This document shows, piece by piece, positions 1-33,147 of a stretch of 33,147 nucleotides of DNA. The translations under genes were made by a program, and so were the position numbers. How positions within the stretch are numbered: position 1 is the stretch's first letter; each line of letters begins with the position of its first letter. This DNA comes from Bacteroidales bacterium (GTDB taxonomy: Bacteria > Bacteroidota > Bacteroidia > Bacteroidales > P3), in NCBI GenBank assembly GCA_017962545.1, contig JAGCVD010000036.1:1-33147 (forward strand), in the 5' to 3' direction. The notes beneath the pieces are model-generated. The model did no database searches, was not told where the DNA came from, and worked only from the letters and a program-made list of their open reading frames with translations.

Positions 1-2231
1 ACGCTATCTGGAATAGGATAGAATAACGCGAAGTCTCGATAATTACGTTTTTCCACCATTACTTGACTTTGTCGTTCTGGCAAATCCTCCAAGTTTGAAC
101 TTGTTGGCAAGATGTCTGTGATCCATTTATTCGTTCCCAACTCTTTATAAGCGTGACGTTTTCCACCATAAAACAGCGTGCCACATTGCTCACAATAGAG
201 CAACTCCAACACTCGTTTTTCACCATCAACATCGCGTGGATGTGCGTGTAGATTACCAACCGGCCTATCATTTTCTTCGTCGTACTTATCTAATGTGGCC
301 CATAATCCATCAATGTTTCGATAAAAAAGATGGAAGCGAAACCGTTGCATGGCTCCACAATTCACGCCGTATGTTTTCTCATCAAAAATATCGTAGAGGC
401 CCCGGAGAATCACAAAACCTTCAGCAGCCTTTACAACATCTTCTTCTTTTTCTTCACCGAACAAACTATTGGCAAAGAAATGTCCGCCCCAGGAGGTTGG
501 GGATTCTGTTTCACCTTTACCCTTGCAGAATGGAAGTGCACGGTTATGCCCACATTGTCCCAAATCAAAAGTGTCTGATAGACGTTTGACTATTGCCAAT
601 TCATCGGACGATAGAATCTTCAACAACTGAACGAGGCCATCTGCTTGTGGCAAATTGAAATTGGCATACTCGGCCAATTCGACAGCAGCCTCATGGCAAA
701 TTGTATCAACATGTTGTTTTACAATGTCGACATGCTCATATTCTTCAAAACATAAAGGATTCTCATAAAACAAATCATATACCTTGATGAAAGGATTTTG
801 GGGCAACAATGAAGAATACTGCTGATTACTTTTTACGTAATGGCCTTCTACCACATTCTCTTTTGAGAACTCACATCCAAAAAAATCCTTGAGGAATTTA
901 AGACTTTCCGCCTGTTTCTCGCCAGTCACCTCTAACGATGCAGAAGAAGATAGAATCCTTAATTGCGGGCTATCTGGAGTAAGGCCCAATCTGTTTATTA
1001 ACAATCGGATTAAATATGCAGTTTCCGTTCCAGAGGTTCCTCGATTTAAATGCAACTCATCAATAACTAGATGGAATATATGAGAGGGGTCTTTTTGCAA
1101 CCAGGCACGGGTCTTTGCCAGAATTGGATTATCCACCTCACGCATAAGCATCATAGCCAACATTGAGTAGTTAGTGATAAGTATATCGGGAGGTGTTTGC
1201 TGCATGTCAAAGCGTGTGCGCATTTCGGCAGATGCAAGACCTTCTTTACCCTTAATCATCGGGGATATTGTCCGCCGTATAGCATATTTTTCTTGATTCT
1301 TTTTGATATTCTCTTCTGACAGTCCTGTTGTATCCAGCAATTTTAGAGTATCCTCCGTCATAGAGTCCAACTCCTGCATCGCATGAAGCAAACTATTATA
1401 TATACGGGTATTCGCAGCTGTTTCTTTAAACTTTGGATAACCAGACGTGGGAGTTGCACCGTTGTAACGACCAAAGAAAATGCGATTTCCATTTAATCGC
1501 TTTGTCATCCATTCTTGGACATTGTCGTTATCTAATGCATCACGAAGGCGTGTCATTTGGTCTTCTACAAGGGCGTTCATAGGATAGATAATAAGCGCAC
1601 GAACAGCTGCATCACGTTGTTCATTTGATCTTTGCATTGCGCACGGGGCTAACAAGCCAGGGGTGCCCTTGACAGCATCTTCAGGGAAAATGAACAAATC
1701 TCTTTTGTTTACTGGCTCTCCATTATTCGCTTTCCACCAAGCATTCTCGGAATAGGATACTGGATTACGCCACTCTCGTTCTGCCTCTGCTATAATATCT
1801 GCAAGCATCGGCAGCAAAAAAGATTCGGTCTTACCAGAACCAGTACCGGAGGTAATAACGCAATTCTTACCTTCAAGAGACTTACGAAGCATCTCTGCTT
1901 GGTGACGGTAGATAGGATAATCGCCGCTAATCAAACCCTTATTGATAAACTCTTTAAATAGCTGTTGTGCTGCACTACTCATGCCAGGCAGATCTGATGA
2001 GCGTAAAGTAGAGATTCTCAAATCCTGCCCATCTTCCATCTTTACGTTTTCGTAGTTCGGCATGGGTTCAATCCAGGGTTCACGAGAAGCTACTTGATCT
2101 GTATTAAGGAGCTCCTCTCGCATACGTTCCACACTCTCGTATCGAGTGCCAAAAGCAGTTTTTATATACAGGATGAAATCTTCCTTAATCTCTTTATATG
2201 CGTGGATTGGGTTTATTAAATACTTTGACAT
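1..2231 (-). CDS. Large SF2 (DEAD/DEAH-like) helicase with zinc motif, 3' end outside window
   Basis: About 743 codons are open from an ATG at 2231 to the window edge, so the protein is C-terminally cut. Visible motifs are a Walker A, SGTGSGKT (residues 128-135), a Walker B of DELH form (residues 391-394, in VIDELHLNRGTSG), the segment ILITNYSML before it, SSSASL after it, and a CxxCG zinc motif (Cys680/Cys683, LYCEQCG). This order fits large defence-type helicases of the Lhr/DrmA/DruE kind that often carry DUF1998; which subfamily cannot be settled from a partial protein. It would unwind or translocate on nucleic acid using ATP. It starts 12 nt after the stop of the 978-residue gene and is the last visible gene of a minus-strand operon with an HNH nuclease, which suggests anti-phage or anti-plasmid defence. 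Base composition is AT-rich compared with most of the window. Confidence 0.85.
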   Translation of the reverse strand, partial: MSKYLINPIHAYKEIKEDFILYIKTAFGTRYESVERMREELLNTDQVASREPWIEPMPNYENVKMEDGQDLRISTLRSSDLPGMSSAAQQLFKEFINKGLISGDYPIYRHQAEMLRKSLEGKNCVITSGTGSGKTESFLLPMLADIIAEAEREWRNPVSYSENAWWKANNGEPVNKRDLFIFPEDAVKGTPGLLAPCAMQRSNEQRDAAVRALIIYPMNALVEDQMTRLRDALDNDNVQEWMTKRLNGNRIFFGRYNGATPTSGYPKFKETAANTRIYNSLLHAMQELDSMTEDTLKLLDTTGLSEENIKKNQEKYAIRRTISPMIKGKEGLASAEMRTRFDMQQTPPDILITNYSMLAMMLMREVDNPILAKTRAWLQKDPSHIFHLVIDELHLNRGTSGTETAYLIRLLINRLGLTPDSPQLRILSSSASLEVTGEKQAESLKFLKDFFGCEFSKENVVEGHYVKSNQQYSSLLPQNPFIKVYDLFYENPLCFEEYEHVDIVKQHVDTICHEAAVELAEYANFNLPQADGLVQLLKILSSDELAIVKRLSDTFDLGQCGHNRALPFCKGKGETESPTSWGGHFFANSLFGEEKEEDVVKAAEGFVILRGLYDIFDEKTYGVNCGAMQRFRFHLFYRNIDGLWATLDKYDEENDRPVGNLHAHPRDVDGEKRVLELLYCEQCGTLFYGGKRHAYKELGTNKWITDILPTSSNLEDLPERQSQVMVEKRNYRDFALFYPIPDS

Positions 2232-2243
2232 ATATGTATGTTT

Positions 2244-5180
2244 TTATTGTCCTAACTTTTGTAGTATTCTTGCAGGTCGTATTTCCCCTGCCAAAGGATT
2301 AACATCCAGGCTATATGTTCGACTGCCAAAAACAGAATTTGGGGTACTACCGGTCAATAGTGTAAGTGCTCTGGCATAAAGCAACGGCAGGCGGAACTGT
2401 TGAGGTAAACTGATTTGGATATTGTCTTCGTCATATTGTATCACCTTGGCTTGTGATTTATACATACCCACAAAATACCCCCAATACTTATCTATTTCAA
2501 CCATGCGACCTTTGTCAATCATAATGGTCGTTTCATCTCTGGTCCCCGGAAAGAAAGTTACCACATCATTTTGTCTGTCAAAAGCATCCTTATCTATTTC
2601 ATAGTTGGCAATGGCTTGTTTTGTTGCCATTTTTTCAGGATATAATGCAGCCATTTTCTTATAATCAATAGCCCTGAAACTGTTTACACCAAAGAGGTTT
2701 CTTTCGGTACCATTGATGGTTTTATCAGCGATATAATTATCTATCGAAGGTAAAGCTGCAAGGAGAGCATTTGCATAGACGGTATCCTGATAAAGCAAGT
2801 TACATTTTTCAGCCAAAGCAGAAAATGCTGAACGTTTTGAAGCATGGATGTAAATAGTTTGCGGTTGCAAGAAATCGGTGTTCTCAACATACTCGATGTG
2901 AAAATCTAACGGGCGTTGGTATCTCTCTATTCTTTCAATCAAAGCAATAGAGCGACCGCCCGTTAAGAGACATTTATACTCATTTTCCTCGCACGAAACA
3001 GTTACCATATTTCTTCCCCTAAGCCCTTTGGATACAGTACGTTTATATTTGGGGGTAAGAAGTATTAAAGTCGGGCGATTAGCAGTCACACAAAAGCCGG
3101 CATCAGTATAGGCGTAGTTAATATATCCCATACGGAAATAGTCGGCCAACGCATTTGCAAGCGAGTATCTATTAATCTGATGATATATATCTTTATTTTC
3201 GAATTCGCCTGACAATCTGTCTCTTATTTCTTTTAGCCAAGGCATCGTGATAATCCATCGGCTTGTTTCGTATGAAGCAGAAGTGATGGCATAAAGAAGA
3301 TAATCCTTTTTTAGATATTTACCAGAATTTATTGTACACGGCCGAGCATTCTGCATTTGCATATTCAGCGTGGTCCAGTTAATCAGATTCTTTTTGACAA
3401 AATCACATGATAATTCAAGACCTTTGGATAATGTGGAATTGCCAATACTTCCCCACTGATCAAGTTGTAACTCTTTAAATTTGGTTGGTAGCGTAAACTC
3501 CTTGAACTTATATATACGACCATATGGGATTGGAGTCTCATTACAATACAACTGAAATTCTGATTTCCGCTGAAAGTAATCCGAGAACACCTTAAGAATC
3601 CATAGTTTTTTCTGACGGTCATATTCTAATTCAGAAGAATAACGATGAGTGCTATTGACAGATACGGCAAATACTCTATCCTTAGACACATCTATGCCAG
3701 TAATCTCGAACTGAACTGGTAACAATTCGGAAAGGAAAACAGTATCAGTATCTTCTTCTGTCTTTACTTCAATATTATTGATTGATTTGCACCTGATTTC
3801 AGTTTTAAAGCGAAGGTTGTTTCTGTTTGAGAGTTCCTCCTGCGCACGTTCTATCCGATATACAGAATAAAAACCACCTAAAGCACCATCTGTAATCAGA
3901 ACAGCTTCATTTGCTGTGAGCCACTCGTTGAAATCATTCGCAGCATCATGTCTTATGATTGCAAAATAGAACTCACCTTTTACAAATTCATTTGTGGCAA
4001 TATACTTGTTTTTATATTGCCGTAGGATATAGTAGTCGGTTACAACATGACGACCACTTAGGGACTTATCGTTTTCTTCATGGATACAATAAGAACCCTG
4101 CCTGTTTGCGAATATGAAACCTAATTCATTATCAGTTAATACAAATGGTTGATGAGCATAACCATCATTTCTGATATATACTTGCGGCAGATGTTTATTA
4201 TTAGAATCCACGACAAAAGCCATGTAATCCATGTTGTCCATATCTGAGCAATAGAGTTGAAATGCAAAGGTGCAATTATTGCTATGCAAGTCATAATCCA
4301 TTTGCAACAATAGTGGATAACATGTATTACCAGATTCTACGCGAATTCTTCCTGTGCTACGGTCTCGCTCATTTATGCGTGTCGTCCCATCCCAATTGTC
4401 GTATTCGCCTCTTAGCTCTGCCAACAAATAATCTAGGAATTCTTTGTTCGTAAGTAGTTTAAACTTGGGCTGTTGAATCCCAATATGCATATAGTAATTG
4501 GTGAATGAAGACAGCAATCGATCATCCTCGATATTGACCTTGGGGACCAAACCTGCACGGTCAAACAAAAAACAAAACTTTTGTAATTTAGAAGGAGCAA
4601 GAAGGCTCTCTTTCATTAATGAACGAGCATATTGTTTAGTGCCATTTTCTGAAATAACGATTCTAGGCCTAAATGGTAGATTATTAATAGTTGCCCAATT
4701 GTTGATTAACACCCAAATTTCATCCAATTTGATTGCTGCAAGCAAATTTGATACGGTTGTGGGCTCTTTGTTAATAAAACGATTTGAATAAAGGAAAGGC
4801 CGCAAATGACCATAATAGTCATTACCGTGTAATTCCAGGTCATCGTTTTCGCAAATTGGCATTATCAAGACGGCAACAATTGATAGAAGTATTACACAGT
4901 TATCTTCTTTTTGGGCCTGTTCTTTTATTTGATTTATCTTTATTTGAAGATCTTTCAAACTGTTGTTACCATCAGAACTAATCCAAAACTTCCGTACAAA
5001 ATCATCCCGAATGAAGTCATCACTAAAAGTGTTAGCGAGTCGTCCATTTGCGATTTCTGCATTTTCATCCTTTGCATAATCAATAAGATCTTGCATGGAT
5101 ATGTGGAGAATAACCCTGTCCCCAACATTCTTTTCAAAATAATATCTATAGATAAGTTTACTCCAACTAATTATATTCAT
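2244..5180 (-). CDS. Large protein of unknown function (978 aa), helicase partner
   Basis: I do not recognise this protein. It is 978 residues long, with no signal peptide and no clear membrane segment; one short hydrophobic stretch near residue 95 (CVILLSIVAVLIM) probably lies in a helix. A part around residues 670-720 (NRYSLANALADYFRMGYINYAY) looks helical and could be a winged-helix-like segment, but this is weak. The start ATG overlaps the HNH gene stop as ATGA, and the helicase gene follows after 12 nt, so the three are almost certainly co-translated and likely act together. Large unannotated partners of big helicases are known in defence systems such as Druantia type III (DruH with DruE); assignment to that system is only a guess. 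Codon use is AT-rich, like the helicase and unlike the HNH gene. Confidence 0.8.
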   Translation of the reverse strand: MNIISWSKLIYRYYFEKNVGDRVILHISMQDLIDYAKDENAEIANGRLANTFSDDFIRDDFVRKFWISSDGNNSLKDLQIKINQIKEQAQKEDNCVILLSIVAVLIMPICENDDLELHGNDYYGHLRPFLYSNRFINKEPTTVSNLLAAIKLDEIWVLINNWATINNLPFRPRIVISENGTKQYARSLMKESLLAPSKLQKFCFLFDRAGLVPKVNIEDDRLLSSFTNYYMHIGIQQPKFKLLTNKEFLDYLLAELRGEYDNWDGTTRINERDRSTGRIRVESGNTCYPLLLQMDYDLHSNNCTFAFQLYCSDMDNMDYMAFVVDSNNKHLPQVYIRNDGYAHQPFVLTDNELGFIFANRQGSYCIHEENDKSLSGRHVVTDYYILRQYKNKYIATNEFVKGEFYFAIIRHDAANDFNEWLTANEAVLITDGALGGFYSVYRIERAQEELSNRNNLRFKTEIRCKSINNIEVKTEEDTDTVFLSELLPVQFEITGIDVSKDRVFAVSVNSTHRYSSELEYDRQKKLWILKVFSDYFQRKSEFQLYCNETPIPYGRIYKFKEFTLPTKFKELQLDQWGSIGNSTLSKGLELSCDFVKKNLINWTTLNMQMQNARPCTINSGKYLKKDYLLYAITSASYETSRWIITMPWLKEIRDRLSGEFENKDIYHQINRYSLANALADYFRMGYINYAYTDAGFCVTANRPTLILLTPKYKRTVSKGLRGRNMVTVSCEENEYKCLLTGGRSIALIERIERYQRPLDFHIEYVENTDFLQPQTIYIHASKRSAFSALAEKCNLLYQDTVYANALLAALPSIDNYIADKTINGTERNLFGVNSFRAIDYKKMAALYPEKMATKQAIANYEIDKDAFDRQNDVVTFFPGTRDETTIMIDKGRMVEIDKYWGYFVGMYKSQAKVIQYDEDNIQISLPQQFRLPLLYARALTLLTGSTPNSVFGSRTYSLDVNPLAGEIRPARILQKLGQ

Positions 5181-6034
5181 GTTTTCTTTTTTAAAATTCC
5201 CACAAACACATGGTCCCGATGATACGCCAGGAAGTCCCGGTTGGGCTTGTATTCCGTCGGCATCGATATTTGGCGCCCGCTGATGCTGCCGAAATGGCGG
5301 TCGTAGTATTCCCGGGTCTCGTATTCCCGCAGGGCGGAAGAGGGGCGGACAGTGTAGTCGTCGGGCGAGATGGTGATGAGGCCTTTATCGAAAGCATTGT
5401 CGTAGAGGGCTGAGAGGCAGATGCCGTTCTCGGGATTGAGGCGCTCTTTCTTGTGCGACTTGTCTGCCCAGGGTATGATATGGCTGGCCAGCAGCAACTG
5501 GGGTATCTCTATCCCTGTTATGGCACAGCAACAGCCATAGTTGGCCAGTATCATGCGTCTGAAATAATCCTGACCCTTTCTTTGCTTTGATGTGGATACG
5601 ACGTCTTTGCCTTCCTTGGTGATGTCGAAGTGTTTTATGAGTTTTATTGAGATTTCGTGAGGATCCGTTTCATGTGCGACAAGCTTGTCGGCGTTTGCCA
5701 CTTCATGTTCATATTCCGCGTACTTCTTCAGGCTCTTCAGGGCTGCCGAGCAGAAACTCTTCAGCGGGTAGCTTCGTTGGTTGGGTTTGCCATAGTCGAA
5801 GATGTTCGGCTGCTGACTTCTCATCTTTCTCACCTCTTCGTTGACCAGGTGCAGCACGTCCTCAATGACGGCCGTGTCGGTTATGGTGTAAAGCGAATTC
5901 CCGTTCAGGTCTATAGCGTTTTGGTACGGCAGAACCTCGTCGAGGATGGTGATGGCGCGGGCATAGCTGTCGGCCTTCCCAGAATTCTCCGGAGATAGCC
6001 GGGTGTTGAAATCTATAAACCCAAGTTTATCCAT
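5177..6034 (-). CDS. HNH endonuclease
   Basis: This 285-residue protein carries a C-terminal HNH nuclease domain. ASHIIPW (residues 183-189, first His at 185) is followed by RLNPENGICLSALYDNAFD (198-216), with the Asn and the second part of the active site. This spacing matches the HNH_2 type common in Bacteroidetes. The N-terminal 150 residues (with GKADSYARAITILDEVL near residues 19-35) are of unknown role, possibly DNA or target binding. The stop overlaps the start of the 978-residue gene by four bases (ATGA), which argues for translational coupling. It probably supplies the DNA-cutting activity of the operon that ends with the helicase. Codon use is more GC-rich than the two downstream genes. 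It could also be an older host gene beside which the other two were inserted. Confidence 0.85.
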   Translation of the reverse strand: MDKLGFIDFNTRLSPENSGKADSYARAITILDEVLPYQNAIDLNGNSLYTITDTAVIEDVLHLVNEEVRKMRSQQPNIFDYGKPNQRSYPLKSFCSAALKSLKKYAEYEHEVANADKLVAHETDPHEISIKLIKHFDITKEGKDVVSTSKQRKGQDYFRRMILANYGCCCAITGIEIPQLLLASHIIPWADKSHKKERLNPENGICLSALYDNAFDKGLITISPDDYTVRPSSALREYETREYYDRHFGSISGRQISMPTEYKPNRDFLAYHRDHVFVGILKKKT

Positions 6035-6136
6035 GTGATTTTATTGCTTCGTTTTTGTCGTTTTGTGTGTCAATCGTTCTTGTCTATCCTGCCTCGGCCT
6101 ACCGAACGCCTACGCTACGCCTTTGCTTCTCCCTTG

Positions 6137-7144
6137 CTACTCCTTTTCTCCCAACAGTCCTCTCACCTCTTTGTCGAAGTCAGAGTCGATTTGCTGCGTG
6201 GGATTGAAGAGCTTGTACTCTTCCTCGGCCTTGCGGTCGGCCATCTCGCGGCTGATTTTCCCCTTATCGGGCAAGAGCGCATAGCGACGGAAGGTCAGGA
6301 ACTCGTTGACTGAGGCGGCGAACTGGGCCATGCTGAAAGCATTCTCGCGCTCAATCAGATCCTCGATATAGTCGAAGTAGCCAGATACGGCACGCTCCAA
6401 ACGGCGTATCTCCACCTCGGGCAGATAGTTCTTGGCCACCTTGGTGTCGCTGAGCAGCACACGGCCGTCAGGAGCATTCTTCCACGTCTGCAGGCCCATG
6501 TGATCTTTCGTATGGTCGGCACGGGTATAGATAATCTCAGGAGCCGTTTGGCCAGTTATGGCGTAGTGGAAACGGTTCTGCACCATCTGGTAGAATTCGC
6601 GCGTGGTGGGCGAGTTGCGGTCGTAGTCGAACGAGCACTCCGCATAGATGTCGGTAATCTGTTGCCAGATACGGCGTTCGCTGGCACGGATGCTGCGCAC
6701 CTTCTCCAACAGTTCGCGGAAATAATCCTTGCCGAATACCGCATTGCCCTGCTTCAGGCGTTCCTCGTCCAGAACAAATCCCTTCTTGATGAACTCCTTG
6801 AGCACCGATGTCGCCCATTGACGGAACTTGGTGGCACGAGACGAAGAGACGCGATAGCCAACAGCGATAATCATGTCGAGATTGTAGAAGTCTATCTTGT
6901 CTTCCACTTCTCCTCTAATACCTCTATTTACGACAGTTGCAATTTTTGCAACTGTCGTCTCTTGCTGCAGTTCTCCTTCTTTGAGAATGTTGGCTATATG
7001 GCGGCTAATGCCGGATTTGTCAATATCATAAAGCTGCGCCATTGCCTTCTGTGTGGCCCAAATGGTCTCGTCCTTGATGACTACCTGAATCTTGCCTTCT
7101 TCGTCGGGAAGTTGGTATAATATGAATTGTATTTCGTTGCCCAT
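6137..7144 (-). CDS. rhuM: RhuM family protein
   Basis: The 335-residue product matches the RhuM family (named from a Salmonella pathogenicity-island protein). Typical features are the N-terminal VVIKDETIWATQKAMAQLY segment with a helix-turn-helix look (LYDIDKSGISRHIANIL), the central FYNLDMIIAVGYRVSSSRA motif, FRQWATSVLKEFIKKGF, and a C-terminal helical half. The molecular function of the family is not established. Members are common in genomic islands and close to restriction or defence genes, which fits here. It is first in the minus-strand run, behind a good promoter at 7207-7238, and separated by 102 nt from the HNH gene. That gap is longer than the other junctions, so membership of the same functional system is uncertain. 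Confidence 0.85.
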   Translation of the reverse strand: MGNEIQFILYQLPDEEGKIQVVIKDETIWATQKAMAQLYDIDKSGISRHIANILKEGELQQETTVAKIATVVNRGIRGEVEDKIDFYNLDMIIAVGYRVSSSRATKFRQWATSVLKEFIKKGFVLDEERLKQGNAVFGKDYFRELLEKVRSIRASERRIWQQITDIYAECSFDYDRNSPTTREFYQMVQNRFHYAITGQTAPEIIYTRADHTKDHMGLQTWKNAPDGRVLLSDTKVAKNYLPEVEIRRLERAVSGYFDYIEDLIERENAFSMAQFAASVNEFLTFRRYALLPDKGKISREMADRKAEEEYKLFNPTQQIDSDFDKEVRGLLGEKE

Positions 7145-7206
7145 GGCTGTCTTTCTGCGTTTTATATCGGTTGTCCGTGTTAGCTTTCCTTGCTAATTTT
7201 GCGTTG

Positions 7207-7238
7207 CAAAATTACGCTTTTTCCACGACATAAACAAA
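7207..7238 (-). promoter_or_regulatory. Promoter for rhuM-HNH-helicase operon
   Basis: On the minus strand a -33 TTTG (7238-7235) and a -7 TAATTTTG (7214-7207) are separated by 20 nt, matching the Bacteroidetes sigma-factor consensus TTTG-N19/20-TAnnTTTG. Transcription would start near 7200, some 55 nt before rhuM. Confidence 0.6.
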
Positions 7239-7428
7239 TGCCGCCATGCAATTGGCGTAATATCAATTGCTTTTCGGACGAAGTCGGGTGGTTTAGCGGC
7301 TGGATTTGGGCGGTGGAGGACGCCGTTTATGACATTTTTGCGTCGCCCCGATGGGGCTTTGATGGGGGGCTGGGAAGGAGACGGAGGAACTTGACCTTGA
7401 TGAAGAAGGAGTTGGAGGAATATTTTTT

Positions 7429-7459
7429 TTTGCTATATCATAGAAAATGTGTATCTTTG
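7429..7459 (+). promoter_or_regulatory. Promoter for AbiEi-like/nucleotidyltransferase operon
   Basis: TTTG at 7429-7432 and TATCTTTG at 7452-7459 are separated by exactly 19 nt, a full match to the Bacteroidetes promoter consensus. Transcription should start near 7466, just before a pair of direct repeats. Confidence 0.7.
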
Positions 7460-7467
7460 CATCGTTA

Positions 7468-7503
7468 TTGTTCAATAATTTCTGTTGTTCAATAATTTTG
7501 AAC
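7468..7503 (+). promoter_or_regulatory. Putative operator: direct repeats and palindrome
   Basis: The 14-mer TTGTTCAATAATTT occurs twice (7468-7481 and 7485-7498, period 17). The second copy forms a perfect palindrome GTTCAA-5 nt-TTGAAC (7487-7503). It sits just after the predicted transcription start and about 50 nt before the gene, a usual place for autoregulation by an AbiEi-type antitoxin. The role is inferred. Confidence 0.45.
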
Positions 7504-7549
7504 ACAATTGATTAAATGAACAAAACTAATGTGATAAACCTTGAAAACC

Positions 7550-8131
7550 ATGATGCAAAAGGCAGAATTTCAGATTATTTTCAGGCTGCTTCAGGATAAG
7601 GCAAAGGCCAATTTGAACTACAGGCAACTGGCGGTGGAAGCGGGCACCTCTATCGGTTCGGTACATAACACCATGCAGAGCCTGATGGAGAAGGGCTACA
7701 TCTTAGAGGACGGCAAGAAACGCCTGCTGCGGAAACGGTCGGCGCTCCTCGACCGATGGGCACGTGCCTACGCCGACGGACTCAAAGAACGCTATCTCAT
7801 TGCCCGCTTCACGTTTCTTACCCCTGGGGTAAAGGAACAGTGGCGCGATATCCACTTGCCCGAGAATGTCAGTTGGGGTGGGGAGCCTGCAGCGGCATTG
7901 CTGGATGACTATCTGCGGCCGGAACGTTGGGATATCTATGTGGCTGACAACGCCAATGCGCTGATAGCCACCGGACGGATGATTCCGAAGGCCGACGGAG
8001 AGATATACGTCTACCGCAAGTTCTGGGACGAGGCGGGAACTCCTCCCGTGGTGGTATATGCCGACCTGCTGGCCATGGACAACGACCGCTGCCGCGAAGC
8101 GGCTGAGAGGGTTATAAAGGTTATTGGTTAA
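7550..8131 (+). CDS. AbiEi-like winged-helix regulator / type IV antitoxin candidate
   Basis: The protein is about 193 residues. The start at the ATG of 7550 (or 7553) is preferred over an in-frame TTG at 7541. The N-terminal half is a winged helix-turn-helix (NYRQLAVEAGTSIGSVHNTMQSLMEKGYI), and the C-terminal half has the WGGEPAAALLDDYLRPERWDIYV segment seen in AbiEi-like antitoxins. In type IV systems AbiEi represses its own promoter and neutralises the AbiEii nucleotidyltransferase. The next gene, 20 nt downstream, encodes a nucleotidyltransferase, which supports the pairing. The putative operator at 7468-7503 is a plausible binding site. The last codons (VIKVIG) lie in the first copy of a 15-base repeat, so the C-terminus appears shaped by repeat insertion or expansion. 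Whether the pair is a real toxin-antitoxin system is not proven. Confidence 0.7.
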   Translation: MMQKAEFQIIFRLLQDKAKANLNYRQLAVEAGTSIGSVHNTMQSLMEKGYILEDGKKRLLRKRSALLDRWARAYADGLKERYLIARFTFLTPGVKEQWRDIHLPENVSWGGEPAAALLDDYLRPERWDIYVADNANALIATGRMIPKADGEIYVYRKFWDEAGTPPVVVYADLLAMDNDRCREAAERVIKVIG

Positions 8132-8144
8132 AGGTTATTGGTTA
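8116..8144 (+). repeat. Tandem GGTTATTGG-type repeat
   Basis: The 15-mer AAAGGTTATTGGTTA is present twice, overlapping by one base (8116-8130 and 8130-8144), across the stop codon of the AbiEi-like gene. Related pieces, GGTTATTGGTTATTGG and the reverse form AACCAATAACC, occur around 18099-18210, so this is a dispersed short repeat. Confidence 0.7.
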
Positions 8145-8151
8145 TAGAAAG

Positions 8152-9003
8152 ATGGAGTATTCGATAAAGAAAGAAACATTGCAGAACGAGTTGCTGGTGG
8201 AGACGTTGCAGGCGCTGTCGGAGTGCTATGCGGCGCTCGGAGAGGAGATGTATGTGGTAGGGGCTGCCGCGCGCGATATTGCCATGAGGTTGCTGAATGT
8301 CGGCGACACTCCACGTCGCACTCTCGACCTCGATGTGGCGGTGGCGCTGGACGATTGGAGCCAGTACGAGCGCCTCACGCAACTGCTGCTGCGGAACCAC
8401 TTTGTCAAGGCCCCTGAGCGACAACGGTTCTACTATGTGGGACCGCAAGAGACAAACCGCTACGAAGTGGATATCGTGCCGTTTGGGGAGGTGGAGCACG
8501 ACGGAATGATTGCCTGGCCGCCAGAGGGGTCGCCTGTGATGTCGGTGCGTTGCTTTTCGGAGGTGATGAACCATGCCGACAAGGTGACGGTAGAGGAGGA
8601 TTTCTCGTTCCGGCTGGCATCGCTCAGCGGCCAGTTTCTGCTGAAACTCGACACATGGAGCGACCGCCACTTCAATACCCGGAAGGATGCGTCCGACATG
8701 GCTTATATCCTGCAGAACGTTTATGTGGCATACGCCCTCACGCGCGAAGGCCTTCCGCAGGTAGTCGACGTGGAGGCGACGACCTTCGACGTCACCGTGG
8801 CCGGTGCCGAATGGATTGCCGCCGACCTACGGACGATGCTCTCTCCCCACAACCGCCAATACTATGCCGCGATGCTGCAAGAGGAGGCGGACAAGGAAGA
8901 TGAGAGCCTCCTGCTGAACGACCTGCTCGATGTGTCGGACAGCCGTAATTACGCCCTCTTCCGTCGAGCACTAACCCGTATTTCACAAATACTTGAGTCA
9001 TGA
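8152..9003 (+). CDS. AbiEii-like nucleotidyltransferase (toxin candidate)
   Basis: The 283-residue protein has the start of a nucleotidyltransferase fold: VVGAAARDIAMRLL (residues 35-48), corresponding to the hG[GS]xAxR motif, followed by RRTLDLDVAVAL (55-66) with the DxD-type metal-binding aspartates. FEVDIVP-like residues (YEVDIVPFGEVE, about 103-114) could give the third carboxylate. AbiEii-type toxins and related minimal nucleotidyltransferases transfer a nucleotide to RNA or protein targets. The glycine motif here is GAAARD rather than GGTAL, so it is a divergent member. It lies between the AbiEi-like regulator (20 nt upstream) and a metallophosphoesterase that overlaps it by four bases, so all three are likely translated from one mRNA. 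Confidence 0.75.
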   Translation: MEYSIKKETLQNELLVETLQALSECYAALGEEMYVVGAAARDIAMRLLNVGDTPRRTLDLDVAVALDDWSQYERLTQLLLRNHFVKAPERQRFYYVGPQETNRYEVDIVPFGEVEHDGMIAWPPEGSPVMSVRCFSEVMNHADKVTVEEDFSFRLASLSGQFLLKLDTWSDRHFNTRKDASDMAYILQNVYVAYALTREGLPQVVDVEATTFDVTVAGAEWIAADLRTMLSPHNRQYYAAMLQEEADKEDESLLLNDLLDVSDSRNYALFRRALTRISQILES

Positions 9004-9779
9004 AGATACAATTTGTCAGCGACCTGCATCTTGAATTCAACGAGAACCGGCTTTATCTGGCGAAGAATCCGCTGCCCGTGGAGGGCGATGTGCTGCTTAT
9101 TGCGGGCGACACCGCCTATCTCGACAAGCCGGAGTCGGGAGAGAACAACTATTGCCAATACGGCTTCTGGGATTGGGCCTCGGAGAACTATGAGAGGGTG
9201 ATTGTATGTCTGGGGAACCATGAGTTCTACGGCTACTACGACCTCGCCACGATGACCGATGGATACCGCCTAGATATACGCCACAACGTCGCCTCCTACT
9301 ATAACAATGTGGTGCATCTGGATGGCGTGGACGTGATTGTCTCTACCTTATGGTCGCATATCGAACCCTACGATGCCTATCTGACAGAACGCGGGGTGAG
9401 CGACTTCTACAGGATAAAGTACAACGGACATCGGCTTTCGTCCGACGACTTCAACTCAGAACACGAGCGCTGTCTGGCATTCGTGAAACAGGCTGTAGCG
9501 GAGAGCAAGGCGGAGAAGAAGATTGTCCTCACGCATCATGTGCCCACACAGCTCTGCACGGCTGCGGAATTCCTCGGGAGCCATATCGATGGGGCCTTCA
9601 CCGTGGAGTTGGGAGACTACATTGCCGATTCGGGTATCGACTATTGGATTTATGGCCACTCGCACCGCAATATCGATGCCCAAATTGGCGACACCTGTAT
9701 CCTGTCCAACCAGCTGGGATACATTTCCCACGGCGAGCATTTGCGGAACGGTTTCAAGCCAAGGAAATGGGTATTGTAG
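9000..9779 (+). CDS. Calcineurin-like metallophosphoesterase
   Basis: All motifs of a binuclear metallophosphoesterase are present in 259 residues: SDLHLE (7-12), GDTAYL (36-41), GNHEFY (72-77), LTHHVPT (about 175-181) and YGHSHRN (about 218-224). The substrate is not predictable; relatives act on phosphodiesters, nucleotides or proteins. There is no signal peptide, so it is cytoplasmic. Its ATG overlaps the nucleotidyltransferase stop (ATGA), implying coupling. The pairing of a nucleotide-adding enzyme with a phosphodiesterase invites the idea that this protein removes or limits the modification, but that is inference. The reading frame ends just before a terminator region. Confidence 0.85.
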   Translation: MKIQFVSDLHLEFNENRLYLAKNPLPVEGDVLLIAGDTAYLDKPESGENNYCQYGFWDWASENYERVIVCLGNHEFYGYYDLATMTDGYRLDIRHNVASYYNNVVHLDGVDVIVSTLWSHIEPYDAYLTERGVSDFYRIKYNGHRLSSDDFNSEHERCLAFVKQAVAESKAEKKIVLTHHVPTQLCTAAEFLGSHIDGAFTVELGDYIADSGIDYWIYGHSHRNIDAQIGDTCILSNQLGYISHGEHLRNGFKPRKWVL

Positions 9780-9831
9780 CCTACGCCATTGATGGGTGTG
9801 TGGAAGGCATACAGGGGGCTTGACCGCCACA

Positions 9832-9875
9832 AAAAAAACAGCCCCTCCGCAGGAGGGTGAGGTTCTGCGGAGGGG
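9832..9875 (-). terminator. Intrinsic terminator (minus strand, maybe bidirectional)
   Basis: Perfect 11-bp arms (9842-9852, CCCCTCCGCAG, and 9865-9875) enclose a 12-nt loop. Read on the minus strand the hairpin is followed by a T-rich tract (9840-9832), so it ends the phosphatase/atoE/apt/lipoprotein run. It may also block plus-strand transcripts from the convergent metallophosphoesterase unit. The rest of the 9780-9990 gap shows no gene. Confidence 0.7.
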
Positions 9876-9990
9876 TTGTGGTGGAATAGTTATGCCCTAT
9901 TTAATAGGGGTTTTCGCCAGTGCGGTCGAGTTTGAGGAAGCCCACTTGCGGCCTTCTCTGACGGCGGCATAACCTTCGTGGAAGAATCGT

Positions 9991-10542
9991 TTATTCCACC
10001 CAATCCACATGGCCTTCGTAGGTGCCGTCGGACTTGACCTCGTAGCGCTGGGCCTCCTTGTATTCGTGTCCGTTGTGGGGCTTGATGCCGACTTTGTGGA
10101 TATTGCGGTTTTCAACGAGATTGACTTTCCTGCCGTTGGTGGCGTAGCAGGCACCGTTGATGGAGAAGGTGCCGACGAAGTTGAACTTGGCATCCTGCTC
10201 GACCCCGCTGAGGTCGGCCTTGGGGGTCAGCCTGTAACGGAATCCGTACCAGGAGGGGAAGGTGGTGCCGGTGACGGTCTTCTCGAAGGTCAGATGGTCG
10301 GGGGCAATCTCCGTGGAGGACTGAATCTGGCCGTTGGCATCGTAGTAGTCGATGGTGAGGTCGTAGCCCTCGCTCAGAGCACCAATGGTCGCGGTGTCGA
10401 GCGCGAGCTTGTAGGTCATCTCGACGCGCTCGGCCACGAAGGTGTCGTCACCTCCATTGCCACCGTTATTCGTGTTGTTTTCTTTTTTGCAGCCGACGAA
10501 AAGCATCGCGACGGCCACCATTGCCAAAAATACTCTTTTCAT
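9991..10542 (-). CDS. Putative lipoprotein, unknown function
   Basis: The 183-residue protein starts with a lipoprotein signal (MKRVFLAMVAVAMLFVGC), with the lipidated Cys at residue 18, followed by a short Asn/Gly linker. The mature part is beta-rich, with no family I recognise; segments such as VEMTYKLALDT and YDLTIDYYDANGQI look like alternating strands. In Bacteroidetes such proteins are held in the inner leaflet of the outer membrane or exported to the surface. It lies 41 nt downstream of apt and ahead of the terminator, so it is probably the last gene of that transcription unit. No functional tie to apt is visible. Confidence 0.8.
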   Translation of the reverse strand: MKRVFLAMVAVAMLFVGCKKENNTNNGGNGGDDTFVAERVEMTYKLALDTATIGALSEGYDLTIDYYDANGQIQSSTEIAPDHLTFEKTVTGTTFPSWYGFRYRLTPKADLSGVEQDAKFNFVGTFSINGACYATNGRKVNLVENRNIHKVGIKPHNGHEYKEAQRYEVKSDGTYEGHVDWVE

Positions 10543-10583
10543 TGTGATTGGGGGTTAATATTGATATGTTGATACGTTGTTTT

Positions 10584-11159
10584 CTATTCCCCTTCGATTT
10601 GGATGAAGGACTTGACGGGGGCGATGGAGTTGATGCGGGCGTGGTCGTAGAGGTCGGGGAACTCGACGAGGAAGATGAACTCCTTGACTTTGACTTTGTA
10701 TTCCTTGCCGTCGACGGTAACGCGCTGGCGGTTGAGGTCTTCGGCGATGCCGCAGGCGGTGCCGCCGGTGGCGAGGATGTCGTCGAAGAAGGTGAGGTAG
10801 AAGGTGTCACCCTCGGGGACGCCGGCGGCGATGTCGCTGAGGCGGTAATAGACATGGTCGGCGCCGTATTCCTTCATGATCTCCACGTCGTGAAGGTCGC
10901 CCTCGGAGAAGGGCAGCTTGCCTTTCTTGCGGATGGGGATGACGTTGCGCACCAGCTTGGACTGCGTCAGCAACGGGGCGGCGAAGAAGAATCCGCGCGC
11001 CTCGACGGTGGCGACGTTGGGGCAATGGGTGGCAGCGTCGATGTCGGCAATGAGCTGATTGAAGGCCTCCTTGTTCTGGAGGAAGGGGATGATGTCGATA
11101 AAGTCGATGCCCGGCTTGGGGAAGTCGGGGTAATGGTTGATGATGTCGTGGTAATTCAT
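10584..11159 (-). CDS. apt: Adenine phosphoribosyltransferase
   Basis: This enzyme makes AMP from adenine and PRPP in purine salvage. The 191 residues include the N-terminal hood FPKPGIDFIDIIPFL (13-27), the adenine-side EARGF (53-57), the flexible loop PIRKKGKLP (75-83), and the PRPP-binding loop FFDDILATGGTA (124-135), in which FFDD replaces the usual VVDD. Length is slightly above the common 170-180 residues, owing to longer loops. It is cytoplasmic. It is preceded by the atoE gene across a 43-nt spacer made almost entirely of 8-bp tandem repeats. Confidence 0.9.
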   Translation of the reverse strand: MNYHDIINHYPDFPKPGIDFIDIIPFLQNKEAFNQLIADIDAATHCPNVATVEARGFFFAAPLLTQSKLVRNVIPIRKKGKLPFSEGDLHDVEIMKEYGADHVYYRLSDIAAGVPEGDTFYLTFFDDILATGGTACGIAEDLNRQRVTVDGKEYKVKVKEFIFLVEFPDLYDHARINSIAPVKSFIQIEGE

Positions 11160-11160
11160 G

Positions 11161-11200
11161 GTGTGAATGTGTGAATGCGTAAATGTGTAAATGTGTGAGT
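11161..11200 (+). repeat. 8-bp tandem repeat, five units
   Basis: Five units of GTGTGAAT and close variants (GTGTGAAT, GTGTGAAT, GCGTAAAT, GTGTAAAT, GTGTGAGT) fill the spacer between atoE and apt. It is a simple repeat that could change in copy number and alter the apt leader. Confidence 0.7.
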
Positions 11201-11202
11201 GA

Positions 11203-12552
11203 TTATATTGCCCAGAGGAGGAGGCCGCCGCAGATGATGACGCCGGTGATGAGGAGGTCTATCAGGCAGTAGCCCATGATGTCTTTGGCATTGAGGTTTG
11301 CGATGGCGAGTGCCGGGATGGCCCAGAAGGGCTGGATGAGGTTGGTCCAGGCGTCGCCCCAGGCGATGGCGGTGCCCGTGAGGCCGGGGTCAACGCCGAG
11401 GTTGGCGCCGGCGGCGAACATGATGGGTGCCTGGATGGCCCAATGGCCTCCGCCCGAGGGGACGAACATGTTGAGCACCGCAGCACAGAGGAAGGTGAGC
11501 AGCGGGTAGGTCAGAGGCGTGGAGACGGCGATGCAGGCGTTGCTGATGACGGTGCCAAAGCAGATGCCGCTAGCGCCCACACCCGTGATGATGCCCATGA
11601 TGCCGGCATAGAAGGGGAACTGCAGGATGATGCCCGCCGCGCCCGTAGCGGCCTTGGTGAAGGCGCGCACATAAGCCAGCGGCGTACCATGCAGCAGGAC
11701 ACCAAGGAAGAGGAAGAGCATGATGACGCTCCCGAGGTCGAAAGAGCCGCCGCGGAAGCCCAGTCGCAGCACCAGATACCCCATACCGATGAGGGCGACA
11801 ATCCACGCCAGAATACGGGAGTTTTCCATCTTTTGGGCAGGTGTGGCAGTTGAAAGTTTAGAGTCGAAAGTTGAAATGGGAGGGTCTTCGGCCAACAGGG
11901 CGGGGTCGACGGTGAAGACCTCCTTCTTGGGGTGCATGAGGGTGTTGGTGACGACGATGGCGACGATGACCAGTGCCACGGTGAGGAGGTTGTGCCAGTC
12001 GAAGATGGTGGCCGAAACAGGCACTGGCTCAGTCAGTATGCCGTTGGTGGCAGTGGTGAGTGCCTCGCCCGGGGTGGCCATGGTGAGGGGAATGGAGCCC
12101 GAGAGGCCGGCATGCCACACCACGAAGCCGCTGTAGGCCGAGGCAATGAGGAGACGGTAGTCCACGCCCTGCACACGACGGGCTATCTCCTTGGCAAAGA
12201 TGACACCCACGATGAGTCCGAAGCCCCAATTGAGCCAGCAGGCCACGGCCGAGACTCCCGTCACCAGCGCGATGGCGGCGGCAGGCGTCCTGGGGATGGA
12301 GGCCAGGGCGCTGATGCCCCTCTTGACGGCCGGGGCGGCGGCAAGGGTCGAACCACACACCAGCACCAGAGCCATCTGCATGGCGAAGGCCAGCAGGTTC
12401 CACACTCCCCCACCCCAGTGTTCCATCACCTCGATGGGTGTCTGGTGGCAGATGGGCATGGCGAGCACCGCCGCCACGAGGGTGAGGATGATGGCGAAGA
12501 CGAAAGGCTCCGGGAGCCACCGCTGGACGAGTTTGACGCAGAACTTAATCAT
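11203..12552 (-). CDS. atoE: Short-chain fatty acid transporter (AtoE family)
   Basis: The 449-residue membrane protein matches AtoE/SCFA_trans: VQRWLPEPFVFAIILTL at the start, WGGGVWNLLAFAMQMALVLVCGS (46-68), and the conserved PSGGGHWAIQAPIM near the C-terminus. About ten or more hydrophobic segments are visible. AtoE carries short-chain fatty acids such as acetoacetate or butyrate across the inner membrane. A central soluble loop (around residues 215-245) contains STFDSKLSTATPAQ, coded by a small GAAAGTT-type repeat. The start ATG at 12552 lies 11 nt from a double-hairpin intergenic repeat, and the alkaline phosphatase gene is immediately upstream. Confidence 0.9.
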   Translation of the reverse strand: MIKFCVKLVQRWLPEPFVFAIILTLVAAVLAMPICHQTPIEVMEHWGGGVWNLLAFAMQMALVLVCGSTLAAAPAVKRGISALASIPRTPAAAIALVTGVSAVACWLNWGFGLIVGVIFAKEIARRVQGVDYRLLIASAYSGFVVWHAGLSGSIPLTMATPGEALTTATNGILTEPVPVSATIFDWHNLLTVALVIVAIVVTNTLMHPKKEVFTVDPALLAEDPPISTFDSKLSTATPAQKMENSRILAWIVALIGMGYLVLRLGFRGGSFDLGSVIMLFLFLGVLLHGTPLAYVRAFTKAATGAAGIILQFPFYAGIMGIITGVGASGICFGTVISNACIAVSTPLTYPLLTFLCAAVLNMFVPSGGGHWAIQAPIMFAAGANLGVDPGLTGTAIAWGDAWTNLIQPFWAIPALAIANLNAKDIMGYCLIDLLITGVIICGGLLLWAI

Positions 12553-12562
12553 ATCACTTTGG

Positions 12563-12616
12563 ACACACTCCTCCGCCCGTTGGGCACCTCCCCTAACTTA
12601 GGGGAGGAGTGGGCGA
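12563..12616 (+). repeat. Double-hairpin intergenic repeat, copy 1
   Basis: A short stem (GCCC-GTT-GGGC) is followed by the palindrome CCTCCCCTAA-C-TTAGGGGAGG (12587-12607), with outer CACTCCTC/GAGGAGTG pairing. The same layout occurs at 16313 and 18117, in the same orientation. It is REP-like in form; no transposase for it is present in the window. Confidence 0.8.
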
Positions 12617-12629
12617 AGTCGGTTAATTA

Positions 12630-13700
12630 TTATTGTTCAATTCCGAGTAACTGCATTATCTTGCGGGCGATGTCGGTGTTCTGCTGGATGCCCGAGAAGC
12701 GTTCAGCGCCAGGGCCGAAGGCAAAGACGGGGACCATCACGCCGCTGTGGCTGCCGGTGGAGAAGTGCATCTTGGTGTTGGTGCCCTTGGCGATGTCGCC
12801 GTCGAGGAGGGAGAGGCCGCCGGTCTCATGGTCGGCGGTGACCACCACGAGGGTGTTGCCGTCGTTCGCGGCGAAATCCAGCACACTGTGGAGAACCGTC
12901 TCGAAGTCGGCCATCTCGGCAGCCAGATAGGCGGTGTCGTTGTTATGGCCTGCCCAGTCGATCTGCGAGCCTTCAATCATCAGCACGAAACCCTTCGTGT
13001 TGGGGAGAATCCGCAGGGCCGTCTGCACGCCCCTGAGCAGCATGTCGCCGCGGGCGGGTTCGGTCTTGGGGTCGCCGTTGGAGAGGAGGGCGCAGAGCGG
13101 GAGTTTTTCGACACCACCGAGATCGGCGGTGTCAAAAAGCAGGGTATAGCCCTTCTGGCGGAGGGTGTCGAGGGGCGCCTTGCCGTCCTTGCGGTTGAGG
13201 GGCAGGAAATGGTCGAGGTCGCCGCCTATCATGACGTCGAAGCCGCATCTGGCCATCTGCATGCTGATGGTGTCGAACTCCTTGCGGTAGGAGGCATGGG
13301 CATAGGTTGAGGCCGGGGTGGCGTCGAGCACGCTGCTGGTGACCACGAAGCCTGCCTTCATTCCCTTATCCTCCTTGGCACGGGTGAGGAATGAGGGGTA
13401 CCACTCGCCGTGGGGGCCGAAGGCGATATGCTTGTTCTCGACCTTGTGGCCTGTCATCAGGGCCGTGCCGCCGGCGCCGGAGTCGGTGGTGTACTTATTG
13501 TAGGAATAGGTGCGGGAGAATCCCGTGATGGGGAATCGGAGGAATGCGCTCCCGTCGCCTTGTGCCACGACGCTGCTGTAGACTTGTGCCACACCCATGC
13601 CGTCGCCCACGATGAGGATGACATTCTGGGGCTGCGACGGCTGCGCCGCGGCGACCCACGGAATCACTGCCATGAGCAGGAATAACTTGATAGCTTTCAT
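12630..13700 (-). CDS. Alkaline phosphatase, secreted
   Basis: The 356-residue protein begins with a Sec signal peptide (residues 1 to about 19, ending VAAAQ). The alkaline phosphatase motifs are GDGMG (32-36, metal Asp), TTDSGAGGTALMTG with the nucleophile Ser74, VTSSVLDATPASTYAH, TADHETGG (about 289-296), and a distal His in STGSHSG. It hydrolyses phosphate monoesters in the periplasm. At 356 residues it is shorter than E. coli PhoA, with reduced surface loops. The predicted promoter at 13820 gives a 5' leader of about 110 nt. No clear Pho-box was recognised, so phosphate control cannot be claimed from the sequence. Confidence 0.9.
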   Translation of the reverse strand: MKAIKLFLLMAVIPWVAAAQPSQPQNVILIVGDGMGVAQVYSSVVAQGDGSAFLRFPITGFSRTYSYNKYTTDSGAGGTALMTGHKVENKHIAFGPHGEWYPSFLTRAKEDKGMKAGFVVTSSVLDATPASTYAHASYRKEFDTISMQMARCGFDVMIGGDLDHFLPLNRKDGKAPLDTLRQKGYTLLFDTADLGGVEKLPLCALLSNGDPKTEPARGDMLLRGVQTALRILPNTKGFVLMIEGSQIDWAGHNNDTAYLAAEMADFETVLHSVLDFAANDGNTLVVVTADHETGGLSLLDGDIAKGTNTKMHFSTGSHSGVMVPVFAFGPGAERFSGIQQNTDIARKIMQLLGIEQ

Positions 13701-13819
13701 ACTTTCATACCTTTCTTTTCTTTTTCCGCTTCTTGCACAGAAGCCGGTGGCGCCATAGCGCTATTGTTTAATAGTTTATACGGATAATGGATGCCACATC
13801 CCACTCTGAACGGGCGGTG

Positions 13820-13827
13820 CAAAGGTA
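13820..13827 (-). promoter_or_regulatory. Promoter -7 box for alkaline phosphatase
   Basis: On the minus strand TACCTTTG matches the Bacteroidetes -7 box. The expected -33 TTTG is not clear at 19-20 nt, so the call rests on the -7 box and its position ahead of the phosphatase gene. Confidence 0.45.
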
Positions 13828-13893
13828 CGTTTTTTTTTCCTTTGACAGGGATTTTTTAACCATTATCTTTTCAACTAATGTTGAAAACCGTCC

Positions 13894-14511
13894 TCAGAGC
13901 AGGGGGAGAATGCGGCTTTCAAAGAGGTCGCGACGGACGAGGCGGTAGTGGGGGCGGTAGACCTCGCCGAAGTGTCGGCTGTGATGCCATACATACTGGC
14001 CTTCAGCCAGTAGCGAGTCTATCTCGGCCGCCTCCTTCTCATAGTCGTCGGGGCGTGGGTCGAGGGCGTCGGCCGCGGCTTTCAGTTCCTGCCAGCGGGC
14101 CACCCATTCCTCCTGCGTCATGGGGGCGGGCGTGGCGGCGCTCTCCATCAGCAGCGCCACCAGCAAGTCCTGTGGCACAAGCCCCTCCGCCACGGCATGG
14201 AGGTCGACGCGCACGAAGTGGCTGTCGGGCAGGGTATACTCATAGAGGGAATAGTCGCGGTCGTCGGGGTCCAGCTCCTCCATCTCGCTCTCTATGTAGT
14301 TGATGCAAGCCTGCGTGTCGCTGATGAGGTGCGCCACGCCGAAGACGTTCTGGAAGCACGACTTGTAGATGTCCTGCAGGTGCGCCTCAGGGTAAGTCGC
14401 CATATACTGCGCCAGTGCCTCGCGGTCGCCCTTGTCGGGCCCGCCGCCCTTCGTCGTGCAGCCCGCCAGCAGCACCGCCGCAACCAATGTCGTCAAGAAT
14501 AGCTGTTTCAT
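13894..14511 (-). CDS. Putative lipoprotein, unknown function
   Basis: The 205-residue protein has a lipoprotein signal (MKQLFLTTLVAAVLLAGC, lipidated Cys18). The mature part is mainly helical and acidic, with three further cysteines; I recognise no family. Segments such as YMATYPEAHLQDIYKSCFQNVFGVAHL suggest a helical domain. The gene starts only 18 nt after the stop of the AbiEii-like gene, so read-through is likely, but a functional link with that toxin is doubtful because this protein is exported. Confidence 0.75.
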   Translation of the reverse strand: MKQLFLTTLVAAVLLAGCTTKGGGPDKGDREALAQYMATYPEAHLQDIYKSCFQNVFGVAHLISDTQACINYIESEMEELDPDDRDYSLYEYTLPDSHFVRVDLHAVAEGLVPQDLLVALLMESAATPAPMTQEEWVARWQELKAAADALDPRPDDYEKEAAEIDSLLAEGQYVWHHSRHFGEVYRPHYRLVRRDLFESRILPLL

Positions 14512-14529
14512 GATAGTCTATATGCAAAG

Positions 14530-15198
14530 TCAGGAGGACACCGGCCTGCGTTTCAAGGGAGCTGTGGAGTACACCTTGTCGGGGTGGTCTGTCATTTTGA
14601 CAATCCGTTTCTCAACGGCACCAAGATCGAACACATAGCCCAACATGCGTATCTCAGGTATCAGCAGATTGTCTATGTCTCCGAAATAGATTATTGCCTT
14701 GTCTGCCATGATTGGGTCATAGGCAGGATAACGCCTCAATAAGAGGCTTTTAATCTCGTTGTAAGAGTACCGCATGGAGAGGAACGCCACGTCGACAAAA
14801 TCCTTGGGACGCTTGCCAGAGTTGATGATGGCATGCATCTTCATGGCGGTAATATCGGCCAATGAGGCAAGCCGCACCCCATCTTCCTGCACGGCTTCCT
14901 CAAGCCATGGGAAAGGATGGTAGATGATGTCAATCTTCACACCATCGATAAAGCCAATCAATGTGTTTTCGGCAATGACGGTGGGGACAAGCCCATATTT
15001 CCCGATGACCAGCATTTGCACCGCCATCATATCCATCAACTCCACGCTGAACAAGTCCAAGTCGTCACTTTCCCTGTGTCCGATTTGCAACGACAGGGCA
15101 GTACCTCCAACCAATCGGGTAGAGGCCAGCAGAGGCTCGGCCTGTAGCCGTTTCAGCAGTTCAAGTGTTGTTGTCTTGACAGTGCCTGTTTGTAGCAT
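14530..15198 (-). CDS. AbiEii/AbiGii-family nucleotidyltransferase toxin
   Basis: The 222 residues fit the AbiEii family: RLVGGTALSLQIGHRESDDL (28-47) followed by the metal-binding DLDLF, a third-carboxylate segment VKIDIIYH, and SLADITAMKMHAIINSGKRPKDFVDVAFL with the family Lys and Asp residues. Members act as toxins in type IV toxin-antitoxin or abortive-infection pairs. The gene overlaps the upstream 109-residue gene by 46 nt, the normal layout for such pairs in Bacteroidetes. The active-site residues appear intact. It is unrelated in detail to the other nucleotidyltransferase at 8152, which has a GAAARD motif. Confidence 0.88.
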   Translation of the reverse strand: MLQTGTVKTTTLELLKRLQAEPLLASTRLVGGTALSLQIGHRESDDLDLFSVELMDMMAVQMLVIGKYGLVPTVIAENTLIGFIDGVKIDIIYHPFPWLEEAVQEDGVRLASLADITAMKMHAIINSGKRPKDFVDVAFLSMRYSYNEIKSLLLRRYPAYDPIMADKAIIYFGDIDNLLIPEIRMLGYVFDLGAVEKRIVKMTDHPDKVYSTAPLKRRPVSS

Positions 15199-15482
15199 TT
15201 TGTGTCAGTCTTATCAATATTCAGTGCACGGCACATGAAGTCCAACTCGCGTGGTGTGAGGTCGACAGCCTCGTCGCGAGCAATCTTGCGGAATCCACGG
15301 ATGCCGCCATAAAGATCGAAGGCCGCATACCAGTCGAAAATGCGTCCCATCTTGATGACCCTTTCGACCACCACACGGCGGTATTTCTGCCAATCGAATC
15401 CGTCCAAGGCATACTCCCACAGCAGCCCGCGGTTTATTTGGTGCTTTCCCTTTTCTTCTGAGTATGTCTGGAATATCTTCAT
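15153..15482 (-). CDS. DUF6922-like small partner/antitoxin of AbiEii
   Basis: The 109-residue protein contains LLWEYALDGFDWQKYRRVVVERVIKMGR and YAAFDLYGGIRGFRKI, the pattern of the small proteins (DUF6922-like) found in front of AbiEii toxins in Bacteroidetes. It is presumed to be the antitoxin. Its 3' end overlaps the toxin gene by 46 nt, so translation is coupled. It begins 43 nt after tatC ends, so it may be read from the tat transcript or from a promoter not recognised here. Confidence 0.75.
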   Translation of the reverse strand: MKIFQTYSEEKGKHQINRGLLWEYALDGFDWQKYRRVVVERVIKMGRIFDWYAAFDLYGGIRGFRKIARDEAVDLTPRELDFMCRALNIDKTDTKCYKQALSRQQHLNC

Positions 15483-15525
15483 TTCTTGACGAATTGTTTT
15501 TAACGCTAACGCCAGTTTCTTGCTT

Positions 15526-16308
15526 TTATTGTGCGCTGTTGTTTGATTTTTTGCAACGCTGTTCTGTTCGGCGGACGAGGAGAATGCTGGCCTCGTAGAG
15601 GAGGTAGATGGGGAGGGCGACGAGGGCGAGGGTGAAGGCGTCGCCGGTGGGGGTGATGACGGCGGCGAGAATGAGGATGACGACGACGGCGTGCTTCCTG
15701 TAGCGGCGCATCCAGGCGGCCTTCAGGAGGCTCATCTTGCCCAAGAGCCAACTGAGGACGGGCAACTCGAACAGGACACCCATGACGAGGCTGAGGGTCA
15801 GCAGCATGCCGATGTACGACGAGAGGGCTATCTGGTTGGGGACGCTGGCATCGACCTGGTAGGTGCCGAGGAAACGGAAGGCGAAGGGGAAGATGACGAA
15901 GTAGTTGAGTGCCACGCCCAAGAGGAACATCACATAGCCGCCCGCCACGGCTCGCACGGCATAGCGGCGTTCATGGGCGTAGAGCCCCGGGGCGACGAAA
16001 CGGAAGAGGAGGTAGAGGATGTAGGGCGACACCACCAGCACGCCCGCCCAGAGGGCCATGCGCATGTGGATGACGAACTGCGCCGCCAACTCCGGATTGA
16101 AAAGGGCCACCTGCACACCGCCGGGGGTGGCCGGGGCGGCAAGGCGGTCAATCAGACGGTAGGTGATGAAGTCGGGGCGGCTGGGGGCCATGACCACGGC
16201 AAAGAGCCAGTCCTTGCATACAAAGGCCGCCACGGCGACGATGACCGTCGCCGCCAAGGCCCGCAGGATGGTCCCGCGGAGTTCTTCGAGGTGGTCCCAG
16301 AAGGTCAT
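15526..16308 (-). CDS. tatC: Twin-arginine translocase subunit TatC
   Basis: TatC is the receptor core of the Tat system, which exports folded proteins across the inner membrane. The N-terminal MTFWDHLEELR is the family signature with the conserved Glu residues of the cytoplasmic end, and six membrane segments follow. The downstream ATG at 16308 is chosen (260 aa) because a longer reading from 16329 would begin inside the intergenic hairpin repeat. tatA lies 70 nt upstream on the same strand. There is no tatB, as usual for Bacteroidetes. Confidence 0.92.
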   Translation of the reverse strand: MTFWDHLEELRGTILRALAATVIVAVAAFVCKDWLFAVVMAPSRPDFITYRLIDRLAAPATPGGVQVALFNPELAAQFVIHMRMALWAGVLVVSPYILYLLFRFVAPGLYAHERRYAVRAVAGGYVMFLLGVALNYFVIFPFAFRFLGTYQVDASVPNQIALSSYIGMLLTLSLVMGVLFELPVLSWLLGKMSLLKAAWMRRYRKHAVVVILILAAVITPTGDAFTLALVALPIYLLYEASILLVRRTEQRCKKSNNSAQ

Positions 16309-16312
16309 TTTT

Positions 16313-16366
16313 ACACACTCCTCAGTCACTTCGTGACAGCTCCCCTAACTTAGGGGAGCAGTGGCT
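16313..16366 (+). repeat. Double-hairpin intergenic repeat, copy 2
   Basis: The first stem is GTCAC-TTC-GTGAC and the second is GCTCCCCTAA-C-TTAGGGGAGC (16339-16359). Compared with copies 1 and 3 the outermost pair of the second stem is G-C in place of C-G, and the first stem is a different sequence that still pairs. It sits between tatA and tatC, directly before the tatC start. Confidence 0.8.
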
Positions 16367-16378
16367 GGCGCGGTTAGT

Positions 16379-16558
16379 TCAGTCTTTCTGCTCTGTTTTA
16401 CCTTCTTTGTCTTCTATGCCGTTGACGCCGTCTTTGAAGCTCTTGACGCCTTTGCCAAGGCCTTTCATGAGTTCGGGGATTTTCTTGCCGCCAAAAAGGA
16501 GGAGGACGACGAGGACGATGACGACAATCTCCCAGGTGCCTAAGAATAACAGTTTCAT
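16379..16558 (-). CDS. tatA: Sec-independent translocase protein TatA
   Basis: This 59-residue gene is short and easy to miss. It begins [20 protein letters not shown], one membrane helix, then the [20 protein letters not shown] hinge and amphipathic helix, including the FG pair and conserved Pro and Gly residues of TatA, and a short charged tail. TatA forms the pore of the Tat system with TatC. tatC follows after a hairpin repeat. Upstream lie homopolymer tracts (T7, G8, T12, G8 on the plus strand) right before the start codon. Confidence 0.92.
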
Positions 16559-16567
16559 GGGGTGATG

Positions 16568-16638
16568 TTTTTTTGAGGGGGGGGTGTTCTTGTTTTTTTT
16601 TTTTGGGGGGGGCGGGGGCGGCGGCGAGAACGCCGCCG
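16568..16638. repeat. Homopolymer tracts and GC hairpin upstream of tatA
   Basis: On the plus strand there are T7 (16568-16574), G8 (16577-16584), T12 (16593-16604) and G8 (16605-16612), then a perfect 8-bp stem with an AGAA loop (16619-16638). The tracts lie in the tatA leader and are prone to slippage, and also to assembly error. Confidence 0.75.
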
Positions 16639-16660
16639 GAATGCACGCGATTCTTAGCTT

Positions 16661-18079
16661 TTAGTTTTTACCTTTTAGTTTTTCTATCCTGGCCAGTTGC
16701 TGGGGGATGTTGATGCTTTGGGGGCAGTCCTCCAGGCACTTGCCGCAGCCGATGCAGTGGTCGGCCTGATGCTCGAGTCCTACGGCGCGGTCGTAGCCGA
16801 TGAGGTAGTTGCGGCGGAGGCGGCGGTAGGTGCGGCGCTCTTCGCCCTCGTCGGCATCGTCCATCGCCAACAGCCCGTCGTTGATGCCTTTGTTGTAGTG
16901 GGCGAAGATGCCGGGGATGTCGACGCCGTAGGGGCAGGGCATGCAGTACTGGCAGGAGGTGCAGGGCACCATGGGGAAGTCGGCATAGCGGTTGGCGATG
17001 TCGAGCAGCATGGCCTCCTCGTCGGGGGTGAGGGGGACATGGGGCGAATAGGTGCGTATGTTGTCCTGCAGGTGCTCCATATAGGTCATGCCGCTGAGCA
17101 CGGTGAGCACCCTGGGCTGGTTGCCGCTGAAGCGGAACGACCACGAGGCCAGGCTCTTCTCGGGTGCGAGGGCCTTGAGCTCGTCGGTGGCGAACTTGGG
17201 CAGGCTGGCCAGACGACCGCCCAGCAGAGGCTCCATGACGAAGACGGGGATGTCCCGCTCCGCCAGCTGGTTGTAGAGGTATTCGGAGTTGGCGTCGCCG
17301 TTGCCGTCCTCGGACAGCGAGGCGGCGTGGCGCCAGTTGACATAGTTGTGCTGTATAAGCACCTGGTCCCAATGCACTTTGCCGTGGAGCGAGAGGGCGT
17401 AGTCGAAGACATTCACGTCGCCGTGGTAGGAGAAGCCGAGGTTGCGGATGACACCTTTCTCGCGCTGCTCCATGAGCCATTCGAGGATGCCGTTCTCCTC
17501 GAAGCGGGCCTTGAAGGCGCTCATGGCATCCATGCGTGCACCGTCTTTGCCGCGCATGGGAAGGCCCACGCAGTGCAGCATATAGAAATCGAGATAGTCG
17601 GTCTGGAGCCTCTCGAGCGACTGATGGAACATCTCGATGCTCCCCTCGCGGGTAGCCGTCTCGGCCGACATATTCGACATCTTGGTATCAATGAGATAGC
17701 TGCTGCGGGGGTGGCGACTGAGGGCGATGCCCATGGCCTTCTCGCTGCGGGCGCGGCAGTAGCGCGGGGCGGTGTCGTAGAGGTTGACGCCGTGGGCCAT
17801 GGCATAGTCCGTCAGGCGGTTGATCTGCTCCTGGTCGAGGTCGCGCTCCTGCTCGGGGAGGTCGCTGTCCTGCACCACGGGGAGGCGCATGCAGCCATAG
17901 CCCAGCAGCGAGACGCGCTCGCCGTGTGTGCCCGTGCGGTAGGTCATCTTGTCGGTGGGCACCTCGCCAAGTTCAAACCCCTCGGCCTGTGTGGCGTTGG
18001 GGTTCTTGCATCCGGCAGCGAGGGCGGCGGTGGCCACGGCGCCGGCACCCAGTCCTTTCAGGAAATCTCGTCTGTCCAT
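16661..18079 (-). CDS. Tat-exported aldo/keto reductase with 4Fe-4S clusters
   Basis: The 472-residue protein starts with a twin-arginine signal (MDRRDFLKGLGAG) and a lipobox-like LAAGC with Cys24, so it should be exported folded and perhaps lipidated. The middle is an aldo/keto reductase barrel: LGYGCMRLP, NLYDTAPRY (Asp and Tyr of the tetrad), IDTKMS (Lys), LHCVG (His). The C-terminal part binds Fe-S clusters: CTSCQYCMPCP near residue 374 and CIGCGKCLEDCP near residue 446. It likely moves electrons to or from a carbonyl substrate, which is not known. The tat genes next to it on the same strand provide its export route. The C-terminal KLKGKN is coded by a small CTTTTAGTTTTT repeat. Confidence 0.88.
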   Translation of the reverse strand: MDRRDFLKGLGAGAVATAALAAGCKNPNATQAEGFELGEVPTDKMTYRTGTHGERVSLLGYGCMRLPVVQDSDLPEQERDLDQEQINRLTDYAMAHGVNLYDTAPRYCRARSEKAMGIALSRHPRSSYLIDTKMSNMSAETATREGSIEMFHQSLERLQTDYLDFYMLHCVGLPMRGKDGARMDAMSAFKARFEENGILEWLMEQREKGVIRNLGFSYHGDVNVFDYALSLHGKVHWDQVLIQHNYVNWRHAASLSEDGNGDANSEYLYNQLAERDIPVFVMEPLLGGRLASLPKFATDELKALAPEKSLASWSFRFSGNQPRVLTVLSGMTYMEHLQDNIRTYSPHVPLTPDEEAMLLDIANRYADFPMVPCTSCQYCMPCPYGVDIPGIFAHYNKGINDGLLAMDDADEGEERRTYRRLRRNYLIGYDRAVGLEHQADHCIGCGKCLEDCPQSINIPQQLARIEKLKGKN

Positions 18080-18116
18080 ATAATGTTTATTGTTTATCGG
18101 TTATTGGTTATTGGAG

Positions 18117-18170
18117 ACACACTCCTCCGGTCCTTCGGACCACCTCCCCTAACTTAGGGGAGGTGTGGGC
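18117..18170 (+). repeat. Double-hairpin intergenic repeat, copy 3
   Basis: Stem one is GGTCC-TTC-GGACC (18129-18141) and stem two is CCTCCCCTAA-C-TTAGGGGAGG (18143-18163), flanked by CACAC/GTGTG. It lies in the 128-nt space between the CPBP protease gene and the reductase gene. GGTTATTGG-type short repeats flank it on both sides (18099-18114 and 18181-18210). Confidence 0.8.
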
Positions 18171-18207
18171 GGCAGCCGTCTATAACCAATAACCTTTGAC
18201 CTATAAC

Positions 18208-19515
18208 CTATTTTTCTGTTTTTACCGTTATCAGTTTCACCTTCTTGCCCGAAGGCACATATTCCATGCTGAAGCCGTAGATGGCGTCATACACCGATTC
18301 GTATTTCCCCATCATCTGGGTCACCACGTTATCGCCGCGTGTCGTCTGGAGGGCGTAATGGTAAACCACGCTGTCCTCCTCGGCTGCATACGACACCAAG
18401 TGACGGGTGGAACGGACGATGATGCTCTGGAGGACACGGTCCATGGCCATTTCCACATCGGACGGGTTGGCCTCGCTGTCGTTGATGTTCACCCGCGAGC
18501 CGTCGGCGGTGTACACCAGATAGATGTCCTGCAGTTCGACCTCGGTGGTGTCGAACACCAACGACTCCTCGCCGAAGGCCTCGTAGTCCTTCAGGAAGCA
18601 GTCGAGCAGTCTGCGGGACGACGGGTCAAATCCGTTGGAACTATGCACCTTATAAATCACGCGTTCCTCAATCGACTCATTCTTCGCCACCCAGTCGTAG
18701 TAGGTCCCTTCGGAGAAATCGGTTCCGAAGTACTTCATATCGATGAGCATCTCGACGGCAATCTGGGCCGGTTCGCCCACAAAGTACGCCTGGTCCTCGC
18801 CATAGGCGCCCACCAAGGTCAGCGCTTCGTCCAGCCCAGCCTTGTCGCCCAGCGGTCGGGCGGCGCAAAGCTCGGTGTGCAGTTCCCCGCCGTCGTCCAT
18901 CACGTAGGTGTTCGCCACGGGGTCGGCGACGAAAACCAGCGGCCAGAGGATGGCCAGCGAGTTGTTGGTCACGTGCAGCAGGCAGGAGAACCAGATGCTG
19001 AGGTTGATGGTCAGCCAGCACATCACCAGGGCCATGCCGAAGATGTCGAGCAGACCCAGCACCATGCCCCAGCCGAAGGAGCCAAAGCCCGAGATGTGAC
19101 ACAGGGCAAAGCACGCCGATGTGATGAGGGCGTTGATCCACCGTTGTTTGAAGGTGTCCTTGACCTTCAGCCACACGATGATGAAAGCCACGATGAACAG
19201 CAGTCCCCAGAGGCCCATCTCGCTCACCGCGAAGAAGGCCATCAGGGCCAGGCAGACGATGGTCGTCCACATCTTGCCCACGCCCCAGAGGCGGAAGGCG
19301 AACTCTTCGAACACAGGCTGTATGAGACACAGCAAGAGCAGTGTGAGCACCGGCATGTGCTGGAAGATGCCCTTGGCCATCTCTATCAGGGCCGACTGGC
19401 CTTCCACATAGCCCGCCTTGCTGAGCACTTCGGACAGCACCAACGAGACAATCCAGATGCCCAGGCCAATGAAGAGCATCGGGAGAAAACGTTTGTCGTA
19501 TCGCTTAAATTTCAT
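18208..19515 (-). CDS. CPBP-family intramembrane metalloprotease with C-terminal extension
   Basis: The N-terminal half (residues 1 to about 200) is a polytopic membrane protein with the CPBP (CAAX protease/Abi) motifs: EEFAFR (Glu70, Glu71, Arg75), FALCH (His140) and HVTNN (His181, Asn185). These form the intramembrane active site. Residues 200-435 form a soluble region of unknown fold, longer than usual for the family. Targets are not known; family members process prenylated or small membrane proteins, or protect against bacteriocins. It is divergent from the DUF2589 operon and could share regulatory DNA with it in the 538-nt gap. Confidence 0.85.
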   Translation of the reverse strand: MKFKRYDKRFLPMLFIGLGIWIVSLVLSEVLSKAGYVEGQSALIEMAKGIFQHMPVLTLLLLCLIQPVFEEFAFRLWGVGKMWTTIVCLALMAFFAVSEMGLWGLLFIVAFIIVWLKVKDTFKQRWINALITSACFALCHISGFGSFGWGMVLGLLDIFGMALVMCWLTINLSIWFSCLLHVTNNSLAILWPLVFVADPVANTYVMDDGGELHTELCAARPLGDKAGLDEALTLVGAYGEDQAYFVGEPAQIAVEMLIDMKYFGTDFSEGTYYDWVAKNESIEERVIYKVHSSNGFDPSSRRLLDCFLKDYEAFGEESLVFDTTEVELQDIYLVYTADGSRVNINDSEANPSDVEMAMDRVLQSIIVRSTRHLVSYAAEEDSVVYHYALQTTRGDNVVTQMMGKYESVYDAIYGFSMEYVPSGKKVKLITVKTEK

Positions 19516-19695
19516 AGTACAAATGGTTTAATACTTAATCTGATATCCCTTTAACGCACCGACGGCGTTTTTATTGTCCTCCGGCGTTTTTTTTCACCAT
19601 TGCCGCAACTTCGACTCACGCCCGAGGCCTCTCTGCCTGACCCTGGCCGCCCTGTCGCCGCGCCTTCGCCAGTAGCTCGTTTCATCCATGTTTGT

Positions 19696-19760
19696 TCTTC
19701 GTTTCTTCTTCGATTGTTCTTCGTTTTGAAATCGAAGAACAATCGAAGAAGAAACGAAGA
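19696..19760. repeat. Perfect 28-bp inverted repeat
   Basis: Arms at 19696-19723 and 19733-19760 are exact reverse complements with a 9-nt loop. The arms are themselves built from TTCTTCG-like units, and a partial third copy (ATCGAAGAAGAAACGA) follows at about 19764. Possible roles are a terminator or insulator between divergent units, a small RNA, or a protein-binding site. Confidence 0.75.
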
Positions 19761-19777
19761 TAAATCGAAGAAGAAAC

Positions 19778-19931
19778 GAGGGCGCGGCGAGGACGGGGTG
19801 GAGCCAGGGCGGGGACGGGGCGCAGGGTGGACGACAGCGGCAGAGGCCGGCGGGACAGGGCGGGTTCCGACGATGGACAGGGAGGGCCGTGCAAAGGGGC
19901 AGAGAGGGGGAAGAAGCGGGGAAACGGGGGG
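19778..19931 (+). other. G-rich tract with quadruplex potential
   Basis: The plus strand carries many runs of three to six G (for example in 19795-19830 and 19900-19931) with short spacers, ending just before the AT-rich promoter. Such a pattern could form G-quadruplexes; function is not shown by sequence alone. Confidence 0.5.
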
Positions 19932-19970
19932 CTTGTTGATAAAAAATTTTGTTAAATTTCGGTCAAAAGA

Positions 19971-20001
19971 GTTGCTATATAAAAAAAAAGACGTATATTT
20001 G
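19971..20001 (+). promoter_or_regulatory. Promoter of the DUF2589 operon
   Basis: TTG at 19972-19974 and the -7 box TATATTTG (19994-20001) are 19 nt apart, fitting the Bacteroidetes consensus. The spacer contains a run of nine or more A. The leader of about 45 nt (to the ATG at 20054) is A-rich, typical for well-expressed Bacteroidales genes. No comparable promoter was found inside the operon. Confidence 0.7.
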
Positions 20002-20053
20002 CAGCGTCGAACAAAGAGACAGAAAAAATAATAACAACTAAAAACATATAACT

Positions 20054-20902
20054 ATGGCAGGAAATGATGCAAGCAGCAAAACACTTGGAGCACTGAACGG
20101 TATCCCCTTCGAGAGTATCATCGGAGGGCCTCTCTCCGCATGTATCAAGGCCCAGGCCGAAGCCGCCGTGTCGACGGTCAATTTCATCGAGTCGGTGGGT
20201 TTGACCAAGGGTGCGGACGGCCGAAGCGAGGCCGTTTATGTGGTCTTCACCTATGTACAGAATGGCCGCAAGGTGAACGTCAGCGTCCCCCTGCTGGCCA
20301 TCGTCCCCATCCCCTACATTGCCATCAACAACATCAGCCTCGACTTCAAGGTGGCCATCACAGGCACTGACTCGTCGTCGGTGGTCGACGAGGAGTCGCT
20401 GGAAAGCAACGAGACAAAAGAGACCTCGTCGAAGAAAGGCGGCGGTTGGCTCACCACACGCAAGACCAGCAAGATGACCACGTCGGTGTCGACCAAGAAG
20501 GACTCGAAGTCGACGCAGGACTCGGCGTTCAGCATCGAGGCCACGATGGACGTGCACGTGCAGGCCGGCCAGGAGTCGATGCCCGCGGGCATGGCCAAGG
20601 TGCTGGAGCTGCTGGGCAGCGCCATGGACGTGGTGCCCGAGAAGGGCGAGCTGACCGTCGAAGGTCCCTACGAGGATGATGCGAAGAAGAAATACCTCAT
20701 TGCCCGCTACAAGAGCCCCGACGGACTCTTCACACCGAATGCCATCAAATGCGGCAGCGACGCGGGCAACGTGGTGCAGGACGGCATAGCCAAGCGCTTC
20801 AGCGTCACCGGCGAGAGCGCCACCATCAATGTCTACGCCCTGGACGAGAACGGAAATGCCGGCAGCGAAAAACTCATGGACCGCACCATATCTCTCAAAT
20901 AG
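20054..20902 (+). CDS. DUF2589 protein, paralog 1
   Basis: The 282-residue protein is a full DUF2589-type protein of unknown function. Four shared motifs are seen: an N-terminal helix PFESIIGGPLSACIKAQAEA (residues 18-37), the hydrophobic VPLLAIVPIPYIAI (78-91), the KKDSKSTQDSAFSIEATMDV region (148-167), and MPAGMAKVLELL (176-187). Between them lies a Ser/Lys/Glu-rich linker. The C-terminal part after residue 195 holds a further beta-rich domain with ARYKSPDGLF, shared with paralogs 2 and 3. There is no signal peptide or membrane segment, so it is presumably cytoplasmic. As the first gene after the promoter it is probably the most abundant component. Confidence 0.85.
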   Translation: MAGNDASSKTLGALNGIPFESIIGGPLSACIKAQAEAAVSTVNFIESVGLTKGADGRSEAVYVVFTYVQNGRKVNVSVPLLAIVPIPYIAINNISLDFKVAITGTDSSSVVDEESLESNETKETSSKKGGGWLTTRKTSKMTTSVSTKKDSKSTQDSAFSIEATMDVHVQAGQESMPAGMAKVLELLGSAMDVVPEKGELTVEGPYEDDAKKKYLIARYKSPDGLFTPNAIKCGSDAGNVVQDGIAKRFSVTGESATINVYALDENGNAGSEKLMDRTISLK

Positions 20903-20933
20903 CCCTATACCTTAACCATTAAACTGTAATCCC

Positions 20934-21824
20934 ATGGCACAGAACTCAACAATAGACACAACCCCCTCGTCGGTGGCAACCAACGCACTGAACGACCTGC
21001 CATTCGACAACCTCATCGGTGGACCCCTCAACGCCTGCGTCAAGGCCCAGGCCGACGCGGCCATGACCACATGGAACTTCATCAAGGAGGTGGGCCTGTC
21101 GGAAGACAAGGACGGCAACCGCACGCTGAACTATGTGTCGTTCTCCTACAACAAGAACGGCCGCCAGTGCACTGTCAACGTCCCCCTGCTGACCATCGTC
21201 CCCATCCCCTATATCGCCATCCGCGACATCGACATCGCCTTCAAGGCCAAGATCTCGGCCTCGTCGTCGACCACCGAGACCAAGAAGGAGAGCGTCGAGA
21301 AGAACTTCAGCAACAAGACCAAAGTGTCGGGCGGCACCTGGTTCGTGCGCGCCTCGACCGAGTTCCAGGCAGGCTACTCGAGCAAGAAGGACTCGACCGC
21401 CACACGCGATTCGAAGTACTCGGTGGAGTACACCATGGACGTGGCCGTCAAAGCCGGACAGGACGACATCCCCGCCGGCATGGCCAAGATATTGGAACTG
21501 CTCAACGAGTCGGTCGACACCGTCGAGAAGGGCGGCAACCTGCACCTCTCGACCTCGGTGGTGAACCTCGCCAGCGAGAACAACGCCGACCACTTCATCT
21601 ACATCACCTACAAGGACGAAGACGGCCTGTACAAGAACGACAAGAGCCTTATCTCGGTCAAGAAACGCGACACTTCGGGCAACTTTACCGCCGCCACCAA
21701 CGAGGACTGCAAGCTGAACGAGGACGACCCCGGATTCACCCTCGAGTTCCTCACGGAGGGAACCTACCAGATTGCCGCCGGCACGAAAGGCGACAAGAAG
21801 GCCACCGTGCAGGTGATACATTAA
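20934..21824 (+). CDS. DUF2589 protein, paralog 2
   Basis: This 296-residue protein is the closest relative of paralog 1. Its motifs are LPFDNLIGGPLNACVKAQAD (residues 22-41), VPLLTIVPIPYIAI (83-96), SSKKDSTATRDSKYSVEYTM (149-168) and IPAGMAKILELL (179-190). The linker includes GGTWFVRAST, matching GGGWLTTRKTS of paralog 1, so even the linker keeps a pattern. The C-terminal domain has ITYKDEDGLY and a final strand-rich stretch (FTLEFLTEGTYQIAAG), like an Ig-type or similar beta-sandwich. It begins 31 nt after paralog 1. High C/G at third codon positions is shared with the whole operon. Confidence 0.85.
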   Translation: MAQNSTIDTTPSSVATNALNDLPFDNLIGGPLNACVKAQADAAMTTWNFIKEVGLSEDKDGNRTLNYVSFSYNKNGRQCTVNVPLLTIVPIPYIAIRDIDIAFKAKISASSSTTETKKESVEKNFSNKTKVSGGTWFVRASTEFQAGYSSKKDSTATRDSKYSVEYTMDVAVKAGQDDIPAGMAKILELLNESVDTVEKGGNLHLSTSVVNLASENNADHFIYITYKDEDGLYKNDKSLISVKKRDTSGNFTAATNEDCKLNEDDPGFTLEFLTEGTYQIAAGTKGDKKATVQVIH

Positions 21825-21861
21825 AAGGTAAAACCATATTTAATAAAGGAAAGGACAAACG

Positions 21862-23154
21862 ATGGATTTAGCAAATATGTTCAAGGACCTCACCGGAGGC
21901 GACCTGAAATTAGATTCGAACGTGCTGAACGGCGCACTGGAGACCCTCGGCATCCTCAACCAGAAAAAGGAGGAGAACGACAAGGCCAAAGAAGCGAAGA
22001 AGGATGGTGAGCCGGAAGAAGAAGGCCAAAAAGAGAAGAAAGAGATAACCGAGACCGCCGTGCAGACCGACGACGGCAACTTCCGCGCCGCCAACGCAGA
22101 ACTGGACAAAGCCGTGGAACTGAGCAAGTCCATGGACGCCAAACTGGACCTGAAGGATGTGGTGGCCCCCACCACTATGGGCGAGACCGCCATCAAACAG
22201 ATGGAGAACGTCAACATGTCGAAACTCATCGGCGCGCCCATCAACGCCGCCGTAGAGGCCCAGTTCGACGCCGCCCGCAAGATGCTGGCATGCGTCAAGG
22301 AGATTGGCGTGAAGGACGACAAGCTGGCCACGGTGACTTTCAACTTCACGACGCACGGCAGGAAGGCCGCCATGACCGTCCCCCTGCTCACGCTGGTGCC
22401 CATCTCGGCCATGCGCATCAAGGAGTTGACCTACGAATTCAAGCTGAAGATTGACACCGGAAGCTCCATCAACCTGCAGAGCTCGGCCGAGAGTTCCATC
22501 TCCTATGGCACCGGCATCAACAGCAAAAGCCAGGGCCAGAGCGGACAGAGCGGCCAAGGTAGCCAGGGCGGACAGGGCGACGAAAAGAAGTCCGACCTCT
22601 CGCAGAAATCCATCGACACCCTGAAGAACGCCGCCAAGCCCGAGTCGACCTTCTCCACCTCGTTCTCGTCGAAGAAGGACTCGCGCGCCACGCAGAGCTC
22701 CAAATACGACGTCGAGACCACCATGGACATCTCCATGACCGTGGGACCCGAGGACCAACCCGCAGGCATCTCGAAGATGCTCGAGATACTGAACAACACT
22801 ATCGAGATCCACAACCCCGACGGCGAACTGACGGTCGACAACCACCGCGTCGACCTCGTCAACGGTGTGGCAGTGGCCTCGGTGACCTACATCGACGGCA
22901 ATGGACTCTACGCCCCCGGCAAGGTGACCTGCAAACTGAACAACGCCAAGGACGACAAAATCAGGGTCATCGCCATGGACAACGGCAACCAGGTGGACCT
23001 CCTTTTCATCCAGGAAGGGTGGTACACCGTCACGGCGGGCAAACTGAGCACCTACATTATCGTCGACGACCCGACCAAGGCCCCGGCCTCCACCGAGGAG
23101 ACCAAGAATGGAGCCCCCGCCCCTGATGAAGAGGAGCCTAAAGTAGAAAAATAA
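21862..23154 (+). CDS. DUF2589 protein with N-terminal extension, paralog 3
   Basis: In 430 residues this protein has an added N-terminal region of about 115 residues, with a charged Lys/Glu stretch (35-62), then the DUF2589 core: MSKLIGAPINAAVEAQFDAA (119-138), VPLLTLVPISAMRI (173-186), a Gly/Gln/Ser-rich linker (about 221-240, SQGQSGQSGQGSQGGQG), SSKKDSRATQSSKYDVETTM (269-288) and QPAGISKMLEIL (299-310). The C-terminal domain again shows VTYIDGNGLY and EGWYTVTAG and ends in a Pro/Glu-rich tail. It is more divergent than paralogs 1 and 2, suggesting a distinct place in an assembly. It starts 37 nt after paralog 2. Confidence 0.83.
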   Translation: MDLANMFKDLTGGDLKLDSNVLNGALETLGILNQKKEENDKAKEAKKDGEPEEEGQKEKKEITETAVQTDDGNFRAANAELDKAVELSKSMDAKLDLKDVVAPTTMGETAIKQMENVNMSKLIGAPINAAVEAQFDAARKMLACVKEIGVKDDKLATVTFNFTTHGRKAAMTVPLLTLVPISAMRIKELTYEFKLKIDTGSSINLQSSAESSISYGTGINSKSQGQSGQSGQGSQGGQGDEKKSDLSQKSIDTLKNAAKPESTFSTSFSSKKDSRATQSSKYDVETTMDISMTVGPEDQPAGISKMLEILNNTIEIHNPDGELTVDNHRVDLVNGVAVASVTYIDGNGLYAPGKVTCKLNNAKDDKIRVIAMDNGNQVDLLFIQEGWYTVTAGKLSTYIIVDDPTKAPASTEETKNGAPAPDEEEPKVEK

Positions 23155-23171
23155 TAATTAAGGAATAGACT

Positions 23172-23936
23172 ATGGCAACAACGCTGAAAGACATACTCGG
23201 AGCCATGCTGAGCGATGCCATACGCGCCCAGCACGACGCCAACACCCACCTCCAGATGCTCTCGGAGCAATACGCCGCCAACGGCCGCCTGGCAGGCATG
23301 AAACTGCCCTCGGCCGCCATCGGCGAACTGACCCTCTCGCTCAACTATGCCATCACCCAGGGCATTGAGGAGAGAGAGGAGGAAGGCATCAACAACCAGA
23401 GCATCGACAAGGCCCTCAAATACATCTGCAACGAGGTGTCGGAACTGCTCATCAAGACCATGGTGCAGAGCATCCAGACCTCCGGGGCCGACTACAAGAC
23501 CAACTACGCCTTCATCGACACCCTCACCGCCAACAAGGAGTTCCTGCGCCACCTGCGCCGCCGCTTCTATGCACTCCTCAACGACAACAAGGAGGGCATC
23601 ATGAACGGCGACAAGCTCGACGAGGACACCATGCGCGGCATCCTCTACGAGTCCGCCAAGGAGCAGCTGCTCGACCACGAGGACATCCGCAACCTCTTCG
23701 CGCAGGCCGACGCCGCCGAACTGCGCGAACACATATACGCCGAGTTCGACCGCGTGCTGAGGAAGGAACTGGACGACATCATGCGCGAGAGCTCCATGCA
23801 GTCGTTCCGCCGCATCCAGCGCTACGGCTCCCTCAACGTGGAAATCGACAACGAGGCCCTGGCGCAGCTGCCCCCCTCGGCCGTGCAGACGATGACCATC
23901 ACCATCATCCCGCCCGACAACATCACCGTCAAATAG
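23172..23936 (+). CDS. Helical protein, probable divergent DUF2589 relative
   Basis: The 254-residue protein is not recognised by any named family I can recall. Its first 30 residues (LKDILGAMLSDAIRAQHDAN) resemble the IGGPLxACxxAQ helix of its neighbours, the segment LAGMKLPSAAIGELTLSL may stand for the VPLLTIVPIP strand, and the C-terminal LNVEIDNEALAQLPPSAVQT may match the TMDVxVxA...PAGM strand. The middle (about residues 70-215) is instead highly helical and charged (FLRHLRRRFYALL, REHIYAEFDRVLRKELDDIM). A reasonable reading is a DUF2589-like shell in which the linker has been replaced by a helical domain. It starts 17 nt after paralog 3, so it belongs to the operon. Confidence 0.7.
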   Translation: MATTLKDILGAMLSDAIRAQHDANTHLQMLSEQYAANGRLAGMKLPSAAIGELTLSLNYAITQGIEEREEEGINNQSIDKALKYICNEVSELLIKTMVQSIQTSGADYKTNYAFIDTLTANKEFLRHLRRRFYALLNDNKEGIMNGDKLDEDTMRGILYESAKEQLLDHEDIRNLFAQADAAELREHIYAEFDRVLRKELDDIMRESSMQSFRRIQRYGSLNVEIDNEALAQLPPSAVQTMTITIIPPDNITVK

Positions 23937-23973
23937 GCATACGCCAACGCTTAAGCTATAATCTCAAACCATT

Positions 23974-25077
23974 ATGGCAGACAACGAGAACAACGACAAC
24001 AAACAATCATACGGTATTGCGGAGGCATTGACGGAAGCCCTCGAGGCAGCGGTGTTCGCCGACTGCAGCGCGTGCTATAAGGCTTACGACATGATCGAGA
24101 AGTACGCCTATGGCTACGACCCCGACGACGACAGCGTCATGAATCGCGACAACAACAACGACGACACGACTGCCTCCATGAACCGGACGCTCGACATGGC
24201 CGAGTTCAACATCACCGGTTCCGACGGGCAGCCCCGCACGGTGTACATCCCCAAAATCACCATGATGCCCTTGCCGCTGCTGCACGTCACCGAGGCCACC
24301 TTCGACATCGAGATGAACGCCAACATCGTGACTGTGAAGAACACCGAAGAGGCCAAGATGAACCCCGACACCACGCCGACTTCTTCCGACACCCCGGGCA
24401 CCTACCGGCCCACGGCAGAAGAGGCGGCCGCCAGCCAGGCCATAGCAGGCACAAGACCCAGCTCCACCGACGCGACGACAGGGTCGAGACCCGCCTCCAC
24501 CGCCGTGTCAGGCTCACGCCCCTCCTCCAACACCTCGACAGGGTCGAGGCCCACCAGCGACACCACGACCAGCTCGACCTCCAGCAGAAGCACCTCAACA
24601 GGCTCGAGGGCAGCCTCCAGCCGCGGCGGCGTGCGTGTCGACGGCCGGGGCAGCCGGAGGACCGGCTCGACAAACGCCTCGACGCCAACGGAAGCCACCC
24701 CCCTGAAACTCCAGCGTCCCACCACCGCCGGCCTGCGACGCGAACTGACCGTGGCGGCACGGCGCAAGATGCTGGTCGAGAACCGCATCAAGTCATCCAC
24801 CGTCGCCACTACCGGCAAGCAGATGGAAATCGGCGGGACAAAGAACTCCTCGTCCGAGACCAACACCTCCACCATCAACATGAAGGTGCGGGTCGAGATG
24901 AAGCAGGCCGAACTGCCCTCCGGCATCAAACTCCTGCTCCAGTCCGCCGCCAACGGCCTGGCCATCGCCGCCCGCGACCTGGCGGGAGAGCCCGTCGACG
25001 ACTATATCGACAACATCGACACCCAGGACGGCTTCGGCGAAGGCTATCCCGACGACTATGAAGACATTGCAGAATAA
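23974..25077 (+). CDS. DUF2589-like protein with Ser/Thr/Arg-rich repeat insert
   Basis: The 367-residue protein keeps the DUF2589 outline in weak form: an N-terminal helix (ALTEALEAAVFADCSACYKA, 17-36), VYIPKITMMPLPLLHV (90-105), and near the C-terminus NMKVRVEMKQAELPSGIKLL (302-321), matching the TMDVxV...PAGMAKVL strand and helix. Between them lies a long low-complexity insert (about 130-300) with GSRPxS units repeated at roughly ten-residue spacing (158-212), likely disordered and rich in possible phosphorylation or glycosylation sites. The tail is acidic (DDYIDNIDTQDGFGEG). It starts 37 nt after the helical protein. The repeat may act as a flexible tether or binding arm. Confidence 0.75.
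   Translation: MADNENNDNKQSYGIAEALTEALEAAVFADCSACYKAYDMIEKYAYGYDPDDDSVMNRDNNNDDTTASMNRTLDMAEFNITGSDGQPRTVYIPKITMMPLPLLHVTEATFDIEMNANIVTVKNTEEAKMNPDTTPTSSDTPGTYRPTAEEAAASQAIAGTRPSSTDATTGSRPASTAVSGSRPSSNTSTGSRPTSDTTTSSTSSRSTSTGSRAASSRGGVRVDGRGSRRTGSTNASTPTEATPLKLQRPTTAGLRRELTVAARRKMLVENRIKSSTVATTGKQMEIGGTKNSSSETNTSTINMKVRVEMKQAELPSGIKLLLQSAANGLAIAARDLAGEPVDDYIDNIDTQDGFGEGYPDDYEDIAE
24446..24612 (+). repeat. Degenerate ~30-bp coding repeat (GSRPxS units)
   Basis: Five or six units, each coding for about ten residues starting G[ST]RP[SAT]S, lie in tandem within the Ser/Thr-rich insert of the DUF2589-like gene. The units differ in sequence at the base level, so the array is old or under selection for protein composition. 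Confidence 0.6.
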
Positions 25078-25109
25078 CAATCCCCAAGAACAATAAATAC
25101 AGAGAACTC

Positions 25110-25328
25110 ATGCCACAGCAACAGACACCAGGATTGAAATGCCCCCAATGCGGAGAGTTCATCCACACCACAATATCGGAACTCCTCAGCGCCCAGGCGC
25201 TCCACTGCCCCTACTGCGGCCTCGAACTGACCATCAACCGCCAGGAATCGAAACAGGCCATGGAAATACTCAAGGAAGTCGACAACGCCAGCAAGAACCT
25301 GGAGAAAGCCAGCAAATTCAACGGATAA
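25110..25328 (+). CDS. Small zinc-ribbon protein
   Basis: A 72-residue protein with two CPxC knuckles, CPQC (residues 11-14) and CPYC (33-36), that should bind one zinc ion, followed by a helical C-terminal tail (QAMEILKEVDNASKNLEKAS). I recognise no specific family; the ribbon resembles rubredoxin-like or MJ0042-type small ribbons. It sits inside the DUF2589 operon, 32 nt after the repeat-rich gene and 21 nt before the minimal paralog, so it is likely an accessory or adaptor component. It is too small to be an enzyme and could bind nucleic acid or a partner protein. Confidence 0.75.
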   Translation: MPQQQTPGLKCPQCGEFIHTTISELLSAQALHCPYCGLELTINRQESKQAMEILKEVDNASKNLEKASKFNG

Positions 25329-25349
25329 ACCCATAAAACAACAATCGCC

Positions 25350-25868
25350 GTGCCTGAAGACAACACATACAGTGCATTGGACACACTGAATTTCGGAGAG
25401 CTGATTACCGCCCCCCTCAATGCCTGCGTCGACGCACAGGCCCAGGCGGCCACGGCCACCGCCGACTACATCCAGAACGTGGGATTCCAATACGACGAAA
25501 GGGAAAAGACCTACAAGCCCGTCACCTTCTCCTTCACCTACGAGACCAACGAGGGCAAGAAACGCTTCACCATCCCGCTCCTCTCCGTAGTGCCGGTGCC
25601 GTACCTACAGATTCACGACGTCAACCTCGTCTTCTCCACCGACCTCGCCGTCGAGAAGGGCGGCACGCTGGTGGGCAAAGTGTCGACCGACGACAAGAAC
25701 AAGACGGAAACCCTCGAGACCTCCAGCTTCAAGAGCGACCTCAAGATAAATGTCAACATCAAGGCATCCACCTCGGACATGCCTATGGGCATCAGCCAGC
25801 TCCTGAAGGTGATGCAGGACTCCATCTCGGTGAAATCCGTGACACCGGGGACTTCTAACGCAAAGTGA
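25350..25868 (+). CDS. Minimal DUF2589 protein, paralog 5
   Basis: At 172 residues this is the shortest version and shows the core alone: LNFGELITAPLNACVDAQAQ (residues 13-32), IPLLSVVPVPYLQI (75-88), a short linker, LKINVNIKASTSDMPMGISQ (131-150) and LLKVMQDSI. The KKDS motif and the C-terminal extra domain are missing. The start is a GTG at 25350, chosen because no ATG lies between it and the first motif and the gap to the previous stop is 21 nt. It ends four nt before the glycosyltransferase fusion gene, so the two are tightly coupled. Confidence 0.8.
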   Translation: MPEDNTYSALDTLNFGELITAPLNACVDAQAQAATATADYIQNVGFQYDEREKTYKPVTFSFTYETNEGKKRFTIPLLSVVPVPYLQIHDVNLVFSTDLAVEKGGTLVGKVSTDDKNKTETLETSSFKSDLKINVNIKASTSDMPMGISQLLKVMQDSISVKSVTPGTSNAK

Positions 25869-25872
25869 CACC

Positions 25873-27489
25873 ATGAACGACCTCAGCCAACCATTCAAAA
25901 TACCGTCCTATAAGTACGACGACGCTGTCGACGAGCTGGGCAAGATGCCTTTCGGCAACCTGATAGGCAACATCCTCACCTCGTGTGTCGAGGCCCAGAC
26001 ACGGGCGACAGAAACGGCGTGGAGGTACACCCAGTCGGTGCTGGAACAGAAGACCCCCCTGGTCTTCACCTTCCAGGACCAGGAGGGCCTGAAGCGCCTT
26101 GAGATGCCGCTCTTCACCATCGTGCCCCTCCCCTACATGAAACTAGACAATATCGACATCGACTTCGATGCCGAGGTGGGCACCCTCGACGAGCGCAAGG
26201 GCGAGTTCCTCGTCACCGTCAACAACGCCTCCTCCGAAGGCGACGCCACCCAGGTGGTCAAGACCGCCACCAACCTCCACATCGGCATCAACGCCGGCAC
26301 CACCGACATGCCCGTGGGCCTCGCCATGCTCCTACGGCACATGGGCGGCGGCCTCATCGTCGAGGACCTCAACGACCCCGCCCGCGCTGCCGAGATAGCC
26401 AAAATCGTCGCCAGCCTCGAGAAGCACGCCCTCGAAGAGGAGCAGCGCCGCGAGGAGATGATACGACGGATGCAGGAAGAAGAGGCCCAGCGCGAAGAAG
26501 AGGAACGCCGCCGCCGCGAAGAAGAGGAACGCAAGCAGCGCGAGGCCGAAGGCAATACTCCCGTGGTCTACTTCGCCAGCCCCTCCAACACCATCGACAA
26601 CACCGCCGACTACTCCGGCGCACCCCTCAAGGGCGTGCACGTCATCTGGACCAAGGCCGCCACGGCAAAGGACGGCACCAGCGGGTATTACAAGATGAGC
26701 GAGATAGACCTCCTCTCCACCATCACCTCGGCACTCCTCTGGCGCAAGTTCAACGGCCCCATAAAGCTCTACACCGACTCCGCCGGACTCGAATACTTCC
26801 AGCGCATCAACATCACCGGCCTCTGGAACGGCGGCATCGACACCTCGGTGCTCGACAGGATTCCCAACTCCTACAACCCCGAAATCTTCTACAACGCAGG
26901 CCGCATCTTCGCCATCCAGGCCGAGACCACGCCGTTCACCGTCCTGGACACCGACATGCTCGTATGGCAGCCCCTCCGGCCCCTCATCGGCGACAAGTAC
27001 GTCATGGGCCTCCACCCCGAGCCGCTGGCCAAGTACCAGCAATACTACCCCGAACAGGACCAGCTGAAGAAGCCCGCAGGCTGGAGCGCCCCGGCCGCCT
27101 GGCAATGGACGGCCGACCCCGTCAATACCGCCATCACCTACTACGGCGAGGAGGGCCTCAAGAACTACTACGTCCAGCAAGCCCTGCGCTTCATGGGCAG
27201 CAACAACGAGCGCCCGTCCGACATAGACTCGCAGATGCGCTTCGTCGACCGCCGCTTGTTCTCCATGTGCATGAAAGCAATGACCTCTGCGGCCTCCACC
27301 TTCCTCGCCTCCGACACCGACGAGAGCAAGCCCTTCACCCACATCTGGGGCTCCAACCCCACGGCTCGCGACAACGAGAACATCAACAAGCAAATCTGCA
27401 CCGAACTGGTCAAAATCATCAATACCCACTTCGCCGACATCCCCATGCCGCCGCAAGTGATAAGCGCAAGAAACCATTACAGACAATAA
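25873..27489 (+). CDS. DUF2589 - coiled coil - DUF6734-like glycosyltransferase fusion
   Basis: The 538-residue protein has three parts. Residues 25-160 are a DUF2589 core (MPFGNLIGNILTSCVEAQTR, MPLFTIVPLPYMKL, LHIGINAGTTDMPVGLAMLL). Residues about 170-226 are a highly charged Glu/Arg coiled coil. Residues about 254-538 look like a GT-A-type glycosyltransferase of the DUF6734 kind: VHVIWTKA, IKLYTDSAG (297-305), FYNAGRIFAIQAETTPFTVL and the metal-binding DTD (359-361) in VLDTDMLVWQPL. It may add sugars to the other operon products, with the DUF2589 part as docking domain; this is inference. Start and frame are clear; the gene begins four nt after the minimal paralog. No signal peptide is present, so modification would take place in the cytoplasm. 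Confidence 0.78.
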   Translation: MNDLSQPFKIPSYKYDDAVDELGKMPFGNLIGNILTSCVEAQTRATETAWRYTQSVLEQKTPLVFTFQDQEGLKRLEMPLFTIVPLPYMKLDNIDIDFDAEVGTLDERKGEFLVTVNNASSEGDATQVVKTATNLHIGINAGTTDMPVGLAMLLRHMGGGLIVEDLNDPARAAEIAKIVASLEKHALEEEQRREEMIRRMQEEEAQREEEERRRREEEERKQREAEGNTPVVYFASPSNTIDNTADYSGAPLKGVHVIWTKAATAKDGTSGYYKMSEIDLLSTITSALLWRKFNGPIKLYTDSAGLEYFQRINITGLWNGGIDTSVLDRIPNSYNPEIFYNAGRIFAIQAETTPFTVLDTDMLVWQPLRPLIGDKYVMGLHPEPLAKYQQYYPEQDQLKKPAGWSAPAAWQWTADPVNTAITYYGEEGLKNYYVQQALRFMGSNNERPSDIDSQMRFVDRRLFSMCMKAMTSAASTFLASDTDESKPFTHIWGSNPTARDNENINKQICTELVKIINTHFADIPMPPQVISARNHYRQ

Positions 27490-27527
27490 TAACATAGAAT
27501 AATATTAACCATTAAAAACACAAAACT

Positions 27528-28217
27528 ATGGCAACACAGCTTATTGAAGACCTTCAAGCCATGCCTTTTGGCGAAATGATTGGCGGCCCGCTCTCCGCTT
27601 GCATCGAAGCGCAGGAGAAAGCGGCTCTCACCACCGTCAACTTCATCCGCAACGTGGGATTTGTCAAGGACAAGGACGACAACCCCACCGACGAAGTCGT
27701 CAACGTTACCTTCATGTACAAACGAGAGAACAAGATGGTCGAACTCACCGTCCCTCTCCTCACCATTGTCCCCATCCCCTTCATCGCCATCGACACGGTG
27801 AACATCAACTTCAAGGCCAACCTCAAGAGCTTCCAGCGCGAGACAGGCAAGCAGAAGGAGGCCGAGAGCGACTATCAGCACAACTATGAGAACTCGTCGA
27901 CGAAGAAGGCCAGCCTCGGCTGGGGCAGCGTGAGCCGCGACCGTTCCTACTCATCGGCCACCGCCACCGTCTCGACCAAGAAGGACTCCGTGGCCACCCA
28001 GACCTCGCAGTACAGCGTCGAGGCCACCATAGACATCAATGTCGTCGCCCACCAGGAGTCGATGCCCGCCGGCATGGCCAAGGTGCTCGAGATGCTCAAC
28101 CAGGCCATCTTCCTGGAGCCTACCGACAAGGACGAGCAAATCAAGAACCTCGAAAACCAGATCGCAGACCTCAAGGCCGAGAAGGAGAAGGAAAAACAAC
28201 TGGCAGCAAAGAATTAA
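27528..28217 (+). CDS. DUF2589 protein with C-terminal coiled coil, paralog 7
   Basis: The 229-residue protein has MPFGEMIGGPLSACIEAQEK (residues 12-31), VPLLTIVPIPFIAI (75-88), a Ser-rich linker with GWGSVSRDRSYSS, TKKDSVATQTSQYSVEATID (150-169) and MPAGMAKVLEMLNQA (179-193). It is nearly as close to paralog 1 as paralog 2 is. Instead of the extra beta domain it ends in a heptad-like coiled coil (about 201-229, EQIKNLENQIADLKAEKEKE), which may dimerise or meet the coiled coil of the glycosyltransferase fusion. It lies 38 nt after that gene and 19 nt before the acyl-CoA ligase gene. Confidence 0.85.
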   Translation: MATQLIEDLQAMPFGEMIGGPLSACIEAQEKAALTTVNFIRNVGFVKDKDDNPTDEVVNVTFMYKRENKMVELTVPLLTIVPIPFIAIDTVNINFKANLKSFQRETGKQKEAESDYQHNYENSSTKKASLGWGSVSRDRSYSSATATVSTKKDSVATQTSQYSVEATIDINVVAHQESMPAGMAKVLEMLNQAIFLEPTDKDEQIKNLENQIADLKAEKEKEKQLAAKN

Positions 28218-28236
28218 TTAACGAAAACACCACTCA

Positions 28237-29946
28237 ATGAGTACAGAGAAGCATGCGGACCTGGTCCGCTTCAATCATTATTTTGAGCGATTGCAACAGA
28301 CAATCCGCGAGAGATGGGACTATCCCGCCCTCTGCAACTTCCAAGGAGACAGCATGACTTTCGGCCAAATGGCCACCGAGATAGCCCGCATGCACGTACT
28401 GCTGGAGGAAGCCGGAATACAGAAGGGCGACCACATCGCCCTCTGCGCCCGCAACACCTACCGCTGGGCTCTCTCCTACCTCAGTATCACCACCTACGAG
28501 GCTGTCATCGTCCCCCTGCTCGTCGACTTCCACGCCGACAGCGTCATGTCGCTCACCGACCATTCCGACGCCATCATACTCTTCACCGACCGTGACAAAT
28601 GGAAAACCCTCGACATCGAACGCATGCCTAAACTGCGCGGCGTGATATGCACCGAGGATTTCTCCATCATCCTCTCCAAGGATGAACGCATCGACCAGGC
28701 CGTCGCCCGCTGGCAAGAGGCTTTCCAGGCCCGCTACCCCAACGGATTCGGCATAGATGACGTGCACTACAACACGGACAACATGGATAACCTCTCCATC
28801 ATCAACTACACCTCGGGCTCGAGCGGCGACCCGAAGGGCGTGATGCTCACCTACCGTGCTTCCAGCGCCTCTATCGACTTCGGCCTGCGCAACATGCCCG
28901 TGTACTACGGCGACCGCATCGTCTCGATGCTGCCGATGGCACACATCTATGGTCTCACTTTCGAGTTCCTCTATCCCATCACGGGAGGAGCCACCGTCTA
29001 CTATCTCGGCGGCCGTCCCGCACCCACGAAACTGCTCCAGGCCATGAAGGAGGTGAAGCCTTACCTGATTTGCACCGTCCCTATGGTCATGGAGAAGGTA
29101 TACCGTTCCGCCATCGAGCCAGTCCTCAGTAAGTGGTACATGAGAATTCTCTGCGCCATCCCCGGCCTCAAGAATGTCATCTTCGGCAAGGTGCGCGAGA
29201 AACTCGACGCCGCCTTCGGAGGCAATGTGCGTTGCTACATCATGGGGGGCGCGGCCCTCAACCCTGCCGTGGAGAAATGCTTCCATAAAATCAAGCTCCA
29301 CTTCACCGTTGGCTACGGCATGACCGAGGCCGCTCCTCTTCTCGGCTATGAAGACTGGCGGCGCTATGCCGCCCGCAGCTGCGGCAAGTCGGTGGACTGC
29401 GCCCACGTGCGCATCGACTCCTCTGACCCCGCCCGCATTGTGGGCGAGATTCAGGCCAAGGGCGACAACATCTGCATCGGGTACTACAAGAACGAGAGCG
29501 CCACAAAGGCCGCCTTCACCGAGGACGGATACCTCTGCACCGGCGACCTCGGCCTTATCGACCACGAAGGCAACATCTACATCAAGGGCCGCAGCAAGTG
29601 CATGATCCTCTCTTCCACCGGACAGAACATCTATCCCGAGGAGCTCGAGGCTGTAATCAACAACCAAGAGTATGTGGCCGAGTCGCTTGTCGTTGACCGT
29701 TCCGCCGAGGCAGATGCTGGCGGCACCACGGGCGCCACCAAGCTCTACGCGCTTGTCTACCTCAACCCCGACGAGTTGAAGAATGACGAGGTGGACGAGA
29801 AGGATATCCCCGACCTGCTCAACCACATGCTGCGCGAGATCAACCACAAGCTGCCCAACTACAGCCAAATCACCAAGATTGAGCTCGTCGACGTCCCCTT
29901 CGAGAAGACCCCCAAGATGAGTATCAAACGCTACCTCTACAAGTAG
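28237..29946 (+). CDS. Long-chain acyl-CoA ligase (AMP-forming)
   Basis: The 569-residue protein is an AMP-binding adenylate-forming enzyme: P-loop YTSGSSGDPKG (residues 191-201), GYGMTEAAPL (about 357-366), LCTGDLG (near 435) with the ribose-binding Asp, and a C-terminal PKMSIKRYLY with the catalytic Lys. The overall pattern is that of long-chain fatty acid CoA ligases (FadD-like), which activate fatty acids with ATP and CoA. It follows paralog 7 by 19 nt without a terminator, so it is probably on the same transcript. It may work with the operon products (for example on acylation) or simply be a housekeeping neighbour. Confidence 0.88.
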   Translation: MSTEKHADLVRFNHYFERLQQTIRERWDYPALCNFQGDSMTFGQMATEIARMHVLLEEAGIQKGDHIALCARNTYRWALSYLSITTYEAVIVPLLVDFHADSVMSLTDHSDAIILFTDRDKWKTLDIERMPKLRGVICTEDFSIILSKDERIDQAVARWQEAFQARYPNGFGIDDVHYNTDNMDNLSIINYTSGSSGDPKGVMLTYRASSASIDFGLRNMPVYYGDRIVSMLPMAHIYGLTFEFLYPITGGATVYYLGGRPAPTKLLQAMKEVKPYLICTVPMVMEKVYRSAIEPVLSKWYMRILCAIPGLKNVIFGKVREKLDAAFGGNVRCYIMGGAALNPAVEKCFHKIKLHFTVGYGMTEAAPLLGYEDWRRYAARSCGKSVDCAHVRIDSSDPARIVGEIQAKGDNICIGYYKNESATKAAFTEDGYLCTGDLGLIDHEGNIYIKGRSKCMILSSTGQNIYPEELEAVINNQEYVAESLVVDRSAEADAGGTTGATKLYALVYLNPDELKNDEVDEKDIPDLLNHMLREINHKLPNYSQITKIELVDVPFEKTPKMSIKRYLYK

Positions 29947-29970
29947 GCCGAGGCCCCCAGCCCAGCCCCC

Positions 29971-30012
29971 TGAAACAACCAGCCCCGCCGAATGGCGGGG
30001 CTGGTTGTTTCA
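29971..30012 (+). terminator. Strong hairpin terminator of the DUF2589/ligase operon
   Basis: A perfect 19-bp stem (29971-29989 with 29994-30012) with a GAAT loop starts 24 nt after the ligase stop. The upper stem is GC-rich and the right arm contains GGTTGTTT. No separate long T tract follows. Confidence 0.75.
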
Positions 30013-30049
30013 GTAGCAGGAAAATTCACCCTAATGCATTAGTAGCATG

Positions 30050-30280
30050 CTATTTCCATTTCTTGTAGGGAGTGCGCAAATGTTCTTCGAGTACCGCGGC
30101 ATTCTGTGCTGCACCCCATTCACCGGAGTCCCACAGGCGGTCCATCTCGTCTGTGGCCTTCTGTGCATAGAAATTGGAAATGACCTGTCGTAGTTCCTCG
30201 ACCTTGTCCATTGTGTTCATTCTGCTCAACAATCTCAGAATGCCCAGTTGCGCCCGATTCAATTCAGTGACTTGTTCCAT
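30050..30280 (-). CDS. Small conserved protein, antitoxin-like
   Basis: The 76-residue protein (LNRAQLGILRLLSRM, VEELRQVISNFYAQKATDEMDRLWDSGEW, EEHLRTPYKK) matches a family of small Bacteroidales proteins, sometimes mislabelled as dephospho-CoA kinase, that often occur in front of PIN-domain toxins. Here no PIN gene follows on the minus strand, since the next downstream feature is the convergent terminator, so it seems to be an orphan. It is likely helical and cytoplasmic. The assignment rests on memory of the family pattern. Confidence 0.65.
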   Translation of the reverse strand: MEQVTELNRAQLGILRLLSRMNTMDKVEELRQVISNFYAQKATDEMDRLWDSGEWGAAQNAAVLEEHLRTPYKKWK

Positions 30281-30345
30281 AATGCGTTAATCTATTACCT
30301 ACACAACGGATATCGTCTCCAAATATTGTATTCATTCATGATATT

Positions 30346-30376
30346 TTTGCGGAATCGGGAATAATGTGTATATTTG
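30346..30376 (+). promoter_or_regulatory. Promoter for the Rpn-family nuclease gene
   Basis: TTTG (30346-30349) and TATATTTG (30369-30376) are 19 nt apart. The expected transcription start, near 30383, supports the ATG at 30401 as the gene start. Confidence 0.7.
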
Positions 30377-30400
30377 CATTTTGAAACAACACGAAAAATA

Positions 30401-31327
30401 ATGGCTGACATGAGCATTATACCACAGAGAAACAACATATTGAATGGTAGTGGAAAATACCTCGACCCTAAAGCCGACTTGACATTCAAGCTGGTCTTTG
30501 GCGAGCATCCCGACTTGATGATGAGTCTGCTTAATGCCCTTTTGCCGCTGGACGACGACGGGCAGATTACCAAGGTTGAGTACCTTACCCCCGAGATGGT
30601 TCCCGAAAATCCCGGCAAGAAGAACAGCGTGGTGGATGTCCGTTGCACCGACCAGCAGGGACGGCAATTCATCGTCGAGATGCAGCTCTACTGGAACCCT
30701 TATTTCCAACAGCGCGTACTGCTCAACGCCTCCAAGGCCGTGGTGCGCCAGTTGCAGCAAGGGGAAGACTACCGCCTCATCCATCCCGTATACTGCCTCA
30801 GCCTGGTAAACCAGATAGGTTTCGAGAGTGAGCCGGATGAGTTCTACCACGACTATGCCATCGTGAACACCGAGCATCCTGAGCGCCGTATCGAAGGGTT
30901 GCGGTTTGTTTTCGTGGAACTTCCCAAATTCCAGCCCAAGACCATCGCCGAGAAGAAAATGGCCGTATTGTGGCTGCGTTTCCTCACCGAGATAGGGGGC
31001 GACCAGACAGAAGCCCCCGCGGAATTGCTCGACAACGAGTTGACCAGCAAGGCCCTCGGCATCGTGGAGAAGTCAGCCATGAGCGACGCCCAGCTCTATG
31101 CGTATGAGCAGTTCTGGCGCGCCGTCATCGACGAGCAGGCCCTTATCGACGGCGGCTACACGAAAGGCCGCGAGGAAGGCCGTGCCGAAGGTGAAGCCAT
31201 CGGTCGTGCGGATGGAGAACGGTCAAAAGCCCTGGAGACCGCCCGCAAGATGAAGGCCAAGCACTATCCTGTTGCCGATATTGCCGAGATGACAGGTCTC
31301 ACGGAAAAGGAAGTCGAAAGTGTTTGA
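30401..31327 (+). CDS. Rpn family PD-(D/E)xK nuclease / putative transposase
   Basis: The 308-residue protein begins at ATG 30401; an in-frame TTG at 30374 falls inside the promoter and is rejected. It shows the family pattern YLDPKADLTFKLVFGEHPDL at the N-terminus and the nuclease core VVDVRCTDQQGRQFIVEMQ, where D and ExQ are the PD-(D/E)xK-type catalytic residues. The C-terminal part is a Gly/Arg/Glu-rich segment (KGREEGRAEGEAIGRADGE) and a small helix-turn-helix-like end. Rpn proteins are DNA nucleases that promote RecA-independent recombination; they are common, often in several copies, in Bacteroidetes genomes. It is a monocistronic gene between a promoter and an inverted repeat. Confidence 0.85.
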   Translation: MADMSIIPQRNNILNGSGKYLDPKADLTFKLVFGEHPDLMMSLLNALLPLDDDGQITKVEYLTPEMVPENPGKKNSVVDVRCTDQQGRQFIVEMQLYWNPYFQQRVLLNASKAVVRQLQQGEDYRLIHPVYCLSLVNQIGFESEPDEFYHDYAIVNTEHPERRIEGLRFVFVELPKFQPKTIAEKKMAVLWLRFLTEIGGDQTEAPAELLDNELTSKALGIVEKSAMSDAQLYAYEQFWRAVIDEQALIDGGYTKGREEGRAEGEAIGRADGERSKALETARKMKAKHYPVADIAEMTGLTEKEVESV

Positions 31328-31362
31328 AAGATACCCTCGTTTATTTACAATACACAAAAAGT

Positions 31363-31409
31363 GTCCAAGAAATTGTCCAAGAAATTGTGGCAATGCCGTT
31401 GCCACAATT
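31363..31409 (+). repeat. Tandem 12-mer and 11-bp inverted repeat after the nuclease gene
   Basis: GTCCAAGAAATT is present twice in tandem (31363-31374 and 31375-31386), running into a perfect hairpin AATTGTGGCAA-5 nt-TTGCCACAATT (31383-31409). The hairpin may end the nuclease transcript. The tandem unit also pairs as an inverted repeat with 31561-31573. Confidence 0.6.
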
Positions 31410-31573
31410 GGAAACCACGAAAATCACGGCCAGGACGATAGATTGAAATAATTTCCGTACCTTTGCAGTGACAACCAAAACAAGCACCACCATGTAATAC
31501 ACAGAGAATAAAGAACAAAGACATATAGAAGCGTTTTTGCTTCTCAAGGAATACGGAATCTGGACAATTTCTT
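31367..31573. promoter_or_regulatory. Promoter-like box flanked by 13-bp inverted repeats (possible invertible promoter)
   Basis: AAGAAATTGTCCA (31367-31379) and its exact reverse complement (31561-31573) bracket 181 nt that hold the -7-like TACCTTTG (31458-31465, plus strand). A -33 TTTG at the right distance is not seen. Size and layout resemble phase-variable promoters of Bacteroidetes, but no invertase gene lies in the window and the arms are short. Confidence 0.35.
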
Positions 31574-31648
31574 TTCCCCAACGAGAAGGCAAGAAACGCT
31601 CACGGTGTAATCCGTGGGCTTTCTTGTTTTGGGGAATAGGCCGTCCAG
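31560..31648 (+). ncRNA. Large leader hairpin upstream of the beta-helix protein
   Basis: Nested complementary arms pair in order: CTGGAC (31560-31565) with GTCCAG (31643-31648), TTCCCCAA (31574-31581) with TTGGGGAA (31629-31636), CAAGAAA (31590-31596) with TTTCTTG (31620-31626), and CACGG with CCGTG at the tip. A smaller hairpin AGAAGC/GCTTCT lies just upstream (about 31527-31544). It belongs to a leader of about 270 nt; class unknown. Confidence 0.5.
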
Positions 31649-31737
31649 AGCCTCCGTATCCGACAGAAAGTTTCACGGATTCTTATTTTCCGACAACAAA
31701 TCAACAAAAAACAATAACAACAAAAACATTCACCACC

Positions 31738-32805
31738 ATGAAGAAGTTTATTACCCTTTGTGTTGCTCTCATCGCAACAATCGTCGTTTTTGCGCAACAA
31801 CCGATGGCCATCCTCGACCACAATGACTCGATATCTGTTTTCTATGGAAACGGAGCATTAAGCAGTGCCTACAGTGCGGCAGTCTCTGGCGACATCATTA
31901 CATTGTCTTCGGGCTCATTTAGTGGGAATTTCAATATGACAAAAAACAATATTACCATCCGTGGAGCCGGGATGCAGTACGATTCCGTGACCATGCAGGA
32001 AGCTACTTATGTCACCAATTCCTCATCCATTTATTTTTCTGCAAACAATTGTACGTTGGAGGGAATCAGCCTGAATTATTTGGGTTTTTATAATAATGGA
32101 ACGGGTAATCGTATCTCGAAGTGCTATATATCAAGTGTAAATTCGTATGACAGGACGGTCAATTCTGGTTATAGTTATGGAAAAGGGGGAGCCACCTTCG
32201 TGGGATGCAAAATAGGTTCAATAACTGTTCTAGGCCGTGAGCAGAGTGGGACCTATATCTACTATAGGACATTAATAAACACATCCTGGTACAATTGTAT
32301 TATTGAGAATATGTACCTCTATAATAATGTTTCATCAGCCATTAATTGGAACAACCAATTCTATCACTGCGTGATAGGTATAGATCCTTATCCGGCCACT
32401 TTTGCAGGGGAATTCTATAATAGCATCCTTTATTACACTAGTACTTCAAGCACTCGTTGCTCAAATCAGATATCAGCATATTGCATCGGTATACAGAATA
32501 GTAATGTTTCGAGTTACCCTTTCTGGAATAGTACCGTTCGAAACAACACCAACCGGACTTTCGCCACTACGTTCACAGATTTCAATGGTTCGAATTGGGA
32601 AACGTCCACTTTTACTCTTACGCCAGAAGCACAAGCAATACTAGGCTTAGACAGCACCCAGGTGGGTATCTATGGCGGGGCAAATCCCTATTACCCGCGT
32701 GTGGACGCTGTTCCACCCATTATCGGGCGTGTCACCGTCCCCGCCACCACCAATGCAGAAGGTCGCTTGGAGCTGAACGTGGAAATCATCACCGACGAAG
32801 AATAA
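31738..32805 (+). CDS. Secreted beta-helix-like protein
   Basis: The 355-residue protein starts at ATG 31738 with a Sec signal peptide (MKKFITLCVALIATIVVFAQ). The body has the rhythm of a right-handed parallel beta-helix: repeated short strands with Asn/Gly/Ser turns (ITIRGAGMQYDSVTM, CTLEGISLNYLGFYNNGTGN, ISKCYISSV, CIIENMYLYNN). The end (RVTVPATTNAEGRLELNVEI) looks like a separate beta segment. Such proteins in Bacteroidales are surface or secreted, some binding or cutting polysaccharides, but no catalytic residues are recognised. The base composition is AT-richer than the previous genes. The next gene, 20 nt downstream, is also secreted, so the two form a unit. Confidence 0.75.
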   Translation: MKKFITLCVALIATIVVFAQQPMAILDHNDSISVFYGNGALSSAYSAAVSGDIITLSSGSFSGNFNMTKNNITIRGAGMQYDSVTMQEATYVTNSSSIYFSANNCTLEGISLNYLGFYNNGTGNRISKCYISSVNSYDRTVNSGYSYGKGGATFVGCKIGSITVLGREQSGTYIYYRTLINTSWYNCIIENMYLYNNVSSAINWNNQFYHCVIGIDPYPATFAGEFYNSILYYTSTSSTRCSNQISAYCIGIQNSNVSSYPFWNSTVRNNTNRTFATTFTDFNGSNWETSTFTLTPEAQAILGLDSTQVGIYGGANPYYPRVDAVPPIIGRVTVPATTNAEGRLELNVEIITDEE

Positions 32806-32825
32806 CCTGACACAATCCCACGGTT

Positions 32826-33147
32826 ATGAAACGCTGGTTATTATTCTCAATCCTGCTGTCGGGATGGTGGGGACTGGCAATGGCGGGGCCTACTACCAAG
32901 GTGACGATTCCGTTGCCCATTCCCTATAGTGACCTTGACAGTATACCCGACAGCACGCTGGTCTACACCTATTGGTTCGACCAAGACTATAGTACCCATG
33001 TCACAGATACTCTTACCAATGGTGCCAACTATGTGGATGTTACATCGCTCAGTGAAGGTTACCATTTATTGCATCTTCGGTTAGGCACTGGTCGCAGTTC
33101 CACGGCACGCAGCTATCTCTTCTATCGTCCCATAGAGCAGGACACCA
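32826..33147 (+). CDS. Secreted protein, unknown function, 3' end outside window
   Basis: About 107 codons are visible from ATG 32826. The start MKRWLLFSILLSGWWGLAMA is a clear Sec signal peptide, and the mature part begins GPTTKVTIPLPIPYSD. A segment YTYWFDQDYSTHVTDTL and then YHLLHLRLGTGRSSTARSYL suggest a beta-rich extracellular module of the kind repeated in large Bacteroidetes surface proteins. It lies 20 nt after the beta-helix gene and probably shares its transcript. No function can be given. Confidence 0.7.
   Translation, partial: MKRWLLFSILLSGWWGLAMAGPTTKVTIPLPIPYSDLDSIPDSTLVYTYWFDQDYSTHVTDTLTNGANYVDVTSLSEGYHLLHLRLGTGRSSTARSYLFYRPIEQDT

What the first reader, a model, noticed from the sequence alone, without database searches (positions are those of the whole stretch)
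20054..28217. Operon of seven DUF2589-like paralogs, a helical relative and a zinc ribbon: candidate new multi-protein assembly
Directly seen: repeated motifs (IGGPLxACxxAQ helix, VPLLxIVPIPYIAI, KKDSxATQxSxYSVE, PAGMAKVLELL) in genes at 20054, 20934, 21862, 25350, 25873, 27528 and, weakly, 23974; gene gaps of 4-38 nt; one promoter and no internal promoter found. DUF2589 (PF11655) has no known function to my knowledge. Inference: many copies of one fold, each with a different add-on (beta domain, disordered arm, helical insert, coiled coil, glycosyltransferase), is what a hetero-oligomeric structure would need, such as a ring, tube or lattice in the cytoplasm.
Basis: partly seen in the sequence, partly recalled or inferred. 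Interest (0 to 1): 0.9.

Follow-up and report, generated by a model that had tools for sequence, protein, structure and literature searches.

The report
Nine-gene DUF2589 operon, undescribed system
A gut bacterium carries nine genes in a row, seven of them versions of one protein of unknown function, and nearly the same gene order recurs in related bacteria as an enlarged form of a small cassette found in many bacteria and some archaea, which points to an unstudied protein assembly.

Summary
Seven proteins at the stated coordinates pass the Pfam cut-off for DUF2589 (PF11655), with a helical protein and a zinc ribbon between them; gaps are 4-38 nt. Nearly the same order, A-A-A-H-B-Z-A-A(-A), recurs in nine Bacteroidales loci, window included. 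Slots A3 and B, less firmly A1 and A2, are orthologous between loci. The operon expands a core I found described nowhere: 75 of 80 loci from bacteria and archaea hold a helical partner H without a Pfam family, as A-H-B-Z or A-H-C. H resembles DUF2589 in its first ~70 positions. A glycosyltransferase-like domain is fused to, or encoded by, slot A5 in seven of nine expanded loci. Elsewhere peptidoglycan-active genes lie within 1.7 kb of the core in 18 of 80 loci; most examples were seen before they were counted. Best reading: a cytoplasmic hetero-oligomeric scaffold that holds a lytic or modifying enzyme. Conserved residues of A look structural. Structure prediction was off, so fold and interfaces are untested; function is inferred.

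The parts
19994..20001 (+). Possible Bacteroidota-type -7 promoter element (TATATTTG), only plus-strand match in 19500-28400
   Evidence: sequence read. Consensus match, not proof; no full two-part match
20054..20902 (+). A1: DUF2589 + C-terminal part, 282 aa
   Evidence: PF11655 85.0 bits; A1 slot
20934..21824 (+). A2: DUF2589 + C-terminal part, 296 aa; lies near the A protein of Bacteroidales four-gene cassettes in the tree (weakly resolved)
   Evidence: 101.5 bits; tree
21862..23154 (+). A3: charged N-terminal arm + DUF2589 + C-terminal part, 430 aa
   Evidence: 59.1 bits; slot clade 100/96
23172..23936 (+). H: helical core partner, 254 aa; N-terminal ~70 positions related to DUF2589
   Evidence: no Pfam family
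23974..25077 (+). B: divergent DUF2589 with long Ser/Thr/Arg-rich low-complexity insert, 367 aa
   Evidence: 29.3 bits; B slot clade 100/95; A-B profile comparison E=1.1e-33
25110..25328 (+). [not shown]
25350..25868 (+). A4: minimal DUF2589, 172 aa (GTG start)
   Evidence: 77.3 bits
25873..27489 (+). A5: DUF2589 + charged linker + DUF6734 glycosyltransferase-like domain, 538 aa
   Evidence: 50.8 bits DUF2589, 33.5 bits DUF6734; alignment
27528..28217 (+). A6: DUF2589 + short charged C-terminal stretch, 229 aa; offshoot of the A1 lineage
   Evidence: 104.0 bits; tree

Best explanation
[not shown]
For: Seven of seven DUF2589 matches over cut-off. H found by profile in 75 of 80 loci L045-L124. 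The nine-gene order of the window is also in L050, and near-identical orders in seven further loci. Slots A3 and B are single clades over nine loci (100/96, 100/95), A2 one group with weaker support (67/88), A1 one group once its A6 offshoot is included (95/99); 14 labels need 16 changes, minimum 13, shuffled mean 65.8. dN/dS below 1 for all nine genes in two comparisons (dS often over 1, so rough). Of 38 columns of A conserved at 80% or more, five are polar and form no obvious catalytic set. Glycosyltransferase-like domain in or right after slot A5 in seven of nine expanded loci. Over 40 genomes, seven Pfam hits in five peptidoglycan-active genes lie within 1.7 kb of a core and no hit of the five families lies elsewhere in the fetched flanks. 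A pesticin-catalytic-domain relative (E 6e-17 in L047) overlaps or adjoins the end of Z in both Rhodospirillales loci, found by accident outside those families. Peptidoglycan-binding proteins annotated about 2 kb away in two of four annotated plasmid records.
Against: No structure and no interaction data; co-assembly rests on paralogy and synteny. Many loci have a single DUF2589 protein, so a mixture of many is not needed for the basic function. A4 and A5 slots need three changes each, so part of the expansion is lineage-specific. hhalign gives the A-H match only 56% probability. No lytic enzyme was recognised in or beside the window operon. In the 40-genome test 35 genomes show none of the five families near the core, SLT shows 0 of 94, and four of the five genes had been seen before the families were chosen. 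In one search the queries themselves came from near genes. The lytic and glycosyltransferase links may be separate stories.
Confidence: 0.4

Rival explanations
1. DUF2589 proteins are membrane-active effectors: the subunits assemble at a membrane as a pore or release channel that lets cytoplasmic lysins or phospholipases act (abortive infection or allolysis), with H, B/Z or C as control subunits.
For: Neighbouring patatin, subtilase and peptidoglycan hydrolases without an evident signal peptide by eye; hydrophobic proline-rich segment VPLLTIVPIPFIAI (hydropathy up to 2.04); 24 PADLOC models matched among 113 near neighbours, 0 among 113 far ones.
Against: No clear transmembrane helix by simple hydropathy; the N-terminal helical region has near-invariant small and polar residues (A24, A28, Q29), which suggests packing rather than membrane insertion (inference); the one PDB hint to a pore-forming lectin is at chance level (E 0.39); several PADLOC matches are to generic families and the number of proteins behind them is not told.
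Confidence: 0.2
2. The genes make a released particle or delivery device (injection-system-like) that carries the glycosyltransferase or lysin as payload.
For: Enzyme place filled by different enzymes; lysins that could release a particle; a muramidase of the same Pfam family (PF11860) lies beside genes that look like type VI secretion parts elsewhere in one of these genomes (L166, the latter read by eye).
Against: No sheath, tube, baseplate or tail-fibre family among the Pfam matches seen for operon and core proteins; no consistent PHROG match in 64 A proteins.
Confidence: 0.12
3. A constitutive intracellular structure (storage granule coat, filament or compartment) unrelated to conflict.
For: Structural-type conservation; one published hint of metabolic regulation: DUF2589-related genes AF0414-AF0417 of Archaeoglobus were up on lactate (PMC3949148, one passage read).
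Against: Accessory, patchy distribution: 2 of 59 genomes of the genus, 18 of 393 in the order sample, 28 of 395 in the phylum sample, own genome counted each time; LytTR-type regulators and lytic enzymes near several loci.
Confidence: 0.15
4. Tandem duplication without a shared assembly: independent proteins amplified for dosage or drift.
For: Copies are tandem and homologous; A4/A5 duplications are partly lineage-specific.
Against: Slot orthology and fixed order across nine loci, dN/dS below 1 in every slot, different add-ons per slot.
Confidence: 0.1

Closest known systems
DUF2589 (Pfam PF11655) gene clusters, e.g. AF0414-AF0417 of Archaeoglobus fulgidus (PMC3949148, one passage read)
   Same: Same domain, genes clustered
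   Different: The passage is one sentence on expression; it describes no partner H, no zinc ribbon and no expanded order
DUF6734 family (PF20508), glycosyltransferase-like by motif
   Same: C-terminal domain of A5 passes the cut-off; second Asp of a DxD-like motif kept in 7 of 7 aligned sequences, first in 6 of 7
   Different: Fused to DUF2589 or encoded just after it; activity untested; the GT-A assignment is from recall
Zinc ribbon families (PF13248 and relatives)
   Same: Four invariant Cys
   Different: Conserved positions behind the ribbon (S47, L54) and a fixed place after B; the PADLOC PDC-M14A match (26.4 bits) covers residues 9-56 only
Gas vesicles, encapsulins, microcompartments, contractile injection systems (compared from recall)
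   Same: Idea of an assembly of many related subunits
   Different: None of their families among the Pfam matches listed for the operon proteins

Membership tests
DUF2589 (PF11655) | Profile score over the curated cut-off (23 bits) | tested here: met
   7 of 7 proteins, 29.3-104.0 bits
DUF2589 (PF11655) | H belongs to the family as a whole | tested here: not met
   No Pfam match over cut-off for the window's H; only the first ~70 positions align; 1 of 40 H members shows DUF2589, at E 0.058
DUF6734 (glycosyltransferase-like) | Profile score over cut-off; metal-binding DxD-like motif | tested here: met
   33.5 bits, cut-off 27; LDTDMLVW in the window, second Asp in 7 of 7, first in 6 of 7. Among relatives scanned by Pfam: over cut-off in L053, L055 and the G048 piece, not reported for L050 at E<=0.01
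DUF6734 (glycosyltransferase-like) | Sugar transfer activity | not testable with these tools
   -
Anti-phage defence system known to PADLOC 2.0 | Operon proteins match a defence model over most of its length | tested here: not met
   Four of nine proteins scanned (A6, H, Z, A5): Z to PDC-M14A 26.4 bits over the zinc ribbon, weak ZorA and Cmr5 matches of 14.9 bits; the other five were not scanned
Gas vesicle / microcompartment / contractile injection system | Match to a defining structural protein family | tested here: not met
   No such Pfam family among the matches listed for the nine operon proteins at E up to 1 (Z list shown to rank 25 of 60); fold level not tested
Hetero-oligomeric assembly | Physical interaction between subunits | not testable with these tools
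   Structure prediction switched off

The most novel reading that the evidence does not exclude
A-H-(B-Z or C) is a new class of multi-subunit protein machine, present in bacteria and archaea, in which one DUF2589 fold builds a mixed scaffold that arms an interchangeable enzyme (glycosyltransferase in host-associated Bacteroidales; peptidoglycan hydrolase, phospholipase or protease elsewhere), and the window holds one of its most elaborate forms.
Probability: 0.3. Interest if true: 0.85.

Novelty: categorically new. Interest (0 to 1): 0.62.

Why it matters
A domain of unknown function turns out to sit in defined cassettes with fixed partners across bacteria and archaea, and a nine-gene version is kept in order in several Bacteroidales. 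That turns an unassigned family into a testable system: which subunits assemble, what the glycosyltransferase-like domain modifies, and whether the device lyses or defends cells. The rating 'categorically new' is on sequence evidence only; a fold comparison, which could not be run, may still tie it to a known kind.

Tried and rejected
PDB by sequence for A6, for the A and H profiles and for the DUF6734 part: nothing significant. PHROGs on 64 A proteins and Pfam on 40 H proteins: no consistent family. NCBIfam on ten proteins, five of them from the window: zinc-ribbon models for Z (one, YgiT_finger, over its cut-off) and weak matches below cut-off for one relative of H. Viral origin: one IMG/VR locus, which carries the same M15 and patatin genes as the Chryseobacterium loci, and one unannotated 4-kb record among 50,697 phage records with each of three A queries: judged unlikely. 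H related to C: no. The L084 downstream gene as lytic transglycosylase (PF01464): not confirmed; only its LysM part finds PDB relatives. The L083 upstream gene: PF01471 match only, no PDB relative. L073 as part of a MADS defence system, suspected from the pooled PADLOC tally: nine of its genes give no PADLOC match. Coupling to the flanking genes (AMP-binding, CAAX-protease-like): judged unlikely, because the congener G048 has the operon elsewhere, no AMP-binding match at E<=1e-100 and its CAAX homologue on another contig.

Limits of the counts. The 80 loci are the best 79 of 165 relatives found with one peptide pattern plus one viral-contig locus; many are close relatives (Chryseobacterium, Algoriphagus), so they are loci, not lineages. 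PADLOC near/far: a script printed 145 of 263 near and 145 of 211 far ORFs; I passed 113 of each, leaving out by eye ORFs that looked spurious and the tail of the far list. The nine expanded loci count the window once (L045 is its near-copy); L052 and L046 are two contigs of one genome; L055 and L056 are close to each other. My gene caller prefers long ORFs and hid at least one real gene under an antisense ORF (L047, found), so neighbour counts are lower bounds. My notebook entry calls the L084 gene SLT-like and the L083 gene M15-like; both labels are withdrawn.
Full report
Check of the observation. A search of the held assembly, 81% complete, finds seven DUF2589 matches and all lie here. Gaps are 4 to 38 nt. 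A possible Bacteroidota -7 element stands 52 nt before the first gene and is the only plus-strand TANNTTTG in 19500-28400, but the motif is hardly commoner in the window than in shuffles, and the two-part pattern has no match there. The operon has 58.8% G+C against 51.7% (1-18000) and 51.4% (28237-33147) in its surroundings.

Relatives. A genome-contig scan gave 165 confirmed relatives, of which the best 79 loci were kept; with one viral-contig locus this makes 80. A profile survey of these shows that DUF2589 is rarely a lone gene. H is found in 75 of 80; the five without are L046 (second half of the locus that L052 begins), L124 (cut off at a contig end), L060, L110 and L116. By my count of the printed architectures 25 loci are A-H-B-Z (one with a further A), nine are expanded, 36 are A-H-C (L120 with overlapping frames), four are A-H only, two (L117, L122) have H and two A, and four (L046, L110, L116, L124) lack H and stand outside these classes. 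The hosts, by record title, include Bacteroidota, cyanobacteria, Ignavibacteria, Planctomycetes, proteobacteria, Anaerolineae and several archaea. C is a helical protein of about 190 aa; the one member scanned has no Pfam family over cut-off.

The expanded form. Nine loci share the order A-A-A-H-B-Z-A-A, some with a further A: the window (near-copy L045), L050, L051, L052 with L046 (genome G048), L053, L055 (Porphyromonas sp. COT-290 OH3588), L056, L058 (Prevotella multiformis) and L060, which differs most (an extra A in front, H not found by profile). A tree of 89 DUF2589 domains places slot A3 (9 rows, 100/96) and slot B (9 rows, 100/95) each on one branch; A2 is one group with weaker support (67/88); A1 is one group once its offshoot A6 is included (12 rows, 95/99). 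A4 and A5 need three changes each. All 14 labels together need 16 changes, the minimum being 13, against a shuffled mean of 65.8. Nine rows have long branches and the tool warns about one join (L051_B with L055_B and one more). Most copies thus look older than the spread of the operon and have kept their place. dN/dS is below 1 in every slot: 0.11 (H) to 0.54 (A5) against L050, 0.07 (Z) to 0.58 (A5) against G048, where only the first piece of A5 could be compared; synonymous change is mostly near or beyond saturation.

Distribution. The gene set is accessory: 2 of 59 genomes of the genus, 18 of 393 in the order sample, 28 of 395 in the phylum sample, own genome counted in each. In the order and phylum samples no other genome has more than four matches; the congener G048 has seven like the window. 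In G048 the CAAX-protease-like neighbour of the window operon is on another contig and the AMP-binding neighbour has no match at E<=1e-100, so the operon sits in different places. Its A5 gene is split by contig ends and was not joined.

What the proteins are not. Of 38 columns conserved at 80% or more in 64 A proteins, five are polar and none forms an obvious catalytic set. No gas vesicle, microcompartment or contractile-system family is among the Pfam matches listed for the operon proteins; four of the nine were scanned against PADLOC without a strong match. No solved structure is related to A or H by sequence at a significant level. Phage records give one unannotated 4-kb scaffold in 50,697 with each of three queries.

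Clues to function. (i) The glycosyltransferase-like domain is fused to A5 in the window, L050, L053, L055 and L056, lies on the next contig piece in G048 (fusion not shown there), and is a separate gene right after A5 in L051: seven of nine expanded loci. Pfam calls it DUF6734 in four of the five scanned (window, L053, L055, G048; not L050); L050, L051 and L056 are assigned by alignment. (ii) Peptidoglycan-active genes lie by the core in other lineages. Over 40 genomes five Pfam families gave 184 hits in about 143 Mb: PF01471 62, PF05257 13, PF11860 6, PF13539 9, PF01464 94. A frame check of the hits whose coordinates could fall in a locus puts seven, in five genes, within 1.7 kb of a core (L054, L061, L083, L090, L096) and none elsewhere in the fetched flanks. 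By length about 0.2 hits would be expected within 2 kb. Four of the five genes had prompted the choice of families; L061 was found by the test. PF01464 gave 0 of 94. (iii) Checking one rejected hit showed by accident that the Rhodospirillales loci L047 and L049 carry, at the end of Z, a relative of the catalytic part of the bacteriocin pesticin (E 6e-17 for L047; L049 by its likeness to L047), which none of the five families found. L090 has an M23 peptidase relative downstream, L084 a LysM protein. (iv) Searched with eight such proteins as queries, 18 of 80 loci have a match, every one within 1.7 kb of the core; the queries came from near genes (one of them, from L173, lies outside the 80 loci), and ten of the 18 belong to one Chryseobacterium-type arrangement (one of these is the viral-contig locus), where a patatin also stands upstream. 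Other Flavobacteriia have a subtilase downstream. (v) Four A queries found five distinct plasmid records; four have annotation near the match. Two (Deltaproteobacteria Smac51, Vibrio tubiashii) list a peptidoglycan-binding protein about 2 kb away; Vibrio sp. 16 lists a peptidase-domain ABC transporter and an HlyD protein close by; Streptomyces sp. WAC00288 lists neither. Burkholderia stagnalis has no annotation there. (vi) A LytTR profile built from the neighbours of L048, L054, L062 and L063 also matches near L173 (twice), L174 and L177, in L082 2.6 kb away, and in L165, which has no core; it matches nothing in the window. (vii) PADLOC models matched at E<=1e-10 number 24 in 113 near neighbours and none in 113 far ones, but several are generic families.

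Literature. DUF2589 occurs in one paper of the library, of which I read one passage: genes AF0414-AF0417 of Archaeoglobus were up-regulated on lactate (PMC3949148). PF11655, pfam11655 and DUF6734 give no paper; the four locus tags give the same paper. So no description of this system was found in the searches named; most subscription-journal papers and all preprints are outside the library.

Conclusion. The ring, tube or lattice is unproven. My best reading is a hetero-oligomeric scaffold that holds an enzyme, used in conflict or lysis; the last step is the weakest.

Noticed in passing
L060:5324-9100: A 1258-aa protein with about nine imperfect repeats (ASCTIKEV...KYYGLYY, by eye) before its DUF2589 domain; weak Tox-MPTase3 match (19.0 bits, cut-off 25).
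   Followed up: partly
L058:14409-16619: DUF2589 fused to a long repetitive Arg/Pro-rich tail (VRPGRVEDRPVARPN-like repeats, by eye).
   Followed up: no
   Followed up: no
L182:415-1938 (Vibrio sp. 16 plasmid pVDT1): A protein annotated with a TcdA/TcdB-type catalytic glycosyltransferase domain lies about 5.4 kb from the DUF2589 genes; annotation only, as deposited.
   Followed up: no
L106, L112, L113, L119, L123: A-H-C cassettes followed by a subtilase-type protein (418 aa) and a 66-67-aa protein that looks by eye like a protease propeptide or inhibitor.
   Followed up: partly
window 5177-7144 (-) and 8152-9003 (+): HNH endonuclease, RhuM-family protein and a sub-threshold AbiEii-like protein lie about 11-15 kb upstream of the operon.
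   Followed up: no
L165:250-3797 (same genome as L062): A LytTR-type gene, a lipoprotein-like gene and a peptidoglycan-binding muramidase form a row on another contig, without recognisable A, H, B, Z or C.
   Followed up: partly
L047:12573-13571 and L049:12905-13519: Relatives of the pesticin catalytic part at the end of the zinc-ribbon gene of A-H-B-Z cassettes; hidden from the gene caller in L047 by an antisense ORF.
   Followed up: partly
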